Shown in pieces: positions 1 through 46,293 of a stretch of 46,293 nucleotides of DNA. The stretch is taken from positions 1 to 46,293 of IMG/VR virus record IMGVR_UViG_3300008108_000304; one strand, written 5' to 3'. Every line of letters starts with the position of its first letter. Within the stretch, counting starts at the first letter, position 1. Both the position numbers and the translations under genes were made by a program. The stretch is from a virus. Under the pieces are notes generated by a model that saw nothing but the letters and a program-made list of their open reading frames with translations, was not told the DNA's origin and searched no databases.

Positions 1-723
1 CCAATTATACTTTCTGTTGTATGTGGGGAATTCGTAGGTCTTTGTAACTGTATCATTCATAGTTGTTACATTAAAAGTTTCGATAGTTTCCCAAGTAGTT
101 CCGGCGCTTACGACTGCATCTTTGGTCCACTGTACAATAGCAGATCCTACTAGATTATCAAGGGAAAATTCCATAGTGAGGTATTCATCAACTTCTGCTT
201 TTAAGAAATTAGGTCTTGTTATCTCTACAGCATCACTGTAATAAGTAGTTGTTCCTAACAAGACATTTCCCATATCGGTATTGGTAATTCCGTAAAATCT
301 TGTTATGTATCTTGAAGGTATTTTTTCTGGGATTGTTGATCCTGCTTGAGGGAAAGCAGCTCCGACCAGCTCCATTAACCCTTCTGCGCCAAACTGTGTG
401 TCAGCGTACAGAACGGTACGAGTAGTGTCTGCATTCACTCGATATATAGTGAATTTTAAGAATTGCGGAGTAACACCTTTTAAAGCATCAGCAGTTATAT
501 TAACTGTTGCTAATCCTTGAGTTGTTAACGAATTTACCACATCTGCTGTAAGCAAAGCTGCTCCTTTGACGTCTGTAACAGACATTTTTATTGTCATTCC
601 AGATAGACTTATACGCTTTTGATCTGAATTTTTAACATCCAAGGTAAGTATATTATCAACACCTTTGTAAATTTTAATTTTATTTTGATACACGATTTTC
701 CACCTCACAGGATATAAAGCCAC
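1..723 (-). CDS. Virion structural protein, N-terminal part (runs off left edge)
   Basis: An open minus-strand frame runs from an in-frame TGA at 817-819 to base 1 with no stop. It encodes about 240 visible residues with a beta-sandwich look: an early stretch reading YQNKIKIYKGVDNILTLDV, later a segment ending in YTFPTYNRK-type aromatic text. The style resembles the N-terminal domains of phage baseplate or fibre accessory proteins, but I cannot name the family. The start is unclear. GTG codons lie at 723, 708 and 693, the last behind a GAGG. The frame still looks like protein upstream (YLYPNKINLVADV). An ATG at 763-761 with an AGGG ahead of it is out of frame by one base, and removing one T would join it to this frame. 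I therefore suspect a one-base indel at the true start. Function is inferred from context only. Confidence 0.6.
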   Translation of the reverse strand, partial: MALYPVRWKIVYQNKIKIYKGVDNILTLDVKNSDQKRISLSGMTIKMSVTDVKGAALLTADVVNSLTTQGLATVNITADALKGVTPQFLKFTIYRVNADTTRTVLYADTQFGAEGLMELVGAAFPQAGSTIPEKIPSRYITRFYGITNTDMGNVLLGTTTYYSDAVEITRPNFLKAEVDEYLTMEFSLDNLVGSAIVQWTKDAVVSAGTTWETIETFNVTTMNDTVTKTYEFPTYNRKYNW

Positions 724-751
724 ATCTGCAACTAGATTGATTTTGTTTGGA

Positions 752-759
752 TATAAATA
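752..759 (+). promoter_or_regulatory. T4-type late promoter box TATAAATA
   Basis: Exact match to the T4 late promoter box TATAAATA, two bases before a plus-strand ATG at 762. It lies inside the presumed N-terminal codons of the opposite-strand virion gene, so it may be fortuitous. Confidence 0.35.
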
Positions 760-772
760 ACATGAAATTACC

Positions 773-997
773 CTGTTACTAGAACTGGGTGAAATTTGGT
801 GGTGGGAAAGTAACCGTCAAGTTCCGATCAATATATTTTTAAGAAAAGATATTGAACCGTTTAGGTATATTATAAAAACGTTTAACAGCAAGGATGTAAG
901 GATTATACTAGGGCCGGTAGTAAACCTTATGAATCTATCCTTGAAACGTATCAAAAGAAAAAGCGTACAACTAGTACGCCGACCGCCGTCTCGTTAA
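773..997 (+). CDS. Possible small basic protein, start damaged
   Basis: The plus-strand frame 761-997 is open and has a convincing protein composition, with segments such as VPINIFLRKDIEPF, a GPVVNLMNL stretch and a basic C-terminus (KRIKRK, RRPPSR). Its TAA stop overlaps the stop of the convergent minus gene by a few bases. There is no ATG, GTG or TTG start in frame. An ATG at 762-764 lies two bases after a perfect TATAAATA box but needs a one-base insertion in the following CCC run to read into this frame. It is either a gene with an indel, a 5'-truncated remnant, or chance. The listed start is a CTG and is arbitrary. No family recognised. Confidence 0.33.
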   Translation: MLLELGEIWWWESNRQVPINIFLRKDIEPFRYIIKTFNSKDVRIILGPVVNLMNLSLKRIKRKSVQLVRRPPSR

Positions 998-1572
998 CTG
1001 AATTCGTAGCTGATCTTTTCGCAGATTAAATTCATCTGCACTACAATAGCCACTGCGTAGGCCACTGCGTGAGCCTTCTTAAAGTAATATTCACCAGTCT
1101 CGGGCGGGATCCAGACTTCCTTCATTATCGTAGTCCAACTCTCCCCAATCAAATGCCTCTTCGCGGGGCGGATTATCGCTAGGACGGCAGCTAATTCTTC
1201 CACTGAAGTAGGGCAAGTTTTCTTCAGAATTGCCCCATGGCCATTCAAATGAAATAATAGATTTGTGAATTCCTCTTGTTGTAAAAGATCCCATAATGGT
1301 TCAGCCTCCATTAAATTTTTAAGATGTTCTTCACTGCTTATTTCTTTGTACAAGCTTACGTTAAGAAAATCTACTTTAAAATATCCACGTTCTTCTGCTT
1401 CTTTATAATCTAGAGTTGAGAAGTTTGATATAGGATTTGCTGGTATTTCGTGCGGATAAATTCCAGTGTTATGTGGAACAAGTTTATTGTTTTCCGAACG
1501 TGATGCTTTGATGTGATCAACTACATCCAGCACCTTTTGTCTATCTGCAAAGTCTATATCAATATCCGGCAT
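994..1572 (-). CDS. Miniature DNA polymerase III alpha-like palm protein
   Basis: 192 residues. The protein opens with PDIDIDF (residues 2-8), the signature of C-family replicative polymerases (DnaE: PDFDVDF) that carries two catalytic aspartates. Residues 66-71 read KVDFLN, matching the KFDFLG segment with the third catalytic aspartate. A middle part with LAAVLAIIRPAKR resembles the DnaE segment around LVALFRPG. The end, YYFKKAHAVAYA, matches the DnaE FNKSHSAAYA motif. DnaE has about 1160 residues, so the PHP, most of the fingers, the beta-binding and the OB domains are absent. It might be a relic, a regulator or a small nucleotide-binding enzyme; activity cannot be claimed. Its start overlaps the stop of the upstream gene (TAATG), so it is last in the operon led by the promoter at 3704-3732. 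Confidence 0.72.
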   Translation of the reverse strand: MPDIDIDFADRQKVLDVVDHIKASRSENNKLVPHNTGIYPHEIPANPISNFSTLDYKEAEERGYFKVDFLNVSLYKEISSEEHLKNLMEAEPLWDLLQQEEFTNLLFHLNGHGAILKKTCPTSVEELAAVLAIIRPAKRHLIGESWTTIMKEVWIPPETGEYYFKKAHAVAYAVAIVVQMNLICEKISYEFS

Positions 1573-1757
1573 TATTGCATTACCTGTGTTTCAAACAACA
1601 TCAATGGCAGTTTATCTACTAGATAACTTGCATATTCATCAGCGGATTCTAGGTCATCAAATCCTGTTAGTTTTACATAAACAGTCTTGTCATCTTCGCT
1701 TACAATAACTTCTAAATTAAGACTCTGTTCTTTGCTATTTTCAACATTAGGACTCAT
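1572..1757 (-). CDS. Small acidic conserved phage protein, unknown function
   Basis: 61 residues, acidic, with a central predicted strand (VYVKLTGF) followed by an amphipathic helix (ADEYASYLVDKLPLMLFE). No signal peptide or membrane segment. It is coupled at both ends: its ATG overlaps the stop of the zinc-finger gene by four bases (ATGA) and its stop overlaps the next start by one base (TAATG). I recall similar small proteins beside this zinc-finger gene in other marine T4-like phages, but cannot give a function. Confidence 0.7.
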   Translation of the reverse strand: MSPNVENSKEQSLNLEVIVSEDDKTVYVKLTGFDDLESADEYASYLVDKLPLMLFETQVMQ

Positions 1758-2485
1758 AAGCTAGCCTCCCTGACTACATCCTTAACTAGACCAAGATTGT
1801 ACCGTTCGTTTTTAAATCTTTTTACCCATACTTGGGGGTCTATAATACTACTTATCGATGCCAGCTGTTCATCAGACAGAGATGCTAATAGATCTTTGCC
1901 TGTTTGACAATTAAGTATCAACCACGGACTTATTTTACCGTCTTTAATATCAAACGTTGCCCTATTAGGACTTACATATTTGAAATAATGACTCCATACA
2001 CTATTATTTTTTTCAGCCCATATGTCCATAGTTTTTATACTACGTTCTAGTGCTACTTCTGCATGTTCTGTGTGAATCAGTTCTAACACATATTTTACGT
2101 AGAGCTCGTCGCGGCACCAATGATCTAACTTAACTCCACTCTTTACGACCCAGTCGATAAAATGTTCTGGGTATAGAGGATTTACATTACTAACAAAACT
2201 GCCAAATTTTACAAATGCATTGTAGTACGGACTTTTAGCAAATTCGCTGTATGTTTTATCTTGCTTGGCATTCTGCGTCAGTTGAAAAAATCTAATAAAC
2301 GTTTTAAACCCAATTAACACATGTTTCTCAGTGGCGGCTAGATGTCTGCGTTTTTGTTCACAGACATGTGTTATCAGTGTGCTTTCTTTAGTATAACCAT
2401 GCCCACAATATTGACAAGTATATGGTTTCTCTTTATTCACTTTTAACTCAAAATAATTTTTCAATTTCTTTGTCTTCGTAACCAT
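1754..2485 (-). CDS. Zinc-finger-like conserved phage protein, unknown function
   Basis: 243 residues. Near the N-terminus (about residues 18-45) is CQYCGHGYTKESTLITHVC, a C-x2-C-x12-H-x-C pattern with a further His nearby, which looks like a single zinc knuckle or C2H2-type finger. The rest is helical and rich in aromatic residues (FAKSPYYNAFVKFG, WLILNC), with no catalytic motif I recognise. It overlaps the upstream gene by 38 bases and the downstream gene by four, so translation is probably coupled. The finger and the position beside replication genes suggest nucleic-acid or protein binding; that is inference. Confidence 0.72.
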   Translation of the reverse strand: MVTKTKKLKNYFELKVNKEKPYTCQYCGHGYTKESTLITHVCEQKRRHLAATEKHVLIGFKTFIRFFQLTQNAKQDKTYSEFAKSPYYNAFVKFGSFVSNVNPLYPEHFIDWVVKSGVKLDHWCRDELYVKYVLELIHTEHAEVALERSIKTMDIWAEKNNSVWSHYFKYVSPNRATFDIKDGKISPWLILNCQTGKDLLASLSDEQLASISSIIDPQVWVKRFKNERYNLGLVKDVVREASL

Positions 2486-2921
2486 GTTGTCGAGCTAACT
2501 CTTTTATTTCTTTTAGAGTCATTAATTCAGATAGCAGTTCTAATTCGTCTTGTTTTTTGCTTGGATAAAGTTCAAGTAAAAATTTCAGTCGTTTAGTATC
2601 TGCCTTTTTTCTTTTGAAACCTATCCACTCATGAAAAAAGATCTTACGACTTTCATGACTGCACATACACAATAGTTGCCACTGCAATTTAGGATGCTTT
2701 TGTAAAATATTCCAATGCTTGTTAAAGAATTCATTGACAGTGAGTACAAAATGCTCTTGCATTTCTCTTGACTGCCCTTTTACATTGCTAATATATCTAT
2801 TAAGAATAAACATTTCACTTTTTAATGACTTCCGTTGGTCATCAGTGATGTCATCCCATAAAGTTTTTGCACCAAGATCAACTGCTGCCAACTTATCTTT
2901 TAGTTCGATTTTTTCGCTCAT
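2448..2921 (-). CDS. 62: Probable sliding-clamp-loader small subunit (gp62-like)
   Basis: 157 residues, all helical. The order of elements fits T4-like gp62 (187 residues in T4): a short start (LKDKLAAVDLGAKTLWDD), a MFILNRYIS segment like the family's INR-(Y/G)-L-S motif, a helix ending HPKLQWQLL, then an RK-x-F-x-x-W segment (RKIFFHEW), and a C-terminal pair of helices ending in a charged tail. gp62 works with the gp44 ATPase to load the gp45 clamp on DNA. gp44, gp45 and RegA, its usual neighbours, are not in this window, so the call rests on pattern memory only. It overlaps both flanking genes by about 30-40 bases. Confidence 0.55.
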   Translation of the reverse strand: MSEKIELKDKLAAVDLGAKTLWDDITDDQRKSLKSEMFILNRYISNVKGQSREMQEHFVLTVNEFFNKHWNILQKHPKLQWQLLCMCSHESRKIFFHEWIGFKRKKADTKRLKFLLELYPSKKQDELELLSELMTLKEIKELARQHGYEDKEIEKLF

Positions 2922-3189
2922 AGTCTTCCGTCATTTTATATATTAGTATAGCACGATCTAGAGCCTTTTGTAAAGCTGGATTGGAGGGAGCGGCTCGACG
3001 AATATTACCCCATAGTTGATCTTCCATCATATGCTCATGAAGCGGACGACCATCATTGGTACGAGGGTCAACCTTGTTTTCGTATTGATAACCAATCAAT
3101 TTACGCTCCGTTGTACCAACTTCTCGAGCATATATTTCTTCACCATTACGCTCATAGATGTATGTAGCGCCAGGTTTAAGTGTTCCCAT
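2893..3189 (-). CDS. Conserved small phage protein, unknown function
   Basis: 98 residues. The N-terminus MGTLKPGATYIYERNG forms predicted strands with a tyrosine-rich core. The middle carries a DPRTNDGRP loop and the C-terminal half is a basic amphipathic helix (ALDRAILIYKMTEDYERK). The ATG follows the previous stop by one base (TAATATG). I recall very similar short proteins in marine T4-like phages, always called hypothetical. The overlap with gp62-like coding (29 bases) suggests coupled translation with replication proteins. Confidence 0.7.
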   Translation of the reverse strand: MGTLKPGATYIYERNGEEIYAREVGTTERKLIGYQYENKVDPRTNDGRPLHEHMMEDQLWGNIRRAAPSNPALQKALDRAILIYKMTEDYERKNRTKR

Positions 3190-3190
3190 A

Positions 3191-3697
3191 TTACAATAAT
3201 TTGTCTAGCTGAATTAATTCGTTCTGTCTTGAAATTTCTTTTACAAAATATGTACACAACGCTTTTGGTTGGTTGTTTAACGGTATGGCTAGTAACTGAC
3301 TGTTCTTCATTTTAGGGAAATACCATTTAACATCGTTGTAAAAATTTACAATTTCAATAGGTTTAAATTCTACTCTAAAACTACTTAAAGGATTAAAACA
3401 TAATGCTTCAAATCCTCGATCATTAAGACTGGTCAGTGGTAGTATTTCTATATCAGAGCTACTTTGGCTGTCTCCCACAGCTATGCTCCAATCGATGGGC
3501 ATTGTAACTTCGTCGTTGCCTATTCTTAATACCATTGCAGGACTGTTGAAGCTTTCTAAAAACACTAGCGGTTGAAAAAAGAAATCTGGTTCCGAAGGTG
3601 TGCTGTTATCTAACACAGCAAATCTCATATTGTCGTCTACCTCGTCGGGTAAATTGTTTAAATCGAAGGGTATATTTTCTAGTGTAAGTATCATCAT
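3191..3697 (-). CDS. Conserved phage protein, unknown function; first gene of an early operon
   Basis: 168 residues from ATG 3697; a second ATG follows at once (MMILTLENIPF). An upstream TTG at 3715 lies inside the promoter and is unlikely to be used. The protein is acidic with alternating strands (MRFAVLDNSTPSEPDFFFQP, PAMVLRIGNDEVTMPIDW) and no catalytic motif I recognise. It is the first gene after a strong sigma70-like promoter whose minus-10 box ends six bases before the ATG, with no Shine-Dalgarno, so the message is probably leaderless. It leads the operon that includes the clamp-loader candidate. No function is assigned. Confidence 0.72.
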   Translation of the reverse strand: MMILTLENIPFDLNNLPDEVDDNMRFAVLDNSTPSEPDFFFQPLVFLESFNSPAMVLRIGNDEVTMPIDWSIAVGDSQSSSDIEILPLTSLNDRGFEALCFNPLSSFRVEFKPIEIVNFYNDVKWYFPKMKNSQLLAIPLNNQPKALCTYFVKEISRQNELIQLDKLL

Positions 3698-3703
3698 GTT
3701 GTT

Positions 3704-3732
3704 ATTGTACAACAATCTATTTAGATTGTCAA
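3704..3732 (-). promoter_or_regulatory. Sigma70-like early promoter
   Basis: Minus strand: TTGACA (3732-3727), a 17-base spacer, TACAAT (3709-3704), then exactly six bases to the ATG at 3697. The minus-35 box overlaps the UvsW stop codon. The spacer holds most of an 18-base palindrome (3712-3729). The match to the host housekeeping promoter is strong, so early expression by host polymerase is inferred. Confidence 0.68.
3712..3729. repeat. 18-base perfect palindrome in promoter spacer
   Basis: ACAATCTATTTAGATTGT is its own reverse complement and sits between the minus-35 and minus-10 boxes of the promoter at 3704-3732. This is a typical place for a dimeric repressor operator. In RNA it could form a weak hairpin at the UvsW stop, but no T-run follows, so a terminator is less likely. 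Confidence 0.5.
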
Positions 3733-5189
3733 TCCCATTTTACTTTTTCTAACGTAAATGGATATTTTGCTTCCTTGTAAAATTTCTTTCTTTCAGTTAA
3801 GTGTCGTTTCGCGTATTTGCACGTCGACGTGATGTCCCAGATCTGTACGAAGTCTTTATCTTCAGCTTTTCTAATACCTCGCCCAATACTCTGTATAACC
3901 CTTGTAAAGCTTTTTCCGGACTCCAGAAGAACCAGATTAAAAATCCTAGGGATATTAATACCCACAGCGGCCACACCATAAGTCGCCACAATAATCTTGT
4001 TATCACTAGTTTTAACTTCGTCATATTCTTCTTTTCTATCTTTAGTTTTTACTTCACCTGATATAAACACACTATCTTCGATCTCATTGGTTAAAACTTT
4101 ACCGGATTCGATACGATTTACCAGCACCAGTGTATTGCCAGTTTTAGCAATATCTTTGATCAAGTTACTAATATAGATTATTCTATCTTCGTTGGTGACA
4201 AGATATTTGTTTTCTTCAGCGTAGCTTTTAAATTCTGGAAGATCGACTAATTGTAACACATTTACATGGCACTGAGCAAGCACTCCTTTGTCTTGAAGTT
4301 CTTTAGCACTGACTCGACCAACAACAGGACCAATACTGGCAAAAATACTTTCAAACTCAAATGCTTCTTTAGGAACTGTGCCAGTTAGTCCCCAGCGAAT
4401 AGGTGCATTGCACATATTCTGTGTGAGTAAATTCTTTAAAACGTCAGCTTTAGCTTGGTGTACCTCGTCTACAATAACAGTTTGTACACCTTCTAAAAAT
4501 TCTGCTAAACTGACAATATCGTGCTCTTGATTTTTACTTTTCTTGTCAAGAATATTAAGACTTTGCCAAGTACAGATTGTATGAGTTTTATTGAGATCTT
4601 TGCGATCTCCATAGTACACGCCAACGTCTAATCCAACATTGATAAAATCTTCTTCTGTTTGTTCAACAAGGCTTTTATTAGGTACAATAGTAATTGATCG
4701 ACCAAACGATTCACATAATTTTGCCAGAGTTGCAGTCATAATAGTTTTACCTGCACCTGTGGCAACTTCTTGTAATGCCTGGGGATTTTTAAGAAAATTA
4801 TTAACTACTTCAACTTGGTCATCTCGTAGTCTTATTGGCTGGCCGGCAAATCTATGTCCCACAGGCCAACACTGATCTCCCCAAAATTCTTCAGTGACTT
4901 CTGGAAAATTAAGTTTTATAGGATTTCTTAAATCTTCAATCTCATCAACGTCAATACCATTTTTATCTAGTATTTCTAATATACGAGGTAGCTGATTAAT
5001 ATAACCATTTCCTCCCATACCAAACAAGGTAACGCTGCCATCCCACCTACCTAATTTGTAAGCAGGATGATATCTGGCGTAGCCTACCTCGTACTTAAAG
5101 GCATTAGCCAGCTTCCTGCGAATTTCCACAGGAAGGCCTTCAATTTTAATATTAACTTCGTCTCGTATGACAAGTTTACACAATGACAT
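3729..5189 (-). CDS. uvsW: UvsW-type superfamily 2 DNA/RNA helicase
   Basis: 486 residues from ATG 5189, behind AGGAGAG; a TTG one codon earlier is less likely. Residues 1-110 match the UvsW N-terminal substrate domain (KLGRWDGSVTLF). Helicase motifs follow: LRDDQ (Q-like), ATGAGKT (143-149, Walker A), DEVH (241-244), LTGT (268-271), then in the second RecA fold YGVAAVGINIP and QSIGRGIRK (motif VI arginines). In T4, UvsW unwinds R-loops, drives branch migration and fork regression, and switches origin-dependent to recombination-dependent replication. It lies downstream of UvsX and UvsY in the same transcription direction, overlapping the previous gene. Cytoplasmic, length normal for the family. 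Confidence 0.93.
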   Translation of the reverse strand: MSLCKLVIRDEVNIKIEGLPVEIRRKLANAFKYEVGYARYHPAYKLGRWDGSVTLFGMGGNGYINQLPRILEILDKNGIDVDEIEDLRNPIKLNFPEVTEEFWGDQCWPVGHRFAGQPIRLRDDQVEVVNNFLKNPQALQEVATGAGKTIMTATLAKLCESFGRSITIVPNKSLVEQTEEDFINVGLDVGVYYGDRKDLNKTHTICTWQSLNILDKKSKNQEHDIVSLAEFLEGVQTVIVDEVHQAKADVLKNLLTQNMCNAPIRWGLTGTVPKEAFEFESIFASIGPVVGRVSAKELQDKGVLAQCHVNVLQLVDLPEFKSYAEENKYLVTNEDRIIYISNLIKDIAKTGNTLVLVNRIESGKVLTNEIEDSVFISGEVKTKDRKEEYDEVKTSDNKIIVATYGVAAVGINIPRIFNLVLLESGKSFTRVIQSIGRGIRKAEDKDFVQIWDITSTCKYAKRHLTERKKFYKEAKYPFTLEKVKWD

Positions 5190-6354
5190 CAATCTCTCCT
5201 GCTAGTAGTACTTTGTCGGTATGATAGATAATAAGATCAACATCTGCACAGTATACAGCACTTTTGTTATTTTTAAAACTGTTTGTGAAACTAATTACAG
5301 TTTTTGGCTTCCATGACGATTTTAGGAAGAATTTTGGTAATTTGTTGTTAGCTATACCAGCTATCATTGTTTGATCGTTTAAATTTTTATTGAACTGATA
5401 GTCAGCTACTGATGAGTTAAAATTAGCAGTGTCTTCAGATTTATCAAATCTAAAATAAATTCCAACGTTACCGGTAAGATTATGAGAGGCCAGTGTACTA
5501 TACAAAAAATCCAGTGTTTTTTTGTTGACTTGTGGGGTATGTCCTTCAAAAATACAAAGGACCGGAAATCGATTAAGATCTTTTAAAGACTGCATTACAT
5601 CCGCTAAAGGAACAGTTCCTTCGTCAATAAAAATTTTGGTATTTTTTCTTGCTGCAATTTTTTCTGTAAGTGTAGTAGCCGTAAATTTCTCAAAAATTTG
5701 GTATTGATACCGAATTTTTTGGTCGTTGAGCTTGAGAACGTTTTCTTCTGATATTGGGCCAACTCTTGACTCGATAATTTTTTTAAATTTTTCATTTTCT
5801 GTTTTGAAGATGTCAAATTTATTATTGTCGTTGGTTAACAATTTATCAATCTCATAGTAAAAATTCAAGATTTTGTCATCAATGTCAAAATCTTCCCTTA
5901 AAAAATGCTCAACAAGTGTGTGTACATTTTTTTCAGTATATGCAATGCCATAGGTACGGGCTCCGATAGCAGAAATTTGTCCTTCAACCAGTGGGCCCAG
6001 TGAAATTAATTTTTCTTTGAGACGCTTGTCGTAGGTAAACTCAATACATACTGCATTTTCACCTTCAGTCGAGGGGTAAATTTTTCGAATTTTTTGTATT
6101 AGACGAAAAATTTGTGACCAGCTGTTAGCTTCAATACTAGATTCAACTGTTGGTTCGATTATTTTGATTGCTGGTATATTTTCTTTAAAAATTTTTAATA
6201 TTAGCTTGGCTTGATTTTCAGTTAAGAATTGTCCTTGATCAATTTGATTGCTTATGCTCAACAATATTCGTTTATCTTTGTGAGGAAATTGCAAATTATT
6301 TGCTTTTAACTCTACAGCAACTTTTTTTAGGATAGCGTCAAGATAAACAATCAT
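5176..6354 (-). CDS. Conserved phage protein between UvsW and nucleotidyltransferase, unknown function
   Basis: 392 residues, lysine- and isoleucine-rich. The N-terminal third is helical with an asparagine/glutamine-rich segment; the C-terminal third has strand-rich segments (RFPVLCIFEGHTP, GNVGIYFRFDK) and ends in a hydrophobic strand (VLLAGEIDVIV). No Walker, nuclease or helicase motif is visible. It overlaps both neighbours (ATGA with the upstream gene, 14 bases with uvsW), which ties its expression to the recombination operon. I recall similar proteins next to UvsW in marine T4-like phages but not a function; an accessory role in recombination is only a guess. Confidence 0.72.
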   Translation of the reverse strand: MIVYLDAILKKVAVELKANNLQFPHKDKRILLSISNQIDQGQFLTENQAKLILKIFKENIPAIKIIEPTVESSIEANSWSQIFRLIQKIRKIYPSTEGENAVCIEFTYDKRLKEKLISLGPLVEGQISAIGARTYGIAYTEKNVHTLVEHFLREDFDIDDKILNFYYEIDKLLTNDNNKFDIFKTENEKFKKIIESRVGPISEENVLKLNDQKIRYQYQIFEKFTATTLTEKIAARKNTKIFIDEGTVPLADVMQSLKDLNRFPVLCIFEGHTPQVNKKTLDFLYSTLASHNLTGNVGIYFRFDKSEDTANFNSSVADYQFNKNLNDQTMIAGIANNKLPKFFLKSSWKPKTVISFTNSFKNNKSAVYCADVDLIIYHTDKVLLAGEIDVIV

Positions 6355-7109
6355 AATCTTTCAATATCTTCTTCTTCACATTTGTCACCATATTGTACTT
6401 CTACAATTTTACAGGGTTCATCAAATGGGTTGTATATACGATGCCAGTCATTTTTTGGAATAACCAGCTGTTTGTGCGGAGTTAGTTCAATAGTAGGTAG
6501 TGCGTAGCCTCCTGGCATACGTTGTTCTACCAAACAACGTCCAGAAGTAACATGCCAAAACTCTTGCCTGTACTGATGCCGCTGTAAACTCAACGACTGG
6601 CCTGGCATGACGGTGAGCTCTTTAACTTTAGTACCCTGTACATCATGTAAAACTCTATAATAACCCCAAGTCCTAATAGTTTTAGGATTCTTCCAGTCTT
6701 CTAAAATCCAAGAACTTGAATTTTTCTTGTCAGCCCCTCCGACACCAAACACAAATTCTATATTAGAGTCAACTACGTCCATCTCTGGAATGTTATGTTC
6801 AGTTCTATCGCCGCCATTAGCAAAAATTATTTTGTCATTTGGATAATGAGCTCTTACTTGTTGAATAAAATGTCGGGCTGAGCCGTCTTCATCATCAAAT
6901 GTATAAACCTCATCGACCATTAATAGATTATTAATGAGACATAATCTCTCATTCCATGGCATGAAGGATCTTCCCTTCTTACGTTCTAACCATTCGTCGC
7001 TGTTAAGTCCTACAATTAGCATATCGCCAATCATTTTAGCAGCTTTGAAATAGGCTATGTGGCCTGAATGTAAAGGATCAAAGCCTCCATTTACTAAAAC
7101 AATGTTCAT
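6351..7109 (-). CDS. Nucleotidyltransferase-cupin fusion (HIGH family transferase plus phosphomannose-isomerase-like cupin)
   Basis: 252 residues in two domains. Residues 1 to about 140 are a cytidylyl/adenylyltransferase of the TagD/HldE-C type: VNGGFDPLHSGH carries the HxGH site (14-17), a GLNSDEW segment follows, and SSSWI matches the family's late I-S-x-S-x motif. Residues from about 150 on form a cupin of the type-II mannose-6-phosphate isomerase kind (GQSLSLQRHQYRQEFWHVTSG, IPKNDWHRIYNP), with the metal-ligand histidines and glutamate visible. Such enzymes make activated sugars or polyol phosphates. In a phage this may serve glycan modification, host surface change or small-molecule metabolism. 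Its place inside the uvsX-uvsY-uvsW operon gives no direct clue. Substrate unknown. Confidence 0.85.
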   Translation of the reverse strand: MNIVLVNGGFDPLHSGHIAYFKAAKMIGDMLIVGLNSDEWLERKKGRSFMPWNERLCLINNLLMVDEVYTFDDEDGSARHFIQQVRAHYPNDKIIFANGGDRTEHNIPEMDVVDSNIEFVFGVGGADKKNSSSWILEDWKNPKTIRTWGYYRVLHDVQGTKVKELTVMPGQSLSLQRHQYRQEFWHVTSGRCLVEQRMPGGYALPTIELTPHKQLVIPKNDWHRIYNPFDEPCKIVEVQYGDKCEEEDIERL

Positions 7110-7561
7110 AAAGTAGCATCCTCCATTCCAGCAACTCGAAGTTTAATAATGTTACTCAACTGCCATTGTTTAATGTCTAGACTCTTGGTTATACCTAACC
7201 ATTTGTTACGTAATAGGGCAAATTCGTTGATAATTTTTTCCATATCAATAACATCCGACTCGCCGTCGACGTATTTTTCAACATCTCTTGAAGTAAGAGC
7301 ACGTTGATATGTTTCTAGGTATTTTCTAAACAAAGAACTACGCAATCTGCGTAGCTCAATGTTCAAATATTCCAGTATTGCTTCAATTTCTTGTAGTTGA
7401 CCAAATCGTTGTTCTACAATACCTGGCATACTGGCAGACGCTTTTTCAATATTTCCCGCTATGCGGCTATCATTTCTTGCTGCCACTAATTCAGCTTCAA
7501 AATATGCAATAGCATCTGGAATATTTGAAATATCTTTCGATACTTTAGAATACCAACCCAT
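7106..7561 (-). CDS. uvsY: UvsY-type recombination mediator
   Basis: 151 residues, nearly all helical (T4 UvsY 137). A long basic central helix (YLNIELRRLRSSLFRKYLE) is followed by RALTSRDVEKYVDGESDV, which matches the conserved short segment with S-x-(R/D)-x-x-x-Y-x-D of marine UvsY proteins, and a final helix with KQWQLSNIIKLRVAG. UvsY binds gp32-coated single-stranded DNA and loads UvsX. Position two genes after uvsX supports the call. The start overlaps the stop of the 82-residue gene by one base (TAATG) and its stop overlaps the next ATG. No enzymatic motif is expected or seen. Confidence 0.8.
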   Translation of the reverse strand: MGWYSKVSKDISNIPDAIAYFEAELVAARNDSRIAGNIEKASASMPGIVEQRFGQLQEIEAILEYLNIELRRLRSSLFRKYLETYQRALTSRDVEKYVDGESDVIDMEKIINEFALLRNKWLGITKSLDIKQWQLSNIIKLRVAGMEDATL

Positions 7562-7809
7562 TAATCTTCGTCCTCGTCAAAGTCCCAGTTGTCTTCTTCG
7601 TCAAGACTTTCTTCTGTGTCTTGATCAAGGTAATACTCAATGGCTGTATCTAGAGATTCGTCAAAGCCTACTGCTGACTCAAGTACTTTATCACTTATTC
7701 CGTGGTCTGCTAGCAGGTCTACATATCGTTCTGCTAGTGCCTCGTGAGTTTTTCTATCAGCATATTCTTTAAACAACATCCAAATATCAGCAATTTGATT
7801 CTCATTCAT
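7561..7809 (-). CDS. Small acidic protein between uvsX and uvsY
   Basis: 82 residues. Two predicted helices (IADIWMLFKEYADRKTHE, TAIEYYLDQ) are followed by a very acidic tail (DEEDNWDFDEDED). It overlaps the uvsX stop by eight bases and the uvsY start by one, so it is translationally coupled. I recall the same small acidic gene beside uvsX in cyanophages. An acidic tail next to gp32, UvsX and UvsY could mimic DNA or bind one of these basic-patch proteins; that is inference. Confidence 0.75.
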   Translation of the reverse strand: MNENQIADIWMLFKEYADRKTHEALAERYVDLLADHGISDKVLESAVGFDESLDTAIEYYLDQDTEESLDEEDNWDFDEDED

Positions 7810-8872
7810 GATTTAAGATTTCTCCAGTTTCAAGATCGATGTTAGATTTTACATTAGGATTGTTAGCAAAGTCAACCATGACATTGTCAAGACATCCTTC
7901 CTCGTTGCGTTCCCATTCTTTACGGTAAAGCTTAATTTCACTACCATCGGATCCAACATATTTAAGTCTGTTGCCATCTTTTTGGAGGAATGATTTTGCT
8001 TCGAACAAATCAACAAGACCGCTATAGGGGTTCATGCCTTGCTCGTATGGAATTTTAATTTGTAGTGTTTCAAAAGGTTTAGCATAGCGTGTTTTCATAA
8101 TTTTACATGAAGCACGAATACCTTTTACTTCTGAAATCTTGTTGCCATCTTCATCTTCTTTCAACTTTAGCTTCTTCATGGCAACCACAATAGAACTTGC
8201 GTAAACGAAGCCTTGGCCGCCTGAGATTTTATCGTCTGGATCGAACATATCTTGGCTAGCGTATGTGTGATTTGTACAAACCATTCCAACATTATAACTC
8301 CCAAACATGTTTACACAGTTACGGACAAGACTAGTCAATGCTTTAGGCTTACGACCCATGTCACCTTTCATATCACCTGCCTCAAACTGATTAATATCAG
8401 TAGGAGTGAGCAACATACCAAGGCTATCAATGACAAATAAAACTTTTGGACGTTCTGCCATTGCCTTATATTCTTTCATGAACTCTGAAATGGTCTTTGC
8501 CACGTCATCAATCATGGCCATGTTTAACTTAAGAAGTTTTTCTTCTGAAGTATCTACACCTAATGCTTCAAGCCATGCTTGGTCTAGTGCATTTTCACTG
8601 TCAATTAAGACAACATAGATGCCTTGTTCCTGTGCGTGTTTGATAAGGTTGCCAGAGCAGATATAACTCTTGCCTGCGCCGGATTCTCCCGCAAATACAG
8701 TGACCTTGCCCAAGGGAATCCCCTTGTTAAAGTCAGAACTAATCAAATAGTTTAGAGCAAAGTTACCAGTTGAAACCCAGTCAGTAGGATCATTGAATCC
8801 TACACCTAACCCGTCAATGCTCTTGGTTAGGGTTTTACGAAATTTTGATAAGTCAAATGCTTTAGTGGCCAT
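7802..8872 (-). CDS. uvsX: UvsX, RecA-like recombinase
   Basis: 356 residues from ATG 8872 (MATKAFDLSKF); a GTG ten codons earlier overlaps the upstream gene and is less likely. RecA core: Walker A GESGAGKS (residues 62-69), catalytic glutamate region VLIDSENAL, Walker B VLFVIDS (144-150), the L2-type segment NHTYASQDMF and KISGGQGFVYASS. UvsX forms ATP-dependent filaments on gp32-coated single-stranded DNA and performs strand exchange for recombination-dependent replication. T4 UvsX is about 390 residues, so this is slightly short. The gap to the upstream 63-residue gene is only two bases. The operon order gp32, small protein, uvsX, small protein, uvsY fits marine T4-like phages. Confidence 0.95.
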   Translation of the reverse strand: MATKAFDLSKFRKTLTKSIDGLGVGFNDPTDWVSTGNFALNYLISSDFNKGIPLGKVTVFAGESGAGKSYICSGNLIKHAQEQGIYVVLIDSENALDQAWLEALGVDTSEEKLLKLNMAMIDDVAKTISEFMKEYKAMAERPKVLFVIDSLGMLLTPTDINQFEAGDMKGDMGRKPKALTSLVRNCVNMFGSYNVGMVCTNHTYASQDMFDPDDKISGGQGFVYASSIVVAMKKLKLKEDEDGNKISEVKGIRASCKIMKTRYAKPFETLQIKIPYEQGMNPYSGLVDLFEAKSFLQKDGNRLKYVGSDGSEIKLYRKEWERNEEGCLDNVMVDFANNPNVKSNIDLETGEILNHE

Positions 8873-8874
8873 AA

Positions 8875-9066
8875 TTATTGATCCAATGGTAATGTGTTCC
8901 ACTCTTTAACTAGAGTGAGTACGTCTTCTTCTGTGTTACACAGAGTTTTTGTATTAGACCAATCTTCTTTTTTATTTCGGCCACCAATTTCTACCATCCA
9001 ACCATTGTCATAACGATTAATAGTAATTGATTCATTTACTTTTGCTAATTTTGCCAATTTACTCAT
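8875..9066 (-). CDS. Small conserved protein between gp32 and uvsX
   Basis: 63 residues, basic N-terminus (MSKLAKLAKVNESITINRY), central strands with WMVEIGGRN and a helical end (EEDVLTLVKEW). The ATG follows AGGAGA at good spacing, the clearest ribosome site in this operon, so it may also raise uvsX translation two bases downstream. I recall similar proteins at this place in marine T4-like phages. Function unknown. Confidence 0.75.
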   Translation of the reverse strand: MSKLAKLAKVNESITINRYDNGWMVEIGGRNKKEDWSNTKTLCNTEEDVLTLVKEWNTLPLDQ

Positions 9067-9133
9067 ATTATTCTCCTAAAAGGTGTGAGAACTCGGGCGT
9101 AAGAACTATGTCTCAGAGGCCCAAGCCGTATTT

Positions 9134-10108
9134 TTATTGCTTGTTACGATTGCGAATCATCGCAAGAATGTCTTGTGCGCTACCACTAGGAGTAGTTTTT
9201 GATTCAGCAACAGGAGCAGATGCGCTCTTTGCAACAGGAGCAGGTTCGTCATCAAACTCGTCTGCAACTGGAGCAGGAGCTGCCTTGCGTGTAGTGTTAG
9301 GATCACCAGTCGCTTGGCTCATACCTGCTGGTTTGAAGTATTGACCCCAACGTTCCATATCATATGGCTCGCCGTCAACTGATGCTTCAAACATTTCCTT
9401 AATGACTTTAACTTCAACATCACTAGGCTTCTTGGGTAAGAAGTCTTTGAGGCTATAAAGTCCGTGAGTAGCAACTGCTGCCTGCTCTTCGTCATTTAAC
9501 GGACGCTCACGACGGCTCCACTTTGATGTAGAGTAGTCAGCATATCCACCTTTGCTGGTTTTGATCAATTTAAAATCAACACCATGTACAGTATCAGTTG
9601 GGAGATTGTCCATTTCTGGGTCAAGCAATGCACCGCGGATCAATTGGAAGATCTGTGGGCCGATAATGAATCGACGAATTGGATTTTCTGCTTTGTTGTC
9701 TTCTTTAAGACCGTCTTCTACGACAAAACCTTGGAAAATGTACGAACGCTTTTTCCAATATTTACGACCCATGTCCTCAAGATTAGGATCTTTAAACCAG
9801 CCACGAACTTCTGATAAGATTGGGCAAGTTTCGCCGTACATCTCAACGCAGGGAACGTTGACAATGATTTGCTTTGAATCGGTTTCACCTTTGACTCCAG
9901 CAAACGGCAATTTGATCATTGCACGTTCTACCCAGAAAAATGTGTTATCAGTGTTACCATCGGGTAAAAAGCGGACTACTGCTTCTTGACCTTCTTTGAG
10001 ATTCCAGAACGGGTAAATTGAATTGTCACCGCCTGAACGTTGATTGTTGTCGGAACCACGTAGTTCCTGTTCTTTGAGCTTTGCTCGGATTTCTGCTAAA
10101 GATGCCAT
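9134..10108 (-). CDS. 32: Single-stranded DNA-binding protein gp32
   Basis: 324 residues (T4 gp32 301). The basic N-terminal cooperativity segment (LAEIRAKLKEQE) is followed by an OB-fold core with aromatic and basic residues (YPFWNLKEGQEAVVRFLP, RKYWKKRSYIFQGF, GYADYSTSKWSRRER). A Pro/Ala/Glu-rich linker from about residue 255 ends in a short helix (QDILAMIRNRN) that replaces T4's acidic tail. Only two cysteines are present (87 and 95), against the H-C-C-C zinc site of T4 gp32. It coats replication and recombination intermediates and binds UvsY, helicase and polymerase partners through its tail. ATG 10108 has AGGAGA eight bases upstream and its own promoter at 10161-10188. Confidence 0.92.
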   Translation of the reverse strand: MASLAEIRAKLKEQELRGSDNNQRSGGDNSIYPFWNLKEGQEAVVRFLPDGNTDNTFFWVERAMIKLPFAGVKGETDSKQIIVNVPCVEMYGETCPILSEVRGWFKDPNLEDMGRKYWKKRSYIFQGFVVEDGLKEDNKAENPIRRFIIGPQIFQLIRGALLDPEMDNLPTDTVHGVDFKLIKTSKGGYADYSTSKWSRRERPLNDEEQAAVATHGLYSLKDFLPKKPSDVEVKVIKEMFEASVDGEPYDMERWGQYFKPAGMSQATGDPNTTRKAAPAPVADEFDDEPAPVAKSASAPVAESKTTPSGSAQDILAMIRNRNKQ

Positions 10109-10160
10109 AATTATTTCTCCTATTAATAGCCTTTGTTTTGCATTTCTGCGATTTTATTTG

Positions 10161-10188
10161 CCTATAATTTACTTTACACCATTGTAAA
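10161..10188 (-). promoter_or_regulatory. Sigma70-like promoter for gp32 operon
   Basis: Minus strand: TTTACA (10188-10183), a 16-base spacer, TATAGG (10166-10161), about 50 bases before the gp32 ATG with an AGGAGA ribosome site. It follows directly on the terminator at 10185-10224. The minus-10 match is moderate. Confidence 0.5.
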
Positions 10189-10224
10189 ATAAAAAAGCGC
10201 ATACATGTTATTGTATACGCTTTT
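10185..10224 (-). terminator. Rho-independent terminator after the 600-residue gene
   Basis: Minus strand: a 12-base-pair stem (AAAGCGTATACA with TGTATGCGCTTT, one G-T wobble; arms at 10212-10223 and 10194-10205), a six-base loop and a T-rich run. It should stop late transcripts from reading into gp32. Confidence 0.75.
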
Positions 10225-10232
10225 ATTTATTA

Positions 10233-10252
10233 AAGCAAGAGAAATCTTGCTT
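10233..10252 (-). terminator. Second hairpin, tandem with the terminator at 10185
   Basis: Perfect 8-base-pair stem (AAGCAAGA with TCTTGCTT) and a four-base loop, between the end of the 600-residue gene and the main terminator. No strong T-run of its own; it may aid termination or protect the 3' end of the transcript. Confidence 0.5.
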
Positions 10253-10275
10253 AAAAGTGATTTATTTTAGCCGTT

Positions 10276-12078
10276 TTATCTCATTCCGGCTAATTTTTTC
10301 ATTCTTGTCATTTCGCCAATAGTCTGTAATTTAGCAATTACCTTTTCGGCAATTGGACCTGCACTATCGCCAAATTTCTTTTCGCAGGCAATTTTAACAC
10401 CTTCTTCTCCTTTTGGAAAAGTGCCTTCTTCTGCATTGTACATACTCTTAACAAATTCAATTAACTCATCAGATTTGTTTCCAAATACATCTTCAATCTT
10501 CATACCTGCCTTGGTAATAGCTTCGCCTAGTGTCATTTCTTTACCAGCAATGCGAATAATAGTTTCTGCTGTTGCACCAGCCTTCTTTGCCTTTTTAATA
10601 GCATCGGCCATTCCCTTTTTAGCCAAATGACGGGCTTTATGTTTAATAGTATTTCCAAACTGATCTTTATTATCGCTTGATTTTTTGTAAGGACCATCAA
10701 ACGGAGGATCTTCTTTTTCTTCTGCAACTGGAGGTGTTGCTGGTGGTGTTGGTTCAGCAGCAGGGGCAGCAGGTGCTTCTGGAGCTGGGGCAGCAGTTGG
10801 TTCAGCAGGTGCTTCTGGTTCAGCCGGCATTTCGGGCTCAGTGGGTGTTTCTTCAAAATTAAGTTTGCTTAACACATCTGTGCCGTTTTCTTTGTCTTTT
10901 ATTTCCACATAATCTTTAAGTATGTCTCGTACGTCTTGGTCTGGATTAATGTCTGCTAGTTCTTTTAGCACATCCATTAGATCATCGTCTTCAATAATTC
11001 CTGATAAGCTCTCAATGGCATTATTTCCATCTGTGCCAACAGGAAAAGGTTGTGATACTAATTGATTAAGTTTTTCAATAGCTTGATCTTGCTTCTCTTG
11101 ATCATCACTGAATATGTCTGACGAACCCTCTACAATGCTGTTAAGGTATGATTCAAACTCGTTAAATTCTTTAACTTCTTTATGAGCGTTTTTATCTTCG
11201 TCTTCGTCTTCTTCGTCAATTAAATCTTCAATAGTTAAATTTTTAACTGGAACATCGCTTTCATCTATTAGTTTAAAAATATAAGGGAATACATTTTTAA
11301 GTTCTTCGTTGAATGTACGGATAGTCAAACGATCAATCCAATCATTCATAATTTCTTCAGGTATTTCTTTTGCAGATGTCTCTTCAAAATTTTCTGCAAA
11401 TTGTTCGTAGTGATTAACATTTTGTAGACTAAAGATTTCTTTTTTAACTTGATCAATGCGCTCTAGAACTTTAAAATTTACTGAACTCATTGCTTCGCTG
11501 ACCATTGGATTACGTTCAACATAACCTTTAAACATACGTAGTTTGCCAAGTTCTTCACTTAAACTAGTAATGTGTTGACCCATTGAGTCATAAGGTGTTC
11601 CGCCATGACAGATATGTTGAGCTAATGCTCTAGCACCATTTAAATGTTTGAAAGGATATTTAAATCTTTCACCTTGTGCATTTTCAATATAGATGCTTTC
11701 TATTCGCTGTGTTCTACCAGCAGGATTTTCTAAATTAATAGGGGCACTGTGTTTTACAATAATTTTTGATTCGCCAAACTGTTGAAAACTAGTTTTGCTT
11801 GTGCCATATAGTTTGCTTTCGGTCATGTTGCCGTCTCCGGATTTTTTGGATAAAAAGTCGTAATCTTTATCTCCGTCCTCGTCTTCATCTTTTTCTGCAA
11901 GATGGATTGTAATTCTTCCTAAATTTTGTCCATCAATTGCGTAGTCAAAATCAAAGAATCTAGCTTCTGATGGTTTGCCTGTGGTTTCGCTTTCTTTGTC
12001 CTTAAGGCTTATCTCTGGAAAAGAAGTACGAATTTTAGCAAATAGCTCTTTAGCAATTAAATTTAGATTTTTATTCAT
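10276..12078 (-). CDS. Large conserved protein downstream of terminase, unknown function
   Basis: 600 residues from ATG 12078. A GTG five codons earlier lies inside the late promoter box and overlaps the gp17 stop, so it is unlikely. The N-terminal 200 residues form a folded-looking domain (FFDFDYAIDGQNLGRITIHL, ARALAQHICHGG). An acidic helical middle follows (DLIDEEDEDEDKN), then a Pro/Ala/Glu-rich linker (coded near 10720-10850) and a basic C-terminal domain that ends in MTRMKKLAGMR. Short basic LAG-type tails occur in other head-region proteins of marine T4-like phages as I recall them. The late promoter box GATAAATA (12084-12091) five bases before the ATG shows late expression. A virion or packaging role is likely by context only. 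Confidence 0.72.
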   Translation of the reverse strand: MNKNLNLIAKELFAKIRTSFPEISLKDKESETTGKPSEARFFDFDYAIDGQNLGRITIHLAEKDEDEDGDKDYDFLSKKSGDGNMTESKLYGTSKTSFQQFGESKIIVKHSAPINLENPAGRTQRIESIYIENAQGERFKYPFKHLNGARALAQHICHGGTPYDSMGQHITSLSEELGKLRMFKGYVERNPMVSEAMSSVNFKVLERIDQVKKEIFSLQNVNHYEQFAENFEETSAKEIPEEIMNDWIDRLTIRTFNEELKNVFPYIFKLIDESDVPVKNLTIEDLIDEEDEDEDKNAHKEVKEFNEFESYLNSIVEGSSDIFSDDQEKQDQAIEKLNQLVSQPFPVGTDGNNAIESLSGIIEDDDLMDVLKELADINPDQDVRDILKDYVEIKDKENGTDVLSKLNFEETPTEPEMPAEPEAPAEPTAAPAPEAPAAPAAEPTPPATPPVAEEKEDPPFDGPYKKSSDNKDQFGNTIKHKARHLAKKGMADAIKKAKKAGATAETIIRIAGKEMTLGEAITKAGMKIEDVFGNKSDELIEFVKSMYNAEEGTFPKGEEGVKIACEKKFGDSAGPIAEKVIAKLQTIGEMTRMKKLAGMR

Positions 12079-12083
12079 ATTCG

Positions 12084-12091
12084 TATTTATC
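12084..12091 (-). promoter_or_regulatory. Late promoter box GATAAATA, leaderless spacing
   Basis: GATAAATA on the minus strand, overlapping the gp17 stop codon and exactly five bases before ATG 12078. T4 late boxes span about -13 to -6, so transcription should start at the A of the ATG. No Shine-Dalgarno precedes this start. Confidence 0.6.
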
Positions 12092-13682
12092 ACATGTTTG
12101 TGGAAATAAAAATTGGCATTGGCATGTCAATGTCGTCATCGCTGACAAGATCACTGCTGTTAATAGTGGCATAAACCCGCTGATCCCAATCTCCTAGTAC
12201 TTGACTCATTCTAACTAACAATAAACATGCACTTACTAGATCGTCTTGTTCATCATTTTTAGCTTTAAAACTTACTCCATGTGCAATAAAAGTTTTAAGC
12301 TCTGAAATCAACGGCCTACTGTAAATAGCCATCTTATTAGTTTCTATTAGATGTTTTAATCTAGCAGCAGCAGCAATTTTTGACCCGTGCGTAGTGTTAA
12401 ATCCTTTGCGGAACTTACGCACATGGCCTTTTCTTACAGGTTCGCTAACAAATAGTCCTGGAAAGTTTTCTTCTCCAATATCTTTTATGCAGACTAATCC
12501 TGCTTCACCAACTGTGTTATTTTCTATAGTCCAATAGATGCTGTTAGGATTATCGTCGCCCATGAAATCATTAATGTATCTTAATATTTCTCGTAATATT
12601 TTAATCTGCCCTTGTATAGGCGTAAGATTGTGTTGCCACTCTGCTACTTGAGTAAAGCTAGGTAATTCAAACACTTCTATAGCAGCATTGTTGCCTCCTG
12701 TACCTAAACTAGGATCTAATGTAATAGCATAGATACTTTCTTTGTTTAATTTTTTATACCAGCGTGTCTGACCTACACGTTGAATTGGCTCCATACCTTC
12801 TAGTTCTGATAGTTTAATGCTGTTAACTAGTGTTTCGTCGTAGATTAAGAATTCACAGTTATATTCTCGACGGAATCGTTCTTCACCAATACGGCCTCGT
12901 TCAGCAGTTTCCCAGGCAGAATCTCTATCTGGATGCTCGCTCCATTTACAGGTAAAAGGAAAAAATCCATTTATACCTACTTCTTGTTCATTGCCAAATT
13001 CGTCAAACTTCTTGTTGGCTTCTTTCCATATAATAGCAAACGTGTCTTCGTCACTGTTAGGTGTTGACGTGATAATTGCTTTACCGCCTGTGGCTAGTGT
13101 AGGTGATATGGATGTCCAGAATTCATCAGCGATATTGGGGGGAACAAATGCAAACTCATCACAGTATAGTAAGGAGATAGACATACCGCGGCCTGTATTG
13201 CCAGTAGTAGTTGTAGAGACAATGCGTGATCCGTTATCAAATTCAATACTCCCTTTGTTATAGTTAACTACACCGCAGCGTATATGATCAGGACATAGTT
13301 CATATGCATATCTTATACGTTGCATAATTTCCTGCGAACCTGTGTATTTGTGTGCAGAAATTAAAATTGTTTGATCGGGATGAAACATAGCATACCATAA
13401 AAGATATCCTGCGGCACAGGTAGTTTTGCCCATTTGTCGAGGTAACATGTTGATGTTAAATCGATGTCCATGGTATGCGTCTAATAATCTAGTTTGGAAC
13501 TCAAAAGGTTCAAACAGCAATTTACCTTTTACAGGATGCTGTATATAAAAAAACTTTTGGCAGAAATAATGATATCCGTCTTCAAGACTACAGGCCAGCA
13601 GATCTTCAATTTGCTGCTCTGTAAATGATTCTTTGGTGTGAGCCTTTTTAGTTAAGACTCCATCTAATGATTTTGATGGCAT
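12090..13682 (-). CDS. 17: Terminase large subunit gp17 (packaging ATPase and nuclease)
   Basis: 530 residues (T4 gp17 610). ATPase: LPRQMGKTT (80-88, Walker A of the terminase kind), LLYCDEFAFV with D175-E176 (Walker B and catalytic Glu), STPNS (206-210, coupling motif). RNase-H-like nuclease: ITLDPSLG (D323), WTIENN (E387) and EQDDLVSA (D480/D481), the three acidic metal ligands. The protein pumps DNA into the prohead and cuts the concatemer, working with gp16 and the portal. It starts at ATG 13682 after the terminator at 13695-13723. The box TGTAAATA (13688-13695) ends five bases before the ATG and no ribosome site is seen, so its message may be leaderless. Confidence 0.96.
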   Translation of the reverse strand: MPSKSLDGVLTKKAHTKESFTEQQIEDLLACSLEDGYHYFCQKFFYIQHPVKGKLLFEPFEFQTRLLDAYHGHRFNINMLPRQMGKTTCAAGYLLWYAMFHPDQTILISAHKYTGSQEIMQRIRYAYELCPDHIRCGVVNYNKGSIEFDNGSRIVSTTTTGNTGRGMSISLLYCDEFAFVPPNIADEFWTSISPTLATGGKAIITSTPNSDEDTFAIIWKEANKKFDEFGNEQEVGINGFFPFTCKWSEHPDRDSAWETAERGRIGEERFRREYNCEFLIYDETLVNSIKLSELEGMEPIQRVGQTRWYKKLNKESIYAITLDPSLGTGGNNAAIEVFELPSFTQVAEWQHNLTPIQGQIKILREILRYINDFMGDDNPNSIYWTIENNTVGEAGLVCIKDIGEENFPGLFVSEPVRKGHVRKFRKGFNTTHGSKIAAAARLKHLIETNKMAIYSRPLISELKTFIAHGVSFKAKNDEQDDLVSACLLLVRMSQVLGDWDQRVYATINSSDLVSDDDIDMPMPIFISTNM

Positions 13683-13687
13683 ACGAT

Positions 13688-13695
13688 TATTTACA
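13688..13695 (-). promoter_or_regulatory. Late promoter box TGTAAATA before gp17, leaderless spacing
   Basis: TGTAAATA on the minus strand (core TAAATA conserved) with five bases to ATG 13682 and no Shine-Dalgarno. It lies directly behind the terminator hairpin of the upstream gene. Confidence 0.5.
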
Positions 13696-13723
13696 ACAAA
13701 AAAGCGGGCAAATGCCCGCTTTT
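13695..13723 (-). terminator. Rho-independent terminator upstream of gp17
   Basis: Nine-base-pair GC-rich stem (AAAGCGGGC at 13701-13709, GCCCGCTTT at 13714-13722), four-base loop and a TTTTTT run on the minus strand. It ends transcripts from the 212-residue gene, so gp17 needs its own promoter. Confidence 0.85.
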
Positions 13724-13739
13724 GAAATTATAAAACTGA

Positions 13740-14378
13740 TCAACGAGATTTAACTTCGTTGTATAAGTTTGACAGGCGATTTACAAGACTTTCCATTGCT
13801 GGAACACCTCTAGGCGCATATCCGTCATAACGATCGCCTTGATTGCCTCTGCTAGCGTTGCCGTGTAGGTCGTCGCCGGTGCCTGTAACTGCGCCGGTAT
13901 CTGCATACATTTCATCTGGGCTGTTGGCAAATTCTTCTTGTCCAATTATTTTTTGTTTGTCGCCACCTATGCTTGGAGGCTGCATTTTTTTAATAAGGAT
14001 TGCAGGATCTTGCATACCGTCATCGCTGCCAGCATCACCGCCATCTTCAATATTTTTTAAGATATCCATTAGATTTTTAATGCCGCCTGCACCGCTAGCG
14101 TTCATACTAACATTTGCACTAATGCTGTCTGCTTGAGGAGGTGTTGGACTTCTCATACCCATCATACCACCTGGCATGTTTGCCATTCCTGGCATGCCGC
14201 ACTCATCTACGTCGCCTTCTTCTTTAACTTTAAACTCTTGTCCGTCAACTTCAAATTCATCTTTGCCCGCATCTCTAGCAGCATCTAATGCACCGCTGAA
14301 AGCATTGCCTTCATTAGGCTCTTCGATGACTTGCTGATCTAATTCAGCCATTCTTTGTATTAATTCTTGGAAATTCAT
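13740..14378 (-). CDS. Gly/Met-rich conserved protein in the packaging cluster, unknown function
   Basis: 212 residues, low complexity in the middle (GMPGMANMPGGMMGMRSP) with an Asp/Gly-rich centre, helical at both ends (MNFQELIQRMAELDQQVIE and ESLVNRLSNLYNEV). It looks largely disordered. AAGGA precedes the ATG. It is the last gene before a strong terminator, after gp16 and the 205-residue gene. Proteins of this composition are seen near the terminase in marine T4-like phages. A scaffold-like or head-internal role would fit, but nothing in the sequence proves it. Confidence 0.65.
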   Translation of the reverse strand: MNFQELIQRMAELDQQVIEEPNEGNAFSGALDAARDAGKDEFEVDGQEFKVKEEGDVDECGMPGMANMPGGMMGMRSPTPPQADSISANVSMNASGAGGIKNLMDILKNIEDGGDAGSDDGMQDPAILIKKMQPPSIGGDKQKIIGQEEFANSPDEMYADTGAVTGTGDDLHGNASRGNQGDRYDGYAPRGVPAMESLVNRLSNLYNEVKSR

Positions 14379-14379
14379 A

Positions 14380-14997
14380 TTATCGTCCTTTTCTTGGGTC
14401 TGGGTTTCCTGATAGACCCTTGAGCAAACTGTGGGCAGGGCCAGCTTTGGTCATTTCAGTTGCTTTTTCTTTGTGCAATGATTTGGCCAGTAATTTTTCG
14501 TTCACGCCTTTAAATTGTGTAGGTTGACTTTCTTTTCTTTGCTTTGCTAAATCTTTTAAGAAATTACTGATGTATTTTTCGCCTACTAAATTTTGATTAT
14601 TCTCTTTAGGGTAGTCTTGAGTTAAAATAGATTTAGCATCGTCTGCTTCTGTTTCAACAGCCATGTTTGCTTCTTCAATAGGAGTTCTTACACGAATGCA
14701 AGATCTACTTAATCCTGTAGAGCTAGCTAACAGTTCTGCTAATACTGCACTGGTAGTAGGATAATCTAACTCGGTCTCAAATACTGTCATTGCTGCATTT
14801 TTTATTTCTGGAAAATCAAGTAGAGTTGCTTGTATTGGAGTGCTTTTACCTTTGGTAAATTTACTTACTTGGTATTTTTGTAATGCGGCTTCCATAACAT
14901 CTTCGCAATGCTCGGGAAGATCTCCTGCAACTTTTATTTTAAAGACGTATTTTTTAGCGTCTTGATTTTCTTTAAGGTAGTGACTGAATAGTTTCAT
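14380..14997 (-). CDS. Conserved protein beside terminase small subunit, unknown function
   Basis: 205 residues. The N-terminal 100 residues look like a small alpha/beta domain (KKYVFKIKVAGDLPEHCEDV, LDYPTTSAVLAELLASSTG, CIRVRTPIEEAN). The C-terminal half is charged and probably extended, ending in a basic tail (PDPRKGR). ATG 14997 has AGGA eight bases upstream and a late box AATAAATA at 15017-15024 inside the gp16 gene. One base separates its stop from the next gene. I recall homologues next to gp16 in related phages, all unnamed. Confidence 0.68.
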   Translation of the reverse strand: MKLFSHYLKENQDAKKYVFKIKVAGDLPEHCEDVMEAALQKYQVSKFTKGKSTPIQATLLDFPEIKNAAMTVFETELDYPTTSAVLAELLASSTGLSRSCIRVRTPIEEANMAVETEADDAKSILTQDYPKENNQNLVGEKYISNFLKDLAKQRKESQPTQFKGVNEKLLAKSLHKEKATEMTKAGPAHSLLKGLSGNPDPRKGR

Positions 14998-15015
14998 GGC
15001 TTAAATCCTAATGTA

Positions 15016-15504
15016 TTATTTATTCATATTTTTAAGTTTTTCAATTAGGCTGTTGCGATCACTAATAATCACACCCTCACCATGTACAGTAAGAGTTTCA
15101 TCGCCGGCTTTTTGATCTAACTGTTGTTTCTTAAGTTGAAGTTCGATCATCTTAAGTTTTTTATCTAATTTTGCTGACTTTGCATCAATTGCATTTTTAA
15201 GCATAGTTCCCGCAACTTCAAATATGCGGCCGCTGTATCTAGCTTCTACATTCATACCTAGATCCATAAGGTCATCATAGGCATCTGTGGCCCGCTGTGC
15301 TAGAGCATCAAGTTCTCCGTCAGCAATATCTCCAAGTCCTTTGACCTGCGGAAGGGCTGCTGATATTTTATCGAATTCTGATAGGTCCCGTAACAAAGGC
15401 TGTGCCTGTTCAGCTACTGCGTTTCTTTCAGCAACTTTTTCCGCATCCTTAACCATTTTCTTGTTTTCGGGCAAATTGAGCAATTCTTCTAGTTTTTTAG
15501 TCAT
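15016..15504 (-). CDS. 16: Terminase small subunit gp16
   Basis: 162 residues (T4 gp16 164). Central DAYDDLMDLGMNVEARYSGRIFEVAG followed by long helices (AKLDKKLKMIELQLKKQQLDQK) fits the coiled-coil oligomerisation core of gp16, which is preceded by the conserved D-(Y/D)-x-x-x-R pattern. gp16 forms rings that recognise the concatemer and stimulate gp17 ATPase. It lies between gp4 and gp17 as expected for a packaging module. GATAAGTA (15510-15517) stands five bases before the ATG with no close Shine-Dalgarno, suggesting a leaderless late start. Confidence 0.75.
   Translation of the reverse strand: MTKKLEELLNLPENKKMVKDAEKVAERNAVAEQAQPLLRDLSEFDKISAALPQVKGLGDIADGELDALAQRATDAYDDLMDLGMNVEARYSGRIFEVAGTMLKNAIDAKSAKLDKKLKMIELQLKKQQLDQKAGDETLTVHGEGVIISDRNSLIEKLKNMNK
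15017..15024 (-). promoter_or_regulatory. Late promoter box AATAAATA inside gp16, for the 205-residue gene
   Basis: AATAAATA on the minus strand, 19 bases before ATG 14997, with AGGA between. This is a conventional late promoter with a short leader, in contrast to the leaderless ones. Confidence 0.45.
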
Positions 15505-15509
15505 ACAAA

Positions 15510-15517
15510 TACTTATC
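15510..15517 (-). promoter_or_regulatory. Late-type box GATAAGTA before gp16
   Basis: GATAAGTA on the minus strand, one mismatch from the GATAAATA used elsewhere in the window, again exactly five bases before the ATG (15504). Confidence 0.4.
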
Positions 15518-15950
15518 TTTTTCCACCGTTATGGAAAATTTCATTTTCGTTGACTACTCTAAACTTTATGCCCTGTGCTTTGCACCAAGCCTGTGCGGCT
15601 CGCCATTTGGCAACATTCCTTGCATACTCAATTTGATTGTTTCTGCTTTTACCTACTTTTTCTCTTAACGTTTGATTTTGTGGTTTAACTTCTACTAGTT
15701 CAGTGTGTATTTGACTGTTTTTATCAAGATACTGTATAAAGAAGTCTGGAACATATACTGTTTGTCGACCAGTAATTGGACAACGATAAGGTATTGCTAT
15801 CGATTCGCTGGCCCATTTTTGAACGCTACCGTGAGAATCGCAGAAACGCATAAATGCCAATTCCCAACTACTGCGGTATGTAGGACTTTTTTTGCCTACA
15901 TATTTTTCTGGATTTAAAGGTTGATATTTTCCAGATGCAAATCTACTCAT
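15513..15950 (-). CDS. 4: Head completion protein gp4, nuclease-fold
   Basis: 145 residues (T4 gp4 150). Conserved blocks: SGKYQPLNPEKYVGKKSP, YRSSWELAFMRFCD, WASESIAIPYRCPITG, YVPDFFIQY and TELVEVKPQ. The E-x-(9-25)-D-x-(9-15)-E-x-K arrangement (E in SSWEL, D in VPDFF, ExK in VEVKP) is that of a PD-(D/E)XK-like endonuclease, as proposed for T4 gp4. It acts on filled heads and is needed for stable tail joining. ATG 15950 overlaps the previous gene's stop by four bases. Strong family match. Confidence 0.92.
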   Translation of the reverse strand: MSRFASGKYQPLNPEKYVGKKSPTYRSSWELAFMRFCDSHGSVQKWASESIAIPYRCPITGRQTVYVPDFFIQYLDKNSQIHTELVEVKPQNQTLREKVGKSRNNQIEYARNVAKWRAAQAWCKAQGIKFRVVNENEIFHNGGKR

Positions 15951-16324
15951 GGCTTGATGTTTCTGCTTTCTAGAGCATCATTGTCTGTGGTGAATTTAAA
16001 TCCTAGGATGCTGGTCTTTTCTCGATAGGCATTAAGGACTTGACTTACAATAGTACTGAGTTGTACGTCATTTAAACCTTTAAGGCTGTCTAGTAGTTTA
16101 AAAACATTTACGTTATCAACTTTAGCCTGATTCATCAAGACAATTCCTGTACTTCTAGCGGCTTCTTCTCCGAATCCTCGTTTTAAGAAAAAGCCCACAA
16201 CAGCATCTACTTGACTAGCAGGAAAGCTTATTTGATTAATAAAATATTTGTCAAAAAATGTTTTGACGCCTGTGCTACTATCTTCAGTAGCTTCGGTGGG
16301 AATATTACTAGTGACTTCTGACAT
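15947..16324 (-). CDS. Small conserved structural-cluster protein, unknown function
   Basis: 125 residues from ATG 16324 (MSEVTSN), one base after the upstream stop and behind AAGG; a TTG further up is less likely. A short polar N-terminus is followed by a compact helical domain (YFINQISFPASQVDAVVGFF, LLDSLKGLNDVQLSTIVSQV) ending in a charged tail. I recall closely similar proteins before gp4 in cyanophages. Conservation within the tail and head-completion cluster suggests a virion or assembly part. The position equals that of gp53 in T4, but I see no gp53 similarity. Confidence 0.7.
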   Translation of the reverse strand: MSEVTSNIPTEATEDSSTGVKTFFDKYFINQISFPASQVDAVVGFFLKRGFGEEAARSTGIVLMNQAKVDNVNVFKLLDSLKGLNDVQLSTIVSQVLNAYREKTSILGFKFTTDNDALESRNIKP

Positions 16325-16325
16325 G

Positions 16326-17426
16326 TTAACCGCCTTGTGGACCAAAAATACTTATTGCTTTTGCAGGAGTCGATTGCGAAGCTCCTGGTACTGGAAAACT
16401 TACATTTGGTTGACCGCTTAATCCAACTCGGGCAGTAGCATTTATGCCTGTTAGCACAGCACCTGTAACTTGATTAAGTGCGCCTTCTTTAGTGAGATTT
16501 TTTGCATTTTGATATGTGTTCACTGCGGTAATAGCTGTGCCTATTAGAGCTGCTGGATTTTTAAATGTATTAGGATCGCCCATTGCACCAAGTACAGAAC
16601 TTATTCCGCCTAATATACTGCTGGCATTACCAAAGATACTAGTACCTCCACCTAATGCCACAGGGTCTGATGCGGCACGTCTTGCCTGCGGATCGGCAGC
16701 ATATGGGCTTGGTGTTTGATCGTAGTGCTCTTGACTAAATCCATTGGGTATTCCGTTTCTTACTCTACCAGTTTCATAGGCCACAGATTCATAGGCCAGC
16801 GTCATAGACTGTTCAGCAGGTTGACTGCTACTTGAGTCTAATGTATCGTGATTCCACTGTGTTACTATAGGATTAATTAATTTATACGCATACCATGCTT
16901 TTTTAGCAAGTTGATAAATTACTATACTTGTAAAAAACGGCACAGTACTGTTATTATCTAAACCATAACTAGCTTTAATAAACGGTTTAGCTTTCATAGC
17001 AGTCCTATTATAGGCGCCAATATTATCTGCTGCGCTAGTATCACCGTAGTAGTAATTAAAATAATTGTACCATAGCTGTCCTACAACACCATAGTTGTCA
17101 TCATGGAATCTTAAAGTTACAGGTTGATAATCAATTTTGTTCTGTACAACTTTTTTTCTGTTGTATTGATTTAATGTTTCAGACTGTACTGTAAATTTAG
17201 GTAATTCAGCTGATTTAACCAGCATGTTAATTTCGTTCTGATGTCGATATTTAAATCCTAAATTCTTAAGAGCACTAGAATTAATATTGAAAACTACATG
17301 GTAGAGGAATTTTGTTTTAGGAGCAAGACGTAGATCACTTTCTCGATACAGACGAGAAGCGTGTTGAAAATCACGAAGAACTGGTTCTCCGGGTTGTCTT
17401 ATTCCATATTGAACTGGTGTTGGCAT
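16326..17426 (-). CDS. Tail-tube-fold structural protein, candidate baseplate-tube junction protein (gp54/gp48-like)
   Basis: 366 residues. Residues from about 40 to 210 have the layout of the T4 tube fold: a strand pair (FLYHVVFNINSS), then LVKSAELPKFTVQSETLNQY with the K-S-A-x-L-P turn seen in gp19-type proteins, QPVTLRFHDDN, and an aromatic block (LWYNYFNYYYGD). The last 140 residues are Gly/Ala/Ser-rich and probably extended or hydrophobic (SSILGGISSVLGAMG). In T4, gp48 and gp54 carry this fold at the tube base, so that role is proposed. It is not proven, since a second tube variant is also possible. Late box GATAAATA stands five bases before ATG 17426. Confidence 0.6.
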   Translation of the reverse strand: MPTPVQYGIRQPGEPVLRDFQHASRLYRESDLRLAPKTKFLYHVVFNINSSALKNLGFKYRHQNEINMLVKSAELPKFTVQSETLNQYNRKKVVQNKIDYQPVTLRFHDDNYGVVGQLWYNYFNYYYGDTSAADNIGAYNRTAMKAKPFIKASYGLDNNSTVPFFTSIVIYQLAKKAWYAYKLINPIVTQWNHDTLDSSSSQPAEQSMTLAYESVAYETGRVRNGIPNGFSQEHYDQTPSPYAADPQARRAASDPVALGGGTSIFGNASSILGGISSVLGAMGDPNTFKNPAALIGTAITAVNTYQNAKNLTKEGALNQVTGAVLTGINATARVGLSGQPNVSFPVPGASQSTPAKAISIFGPQGG

Positions 17427-17431
17427 AATAA

Positions 17432-17439
17432 TATTTATC
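17432..17439 (-). promoter_or_regulatory. Late promoter box GATAAATA, leaderless spacing
   Basis: GATAAATA on the minus strand with exactly five bases (TTATT) to ATG 17426, no Shine-Dalgarno, and a terminator for gp19 just upstream. Confidence 0.6.
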
Positions 17440-17473
17440 GTTCGATATTAACTACGTAGTTAATACTCAGTCA

Positions 17474-17502
17474 CAAAAAAGCCCACTTGCGTGGGCTTTT
17501 TA
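17474..17502 (-). terminator. Rho-independent terminator after gp19
   Basis: Stem AAAAAGCCCAC (17476-17486) with GTGGGCTTTTT (17491-17501), loop TTGC. On the minus strand the last arm runs into a T stretch. It lies right after the gp19 stop and ends the gp18-gp19 transcript; the symmetry allows action on both strands. Confidence 0.88.
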
Positions 17503-18123
17503 TTAACCGCCTGTGGCGTTTGTACTTACTGAACGACCGTAGCTTGTTCCAACGCCAGCTAATGGTGAATTATCTGGTTTCTGGATTGCGTTGTCATACT
17601 TAATACTCATCTGTATTGTTACAGGAGCATTTTCGCTGTATGATAAATTCTGGTAGTTAACGTTTTCTAGATAGCAACCATAAAGTTCCCATGTTTCTAG
17701 AATGCCAACTGTTTGATTTCCGTTACCGCCATCAAGAATTTCAATTTTAGTTGAAAACTTATAATCAATACCAGAAGCAGCTGAAGCTTGCTCATAGAAG
17801 TCAAATTGTTTCTGTAATTGCTCACCAACAATTTTCTGTGTAGCACCAGTTACATCGTCACGAACGTTAAGAGTAATTGGCGACCATGTGTGTTTACCTG
17901 CTAGATAAACACGGCTGTTATATACATCAACAGTAATTGGATCAAATGCTATAGTGGGTCTTGTTACGTCAGCAACTTGTTTAGTTAACTCTGCTGTTGA
18001 TGATGCTAGACCAAAACCTAACAAAGTAACGCGGAAGCGATACTTGAGTTTTGGCATTAGCAAACCCTGTGACTGAGCACCGTCTAATGGTACTGTGAAT
18101 TTGGTTAATGTTGAAATTGACAT
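17503..18123 (-). CDS. 19: Tail tube protein gp19
   Basis: 206 residues (T4 gp19 163). KYRFRVTLLGFG opens the tube fold. VTRPTIAFDPITVDVYNSRVY and LAGKHTWSPITLNVRDDV match the conserved strand-turn-strand blocks of gp19. The C-terminal block ETWELYGCYLENVNYQNLSY carries the strand that joins the tube ring. It forms the inner tube through which DNA passes. AGAGGA precedes ATG 18123, 15 bases after the sheath gene, the usual sheath-tube pair. About 20 extra Gly/Ser/Asn residues trail at the C-terminus. Confidence 0.92.
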   Translation of the reverse strand: MSISTLTKFTVPLDGAQSQGLLMPKLKYRFRVTLLGFGLASSTAELTKQVADVTRPTIAFDPITVDVYNSRVYLAGKHTWSPITLNVRDDVTGATQKIVGEQLQKQFDFYEQASAASGIDYKFSTKIEILDGGNGNQTVGILETWELYGCYLENVNYQNLSYSENAPVTIQMSIKYDNAIQKPDNSPLAGVGTSYGRSVSTNATGG

Positions 18124-18138
18124 ATTAATATCCTCTTA

Positions 18139-21100
18139 TTATAGACCTGCGATTTCGCCAGTGTTCTTCAAACGCAATGGAATGTAGATAAATTCAACTG
18201 CTTTAACTGGCTCAACAGCTACATCAACCCAAAGTTCATTTCTATCAATTCTAGCAGGAGTATTATTGCTTTCATCACAAACTACTAGGTAGTCGTAAAG
18301 AGCACGTTGTCCAACTAGTTCTAACATCAATGAATCGACAGCACCTTTGATCTCATCTCTAGTGATCTTATCGTTTGGTTCAAACACGTATGGTTTAGCT
18401 AGTGCATTTAGTTGTCTACGTAGGTAAATCACTAAACGAGCTACGTTAATACGATCAAGTGCGCTGGCTGCTTTTGCTCTAGTGCGCTGACCGTAGTTTA
18501 CTAGACCGCTGCCTGTAAAGAATGTAATTGGATTAATCTTTGATTCATAAAGTGTATCGCGTTGACCGTTGTTTAGTGCAACTGATCTAAATTCACCTTC
18601 TGCATCTACATACCCAACTGCTGTAGCATTTGTAATACCGCCACGACGTAGTCCGGCTGGTGCAAACCATGGATAAGCTACTTGATCGTTAAGAGCAATA
18701 GTTCTTAACATCATATGGCTCGGTGGAACAACTACGTTGTTACCAAAGTTATCGCTGGTAAAGCCCCATGGATAGAACATAGCCATGTATTCGTCGTAAC
18801 TTACTGCGCCTAGATCGTTGTCTTCTAGAGCTAGACGTTGGTTAGTACCCCATCTATTCAAGCTAGTAGCATCTGGTGTTAAACGTGCTGGTGTATCACC
18901 AACTACAAATGCTGTTAGTCCACGATCATAGTTTAAGCTAATTAACTCACCTATTAACTCTGGATATCCTGGGCAAGCCATCAAGTTAAACACACGACTT
19001 TCTTCGTCACGAATTTGTTGATTACTGTTCACCAACGCTTGCAGAGCTTGTACAACTACCTTGCGCTGTGCTTGACGTCCGAAGCTTCCACTTCCGTCTG
19101 GGTTATTAGCACTCTCTGTTACCCAACGATGTGTGTAGTAAGCCTGCATTGACTCGCCAACAGGTGCATTAAATCTTGTGTTGTCTGCTGTAGTGTCAAT
19201 GTAACTTTGTTTAAATTTCTTAACGTTGAATCCACTTCTACGTAGATTCCATAACAACATACCTTTTGGATATAATGCTGGATCTGGGCAGTCAAAGTCT
19301 ACGAAATTACTTGTGAGTAATTCTTCAATAGTTCCGGTAGGTGCATTATCAGCAGTGCCGCCATCTGTTCCTTGTCTAGCATCTGCAAATAAGATACCTT
19401 CGTCTGTTGACTGGTCAGTCTTATCTACTAATACCCAACGATCTTTAACTGGCTTGTTTAGCAAGTCTGAATCGTATTTGTAAATTGTTGGATAGTTTTC
19501 AATGTCGCTGGTGTCGATCCATAGGTCGCCGGTTTCAAGTGCTGAACCATCGCTTTGTTTTTCTGGTGCTGTAGCAGCTACCATTGGGCCTGCTGGATCA
19601 GTACCTTCTGCAAAGTATGGGCTTGTTGGACTCTTATAGCCCACCCACTTGTCGCCATCGTGAATCATGATATCAACTTCGTCAACTACAGAGCTGTACC
19701 ATAAAGTACCGTCTTCTGCAAGACTACCTGGATTATCTGCTGAACTGATATACACTAATGGTACCCAGTTGCTGGCCACATAGCCTGATGCTGTTTGGCC
19801 TACTGGTGCTGTTTGAATCCACTCTGTGCCTTCGCCAAAGTTAGCTTCGCTAGGCTCATATTGATATGCAGTTGAAAAACCTAATGGATTTAATGGAGTG
19901 TTCAGTCCATTGGTAAATCTAATCTCGCCGCCTTTATTATGTTTAATTACTAAACGGTTTTGACTATCAACTTCTGCAGTAATGTTTACATAACCGTTAG
20001 CATTGATCACAGTTGCGATAGTTTCTGCATCAGAAGAGTCGCCGGCTGCTGTAAATTGATTAACTTTGTCAGCATCAATAACAGCATCACCTACTAATGA
20101 TTCTGCCATATTAAACACATAATCTTCGCCGCTGGTAAACATACCTGTTATAATCTTTGCACTTCTAACCACAGTTGCTCCGATAGCAGCTCTGCGCCAT
20201 GCTTTAAACTCTGCTACACGTGGTGTAGAGTCAGCTGTATCGTCGTGTTCTTGATAATTGTATTGTACATATACTGTTCCAAGAGCAATGTTTGCGCCAC
20301 CGCCTGTTTTATCTAAACTAGCAATAGCTTCATGACCGTTGGAATATAATGGTGCAGTGATGCTGTCCCACAATAGTGTTTGGCCGTTCCAGCGTTTAAA
20401 TCTCCAACGAGCACCTAGATTGCTTTCTGTAGTCTTTAACCACACAGAACCTGTAGGACGTGGATATGTATCTTTTCGTTTAAATGTAGGAACTTGTGTA
20501 TGCTTGCTGATTGTCAAACGTGGGTTATAATAATCACCGCCAGCAATTCCCAATGTTGTTAATAGGCCTGCTGTACTAGCAGCACCAATTTCAACTAGGT
20601 TAGAATCGTCACCAACATCACCGCTTTCGCCGTTGTGGTAAATTTCTAGTTTGTTATTAACTACCGAAGCAGTTACACCGCTGCCACCTAATATTGGATT
20701 AGCATTAATTGCATCTACAAGTTTAGCCAATGTGTTGTTTGGACCAACTGGTACTAAAATTGATTCACCGTTAATTTCAATAACGTTGTTAGCAGTGAGC
20801 GTAGAGGCTGCTTTAGTACCAGCTACAGTTGGCCATGAAGCTTGCCATTGATTGCTGCCTACTAAAACCCAAGCACCTGAACGATTCTTGTAATATAAAG
20901 TATTTGGATGGAGGCTAGTTAATGCAGGTCTGTTATCGTTAGCATCACGTACAGCAACAAAAGCGTAGTCGCCAATCTGACCACCTGCTTTTGTATTTGG
21001 AGCACCAGTAAGTGGATCAACTTTATTTGGATCTGTAACTACAAGTGGGATTTTGTTAGTAAATGTCTGGCCACCAGATGAAGTAACTGCTGCGCCATTC

Positions 21101-21546
21101 CACTCAAAAACGCCAAATGCTGTAACACTAGTATCTAACCAGTGTGTTCCTGGGATAGGATTAGCAATTGGAGCTTCTGCTGAAGCATTTAGTTCATCTA
21201 AATCAATATTAGCTCTAACAACATAAGCACGATTACTTACGCCTAACAAACTGTAAGCAGCCTGTAGACCGTATTCGTTCTGTTCACCTGCGTGAATCGG
21301 ATTGTTATTAGAATCTGTCTTGAACGATGGATCGCCAAAAGTATCTACAAGATCCTTCTGACTGGTTATTAAATATACTTGGCCGGCGTTGGCCTTTAAG
21401 GTACCTGGAGCTGTTCCGTCTCCTGCACCGTTAGTTTTATTTTCTGCTGAAGCAACGACAATTAAAGGTACGGTGCCAGGCTCAGCTGGTGTATAAAACG
21501 ATTCGTCAACAACTTTGACTTCTACGCCTGGTGAAGTTAATGCCAT
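18139..21546 (-). CDS. 18: Contractile tail sheath protein gp18, enlarged
   Basis: 1135 residues against 659 in T4. The N-terminal 115 residues (SPGVEVKVVDES, GLQAAYSLLGVSNRAYVVRA) and the C-terminal 340 (CPGYPELIGELISLNYDRGL, NINPITFFTGSG-like stretch, INVARLVIYLRRQLNAL, ending KNTGEIAGL) are the conserved contractile core and linker arms. Between them lie about 600 residues of insertions, with repeated Trp modules of the form G-x-x-W-x-x-T followed by a W-(N/D)-G or D-x-W turn, and ENNVIEINGE/VINANGY-like strands. The insertions should face outward on the tail. AGGAGAG precedes ATG 21546. Both a late core box (21580-21587) and a sigma70-like promoter (21621-21649) lie upstream. Confidence 0.94.
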   Translation of the reverse strand: MALTSPGVEVKVVDESFYTPAEPGTVPLIVVASAENKTNGAGDGTAPGTLKANAGQVYLITSQKDLVDTFGDPSFKTDSNNNPIHAGEQNEYGLQAAYSLLGVSNRAYVVRANIDLDELNASAEAPIANPIPGTHWLDTSVTAFGVFEWNGAAVTSSGGQTFTNKIPLVVTDPNKVDPLTGAPNTKAGGQIGDYAFVAVRDANDNRPALTSLHPNTLYYKNRSGAWVLVGSNQWQASWPTVAGTKAASTLTANNVIEINGESILVPVGPNNTLAKLVDAINANPILGGSGVTASVVNNKLEIYHNGESGDVGDDSNLVEIGAASTAGLLTTLGIAGGDYYNPRLTISKHTQVPTFKRKDTYPRPTGSVWLKTTESNLGARWRFKRWNGQTLLWDSITAPLYSNGHEAIASLDKTGGGANIALGTVYVQYNYQEHDDTADSTPRVAEFKAWRRAAIGATVVRSAKIITGMFTSGEDYVFNMAESLVGDAVIDADKVNQFTAAGDSSDAETIATVINANGYVNITAEVDSQNRLVIKHNKGGEIRFTNGLNTPLNPLGFSTAYQYEPSEANFGEGTEWIQTAPVGQTASGYVASNWVPLVYISSADNPGSLAEDGTLWYSSVVDEVDIMIHDGDKWVGYKSPTSPYFAEGTDPAGPMVAATAPEKQSDGSALETGDLWIDTSDIENYPTIYKYDSDLLNKPVKDRWVLVDKTDQSTDEGILFADARQGTDGGTADNAPTGTIEELLTSNFVDFDCPDPALYPKGMLLWNLRRSGFNVKKFKQSYIDTTADNTRFNAPVGESMQAYYTHRWVTESANNPDGSGSFGRQAQRKVVVQALQALVNSNQQIRDEESRVFNLMACPGYPELIGELISLNYDRGLTAFVVGDTPARLTPDATSLNRWGTNQRLALEDNDLGAVSYDEYMAMFYPWGFTSDNFGNNVVVPPSHMMLRTIALNDQVAYPWFAPAGLRRGGITNATAVGYVDAEGEFRSVALNNGQRDTLYESKINPITFFTGSGLVNYGQRTRAKAASALDRINVARLVIYLRRQLNALAKPYVFEPNDKITRDEIKGAVDSLMLELVGQRALYDYLVVCDESNNTPARIDRNELWVDVAVEPVKAVEFIYIPLRLKNTGEIAGL

Positions 21547-21579
21547 ATTAAACTCTCCTATGGGGTTTCATTATACTTT

Positions 21580-21587
21580 TATTTAGC
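21580..21587 (-). promoter_or_regulatory. Late promoter box GCTAAATA before gp18
   Basis: GCTAAATA (core TAAATA) on the minus strand, 33 bases before ATG 21546, with AGGAGAG in the leader. A conventional late promoter for the sheath-tube pair. Confidence 0.45.
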
Positions 21588-21620
21588 GGTTTTTTCTAAA
21601 ATGGAATACTAAACTTACTA

Positions 21621-21649
21621 ATCTTAAGTGTATATGTGCCAATTGTCAA
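21621..21649 (-). promoter_or_regulatory. Sigma70-like promoter upstream of gp18
   Basis: Minus strand: TTGACA (21649-21644), 17-base spacer, TAAGAT (21626-21621). The minus-35 is perfect, the minus-10 four of six. It stands in the 125-base gap between gp1 and gp18, which otherwise holds only the late box and ribosome site. Confidence 0.42.
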
Positions 21650-21671
21650 CGCACACTAGCTAAAGAAGGAT

Positions 21672-22319
21672 TTAACTGGCGACGAGCTGATCTTCAACCA
21701 GATTTCTAATCTGCGAGAATAAATCATCAATACTGCCGTTGTTATCAATTTCGCAGTCTATTCCTCGACCTATCCATGCTGTTTCGCTGGCATGAATTTT
21801 TAGTGCTTCCATACGTGCTTTGCTAATAGCCCATGACATATTTGTTGGACCAGCATTTACATTAAGTGCATCTTGATACCACCCTGGGTCAGCACCTCGA
21901 ACTACTCGCACTACTTTGCCGCCTGCGTTATGAATGGCTTTAATTTCGTTAGGAAATCGCACATCTGAAATAACAATATTATCACTGGTCTTACGCATTT
22001 TGTTTTCTAAACTGGCAATCCAAACGTCGTCGTGAAAACCTTGTCGGCAAACTTCTGTACCCCAGTATTGCAAAATCCATCGAGGAGTTAGGTTAGGCAT
22101 ATTGAGTCGTTCTGCCCACCAAGGATCTACACGCTCACGCCACTCACGGGCTTCTTTGGTGCGGCCTTCTAACAGGGTTCTGTCCCATCCAAATACTGCG
22201 GCAACAGCATCTTTAAGTGTATTAGCAAATGAATCACGGCGGAATCCGTGAAAGTTAACAAGATAGTCTGCGGCAGTATCTTTGCCCGAACCGATAAATC
22301 CAACGAAGCCAATGATCAT
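21672..22319 (-). CDS. 1: Deoxynucleoside monophosphate kinase (gp1)
   Basis: 215 residues (T4 gp1 241). P-loop GFIGSGKDT (7-15), then RDSFANTLKDAVAAVFGW, LEGRTKEAREWRERVDPWW and ILQYWGTEVCRQGFHDDVWI, the gp1-specific substrate blocks, and NIVISDVRFPNEIKAI (Walker B type). T4 gp1 phosphorylates dTMP, dGMP and hm-dCMP to diphosphates, feeding phage DNA synthesis in the cytoplasm. It sits within the virion cluster but has its own sigma70-like promoter and an AGGAGA ribosome site, so it can be made early. Confidence 0.93.
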   Translation of the reverse strand: MIIGFVGFIGSGKDTAADYLVNFHGFRRDSFANTLKDAVAAVFGWDRTLLEGRTKEAREWRERVDPWWAERLNMPNLTPRWILQYWGTEVCRQGFHDDVWIASLENKMRKTSDNIVISDVRFPNEIKAIHNAGGKVVRVVRGADPGWYQDALNVNAGPTNMSWAISKARMEALKIHASETAWIGRGIDCEIDNNGSIDDLFSQIRNLVEDQLVAS

Positions 22320-22341
22320 AGTATCTCCTAGGTGATACTAT

Positions 22342-22369
22342 ATTTTATACTATTTTATAACTTTGTCAA
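22342..22369 (-). promoter_or_regulatory. Sigma70-like early promoter for gp1 kinase
   Basis: Minus strand: TTGACA (22369-22364), 16-base spacer, TAAAAT (22347-22342), about 20 bases before the ATG at 22319, with AGGAGA between. It occupies the 54-base gap behind the 127-residue gene. Confidence 0.68.
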
Positions 22370-22373
22370 GAAT

Positions 22374-22757
22374 TTATACGCCATATTTGTTGCGTTTTGG
22401 TTTAGCAACAGGGCTTGTTTTATTTGTAGTGTTTAATTCTTCGCTGTTCATGTTGCCGTCATTGACATCTTTATAATCGGCACCAGCGGCTTTGTACGCC
22501 ATCTTGAGTATGTCTGCTTCTTCTTTGGTATAAGGAAATGCAGCTTTGCGTTTGCCAATCCAACTTTTAGCATCTATGTCAGGCATTGTTTTGCCATCGG
22601 TCGATGCCGCCGCCATGCCTACACGAAATTGAACATAGTCACTGTTAGCTCTTTCTGCGTCTCCAAATGTGTGTACACCTCGAGTAGACTGATTTTGACG
22701 CTTGGTCATTTTAGCCTGTTTTACTTTTGCTTCGGTGATAATTTCTTGAACTTTCAT
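22374..22757 (-). CDS. Small basic conserved phage protein, unknown function
   Basis: 127 residues, lysine-rich. N-terminal helix (VQEIITEAKVKQAKMTKRQ) is followed by a segment with DAERANSDYVQFRVGMAAA and DIDAKSWIGKRKAAFPYT; the tail is polar and basic (KPKRNKYGV). The conserved arrangement recalls a short protein seen in marine T4-like phages near neck genes. No catalytic motif. One base separates it from the upstream gene, so it is cotranscribed with the neck-like protein from the late promoter at 23536. Confidence 0.65.
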   Translation of the reverse strand: MKVQEIITEAKVKQAKMTKRQNQSTRGVHTFGDAERANSDYVQFRVGMAAASTDGKTMPDIDAKSWIGKRKAAFPYTKEEADILKMAYKAAGADYKDVNDGNMNSEELNTTNKTSPVAKPKRNKYGV

Positions 22758-22758
22758 A

Positions 22759-23520
22759 TTAACCTATTACAAATGTATAACCAGTTCCGCCACTGATTAG
22801 AGTTTCTAGTTCTTTGTCTAATTTTTCTAATTCTTCTTTGCTGGCAGATTTAAGATCGGCACCATTTAACTGCGTTCCTCCTTGAGGTCCAGCAATAGTT
22901 CCAAATTTGCTACGTGCTTCTCCTAATATACCTTTACAAATAGCTAGAGTATAATCTTTAATCCACTGTCCTGCATAGATGTCATTAATAAGATTAAAAT
23001 CTGGTCTGTAATTATAGCATCTTAACAGTAATGTTTCTTTTTCAGTAAACGGTCTTTGTAGAATACGTAATGTATGCGAATACGGAATCCACTGAAATTC
23101 AATGTAGCTACCAAACATACGTCCTACCATTTCTTGATATTGTGCAAAGAAATCATATGTAGCAATACCACCAAGTGTTGTTGCATTTAACAAATATGTA
23201 TTAGTATAGGCTAAATTAAATGGCTCAAAATTAGTGCCTGTGCCTACAGATCTACTTCCTAGCGATCGTCTAAACACTGATCTTACTTCAACAATTTCGT
23301 CAGGAAGTTTGTAATCATTAGTATCTCTTTCTAACTCAATAAACATGTAGCTTTCTTCAACCGCATTTGGGCTGCGCTGTCTAAATCTAGATAGCGTTTT
23401 ATTAAGAGCTGCTTCGTAGTGTATAGGGTCAAGTTCAACGTCAATCATCCCGTCGCCTAGCATGGCGCGAACATAGTCGTAAACTTTCTGTTTTTCAGCT
23501 TGAACATTAATTTCTAACAT
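22759..23520 (-). CDS. Neck or head-tail connector-like virion protein
   Basis: 253 residues. The N-terminal half (VYDYVRAMLGDGMIDVEL, ALNKTLSRFRQRSPNAVEES, LPDEIVEVRSVFRR) resembles the small helical connector proteins that sit under phage portals. The middle has aromatic strands (FGSYIEFQWIPYSHTLRIL) and the end QWIKDYTLAICKGILGEARS is strongly conserved in my memory of cyanophage virion proteins. Sometimes such proteins are called gp13, but I do not see clear similarity to T4 gp13, so no symbol is given. GGGAGA precedes ATG 23520 and late box GATAAATA lies 15 bases up. Confidence 0.62.
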   Translation of the reverse strand: MLEINVQAEKQKVYDYVRAMLGDGMIDVELDPIHYEAALNKTLSRFRQRSPNAVEESYMFIELERDTNDYKLPDEIVEVRSVFRRSLGSRSVGTGTNFEPFNLAYTNTYLLNATTLGGIATYDFFAQYQEMVGRMFGSYIEFQWIPYSHTLRILQRPFTEKETLLLRCYNYRPDFNLINDIYAGQWIKDYTLAICKGILGEARSKFGTIAGPQGGTQLNGADLKSASKEELEKLDKELETLISGGTGYTFVIG

Positions 23521-23535
23521 TGGTGTCTCCCAGTA

Positions 23536-23543
23536 TATTTATC
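23536..23543 (-). promoter_or_regulatory. Late promoter box GATAAATA, minus half of a back-to-back pair
   Basis: GATAAATA on the minus strand, 15 bases before ATG 23520, with GGGAGA in the short leader. It forms one arm of a palindrome with the plus-strand box two bases away. Confidence 0.6.
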
Positions 23544-23544
23544 G

Positions 23545-23552
23545 AATAAATA
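23545..23552 (+). promoter_or_regulatory. Late promoter box AATAAATA, plus half of a back-to-back pair
   Basis: AATAAATA on the plus strand, seven bases before ATG 23560, no Shine-Dalgarno. With the minus box it forms TATTTAT-CGA-ATAAATA (23536-23552). Confidence 0.58.
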
Positions 23553-23559
23553 CTGTACT

Positions 23560-25185
23560 ATGCCACGTTTATCACTTTACCGTCCCGAAAAGGGCAACGA
23601 CTACAAATTTATAGATCGCCAAGCATCTGAGATGTTTCAGGTTGGCGGAACAGACGTTTACGTTCACAAATACATGGGTCCATCCCTAGTAGCTAACGGT
23701 ACTGCTGATCAACCCACTATTGATTCGTACAATGTTAAAAACATACAAGATCTACTGTTTTTAGAAAATCGAGATAGAAAGTATGATCCTAGCATTTATA
23801 GAATACGAGGCGTTTATAACGTACAAGATCTTGACTTTAATTTAAGTCAGTTTGGTTTATTTCTCGATAACGACACATTGTACATGACCATACATATCAA
23901 CGATTTTGTTAATACTGTTGGCCGCAAACCTATTAGCGGAGATGTATTAGAAATTCCGCATCTCAAAGATGAGTTTGCTCTTAACGATTTAGATGTAAGT
24001 CTACCTAGATACTATGTTATCAGTGATGTAGGCCGAGCTGCTGAAGGATTTAGTCCAACATGGTATCCTCATTTATACAGATTAAAATTAACTAAAATCA
24101 GTGACAGTCAACAGTATAAAGAAATTTTTGATCAGAAGATTGTTGATCCAGTAACTGGTGAAGAAACTAATAATACGTTGCGTGAGTTGTTAAGTACTCA
24201 ACAAAAAGTATTAGACATAAACGATCAATTAATTGCTCAAGCAGAAGCAGACGCTCCCAAGAGCGGTTACGAAACTCGACATCTGTACACATTAGCAGTT
24301 GATGCATCTGGTCACGCTGCACTAGAGTCAGTTGACGATACTAGTTTTCCTCCAGACTCGTCATCTACTAACATTGATGCTAGTAGAGTTTTAAAGAGAC
24401 CAAAGCGCAGCGGCTACCAAGGTTACCTAGTTGGTGACGGAGTTCCAGAGAACGGTGTTGACTTTGGGCACGGAATACAATTTCCCAATAATCCCTATGA
24501 CGGTGATTTCTTCTTAAGAACTGATTTTTTACCTAACAGATTATTTCGATATGATGGGGCTCGATGGGTCAGAAGAGAAGACGATGTACGCATGACAATG
24601 ACTAACACTGACACTAGAAGTACACTCAAAGGAACATTTATTAACAATAGTAATAAAGTTGGAGTTGGATTTATTGCCAGCGATGTTTATAGAGTTGAAG
24701 AATTTAAAGTTACAGCATCTATAGCTACTGTAGGAACTGATCTTGTTCTTACTGTAAGTTACATGCCGCCAGGTAAGATTATTAAAACAGGGTATGTGTT
24801 TAATTTACCAAAAATTCCCACTGATGCAAATGTCTATAATAGTGTAGAAATTGAATCTATATTGTCAGGTTCGGGAGGCATTGGCACTTATAAATTGGTA
24901 AGTACAACGGGCATAACCACTGTATCTAACAGACAAATTACACTTATAGGATTTAAACAACATCTCCTTACTCAAACTTATGTAGCAGGTATGTTTGCCA
25001 ATGTTAATTTTGGTGACAGTCTTGTTCCGTCAGTAACTGCTAGTTCAGGAACTGGCGGTAAAGTGTTGTTGACATTTAGTGAAGCAGCACCAACTGATTA
25101 TGAAATAGAATGGCAGCTATATTCTGGTTCAACAAACGAAAGAGTGGCTATTAGCAAGGCTCTTAAACCAAAGGCTGATTTATAA
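23560..25185 (+). CDS. Virion structural protein, neck/tail-completion region
   Basis: 541 residues. The first 200 are strongly patterned (RLSLYRPEKGNDYKFIDRQ, LFLENRDRKYDPSIYRIRG, FGLFLDNDTLYMTIHINDF, FSPTWYPHLYRLKLTKI) and recall a conserved cyanophage virion protein that follows the connector-like gene. A helical segment (LRELLSTQQKVLDINDQLIAQ) links to a Trp module (DGDFFLRTDF, FRYDGARWVRR) of the kind inserted in this phage's sheath, then beta-rich C-terminal parts. Its ATG follows a late box by seven bases without a ribosome site. Position before gp15 would fit gp14, but I see no gp14 signature, so the exact role is open. Confidence 0.65.
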   Translation: MPRLSLYRPEKGNDYKFIDRQASEMFQVGGTDVYVHKYMGPSLVANGTADQPTIDSYNVKNIQDLLFLENRDRKYDPSIYRIRGVYNVQDLDFNLSQFGLFLDNDTLYMTIHINDFVNTVGRKPISGDVLEIPHLKDEFALNDLDVSLPRYYVISDVGRAAEGFSPTWYPHLYRLKLTKISDSQQYKEIFDQKIVDPVTGEETNNTLRELLSTQQKVLDINDQLIAQAEADAPKSGYETRHLYTLAVDASGHAALESVDDTSFPPDSSSTNIDASRVLKRPKRSGYQGYLVGDGVPENGVDFGHGIQFPNNPYDGDFFLRTDFLPNRLFRYDGARWVRREDDVRMTMTNTDTRSTLKGTFINNSNKVGVGFIASDVYRVEEFKVTASIATVGTDLVLTVSYMPPGKIIKTGYVFNLPKIPTDANVYNSVEIESILSGSGGIGTYKLVSTTGITTVSNRQITLIGFKQHLLTQTYVAGMFANVNFGDSLVPSVTASSGTGGKVLLTFSEAAPTDYEIEWQLYSGSTNERVAISKALKPKADL

Positions 25186-26771
25186 TGCAATATTTTTACG
25201 ATGGTCAAATAAGAAGATATCTTTTGCAAATCATGAGATTAGTGAGCAACTTCGTTATAAAATACGGGGATGGAACACTGGTACGTGTTCCGGTAGTATA
25301 TGGTGATCCGGATAGACAAGTGGCTAATATCATTAATCAGAATAGTGAAAATACTGTAGTAAGTGCCCCTAGGATATCAGTCTACATTACCGGATTAGAA
25401 TTAGATAATAGTCGTCTAGGAGATCCTAGTTTTGTAGGTAAGGTACATGTAAGAGAACGCGAAGTAGATCAAGACGGAAACTATACCACTAATCAAGGTA
25501 ACAGTTATACTATTGAACGTCTTATGCCCACTCCTTATAAATTATCTGTAAAAGTTGATATTTGGTCTACTAGTAATGATCAAAAATTACAGATACTTGA
25601 GCAAATATTAATGCTGTTTAATCCTAGTTTAGAAATTCAAACTACAGATAATTATGTTGACTGGACTAGTTTAACTGTAGTTGACCTTACTCAAGTAAAT
25701 TATAGTAGTAGAAGTATACCAGTAGGTGCGGCAACAGAAATTGACATCGCTTCATTATCTTTAGAAACACCAATCTATATTAGTCCCCCAGCTAAAGTAA
25801 AACGTCTTGGTGTTGTTACTAATATTGTCACTAGTATTTTAGGCGGTATAACTGATAGAAATGATGCATTTGTTGACGGGTTTGGTAGTGATAGCAATAT
25901 AGGATTAAATGGATCATGGATCGCTACACCTTTATCAAATATAAATTCTACACCCGGCAATGATAATATTGAAGTTGATGGGAATCAAATAAGATTAGTA
26001 AATAATGGATCTTACATATCTTGGTTACAGCTTTTAGAGCAATATCCTGATTTATATAAACCAGGATTGAGTAAAATTTATCTTAAACAACCGGACGGTA
26101 CATACGTAATCGGTTATTGTACAGTAAATCAACTTGACGATACTGTGTTACAGGTAAATTGGGATATTGACACATATCCATCAAACACTCCAATCGTGTC
26201 AAATTTTAGATCTAACCTAGGCACCTTTGATGCTATAATTGATCCAAGAAGAACTAGACCATCTAATGTAGTGCCTGGTACTAGATATCTTATTTTAGAA
26301 AGCATTGGAGGTGGCATTAGAGATACGTTCACTGCTGAAAATAGCGTATATACTATCAATACTGATGTATTGCATAAAAAAGTTTACGATCATAAAATAT
26401 TTGTTGATGGCGTTGAAGTAGGCTCGGGTAGTAGCAGAGTACCTGATAATAAAGAAATTGGCAACTACTATATTACATTAGATAATCCAGCTGCCTCAGG
26501 TAGCATTATCAAATACGAATTATATATGAATGAAGACGGTCCTGATGCTTGGAAAAATACTAACGGCAGTGATTTTATTGCAGAAGCTGACGACATAATT
26601 GAGTGGGACGGCAATACTTGGAACGTAATATTTGATGCTCAAGAGAGCAATGATATTATCTTATATATGACCAACGAGTATAGTAATACACAGTATAAAT
26701 GGAATGGTGTGTATTGGAGTAAGAGCTTTGAGGGCGAGTATCAAAGAGGAAACTGGAGTCTTGGAATCTAA
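25185..26771 (+). CDS. 15: Tail sheath stabiliser/completion protein gp15 with long C-terminal extension
   Basis: 528 residues; T4 gp15 has 272. The N-terminal 210 follow the T4 protein closely: YFYDGQIRRYLLQIM, TLVRVPVVYGDP, APRISVYITGLELDNSR, PTPYKLSVKVDIWS, LQILEQILMLFNPSL, and a C-terminal YISPPAKVKR like T4's MYPP segment. gp15 caps the tail tube and sheath and joins tail to head. The extra 310 residues form beta-rich modules ending with two Trp turns (EWDGNTWN, YKWNGVYWS), the same type as in gp18 and the preceding gene. ATG overlaps the previous stop (TAATG). The Nudix gene overlaps its end. Confidence 0.88.
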   Translation: MQYFYDGQIRRYLLQIMRLVSNFVIKYGDGTLVRVPVVYGDPDRQVANIINQNSENTVVSAPRISVYITGLELDNSRLGDPSFVGKVHVREREVDQDGNYTTNQGNSYTIERLMPTPYKLSVKVDIWSTSNDQKLQILEQILMLFNPSLEIQTTDNYVDWTSLTVVDLTQVNYSSRSIPVGAATEIDIASLSLETPIYISPPAKVKRLGVVTNIVTSILGGITDRNDAFVDGFGSDSNIGLNGSWIATPLSNINSTPGNDNIEVDGNQIRLVNNGSYISWLQLLEQYPDLYKPGLSKIYLKQPDGTYVIGYCTVNQLDDTVLQVNWDIDTYPSNTPIVSNFRSNLGTFDAIIDPRRTRPSNVVPGTRYLILESIGGGIRDTFTAENSVYTINTDVLHKKVYDHKIFVDGVEVGSGSSRVPDNKEIGNYYITLDNPAASGSIIKYELYMNEDGPDAWKNTNGSDFIAEADDIIEWDGNTWNVIFDAQESNDIILYMTNEYSNTQYKWNGVYWSKSFEGEYQRGNWSLGI

Positions 26772-27201
26772 AGAAAAAATTGTCTGTAGCGGTGCAATAT
26801 TTTACTCAAAAAGCACTAAAAAAATACTTTACTTACAGAAAGCCAACGGTAAACATCAAGGTGTATGGAGTATTGTTGGAGGAACTACAGAACTATCCGA
26901 AACTCCGTGGCAAGGACTTCAACGAGAGATAGTTGAAGAAGTTGGATTTCTTCCTGAAATAATTAAAAGTTTACCTATTGAAACATTTATCAGCAACGAT
27001 AAAGTTTTTAACTTTCACACATACCTGTGCATAGTCAATGAAGAATTTATTCCAAAATTAAGTTTAGAGCACAGCGGATATGCCTGGACCGGACTTGAAT
27101 CTCCACCTAAACCATTACATCAAGGGTTGCGGAATAGTTTTAGTAACAAAACTATTCGCAACAAACTACAAACAATATTTGATGTAATTGACCTTATATA
27201 A
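26761..27201 (+). CDS. Nudix hydrolase
   Basis: About 146 residues if started at TTG 26761, which overlaps gp15 by 11 bases and has AGAGGA ten bases upstream. An ATG at 26704 would add 19 residues that only mirror the gp15 end in another frame. The Nudix box is complete: G-x5-E-x7-REIVEEVGF inside GGTTELSE..REIVEEVGF, with the catalytic glutamates. The N-terminal SGAIFYSKSTKKILYLQKA and WSIVGG fit the fold. Nudix enzymes hydrolyse nucleoside diphosphate-linked compounds; substrate here is unknown (ADP-ribose, dNTPs or RNA caps possible). It is cotranscribed late with gp15, and its stop abuts the convergent fibre gene. Confidence 0.85.
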   Translation: MESKEKIVCSGAIFYSKSTKKILYLQKANGKHQGVWSIVGGTTELSETPWQGLQREIVEEVGFLPEIIKSLPIETFISNDKVFNFHTYLCIVNEEFIPKLSLEHSGYAWTGLESPPKPLHQGLRNSFSNKTIRNKLQTIFDVIDLI

Positions 27202-30200
27202 TTAAGCGTAAGTAGCAGATACTGTGACCCACTGGGTTGCAGTCATACAGATAAATTCTAATGTTCCGCCTGTTGTGATTGTAAATCCTACGTTACTGCC
27301 TGCTGAATTTATCTGAGCACCAATGTTTGGATAAACAGTAAGGTTATTAACACCACCGTTTCGTATAACAATTCGATGTCCAGTTTGCCAGAAAGGAAGT
27401 ATTACACCTGAACTTACAGGCGTTGTTGTAACGTTGTTTACGTCAGCAGTAATAGCCAATGCTGTTCCTTGATTGCTGCCTGTTGCAGTTAGTCCTGTTG
27501 CCGTACTAAATGCTAGGAAATCACCATACTTTCTACGACCTGCCTTGTAGACTCTAGTGTATCTCCAACCGCTAATAAAACTACGTCTTGTTCCAGATGT
27601 AAATGAGTAGTTAAATAATGCCATTGGGCTAAAATATTTTGTATTAGCTGCAAACTGTCCTACGGCTGTACCAAAGCCTGTGATATATCCTGTATACTTG
27701 GTCCAAGTAGTAGACGCGGCAGTATTACTCATTACCCAGTAACCAAAGCTACCCGGGTTACCTCCAAGACTTGTTCCAGATGCGCTGATGTCAACTGACC
27801 CCATATAGTGTCCCGGCCCTACATATCCAGGATCGTTACGCAGCCATACTTCACAATAAAATATGTCGTTAGTATCAACTGGAATTAATGGAAATCCTGA
27901 ACCGTAGGCAATAGATGCCACACTAGGATTACTGTCAATCTGAATACAATATCCGCCTGGCGCAGTAGTGTCTGCGTTCCAAGTCACGTTTGAAGTATTA
28001 AAGAAATTTTGTAATTCAGTCTGCGTCCATGTTGGATCAATTTCAAATACACATTCGCCTGGACTATAGTGTCCCATTGGATGTCTTTCTGATGTTTGAA
28101 AACGTGCATTAGTTCTTACTAGACCGTTGGCATGTTGACTATATCCGCCAACATACAGATTTTCTACAATGCCTACACCGCCGGCTACAACTATTGCTCC
28201 GGTGCTAGTACTGGACGACCCTTGATTAAACAATACAGATAGTCTACCACCAGCGCCACTACCTACGTTAATAGTTCCGGTTGATATTCCAGTAAATAAG
28301 TTTACAGTACCTGTGGTCACGTTAGTGGCTAGCGATGCTGTACCTGTAGTTCCGTTACCTCGTATGTTTACAGTTGCATTACCACCAGTGCCACCTACGT
28401 TAACTGTAGCAGCATTACCGCCTAGGATAATAGTTGATCCACCGCCAGTACCAAAGTTAATTGTTCCTGTAGTTATACTTGTCCATTGATTAACAGTACC
28501 TGTGGTCACGTTAGTTGCCAGTGTTGCAGTACCTGAAACTCCGTTACCGCTGACGTTCAATGTTGCATCACCGTTGGTTGCTCCAACTCTAACCTGGCCG
28601 CCAACACCACCAAGGTTAATTACACTCGAACTTGATCCAACACCAACGTTGACAGTACCTGTAGTTAGTCCAGCAAACATATTAACTGTACCAGTGGTTA
28701 AGTCTGTAGTAAAGTTGATAGCGCCAGATCCGTCTGCTGGACTTCTTACTCTAAATACGTTTCCTGTAATCTGTGCGCCAAGTGAGGCAGTTACCAGTGA
28801 AGTACTACTTAATCCAAAATTAACTGTTTGAGCATTTAATGATATTGTACCCAGTGCACCTGCAACACTACTGCCAAGACTAATATTAGTTATACTATTT
28901 GAAATACCGTTTTGTCCAATTTCTATAGTTTTAGTTGTAGCATTAGTTGTAGCACCAGAACCAAATCTATAAGTACTTGCGCCCGTACTGCTGTTACCTA
29001 TGTTAATAGTCTGTGCAGCCGTAGCTGATGATCCTACTGAAATAGCAGTAGCATTAGAACCATAGTTTATAGTACCAGTTACTGATGTAAATTCGTCAAC
29101 TTGGCCTGTGGTCACATTAGTAGTAAGCGTAGCAGTACCGCCTGTGCCGTTGGCTAGTATTGACAATATGTTATTACTAGTATTGGCACCAATGTTAACT
29201 GTGGCTGCGGCACTCTGGTGTCCAATGGCTGCTGTAGCTATACCAGGAAATACAACAGTGGCATTAAGCACATCGCTGCCGTTAATTTTAACAGCTTTAC
29301 CTGATACTAAATTAATATTTTCACTTGACGACCATGCTAGTACGCCAGCAGTATTATCATACTGCCATGTTTTATTAGCTGTACCAAGGACTGTGATACC
29401 ACCACCATTAGCACTGGCATCTGTAGCACCGCTTGAACTAAATGTAGCTGGCCCAGCAGTCTGATGATTAACGGTCATGGTAACCTGTGTAAGGCTGTCG
29501 ATGCTTTGAATAACAGCACCTGCGCCAAATGCTCCAGTGCCTGAAGTTACTGTAAAAGTCTGTCCTGGAATTAATCCAACTGTAGATCCGCTGGTAATAG
29601 TAACTGTGGCAATTCCTGTTGCTAGTGTTGCCTGTAAACCTGTTACTGCTACAACGCTGGCTAATTCAATATTCTTATCGTCAACTTGTACTATGCTTGA
29701 ATTAAAAGTTGTTGTTGTACCATTAACTGTTAAATTACCGTTAACTGTTAAATTATTTGGAATTGTGACTAAACCTTGGTTACTGATAGAAAGCACGTCT
29801 GCCATTGTATTGGCAGCAGGTCCTGATGAACCTGGAAGTGCAGTTCTAAATACGATAAGTCCTGATCCGCCTGTTCCTGTTCCATTACCTGCGGTAATGA
29901 TAGTGTCGGCACCAATTTGGTTAGTTCCTACGGCCGAACCTGATCTAAATGTTGCAACGCCGCCAGTGCCTGAAGTTGTTGCATTTCCGCCTTGGAATAT
30001 TGCTGTACCGCCTGCGCCACTAGTTGAACCACCACTGCCGCCTTGTACTGTAAGAGCTATACCTGGACTGCCAGCGCCTGTTGCGCCTGGACGTACAGTC
30101 ATTGTACTGTTAGACTGTGTTGTTATAGTTGTAGCTGTGGCATTAGCACCTATTGTGATTGTGCTAGCGTTTGCTCTAAATGCTTGAACTGCTGCTGAGC

Positions 30201-32073
30201 CCGAAGTCATTGTTCTTAATACAAGGTCAAATGTTTCTGCGCCGGCGGCAATTCCAGTAGAAAGTATTTCAATAGCTGCGCCAGTGGCATTTGTTCCGCC
30301 AGCGTTTTCAGCTATAAACTGAATACCTGTGCCCATACCTGCAGCAGCAGTTCCTGAAGTTGTATGTCTAACTTTTAACGGATAGCTTATGCTGGCATTT
30401 GATGCATCATCAATGCTAACTGTTAATGTATTTGGTGCTGTTATTGTATCTGAATTAAATGTAACAGCATCTGCACTAGCATCGCCTATGGTAGTAGTTC
30501 CGTTGACTAATAGATTACCCCTGACGGTGACGTTACTGCTTGTACCGCCCATAGAAATAGCAGCAGCTTGTCCAAAATTAATTGTAGTAATGTTAGCATT
30601 AAAAATACTAGCAGTACCTGTATTAGAACTAGCGATAGCAGGATTGGCGCCGTTCATATTGAACGTTGTACCGTTAGTCATTGTTATAGTTGGATTAGCA
30701 ACAGTTACAGTACCAGTGCTAGTTCCAATGTTAATAGAAGTACCGGCGCCAAACGCATTAATTGTTGATGCGTTTGCGTTGAATACACTAGCTGTTCCAG
30801 CATTGGTAGTAATAGTACCTGTGCCACCTGTGCTGTTGCCTCGAATAGTCAAAATACTGTCGCCACCAGTTGTACCAATATTGACTAGGCCAGCTGCACC
30901 ACCAATGTTTGTTGTACTTGCACCGCCTGTGGCAATGTTTACTGTACCTGTGGTAATACCAGTATAGGCATTAACAATGCCTGTAGTCACATCACTGGTT
31001 AAATTAATAGTTCCACTAGCAACAGAATTAATTTCAAATATATTACCAGTAGCAGCTGGACCAAATGTTAATGTACTTGCGGCAGCGGCACTGGTAGCAA
31101 TGTTAACGCCAGTAGCAACTCCAAAAGCATTAACCGTAGTGCTTTGAGTATTCCAAAGGTTTACTGTGGTTTGTGTACCAACAACAGTGGGATTGCCTAT
31201 AGTTAATGTACCACTGTTGGCGCCAACAGCAATAGTTGTTCCAGCCCCAAATAGGTTACCAGTAGTTGATACAGTATTAAAAACGTTAGCGGTGGTAACA
31301 CCGTTGTTAGTATTAATTGTAGCCGTACCAGTTGTAGCATTACCGCTGACTGTTAAAGTGGCGTTACCTGTATTAGATCCAATAACTAACGTGGCAGCGC
31401 CCGAACCAACGTTAGTTGTACTTGCGCCACCTGTGGCAATATTTACAGTACCAGTTGTAATGCCAGTGTATAAATTTAAAGTACCTGTGGTAAGATCTGA
31501 TGTGATATTAACTGCACCACTAGCTGTGCTTGATATTTTAAAAGTATTATTGGTCACAGCAGGACCAACGGTAACGGTTACTGCTCCAGCAGCACTTGTG
31601 CCTGCGTTAATACCTGTGGCTACACCTGCAAAATTTACAGTAGTAGCATTGGTGTTTAATAAATTAAATGTTGTTTGACTAGTAGTAAGGTCACCACCGT
31701 TAACTGCTAGGTCTCCTGTGACCACAGTATTAGCATTGTTTATTGTAGCAGTACCAGTAGCTGCACCAATACTTACAGTTGTTGCGGCGCCACCTACATT
31801 TAATGTCGTTGCATTAGCATTAAAAAGTGTAGCTGTACCAGTTGCTGATGTTGTAATGTCTGCGCCATTAACTGCTAAATCTCCAGTTATTGTTGCTCCA
31901 CCGCCTACAGATAAATCAGTACCTACAAACGCTTTTTTAGCTACTGCTACACCACCTGCTGTGTATACAGATGCGTTAGTGTCTGTTGAACTTGACGCAT
32001 CTGTTGAACTTAATACTTGTGCCTCTTCCGTCACTACGAGGCCGTTCTTTACGACGAAATCTATTGTTGCCAT
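27202..32073 (-). CDS. Giant repeat-rich tail fibre protein with receptor-binding-like end
   Basis: 1623 residues. N-terminus (FVVKNGLVVTEEAQVL) then about 1200 residues of short beta repeats of the form TTVN-hydrophobic-x-G-x-AT-x-(V/I)NIG and TTGTVN-x-(F/Y)TGITTGTVNI, which should fold as a beta-helix or beta-prism shaft. A STGAIVVAGGVGIVENLYVG block ends the shaft. The last 330 residues are different: aromatic and non-repetitive (FYCEVWLRNDPGYVGPGHYM, GWRYTRVYKAGRRKYGDF, FWQTGHRIVIRNGG), like carbohydrate-binding jelly-rolls at fibre tips. Host adhesion is inferred. GGAGAG precedes the ATG and a late box overlaps the upstream stop. Confidence 0.82.
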   Translation of the reverse strand: MATIDFVVKNGLVVTEEAQVLSSTDASSSTDTNASVYTAGGVAVAKKAFVGTDLSVGGGATITGDLAVNGADITTSATGTATLFNANATTLNVGGAATTVSIGAATGTATINNANTVVTGDLAVNGGDLTTSQTTFNLLNTNATTVNFAGVATGINAGTSAAGAVTVTVGPAVTNNTFKISSTASGAVNITSDLTTGTLNLYTGITTGTVNIATGGASTTNVGSGAATLVIGSNTGNATLTVSGNATTGTATINTNNGVTTANVFNTVSTTGNLFGAGTTIAVGANSGTLTIGNPTVVGTQTTVNLWNTQSTTVNAFGVATGVNIATSAAAASTLTFGPAATGNIFEINSVASGTINLTSDVTTGIVNAYTGITTGTVNIATGGASTTNIGGAAGLVNIGTTGGDSILTIRGNSTGGTGTITTNAGTASVFNANASTINAFGAGTSINIGTSTGTVTVANPTITMTNGTTFNMNGANPAIASSNTGTASIFNANITTINFGQAAAISMGGTSSNVTVRGNLLVNGTTTIGDASADAVTFNSDTITAPNTLTVSIDDASNASISYPLKVRHTTSGTAAAGMGTGIQFIAENAGGTNATGAAIEILSTGIAAGAETFDLVLRTMTSGSAAVQAFRANASTITIGANATATTITTQSNSTMTVRPGATGAGSPGIALTVQGGSGGSTSGAGGTAIFQGGNATTSGTGGVATFRSGSAVGTNQIGADTIITAGNGTGTGGSGLIVFRTALPGSSGPAANTMADVLSISNQGLVTIPNNLTVNGNLTVNGTTTTFNSSIVQVDDKNIELASVVAVTGLQATLATGIATVTITSGSTVGLIPGQTFTVTSGTGAFGAGAVIQSIDSLTQVTMTVNHQTAGPATFSSSGATDASANGGGITVLGTANKTWQYDNTAGVLAWSSSENINLVSGKAVKINGSDVLNATVVFPGIATAAIGHQSAAATVNIGANTSNNILSILANGTGGTATLTTNVTTGQVDEFTSVTGTINYGSNATAISVGSSATAAQTINIGNSSTGASTYRFGSGATTNATTKTIEIGQNGISNSITNISLGSSVAGALGTISLNAQTVNFGLSSTSLVTASLGAQITGNVFRVRSPADGSGAINFTTDLTTGTVNMFAGLTTGTVNVGVGSSSSVINLGGVGGQVRVGATNGDATLNVSGNGVSGTATLATNVTTGTVNQWTSITTGTINFGTGGGSTIILGGNAATVNVGGTGGNATVNIRGNGTTGTASLATNVTTGTVNLFTGISTGTINVGSGAGGRLSVLFNQGSSSTSTGAIVVAGGVGIVENLYVGGYSQHANGLVRTNARFQTSERHPMGHYSPGECVFEIDPTWTQTELQNFFNTSNVTWNADTTAPGGYCIQIDSNPSVASIAYGSGFPLIPVDTNDIFYCEVWLRNDPGYVGPGHYMGSVDISASGTSLGGNPGSFGYWVMSNTAASTTWTKYTGYITGFGTAVGQFAANTKYFSPMALFNYSFTSGTRRSFISGWRYTRVYKAGRRKYGDFLAFSTATGLTATGSNQGTALAITADVNNVTTTPVSSGVILPFWQTGHRIVIRNGGVNNLTVYPNIGAQINSAGSNVGFTITTGGTLEFICMTATQWVTVSATYA
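28240..32040 (-). repeat. Beta-shaft repeat region, TTGTVN/VNIG type
   Basis: Degenerate 15-25-residue units rich in Thr, Asn, Gly, Ala and Val, arranged in larger blocks: ATGINAGTSAAG, then GPA-x-T-x-N-x-F-(K/E)-I, then ASG-x-(I/V)N-(I/L)TSD-(L/V)TTG, then YTGITTGTVNIATGGAST. The block is seen at least twice in the N-terminal half of the gene and in variants further on. The DNA is similar enough to allow recombination between copies. Confidence 0.75.
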
Positions 32074-32100
32074 TTGGTTTCACTCTCCACCATTATGTTG

Positions 32101-32108
32101 TATTTATT
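32101..32108 (-). promoter_or_regulatory. Late promoter box AATAAATA before the 1623-residue fibre gene
   Basis: AATAAATA on the minus strand, overlapping the stop codon of the 2609-residue gene, 27 bases before ATG 32073, with GGAGAG in the leader. Confidence 0.5.
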
Positions 32109-35100
32109 AGACGGTATTTAAATGTCTTACCACCCTTACTTTAACAGTATTACCTGTTGTTGCCTGCGCACGTAGTTCAACGTTTGCACCGTTAATAGTT
32201 GCAGTAAATGTAACTAAATTATTTCCAGTTCTTATCACAGCATAGTCTGTAATAGTTGCAGTAGTACCGTCGTGTAATATTAATATTTCACTGGTCTGAT
32301 ATTGGTTAACATCTGTACCAGCGGTACAAGTCACTGTGAGAGTGTACTTGCCGCTTCTAAAAGTCGCTAATGCAAATGTATCAACTGCTACGGCACTTAC
32401 ACTAGTAACGCCGGTCGTTTCGCTTGAGCTTATATAATTCTGATTGTTAATATTAACTGTACCAAATCTAATTGTGCTAGTTGTTGCACCAATATTAATT
32501 GTACCTGTCACACCAGTATATAGATTTACAGTACCTGTAGTTACATCAGTTGTATGATTAATAGTTCCAGATGTTGTTCCAGATAGTTTAATTGTATTAC
32601 CTGTAACTGCACCACCAAATGTCAATGTACTTGCGCCAGCTGTTGCGTTAGTAGCAACATTGATAGTTCGGGCGCCCGTGCCGCTGTTAGCAAGTGTTAA
32701 TGTAGTTGCTGAAGCAAACGCTGCGACCGAAGTTGCGTTGTTATTAAACACGTTTGCTGTCGTCATAGCAGTTTCTAAATTTAAACTAGTTGCTGTACTA
32801 GATTCAGCAAGTGTCATTCTTGTTACAACAGTTTGTGTGGTATCGCCAGTTGAGCCAGTTGTGCCGCTTTGGAAGTTAATTACACCGCCTGTAGCGTTAC
32901 CTGTACTCAACCCCGGACGAACTGTAAATGCTGCACCTGCAATATTTGTTCCAACCCCGTTTTCGCCTTTGATTACCGCAGACACAGGTGTTGCGCTAGC
33001 TTCACTTGAACCAATAGTCACATTGCGATTTCTGATTACCAATGTAGATTCTCTTACAACAGTACCTGCTTTAGTCAAGTTCGCTGCTGTAACACTTCCA
33101 TTAGTTTTAATTGTAAATGTAGCTGAAGCTGCTCCTGCACTAGTTACTGGCCAAGTACCAATAAGGTCTGGAACTCCAGCACCAGCAAGAGTAATTTGAT
33201 CTCCTACTTTAATTCCTAAACTTGTATTAGTATCTGTGAATACTATTGATGTACTTGCAGTTATTGTGCCTGTTGTTGCTGCACTTAAATAAACAGTTGT
33301 TCCATTTACGCCAGTTACTGTTGTACTGCCAGGAATATTTGCGCTGCCTTGTACTAACATACCGGCACGTACACCAGTAGTTGCTGCAAATACCAATGCA
33401 GTTGCTCCAGACGTAACTGTTGTTGTTAGTGCCAATGCAGTTGCTCCAACATATACACTTCCAGAACTTAATGTTGTGAGCAATGTAGAACCAGTATTGC
33501 TGTAAGTAAATGTAGTAAGTCCAGTAACAGTTGCACTTATATTTCTTGCATCAAATGTAGAATCTGATCCGCAGACTACTGTAACTGTGTCGCCTGTGGT
33601 CAATCCATGATTAGCAGTGGTTGTAATAGTTGCCACGTTGGAACCATTTCTAGCAATTGAACCAATAGTTAATGTTAGGCCAACATTGACAGTTACGCTA
33701 GTAGTTGATGATCCGCCTGTGGTATAGCTCTTAACATTTGTAGTAAGACTTTCGCTGGCAGAATTTGAACCAATACTTACACTAGTAGCATCGCCGCCAG
33801 CATTAAGTACTTTAGATCCTGTGTTAAAAACTGCGGCAGCACTAGTGCTAGTAGTTGTAACATATGGGCCTGTTAACGATATACTTCTAGCAAGTGTGAG
33901 TCCTGTGCTCCACTGTGGGGCTGTACCTGAACTGGTCATTACACTATCACTAATACCAATATTCAAAGTGTTAAATGTTGTCGTACCAGAAGCAAACACA
34001 GTATCGCCAACTGCATAACTTCCTATTCCTGTACCGCCACGATTTACAGGTACTGAACTAGTTAAGTTTGCTGGGTTTAAGAAGTAGGAACTATCTAAAT
34101 TATCTAGTGTACCAGCATCAACTACTCCAGATTTAATATAAACTTCACCTGCATTGATAGCATCTCCAGTACCAACTGCAAACTGAGATAGATTAAATGA
34201 TGCGGCACCTAACGATGAATAACCACCAGCACCACCAGTCTTATCAGCTTTAATAATATCAACTGTGACTGCACCATAGAATGGACTTGAGCCGGACCCT
34301 AATATAGTAATTGGGCTCAGCGCAGCAGCCGCAACACTTTTAACCGCAGTGGCCCAAGTTGAATCACCGCGTAAGAATGTATCAGTATTTGCAGTACCGG
34401 ATGCAAGGCGTGATGGGCTAATAATACCAGAAATAATATTACTTGCATCAATGTTGCTAGAAACCAATGAGTTCCAGTTATTTCTATCTGTGCTTGATGT
34501 ATTAACTGTACCAGTTACTTGAACATTTTGTTTGACAAAAGTAAGTGTTCCAGATCCAGCGCCGTCGATGTTTGTAGAATTTGTTACGTTGCCGTTGACA
34601 CTTAATAGTGCGTCGGCTCGTAGTTCGTGTAATGTAAAACTATTTGTAGTTACAGATCCAACAAAGAAGCGTGTTTGATCTGGAATTGCTACTGCGCTGA
34701 CTGTAGGCATATTTAAACTTGTTACACGAACAGCATCACCAGTGATTAAACTGTGTGCGGCTGCATAAATTGAATTATCTGTAAGATTTATTGCATATCT
34801 TGTTAGGGTATGTGTACCAGTTGATGACGCTCCAAATGGAGCAGCAGTCACTGATCCTACATTAAATGTACTACATAATTGAATAGTATCAACGCCAATT
34901 ACCTTAACGTAATACACGTTACCAGTTACTAGTCCGCCCATTGATGGGTTAACTCCAGGACTGTATGTCACAGGATCTCCACTGCTAAATCCGTGTCCAA
35001 CTAATGTAATTTCGTTGGTAAGATAATTTACATCTCCTCCAGAACCTGTAGGCAATGCGTTAAATGAAAACACTGTGCTGTTAGTAGAAGTTATGCTAAA

Positions 35101-38100
35101 TTTAGTAGCGTTATTTTCTTCAATAAAGTCAGGAGCAGTTGGTGTAGCAACAAACAACTGACCGCCTGTTATTCTTAAATAGGCACGTCGTTCAACAGCG
35201 GTTGTAGTAATTTGAAAACCTGATCCACTGCCTCCCAAATTTGCATTGTTAGCAGATAAATTGCTACCAGCTACATAGCCTGTGCCACCAAAGACTAAAT
35301 CTATATCAGTGACAGCGCCTGTGGCACTTACAGTAAGATCTGCTAGTGCTCCTGAACCAGAACCCGTTACATTTGTCAGCGGTACTCGTCGATAAATTCC
35401 AGCTACATAACCTGAACCCGGAACTAGTGTAAGACTGTTGACCGCAGTAAGAACACCAGCTCGTAGTTCTTGTACTTCACCTTGACTTAATGAGTCAGCG
35501 GCAGTGGCCACTGATTTTACAGTTCCTGATTCTGTAGCAGGAGTAAAGAATGACAACGTAGCAGTATTTGTGCTGGCAACTGTGCTATTACTTGGGAATG
35601 TAACTGTAAACGTTCTTGGATCAACTGCCATGTTCACTGTGGTAATTTTGCTACCTTTTGGAATTGTGCCGCTGGCATCAAATACATAATCTCCCACAGT
35701 AATTGTTCCTGTTAGAGAAGCAGCCGGAACACTACCGGTCATGGTGCCAGCACTTGCTGCACCGTCTAATGTTGCTGTGGCAGTTGTAGTAGCAGACGCA
35801 GTAGATGATGCAGTAATCTGCGGGTAGTAAAATTCAGTAGATGATGTTACTGTAACAAATGGTGATGCATCATAGGCTGCTGAAACAGCATTAACACGAA
35901 CTTGGTTACCTGTAACAGCACTATGTGAACCAGTAGTTGTGATATATGCATAGTTGTTATAAACAAATGCTTTGCTGATTGTTGCCAAAGTAAATGTCAC
36001 TGAGCCAGTATTAGGAATAATCAAATATTGACTAGTTGTAGCATTTCTTAAAAAGTAGTTAGGACTTTGAGAAGTTTTAGTAGCAAGTGTTGGATACGCA
36101 CCGGTTGCAGTTGATGCAATTGTTAGTGTGTTTGCAGCACCGGTTGTAAAATTAACTGTAAAATCTTCGTAAATGCTGGCAACAATAATTGTAGTGGCGC
36201 TGCTGGCGTAGTCGCCTTTTAGGTATCCTGTTGCTCCGGTCACTGCTTGAACTACTAGAGATCCGTCAGTAAATGCAGTACCAAGACTACCACTCAAATT
36301 TAATTCGTATTGATGAAAATTTTCAGTTGCAATATCACCCGCCTGCATGTCGCTTGCAGGAACATTGTCTACCTGTGTTAATCTTGATCCATATCCTGGA
36401 GAAATAAAACTTGTAAAGTTTCTTTGTGTCGGAATAAGATCACTGTTGATCTGACCATTACTGTTTAATTGAACAATTGAGCCTGGAATAGCGGCTGTGG
36501 TCACAGTCTTGTCAATAAATGAACCTAGTCTATTATTAGCATAACTCCACATTGCTAACTGTGTGCTTAATCTAGCATCACTAGGGCCGCCAACTTCGTT
36601 TTCACCTAGGTCAACGTCTGTAGAAATTCCAGTAATTTCAATATTACTCAATGCTAGTCGCAACACATCGAGTGTGTCAACTGTAACTTTATTACGGAAA
36701 GTAATATTACCAGTTCTGTTAAACGCTGTAATAAAGTCACCAACTTTAAAGTCACCTAATTCGTTAGTGCCAGATGAGTAAACTCGACCAGCATTTTCTC
36801 TATATTGCTCATATCTACTTTGAGTTTGTCCACCGTTCTGTGGTAGAGCGTTATAGTCTATACCAGAACCTGCATATTCCCAAGTATGTCCTGAACTGTT
36901 GGTAATACTAGGACGGTGGAAGTGAACTTTCTTTCCAGGTAATGTTCCTGTTCCAGTAAATGCTCCACCTGTGACTGTTGGTATAACACTAAACCTTGAT
37001 CCATATAAATCAAATCTACGTGATGCTGATGTAAGTGCTATGCTTACAACTGTTGCATTAATTTTTGTAATTGATCCTGTACTTAAGAAAACGTTTCTTA
37101 CAGACGCACTGTTAATAGTAACTTCATTGACACAGACAGTTAATGTATAAGTGGCTGCATCATAGCTATAAACATAGGCAGCATTTGGAAGTCCGTTGCT
37201 TACACCTTCTAGAACGTCACTGGCTGTAAATGAATATACGCCTGGTGTAAGAACAATATCTTGGAAAACATTGTGTGAATCTAATCTTTCGTTGACTACT
37301 ACTTGGTAATCTTGTTTACGGAATTTGTGTGTTCCTGAACTCACAGAAAGAATTCTTACATTTCGTGACAGACTATCATCATAGCAGAGAGTAAAACTGT
37401 TAGCATCAATATATTTTACAAAATAAGTATCACCATTAAACAATCCACCAATGTCAGTATTTCCTTCACTGCTGTAGATTATTTCTGCACCGTTAAGAAA
37501 TCCATGCGTGTTAATAGTAAATATACCGCCAGAGGGTGCTTGACCAGTTGTCACAGCAGTGGCTGCATTAAATGACACTTCAAGGAATGCTGGTAGTGTA
37601 GTTTTATAACTGTCTGTTAGGTCTGTACCAATGCCGTTAAGGCTTGCATATGTGCTGACCTGTGTTTTAACTGTTGCGGTGTTAGTTACTAGCGTATTAT
37701 TTTTAACAATTAAGTCACCGTCAGAAACCCAAACTGTGCTAGGTGCGATATCGGCAACAGGTATTCCTGTATTAATTGTATCATAGATATCTTGTATTCT
37801 ATCTTGAGCAAACACAGCGGCACCGCTAGAACCAGCAGTACCACTGATGTCTTGTGTTTGACCATTGCCTGCTGAAGGTGTAATGCTTACAGCTTGTGCA
37901 ACATCATCAACAATAGATTTAAGATAAGCATAGGCTGCTAGTATAGCTGTTTTTTGCGATCCTGATAATGTAAATCCAACGGAATTTCTTCCTGCTACCA
38001 CCGACTCAAGGTTACCGCCATAGGTTAAATCGTAGGCTAACCCATCAACAATATAACCAACATCAGCTTGCCATTCAGCTTTAACGGTTGAACTTAACGC

Positions 38101-39936
38101 AGACCAAACTGCATTTTGATTGACGTTTAACCACGCAGCAATTTCTGCTTTTAAAAAGTTTTTGTTTGCAACAACCAATCTTCTAGCATTAAAATATCCA
38201 GTGTCGTATCCAGTAGGATCTACAAGATTAGTATTAGCTAGAGCTTCTTCTGGATCTGCAATAATACCAATAATTAAATTCATTGCTGAATTAACTCTGT
38301 CTAATGCTGTTGGATTATCTGATACATAGCCTGCAAGTATACCTTTTAGGTATATGTAAGAATTAATTGTAATATCTTTTTGTGCAGTAGTGACTACAGA
38401 TGCGGATCCTAAAAGGTATAATCTACCGGCACTGAGTGCTCTAAAGTTGCCGCCAAACATCATGTCATATCGAACAGCATCTATGATATAGCCTACATCA
38501 CGTTCGCATTTAGCAACATCGTAGGTGAATACAGGATCAATAACTCTTACAATAAAGTGTTCAACTGGGCCTTCTGGTCTTGTAAAACCAAAAGCTGTAA
38601 TAGTTTGATATCCTTGAAACGAACCAGTTGTTCCGATATAACCTCTGTCAAAGTCAAAACTCAGCGGACTATAACCAGATGCACGTAGAGCATATAAACC
38701 AAAGTTAGTAGCAGAGTTAGTAATAGAACAGTAGCCACCACTTTGTGTATAGACACCGTTCAATAAGAAAATCTGGAAACATGAAACAATTTGTGAGTAA
38801 GCATCATTAATAATACGCCATCCAGTACCACCAAAGCTTAACATGGTAAATGCGTTGGCAACCATTGACTTACCCTGTTGTGGTGTTGCACCTACTACAG
38901 GATTTTCTGCTTCGATAGCAACTGGCGGAGTGTTTGGTGTATCGACTTTACTGCCATCAACTAGTACACCGTTACCGCCCAAGAATGAAATAATAGAACA
39001 GTTCTGAATATAAGGAGAAGTGTGAATTGTTGGTTTGTCATTGGACAAGTAAGTGTAACCTACCCGACTTACAGTAGTATCAAGTGGATCATCAAATGCC
39101 ACTGCGTAGTTAAAAGTAAAACTAGGAATGCCTGCACTTAACGCATCTCTAAATGTAAATTCTGTAAAATAACATCCGTTACGCACACGGAACATGTCTT
39201 GGTTAGCGTTTAATGGACGTACAATACATGCACGTAGGCTGTCTCCGCAGACGCTGACATTGTCTGGAATAATAATAGGGTTGTCTTCGTAGTAATCACC
39301 AGCGGCTACACTTACTACAAATCTTTGTCCATTAGGAATTCCTAATGCAGTATAGACCTGTGCCGATGCTAGTTGAAGTGCTCGTTTAACAGTTTTTACA
39401 GGAGCCGAAACTCCGTCATTGGCATCGTCACCTTTAGAGTTTGATACATAAATTCTGTTTCCGCCAAAAGAGTCTGCATCTGCCCATAGTAGCTGGCCGC
39501 TGCCATTAGTTACCAACGTTTGATTAAGAGCACCTGTGGCTGTTGGTAATTTTAATGTGTAGTTACCGGCAAGGTTGTCTGGTGCTCGAACACCTACATA
39601 GTTAATGCCGTTGGCTGTTAATTCTTTAAACTGAAGTTCTTTTGCATTTGCAACACTAGTATCTTGAGTAAACCCTATGTGATTACTAGTAAAAGATGAA
39701 ACTGTATTTCCGTCTACTACCGAAGTAATTGCTCCATTACTTCCAGTGTCAGTTACTGTTACACTAGTGTCATTTTTAAAAATAGTACTAGTAATATCTA
39801 AAATACTATTATCGTCTTTCTTAAGAAAAACTTTACCATCGTTTGAGTTAAGAGCTAGTTCGCCTGCTTCAAGGTCTCCAGCAACTGGGATTTTTCCAGC
39901 TACGCTGGAACGCTTGTGTTTAATTCTACTTGCCAT
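32107..39936 (-). CDS. Giant tail fibre/adhesin protein
   Basis: 2609 residues. N-terminus IKHKRSSVAGKIPVAGDLEAG and ELALNSNDGKVFLKKDD is the classical start of phage fibres. From about residue 160 a pectate-lyase-like beta-helix begins (RIYVSNSKGDDANDGV, AGDYYEDNPIIIPDNVSV). Two CERDVGYIIDA-type helical repeats follow, then long beta modules (GHGFSSGDPVTYSPG, GTGYVAGSNL) and, near the end, the same TTGTVN shaft repeats as in the 1623-residue protein. The C-terminal 100 residues (ATFRSGKYTLTVTC, EILILHDGTTATITDYAVI) form a compact cap domain I recall from cyanophage fibres. AGGATGAC precedes the ATG; no late box is visible, so it probably shares a transcript with the gene to its right. Confidence 0.82.
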   Translation of the reverse strand: MASRIKHKRSSVAGKIPVAGDLEAGELALNSNDGKVFLKKDDNSILDITSTIFKNDTSVTVTDTGSNGAITSVVDGNTVSSFTSNHIGFTQDTSVANAKELQFKELTANGINYVGVRAPDNLAGNYTLKLPTATGALNQTLVTNGSGQLLWADADSFGGNRIYVSNSKGDDANDGVSAPVKTVKRALQLASAQVYTALGIPNGQRFVVSVAAGDYYEDNPIIIPDNVSVCGDSLRACIVRPLNANQDMFRVRNGCYFTEFTFRDALSAGIPSFTFNYAVAFDDPLDTTVSRVGYTYLSNDKPTIHTSPYIQNCSIISFLGGNGVLVDGSKVDTPNTPPVAIEAENPVVGATPQQGKSMVANAFTMLSFGGTGWRIINDAYSQIVSCFQIFLLNGVYTQSGGYCSITNSATNFGLYALRASGYSPLSFDFDRGYIGTTGSFQGYQTITAFGFTRPEGPVEHFIVRVIDPVFTYDVAKCERDVGYIIDAVRYDMMFGGNFRALSAGRLYLLGSASVVTTAQKDITINSYIYLKGILAGYVSDNPTALDRVNSAMNLIIGIIADPEEALANTNLVDPTGYDTGYFNARRLVVANKNFLKAEIAAWLNVNQNAVWSALSSTVKAEWQADVGYIVDGLAYDLTYGGNLESVVAGRNSVGFTLSGSQKTAILAAYAYLKSIVDDVAQAVSITPSAGNGQTQDISGTAGSSGAAVFAQDRIQDIYDTINTGIPVADIAPSTVWVSDGDLIVKNNTLVTNTATVKTQVSTYASLNGIGTDLTDSYKTTLPAFLEVSFNAATAVTTGQAPSGGIFTINTHGFLNGAEIIYSSEGNTDIGGLFNGDTYFVKYIDANSFTLCYDDSLSRNVRILSVSSGTHKFRKQDYQVVVNERLDSHNVFQDIVLTPGVYSFTASDVLEGVSNGLPNAAYVYSYDAATYTLTVCVNEVTINSASVRNVFLSTGSITKINATVVSIALTSASRRFDLYGSRFSVIPTVTGGAFTGTGTLPGKKVHFHRPSITNSSGHTWEYAGSGIDYNALPQNGGQTQSRYEQYRENAGRVYSSGTNELGDFKVGDFITAFNRTGNITFRNKVTVDTLDVLRLALSNIEITGISTDVDLGENEVGGPSDARLSTQLAMWSYANNRLGSFIDKTVTTAAIPGSIVQLNSNGQINSDLIPTQRNFTSFISPGYGSRLTQVDNVPASDMQAGDIATENFHQYELNLSGSLGTAFTDGSLVVQAVTGATGYLKGDYASSATTIIVASIYEDFTVNFTTGAANTLTIASTATGAYPTLATKTSQSPNYFLRNATTSQYLIIPNTGSVTFTLATISKAFVYNNYAYITTTGSHSAVTGNQVRVNAVSAAYDASPFVTVTSSTEFYYPQITASSTASATTTATATLDGAASAGTMTGSVPAASLTGTITVGDYVFDASGTIPKGSKITTVNMAVDPRTFTVTFPSNSTVASTNTATLSFFTPATESGTVKSVATAADSLSQGEVQELRAGVLTAVNSLTLVPGSGYVAGIYRRVPLTNVTGSGSGALADLTVSATGAVTDIDLVFGGTGYVAGSNLSANNANLGGSGSGFQITTTAVERRAYLRITGGQLFVATPTAPDFIEENNATKFSITSTNSTVFSFNALPTGSGGDVNYLTNEITLVGHGFSSGDPVTYSPGVNPSMGGLVTGNVYYVKVIGVDTIQLCSTFNVGSVTAAPFGASSTGTHTLTRYAINLTDNSIYAAAHSLITGDAVRVTSLNMPTVSAVAIPDQTRFFVGSVTTNSFTLHELRADALLSVNGNVTNSTNIDGAGSGTLTFVKQNVQVTGTVNTSSTDRNNWNSLVSSNIDASNIISGIISPSRLASGTANTDTFLRGDSTWATAVKSVAAAALSPITILGSGSSPFYGAVTVDIIKADKTGGAGGYSSLGAASFNLSQFAVGTGDAINAGEVYIKSGVVDAGTLDNLDSSYFLNPANLTSSVPVNRGGTGIGSYAVGDTVFASGTTTFNTLNIGISDSVMTSSGTAPQWSTGLTLARSISLTGPYVTTTSTSAAAVFNTGSKVLNAGGDATSVSIGSNSASESLTTNVKSYTTGGSSTTSVTVNVGLTLTIGSIARNGSNVATITTTANHGLTTGDTVTVVCGSDSTFDARNISATVTGLTTFTYSNTGSTLLTTLSSGSVYVGATALALTTTVTSGATALVFAATTGVRAGMLVQGSANIPGSTTVTGVNGTTVYLSAATTGTITASTSIVFTDTNTSLGIKVGDQITLAGAGVPDLIGTWPVTSAGAASATFTIKTNGSVTAANLTKAGTVVRESTLVIRNRNVTIGSSEASATPVSAVIKGENGVGTNIAGAAFTVRPGLSTGNATGGVINFQSGTTGSTGDTTQTVVTRMTLAESSTATSLNLETAMTTANVFNNNATSVAAFASATTLTLANSGTGARTINVATNATAGASTLTFGGAVTGNTIKLSGTTSGTINHTTDVTTGTVNLYTGVTGTINIGATTSTIRFGTVNINNQNYISSSETTGVTSVSAVAVDTFALATFRSGKYTLTVTCTAGTDVNQYQTSEILILHDGTTATITDYAVIRTGNNLVTFTATINGANVELRAQATTGNTVKVRVVRHLNTV

Positions 39937-40007
39937 GTTGTCATCCTAAAAAGGTTGGGTCAAGACTTTCGTCGCCCTGCGGGTCAAGGAGAGTTTCCCC
40001 TCCGCCC

Positions 40008-43000
40008 TTAATAACTTCCGCCATCTATCGTATCTGTCCAAACAGGCACGTTACTTGCATCTGTTGTTAGTATTCCATAACTTGTTGTAGCATTACCTAC
40101 GCCTGGATCACTGGCGGCCGTTACTGCTAGACCGCTTGTATTTTGTCCGTATAAGACACCATTTGTTGTAAAGCTACTCTGTCCTGTACCACCGTATTGA
40201 ACTTCAAGATCAGCAGTCAGTGTTAATGTTTTAATATTTACCGTTGAGCCAGTGCCGCCTAGATTAACTGTTGAAGCACCAGCAGTGGCAACATTTAATG
40301 TGCTGCCTCCATCTAAACTTGTAAACAAGTTTACAGTACCTGTAGTTACATCAGTTGATAAATTAGCTGTACCTGCTGCTACTCCGGCAATCTTAAGAGT
40401 ATTACCTGTAATAGCTGATCCAACATTAACTGTTGTTGCATTAGAAGTGCTTGTTCCTAGAACTATTGTTCCGCTAGCACCAATGTTGATTGTGCCAGTA
40501 ACTGACTGCCATGCATTAACTGTACCTGATGTTACATCAGTAGTGTAATTAATTGTGCCGCTGGCAGTACTGCCAACTTTAAATGTGTTGCCGGTTATAG
40601 CTGGACCAAATGTAAATGTGCTAGCTGAGGCAGCGTTAATACCAGTATTAATTGCAGTTGCTACACCAAATATGTTACCGGTTGTTGATACACCATTGAA
40701 CACATTGGCAGTAAGTCCGCCTGCACTTGATCGAATTGTTGCTGTGCCGCCAGCGGTGTTTGCTCTTATTTCTAATACACTGTCGCCAGATGTAGTACCA
40801 ATGTTAACAGTGGAACTAGCAGCACCAACGTTAACAGTGGTTGCAGATCCAAACAAGTTACCAGTAGTTACTACTGTATTATAAACGTTAGCTGTAGTAA
40901 CACCAGTGTTAGTTCTAATAGTAGAAGCACCGCTTAATGAGCTACCTCTTATTTCAAGGATACTATTACCAGCAGTATCTCCAATGTATACGTCAGCACT
41001 TTGTCCGCCAATGTTAACATTGCCTGTTATGCTGGTAAAGATATTTGCTGTACCAGATGTAACGTCTGTGGTAAAATTAACAGTTCCGCTAGGTGTACCA
41101 GCAATTTTTAAAATGTTACCAGTTACACTTGCACCAACTTTAACTGTGGTAATAGCGCCAGCATTAGTACCTAAATTAATATTTCCGTTAGAACCAATGT
41201 TAATAGTTCCAGTTACAGTCTGCCATGCATTAACTGTTCCTGATGTTACTTCAGTAGTATAGTTAACTGTGCCGCTAGTAGGTCCAGCTAGATTTATAGT
41301 GTTACCGCTTTGTGCAACATTACCATATGATAGTGTAGAATTAGTAGTTGCATTTGTTGCAACGTTAACTGCTACGGCAGCTCCGGCAAAATTTACAGTA
41401 GTAGCATTAGCATTGGCTAGATTAAAAGTAGCAGTACTTACAGTAAGATCACCACCATCAATGTTAACATCTCCATCAACATCAAGGTTGTGATTAATGT
41501 TAGTTGTGCCTGTGGCAGCACCAATTTCAATTATTGTAGCATCGCCGCCAATATTGAGTGTAGCAACTGTGTTGTTTAATAGATTAAACGTAGTAGCAGT
41601 TGAACTAATATCTCCGCCATTTACAGCAAGGTCCCTAGTTATAATTACATCTCTGTCTACATTTAAATCTACACCAACAGTAAGATTCTTTTCAATGCCA
41701 ACTCCACCTTCTACTACTAGAGCGCCAGTATCTTTGTCTGTACTGTTTGAAGTATTGAGAATTAAAACTCTAGGTGTTTGATCAAACTTAACTGCTTCAG
41801 CAGTATCAGAAGTGTCTATTACTATGTAATTTTGTGTGTTTTCTTTAATTAGGTAAGCTGAAGCAGTATTGTCTGGAAGATTAACTGTGACTGAACCTTC
41901 TACTTGGTGTGTGTCAGATGTACGATTATCACCAAACGATGTATTTCCTAAAACTGTTAAATCTGTTCCAACATATAATTTCTTTGCTATGCCAACGCCG
42001 CCGGCAAACGTGTTAGCCGCAGTTGTTGTATTTGTAGCGTCTGTGGTATTGAGGAAAGTAGTTTTTGGTGTTACGCCAAAAGTTATTAACTCACTGTTAT
42101 CGTTAGTAGTGATCTTAAAATAACTATTAATGCCTTCTAATACTTCTACTCCTGCAGACACGTTGTCCCGCATATTAACAGTAAGGATACCGTTAATTGT
42201 TGTAAGAGATAAAGTGTCAATACCTAATGTAGTATCTAAATTTACATCTAAATCGTTAGCTACAGTAGTAGTTCCTGTGGCAGCACCAATATTAATAGTT
42301 GACGCTGCACCAAATGCATTAACAGTAGCGGCAGTGGTGTTTAATAGATTAAATGTTGATTGATTAGTGGTAAGGTCGCCGCCTCTTACCTGCAGATCTC
42401 CAAAGACATTTGTATTAGCACTTTCAATGTTTGTAGTACCGCTGGTTTCACCCATGTTGATACTGGTTGCAGATCTAAATGCGTTAACTGTTGCCACTGA
42501 TGTATCAAATAATGTCAATGTGCTGCCTAAAGTACTGGCAGACAATGTAGGATTATTAGCATTAAAATTAGTAGTTACAGCATGGGTAAAATTAACTACA
42601 GAACCTCTTATGTTTGAAGTACCGTCAGTTCTACCAATGTTTAATGTTGTAGCTGCACCAAATGCATTGACTGTGGTTGCATCTGTGTTAATAATATTGA
42701 ATAGAGATTCAGTGGTCGCTAATGTAGAACCATTGAGTGTAAGATCGTTATTAAGAGTTACTGTGCTGGTTGGATTACCCATGGTAATTTCAGTAGCACC
42801 AAGGAACGCATTAATAAATGTTGGGCCGTCTTCAAGAATAGAATCTTTGTTAGCTCTATTCATAAAGTTTACAGTTGCTACGTCTGCGTAAACTTCGCCG
42901 CCGTCTAATCCAATATCGCCTTGGAATGTAGTAACTGTGCCTGCAACAGTTTGATCAACTGCTTCAACTTTGTTTAAGAAATTAGTTTGTGTATAGGATG

Positions 43001-46000
43001 CTACCGCAGACTGAGTAGGAGCTGTGTTAACGTCTGAAACACCTGTACTGGCTAATAAGTTAGGATCAGCACTGACTTCTCGAAGCTGCACACCAACAGG
43101 AATACCGTTACGTTTAAACGGACCAATAGCTGCCAGACCTGATAGGTTTAAGTTTTCAGCATCAATGGTAACTTCACCTGTAAGAGCATTAACGCTAAAG
43201 AAACTACCAATTCTATAGTTACCAACTTGGTCGCTGGTAACAGTAAAACATTTACCGTTGTTTACTTCAACTCGTTCTTTAGACGGTACAGGTTCACCAC
43301 CAAAGAACGGTAGCGCATTATAAGTAACGCCCGAACCAACATACTCTAGAGCTGTTGATGCTGTTGAAACTGTGCTTACGTTATAGAATCTTATAGTAGT
43401 TCCACTTAACAAGTTTTGAATAGCTGGATAAGTGAAAACTTTAATTGATCCACCATATGTTGTATTCAAATACAAGATTGTGTCTTCTTGAATTTGCGAT
43501 TTGTTTTGTAAAACAATGGCTCTCTGTATTTGTAGAGTTGGATCACCGTTGTTCAAATCTGGTTTAAGTTCGGGGTCTGGAACATATCCAGTTCTATGAT
43601 CGACAACATCGTTGATGATTTGTAACAGGTCTTCTGATTTTAATGCAGGTCCGTTTGGATCTATAGGGAATCCTAAAGGTGTACTAATCACCTGCGGTGT
43701 AGAATTACCTGGTGATGGAGTTACTGTTTGATTTTTAACAATTTTACCTACAAATGATTTCCAGTATACATAGGCTGCTAGAGTTTCTTCAATGTCGTCA
43801 GCAAGAACACTACCTTCAGCATAGGCTAATGCAGCATTAATTGTTTGACTATTTCCTTCATAGGTTAAGTCGTAGGCCATTGCGTCAATGATATAGGCAA
43901 TATCTCTAGTACATTTTCCTAGGTCATATCCAAAATTACCAAATGTTCTCTTAAGATAATTTATAGTATCAAACTGAATTGTAGTGATATCTTGTAATAC
44001 TTTGCTTGTGAATCTATCATAGACAAGGTAGTTAACACCATTTGCATAAGTTGGTTTTACTATTGGAATACCAACGTCAGAACTTACAATACTAGCTGCT
44101 CTTGATCCAACAAAGTTCCATGTATCTATTGTTTCTGCTTTTTGGCTGTTAATAACTACCTGTGTAGATGTTGTGCCTCTTCTATAAGAAATGCCAGACT
44201 GTATTGATAGGTAGTTTGAATTAAACATTAAATCAAAACCTAATGCATCAACTACATATCCCACGTCTCGAGAACATATAGTTTTATTATAAACCAGTGT
44301 TGGATATGTAAGATCAATATACTCAGTTGCTGCTGATCTAATAGTGTTTCTAGCAGCGTTCAATAATGTTCTTGCAGTGACTAATTCTGCCGACACCCAA
44401 CTAGTACTTGGAGAAATAGTTGCTGGCGCACTGCCAGTATTAAATGTATTAATTAGTTCCTGTACTCTTGACTGAACAAATACAGCAGCGGCTACTCCGC
44501 CTGGTAATCCTGTGGTAACCTGTGTTTCAGTGCTGTTATACGGTGTCCAACTTCCACTATCTCCTATTAAAATATAGGGCATAATAGATTTAACATAGTT
44601 GTACAGATTTACTGAAGGTGTTAATTCTCCTACTGGCTCTACAAATACTCCAAAGCTAAAATAAGATCTGCAGATAATTTGTGTTGCTAGATTACACCCG
44701 CTTACTTCACCGTAGGTTAAATCAAAAGCCAGTGCATCAATAATATATTCAACATCTCGCTCACACTTTACAATGTCATAGCTAAAGCTATCAAATGTAT
44801 TAGTTATATGAGTTATTGTATCACTTTGAATTGTAGATTTATTTGATTCAAGTAGTGTAAAGTTTGCCGACACAATAGGATTGCTGATATTTGCCGGGTA
44901 TGTTATTGTTGGTGCTGTTCCAGTATCAACTATGTTGATAATGTCATCCATGTTGTTGTCAACTTGAGTTTGAACAGACAGTTGCACATCTGCAACTAAC
45001 AAAGATTTTAAATGTCCGTATGCTGCCAATGTTACTAACTTTTCAGCAGGATCAATTATAAGAGCTCCAAAACTATAATAAGCATTGCCAGCAATAACTG
45101 ACTGCCAGTTTCCGCCATATTTTACGTCGTAGGTAATTGCGTTTACAATATTTGCTACATCTCTATTACAAGCTGCTTGTCCAGTAGGTCCCAACGCTGC
45201 CCACTCTGTAGGATAATTAGTTTGCAAAAATGTTGCAACACCAGTTTGATAAGTTGTTTTATTAGCTTGTAAAGTTGTAGCTGACGTTGCAGCATCAACT
45301 GTGGTGTTACTGTTATCAGGAAAAATTATTGTAGGCGTAGTACCGCCATCTAATAAATCAGCAATAGTATCAAATGAAGCAGCAATTTCGTCTTGAAGGC
45401 TTACTGCTATATAGCTTTGTGCTCTTGCTTTTGCGTAGTTAACAGAACTTAATGTCTGAATTTTTTGTGTAGATAATACAATTCCGGTTGACGCTAATCC
45501 TCTGTTATAGGCGTTACCTGCAACTACGCTAGCAAAATTTGAACCTGTAATTAAATCATAAGCAGCAGCATCGACAATATATCCAATGTCTCTGCTACAT
45601 GTTACTGGATTGTAATGTAAATTAAAATTCACATAGTTATAATCAATCCATGCTGTAATTTCAGCTTTTAAGAAATCTTTGTTAAGTCTTAACAATCTTC
45701 TTGCATGGAACCAATCAGGACTATATCCTGTTGGATCATCATAAACATATATGCTAGGAGTACTGCCGTTAATAATACTGTTGATCTCAACAACACTATC
45801 TCCAATTCTTTCGGCTGCCAATGCGCTTCCAGAAATAGCAGTTCCACTGATAATGTCAACTGTGATTTGTACTAGGTCTTCAGCAGTCGATCCTGCAAGA
45901 GGATTGCCTGCTGTCTGACTTACATCTTGTACAGCAGAGTTACTAACAGATTTAGTCCAACTTAAATTATCTGCTTGAACAATGTAACCAATAACTGCTT

Positions 46001-46292
46001 TCAATCTACCAAATGTCTGTTGGTGAGCAGTTACTTGATCTGGGATAACGCTAGTGCCGTCGGGGTTAAAGTATGAATTACTTGCTGTAACCGTGGCGCT
46101 GTTGCCTCCGTACATCATGTCAAATATAATAGCATCAATTAGGTATTCTGTATCCCGCTTGCATTTAATTTCATCGTAGCCAGGAATACTCGGAGTTCCT
46201 ATAATATCACGAACATAGGCAGCAAGTTCTTCTTTAATAAATTCTTTGTTAATTTCTAATTGTCTTGCACCATCAATTAAACCTTGATCCAC
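40008..46292 (-). CDS. Giant fibre protein, C-terminal 2094 residues (N-terminus beyond right edge)
   Basis: The frame is open to the right edge; the GTG at 46292 is an internal codon, not a start. The visible N-terminal 800 residues hold six copies of a helical repeat centred on C-x-RD-(V/I)-x-Y-(I/V)-(I/V)DA-x-x-(Y/F)D, each paired with an NK-x-FLKAEI-x-A helix. A middle domain follows (IQNLLSGTTIRFYNVSTVS, YNALPFFGGEPVPSKERVEV), then about 900 residues of TTVNAFGAATTLNIG-type shaft repeats, and a GGTGQSSFTTNGVLYG motif common at fibre ends. Likely a virion fibre or whisker; partner unknown. Confidence 0.8.
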   Translation of the reverse strand: MDQGLIDGARQLEINKEFIKEELAAYVRDIIGTPSIPGYDEIKCKRDTEYLIDAIIFDMMYGGNSATVTASNSYFNPDGTSVIPDQVTAHQQTFGRLKAVIGYIVQADNLSWTKSVSNSAVQDVSQTAGNPLAGSTAEDLVQITVDIISGTAISGSALAAERIGDSVVEINSIINGSTPSIYVYDDPTGYSPDWFHARRLLRLNKDFLKAEITAWIDYNYVNFNLHYNPVTCSRDIGYIVDAAAYDLITGSNFASVVAGNAYNRGLASTGIVLSTQKIQTLSSVNYAKARAQSYIAVSLQDEIAASFDTIADLLDGGTTPTIIFPDNSNTTVDAATSATTLQANKTTYQTGVATFLQTNYPTEWAALGPTGQAACNRDVANIVNAITYDVKYGGNWQSVIAGNAYYSFGALIIDPAEKLVTLAAYGHLKSLLVADVQLSVQTQVDNNMDDIINIVDTGTAPTITYPANISNPIVSANFTLLESNKSTIQSDTITHITNTFDSFSYDIVKCERDVEYIIDALAFDLTYGEVSGCNLATQIICRSYFSFGVFVEPVGELTPSVNLYNYVKSIMPYILIGDSGSWTPYNSTETQVTTGLPGGVAAAVFVQSRVQELINTFNTGSAPATISPSTSWVSAELVTARTLLNAARNTIRSAATEYIDLTYPTLVYNKTICSRDVGYVVDALGFDLMFNSNYLSIQSGISYRRGTTSTQVVINSQKAETIDTWNFVGSRAASIVSSDVGIPIVKPTYANGVNYLVYDRFTSKVLQDITTIQFDTINYLKRTFGNFGYDLGKCTRDIAYIIDAMAYDLTYEGNSQTINAALAYAEGSVLADDIEETLAAYVYWKSFVGKIVKNQTVTPSPGNSTPQVISTPLGFPIDPNGPALKSEDLLQIINDVVDHRTGYVPDPELKPDLNNGDPTLQIQRAIVLQNKSQIQEDTILYLNTTYGGSIKVFTYPAIQNLLSGTTIRFYNVSTVSTASTALEYVGSGVTYNALPFFGGEPVPSKERVEVNNGKCFTVTSDQVGNYRIGSFFSVNALTGEVTIDAENLNLSGLAAIGPFKRNGIPVGVQLREVSADPNLLASTGVSDVNTAPTQSAVASYTQTNFLNKVEAVDQTVAGTVTTFQGDIGLDGGEVYADVATVNFMNRANKDSILEDGPTFINAFLGATEITMGNPTSTVTLNNDLTLNGSTLATTESLFNIINTDATTVNAFGAATTLNIGRTDGTSNIRGSVVNFTHAVTTNFNANNPTLSASTLGSTLTLFDTSVATVNAFRSATSINMGETSGTTNIESANTNVFGDLQVRGGDLTTNQSTFNLLNTTAATVNAFGAASTINIGAATGTTTVANDLDVNLDTTLGIDTLSLTTINGILTVNMRDNVSAGVEVLEGINSYFKITTNDNSELITFGVTPKTTFLNTTDATNTTTAANTFAGGVGIAKKLYVGTDLTVLGNTSFGDNRTSDTHQVEGSVTVNLPDNTASAYLIKENTQNYIVIDTSDTAEAVKFDQTPRVLILNTSNSTDKDTGALVVEGGVGIEKNLTVGVDLNVDRDVIITRDLAVNGGDISSTATTFNLLNNTVATLNIGGDATIIEIGAATGTTNINHNLDVDGDVNIDGGDLTVSTATFNLANANATTVNFAGAAVAVNVATNATTNSTLSYGNVAQSGNTINLAGPTSGTVNYTTEVTSGTVNAWQTVTGTINIGSNGNINLGTNAGAITTVKVGASVTGNILKIAGTPSGTVNFTTDVTSGTANIFTSITGNVNIGGQSADVYIGDTAGNSILEIRGSSLSGASTIRTNTGVTTANVYNTVVTTGNLFGSATTVNVGAASSTVNIGTTSGDSVLEIRANTAGGTATIRSSAGGLTANVFNGVSTTGNIFGVATAINTGINAASASTFTFGPAITGNTFKVGSTASGTINYTTDVTSGTVNAWQSVTGTINIGASGTIVLGTSTSNATTVNVGSAITGNTLKIAGVAAGTANLSTDVTTGTVNLFTSLDGGSTLNVATAGASTVNLGGTGSTVNIKTLTLTADLEVQYGGTGQSSFTTNGVLYGQNTSGLAVTAASDPGVGNATTSYGILTTDASNVPVWTDTIDGGSY
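40200..42900 (-). repeat. Beta-shaft repeat region shared with the other two fibre genes
   Basis: Units such as ITGNTFKVGSTASGTINY, TDVTSGTVNAW and VTGTINIG recur here several times and match segments in the 1623- and 2609-residue genes (for example near 32460-32620 in the latter). Confidence 0.72.
43900..46292 (-). repeat. Six-copy C-x-RDV-x-YIIDA helical repeat (protein level)
   Basis: The conserved cysteine codons lie near 46163, 45598, 45169, 44764, 44274 and 43911, so spacing is about 120-190 residues. Each unit ends in an (A/G)-x-x-Y segment and most have a D-x-GT-(A/T)-PTI loop before the next. Two further copies occur in the 2609-residue gene near 38500 and 38060, where the second lacks the cysteine. 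Confidence 0.8.
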
Positions 46293-46293
46293 T

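Follow-up and report, generated by a model that had tools for sequence, protein, structure and literature searches.

Late promoters of the gp55 type in an uncultured T4-like phage very probably begin transcription at the start codon, so that four genes are predicted to be expressed from leaderless messages and a fifth, encoding a 541-aa protein, from a message with a leader of about 3 nt. The DNA that we analysed (the window) is a complete IMG/VR record of 46,293 bp and a fragment of a T4-superfamily myovirus, which belongs to a large and uncultured family of T4-like phages from fresh water. By terminase, the closest cultured relative is the jumbo phage PA5oct (55% identity); a host search with the terminase against bacterial genomes gave no match. 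Late transcription in T4 is a textbook system, and T4 late genes have leaders with Shine–Dalgarno (SD) sites. Leaderless mRNAs of bacteria and phages, such as that of lambda cI, start with a 5′-terminal AUG and have no SD. The phage examples known to us are mostly single regulatory genes, whereas the candidates described here form a conserved set of late genes for packaging and structure, each with a phage late promoter. The relevant features of the window are:

10276-12078, minus strand: gene for a 600-aa virion structural protein, predicted leaderless (phrog_13484, E 7.8e-11; no SD)
12084-12091, minus strand: late box GATAAATA, 5 nt before the ATG at 12078 of the 600-aa gene; abuts or overlaps the gp17 stop codon
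12090-13682, minus strand: gp17, terminase large subunit, predicted leaderless (phrog_36964, E 8e-127)
13688-13695, minus strand: late box TGTAAATA, 5 nt before the gp17 ATG at 13682
13697-13723, minus strand: intrinsic terminator, 10-bp hairpin and T-run, directly upstream of the gp17 box (fold -16.6 kcal/mol, z -3.9)
15016-15504, minus strand: gp16, terminase small subunit, predicted leaderless (phrog_445, E 3e-6)
15017-15024, minus strand: for contrast, late box of a 205-aa gene, gap 19, with AGGA in the leader
15510-15517, minus strand: late box GATAAGTA, 5 nt before the gp16 ATG at 15504; the TAA stop of the head-closure gene lies inside the box
16326-17426, minus strand: gene for a 366-aa tail-tube-fold protein, predicted leaderless (phrog_4542, E 6.6e-17)
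17432-17439, minus strand: late box GATAAATA, 5 nt before the ATG at 17426 of the 366-aa tube-fold gene
17448-17463, minus strand: palindrome TTAACTACGTAGTTAA, upstream element of the 366-aa gene's late promoter, conserved in relatives
17476-17501, minus strand: intrinsic terminator between two tube genes, upstream of the 366-aa gene's promoter (fold -19.8 kcal/mol, z -4.4)
23536-23543, minus strand: for contrast, late box of the divergently oriented head-tail adaptor gene, gap 15, SD GGGAGA
23545-23552, plus strand: late box AATAAATA, 7 nt before the ATG at 23560 of the 541-aa gene; probable 3-nt leader ACU
23560-25185, plus strand: gene for a 541-aa virion structural protein, predicted near-leaderless (phrog_11591, E 3e-90)

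The first-pass annotation had placed late-type boxes 5 nt before four start codons and 7 nt before a fifth, and all five were located as claimed: GATAAATA-CGAAT-ATG (12078, minus), TGTAAATA-ATCGT-ATG (13682, minus), GATAAGTA-TTTGT-ATG (15504, minus), GATAAATA-TTATT-ATG (17426, minus) and AATAAATA-CTGTACT-ATG (23560, plus). The boxes are conserved as NDTAARTA, resembling TATAAATA with a variable first base, as in a T4-type late -10 element. The T4 late box spans -13 to -6 (PMC1524935), and a 5-nt gap in this geometry would place +1 on the A of the ATG. We infer from T4 geometry and sequence patterns that the gap-5 genes are transcribed from that base, and translation in genes with such near boxes would then begin at a 5′-terminal AUG. 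As also stated in the annotation, none of the five starts has a clear SD; the SD duplex energies are +0.6 kcal/mol for the 600-aa gene, +1.7 for gp17, -3.3 for gp16 and +0.1 for both the 366-aa tube gene and the 541-aa gene. The leadered late genes, for which gaps of 15-33 bases had been given, measured 15 (adaptor), 19 (205-aa gene), 27 (fibre) and 33 (sheath), and the adaptor, sheath and 1623-aa fibre genes have an SD, with duplex energies of -6.4 to -7.3 kcal/mol. The description of all five near-box genes as virion genes needs amending, because gp16 and gp17 are packaging genes. In its longest ORF form the 600-aa gene starts at a GTG at 12093, which is unlikely to be the true start because many relatives that lack it retain the ATG at 12078.

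The boxes might be placed by chance in an AT-rich genome, and near-matches to TATAAATA show no excess in the window (99 versus 117 expected). The window contains four exact gap-5 placements, however, where 0.11 were expected (p=5e-5, shuffling), and a near box precedes 5 of 47 near-start ATGs versus 0 of 135 internal Met codons (p=0.001). The non-randomness thus sits in the position of the box and not in its frequency. To follow these positions in relatives, we fetched 80 sequences from IMG/VR by gp17 and 80 by the 541-aa protein, set their start codons by protein alignment, independently of the box, and counted distinct upstream regions of orthologues. The box was found at gap 4-6 in 45 of 49 upstream regions of the 600-aa gene, at gap 4-5 in 49 of 55 for gp17, at gap 4-7 in 50 of 50 for gp16, at gap 4-6 in 40 of 40 for the 366-aa tube gene and at gap 4-7 in 37 of 37 for the 541-aa gene. 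Pooled, 221 of 231 distinct upstream regions keep a gap of 4-7, so the free drift in box-to-ATG distance that the annotation had proposed to look for among relatives does not occur. This comparison refutes chance placement, which together with the shuffling result leaves it vanishingly improbable. Two neighbouring genes of the cluster do not share this spacing: in relatives the box of the 205-aa gene stands at gap 16-24, and that of the other tube gene (tube206), where it exists, at gap 17-22, tube206 having an SD in all relatives. On the gp17 tree, well-supported branches force at least eight changes of the gap-4 label between gaps 4 and 5, yet the gap stays within 4-5 wherever the box exists, which indicates that indels occur but are confined. 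In nearly all relatives the gp16 box has the form GATAAGTA; this variant is fixed, and its G may set promoter strength.

A genome-wide tally of ATGs near gene starts in the window and seven related, partial contigs revealed a bimodal distribution of box-to-ATG distances, with 62 ATGs at gap 4-7, 4 at gap 8-14 and 121 at gap 15-30. The near class lacks an SD, whereas the class at gap 15-30 mostly has one, and the median SD pairing energies differ accordingly (+0.3 versus -5.4 kcal/mol; p=2e-17). In every contig a gap 4-7 box was commoner at starts than at internal Met codons (p from 0.006 to 5e-5). The near-empty interval at gap 8-14 would be expected if the phages avoid leaders without enough room for an SD. 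Conserved gaps, bimodality and SD energies all support the proposal that a leaderless class exists beside a leadered, SD-bearing late class. Start codons in the near class were ATG in 62 cases and GTG or TTG in 5, which is consistent with leaderless translation but not discriminating, as leadered genes also mostly start with ATG. A T lies directly before the ATG in 50 of 62 near-class genes versus 207 of 613 others (p=8e-13); because that base would lie outside the mRNA, the bias is more readily explained by a preference of the transcription initiator than by one of translation. Further conserved leaderless candidates lie outside the window's gene set: a 79-aa gene (contigs G001, G003 and G004) and a 113-aa gene (G001, G002, G003, G006 and G007).

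The 541-aa gene departs somewhat from the other four. In its gap-7 class the three bases before the ATG are nearly invariant (A in 22 of 22, C in 21 of 22 and T in 22 of 22), and its other relatives have gaps of 4, 5 or 6. In the 205-aa gene, which is leadered, positions 4-5 downstream of the late box tend to be T-A; with the A preferred five bases after the box and not six, +1 may vary by one base. The invariant ACT and this T-A preference suggest that the 541-aa gene probably has a 3-nt leader, likelier than a strictly leaderless message. The claim of five leaderless late mRNAs thus remains the best reading for four genes and probably gives way to a very short leader for the fifth.

We also considered whether TAAATA near the ATG could be an AU-rich translation enhancer or start-context motif and no promoter at all. 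On longer transcripts the motif would be within reach of the ribosome, and AU-rich start regions are common in such genomes. However, SD-bearing late genes of these genomes carry the same motif at an upstream distance of 15-30 bases, and at gp17 it occurs solely where a terminator precedes it. It also matches the T4 late consensus (PMC1524935), and taken together these points make the enhancer explanation very improbable.

The terminators bear directly on how the promoters would be used. In 49 relatives the distance from the end of the gp17 hairpin to the ATG is 16-19 nt, which leaves room for the box and spacer alone. Box and adjoining terminator were both present at 49 gp17 loci and both absent at 6 (p=3e-8, with related loci non-independent). 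Among these six, five have an SD-like site (AAGGAAG, AAAGGAA or AAGG at L070, L072 and L074, which form one clade, and at L077 and L081), and L006 has no obvious SD; in five of the six the ATG overlaps or closely follows the upstream ORF. This co-occurrence suggests two states for gp17: expression from a leaderless promoter of its own downstream of a terminator, or inclusion in the upstream message. For the 366-aa gene, a terminator-like hairpin was found in 38 of 38 relatives, mostly ending ~46-56 nt before the ATG. Coding constraint was rejected as a cause of the box for gp17 and the tube gene, because their boxes are intergenic. For gp16, the head-closure stop codon falls at the same place within the box in 44 of 48 relatives, which is a partial coding constraint, and for the 600-aa gene the upstream gp17 stop overlaps or abuts the box.

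The gp16 and 600-aa genes raise another explanation, in which the boxes are late promoters but ribosomes reach the near-box genes mainly by translational coupling with the gene upstream on longer polycistronic messages, and the short message plays a secondary part. The ATGs of both genes mostly lie 7-14 nt after the upstream stop, with no terminator between. Coupling sits poorly with the terminators that nearly all relatives have upstream of gp17 and the tube gene, and it leaves unexplained the fixed box-to-ATG distance, the T at -1 and the equal gap at two divergent genes of phage HTVC008M (described below). We consider it unlikely as the main mode. Under the favoured explanation, initiation at the start codon, gp55-type late promoters would be positioned so that RNA polymerase initiates at the A of the ATG, producing leaderless late mRNAs for the 600-aa virion protein, gp17, gp16 and the 366-aa tube protein and a leader of ~3 nt for the 541-aa gene, while other late genes of the same genomes would have leaders of roughly 10-25 nt with an SD. 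The terminator that precedes the leaderless promoter of gp17, and at a greater distance that of the tube gene, would cut off the upstream message, and the late message would begin at the ATG. For gp16 and the 600-aa gene, whose boxes overlap or abut the stop codon of the preceding gene, an internal promoter would lie at the gene boundary; with no terminator before the box, read-through messages with translational coupling may also serve these two genes.

An element like AAAC-TACSCAGTTAAT (window 17447-17463, minus strand) is conserved ~18-20 nt upstream of the 366-aa tube gene's late box, and in relatives similar elements precede the late boxes of a few other genes at this distance (G001:117623, G002:42898 and G002:37366, all minus strand). 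It is possibly an activator site or an extended promoter; we know of no conserved element upstream of the box in T4 late promoters. Upstream flanks elsewhere are uninformative on this point, being terminator for gp17 and coding sequence for gp16 and the 600-aa gene.

The proposed leaderless arrangement is a variant within the known T4 late-promoter system. T4 late promoters (gp55/gp33/gp45, with the box at -13 to -6) share the same box and likewise stand upstream of structural and packaging genes. A gp55-type late sigma gene is present in relatives G001-G003 (E 2e-80 to phrog_12791), the window itself being a fragment. Beside it lies a gene that resembles, by position and sequence reading, a recombination-endonuclease subunit, and in the Pelagibacter phage HTVC008M the gene for that subunit follows the late sigma gene. 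A phage-encoded ribosomal protein S21 or IF3 was rejected as a cause of altered initiation, as neither was found in the seven partial related contigs.

Among the cultured phages compared, HTVC008M shows a strong gap-5 peak (15 of 285 versus 0 of 627, p=2e-8) at independently deposited starts. The peak comprises 11 genes with weak SDs, as in the window's phage family, but the genes with near boxes (gp2, gp4, gp48, gp25 and others) are mostly different, which suggests that the arrangement was probably gained independently or repeatedly. At 18916-18943 of HTVC008M (NC_020484), the start codons of the divergent genes gp2 and gp4 are separated by 26 bp, and each has a box at a 5-nt gap, a compact arrangement that recurs in near environmental relatives of this phage. 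P-SSM2 and 121Q have a weak peak. T4 and Syn9 show none, boxes 4-7 nt before their ATGs being no more frequent than chance, in contrast to the whole SD-less gene class found here. PA5oct has few near-box genes and no significant excess, and its gp17 has an SD and no box; its homologous cluster is not leaderless, unlike the prediction for the window. Gap-5 boxes do occur in PA5oct (NC_071039) at 84079 and 144985, both on the plus strand, before the genes for the head maturation protease gp331 and the structural protein gp262, which was detected by mass spectrometry (MS). From these contrasts, the leaderless late trait is lineage-specific and was probably gained or lost more than once. The late promoters of phiKZ, which have a TATG motif, resemble the arrangement predicted here in that transcription starts inside TATG, but in phiKZ it starts at the G and is carried out by a different enzyme, a phage multisubunit RNA polymerase (PMC4666361).

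Our search of the open-access literature returned no description of leaderless late genes for phages of the T4 type, an absence that is weak evidence as subscription papers were outside its scope; papers on AR9, phiKZ, 7-11, kayvirus, CBB, cyanophages (reviews) and Prochlorococcus concern other systems or present the box alone. Read from sequence, the conserved spacing suggests that these phages have, besides the SD route, another mode of late-gene translation that is absent from T4. A broader and more tentative idea is that two programmes of late translation operate in many environmental T4-like phages; the leaderless class could then be separately regulated and favoured over SD messages by the phage or the late-infection state of the ribosome, with terminator and leaderless promoter gained or lost as one module. 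If the favoured reading is true, late transcription and the leaderless translation of a conserved class of packaging and structural genes would be directly linked, since the late promoter would itself place the 5′ end of the message on the start codon. Leaderless translation could be tested during infection with HTVC008M in Pelagibacter, and for gp331 and gp262 of PA5oct in Pseudomonas aeruginosa. Start-codon annotation would also be affected, as SD-based gene callers may misplace leaderless starts.

Three further observations concern the window's other genes. The tail sheath protein (18139-21546, minus strand) is 1135 aa long, well above the usual size of T4 gp18, and the fibre-type genes (27202-46292, minus strand) are very long, at 1623, 2609 and more than 2094 aa. 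At 994-1572 (minus strand), a 192-aa DNA polymerase-like ORF matches phrog_11778, a family of 197 positions, which suggests a split polymerase gene.
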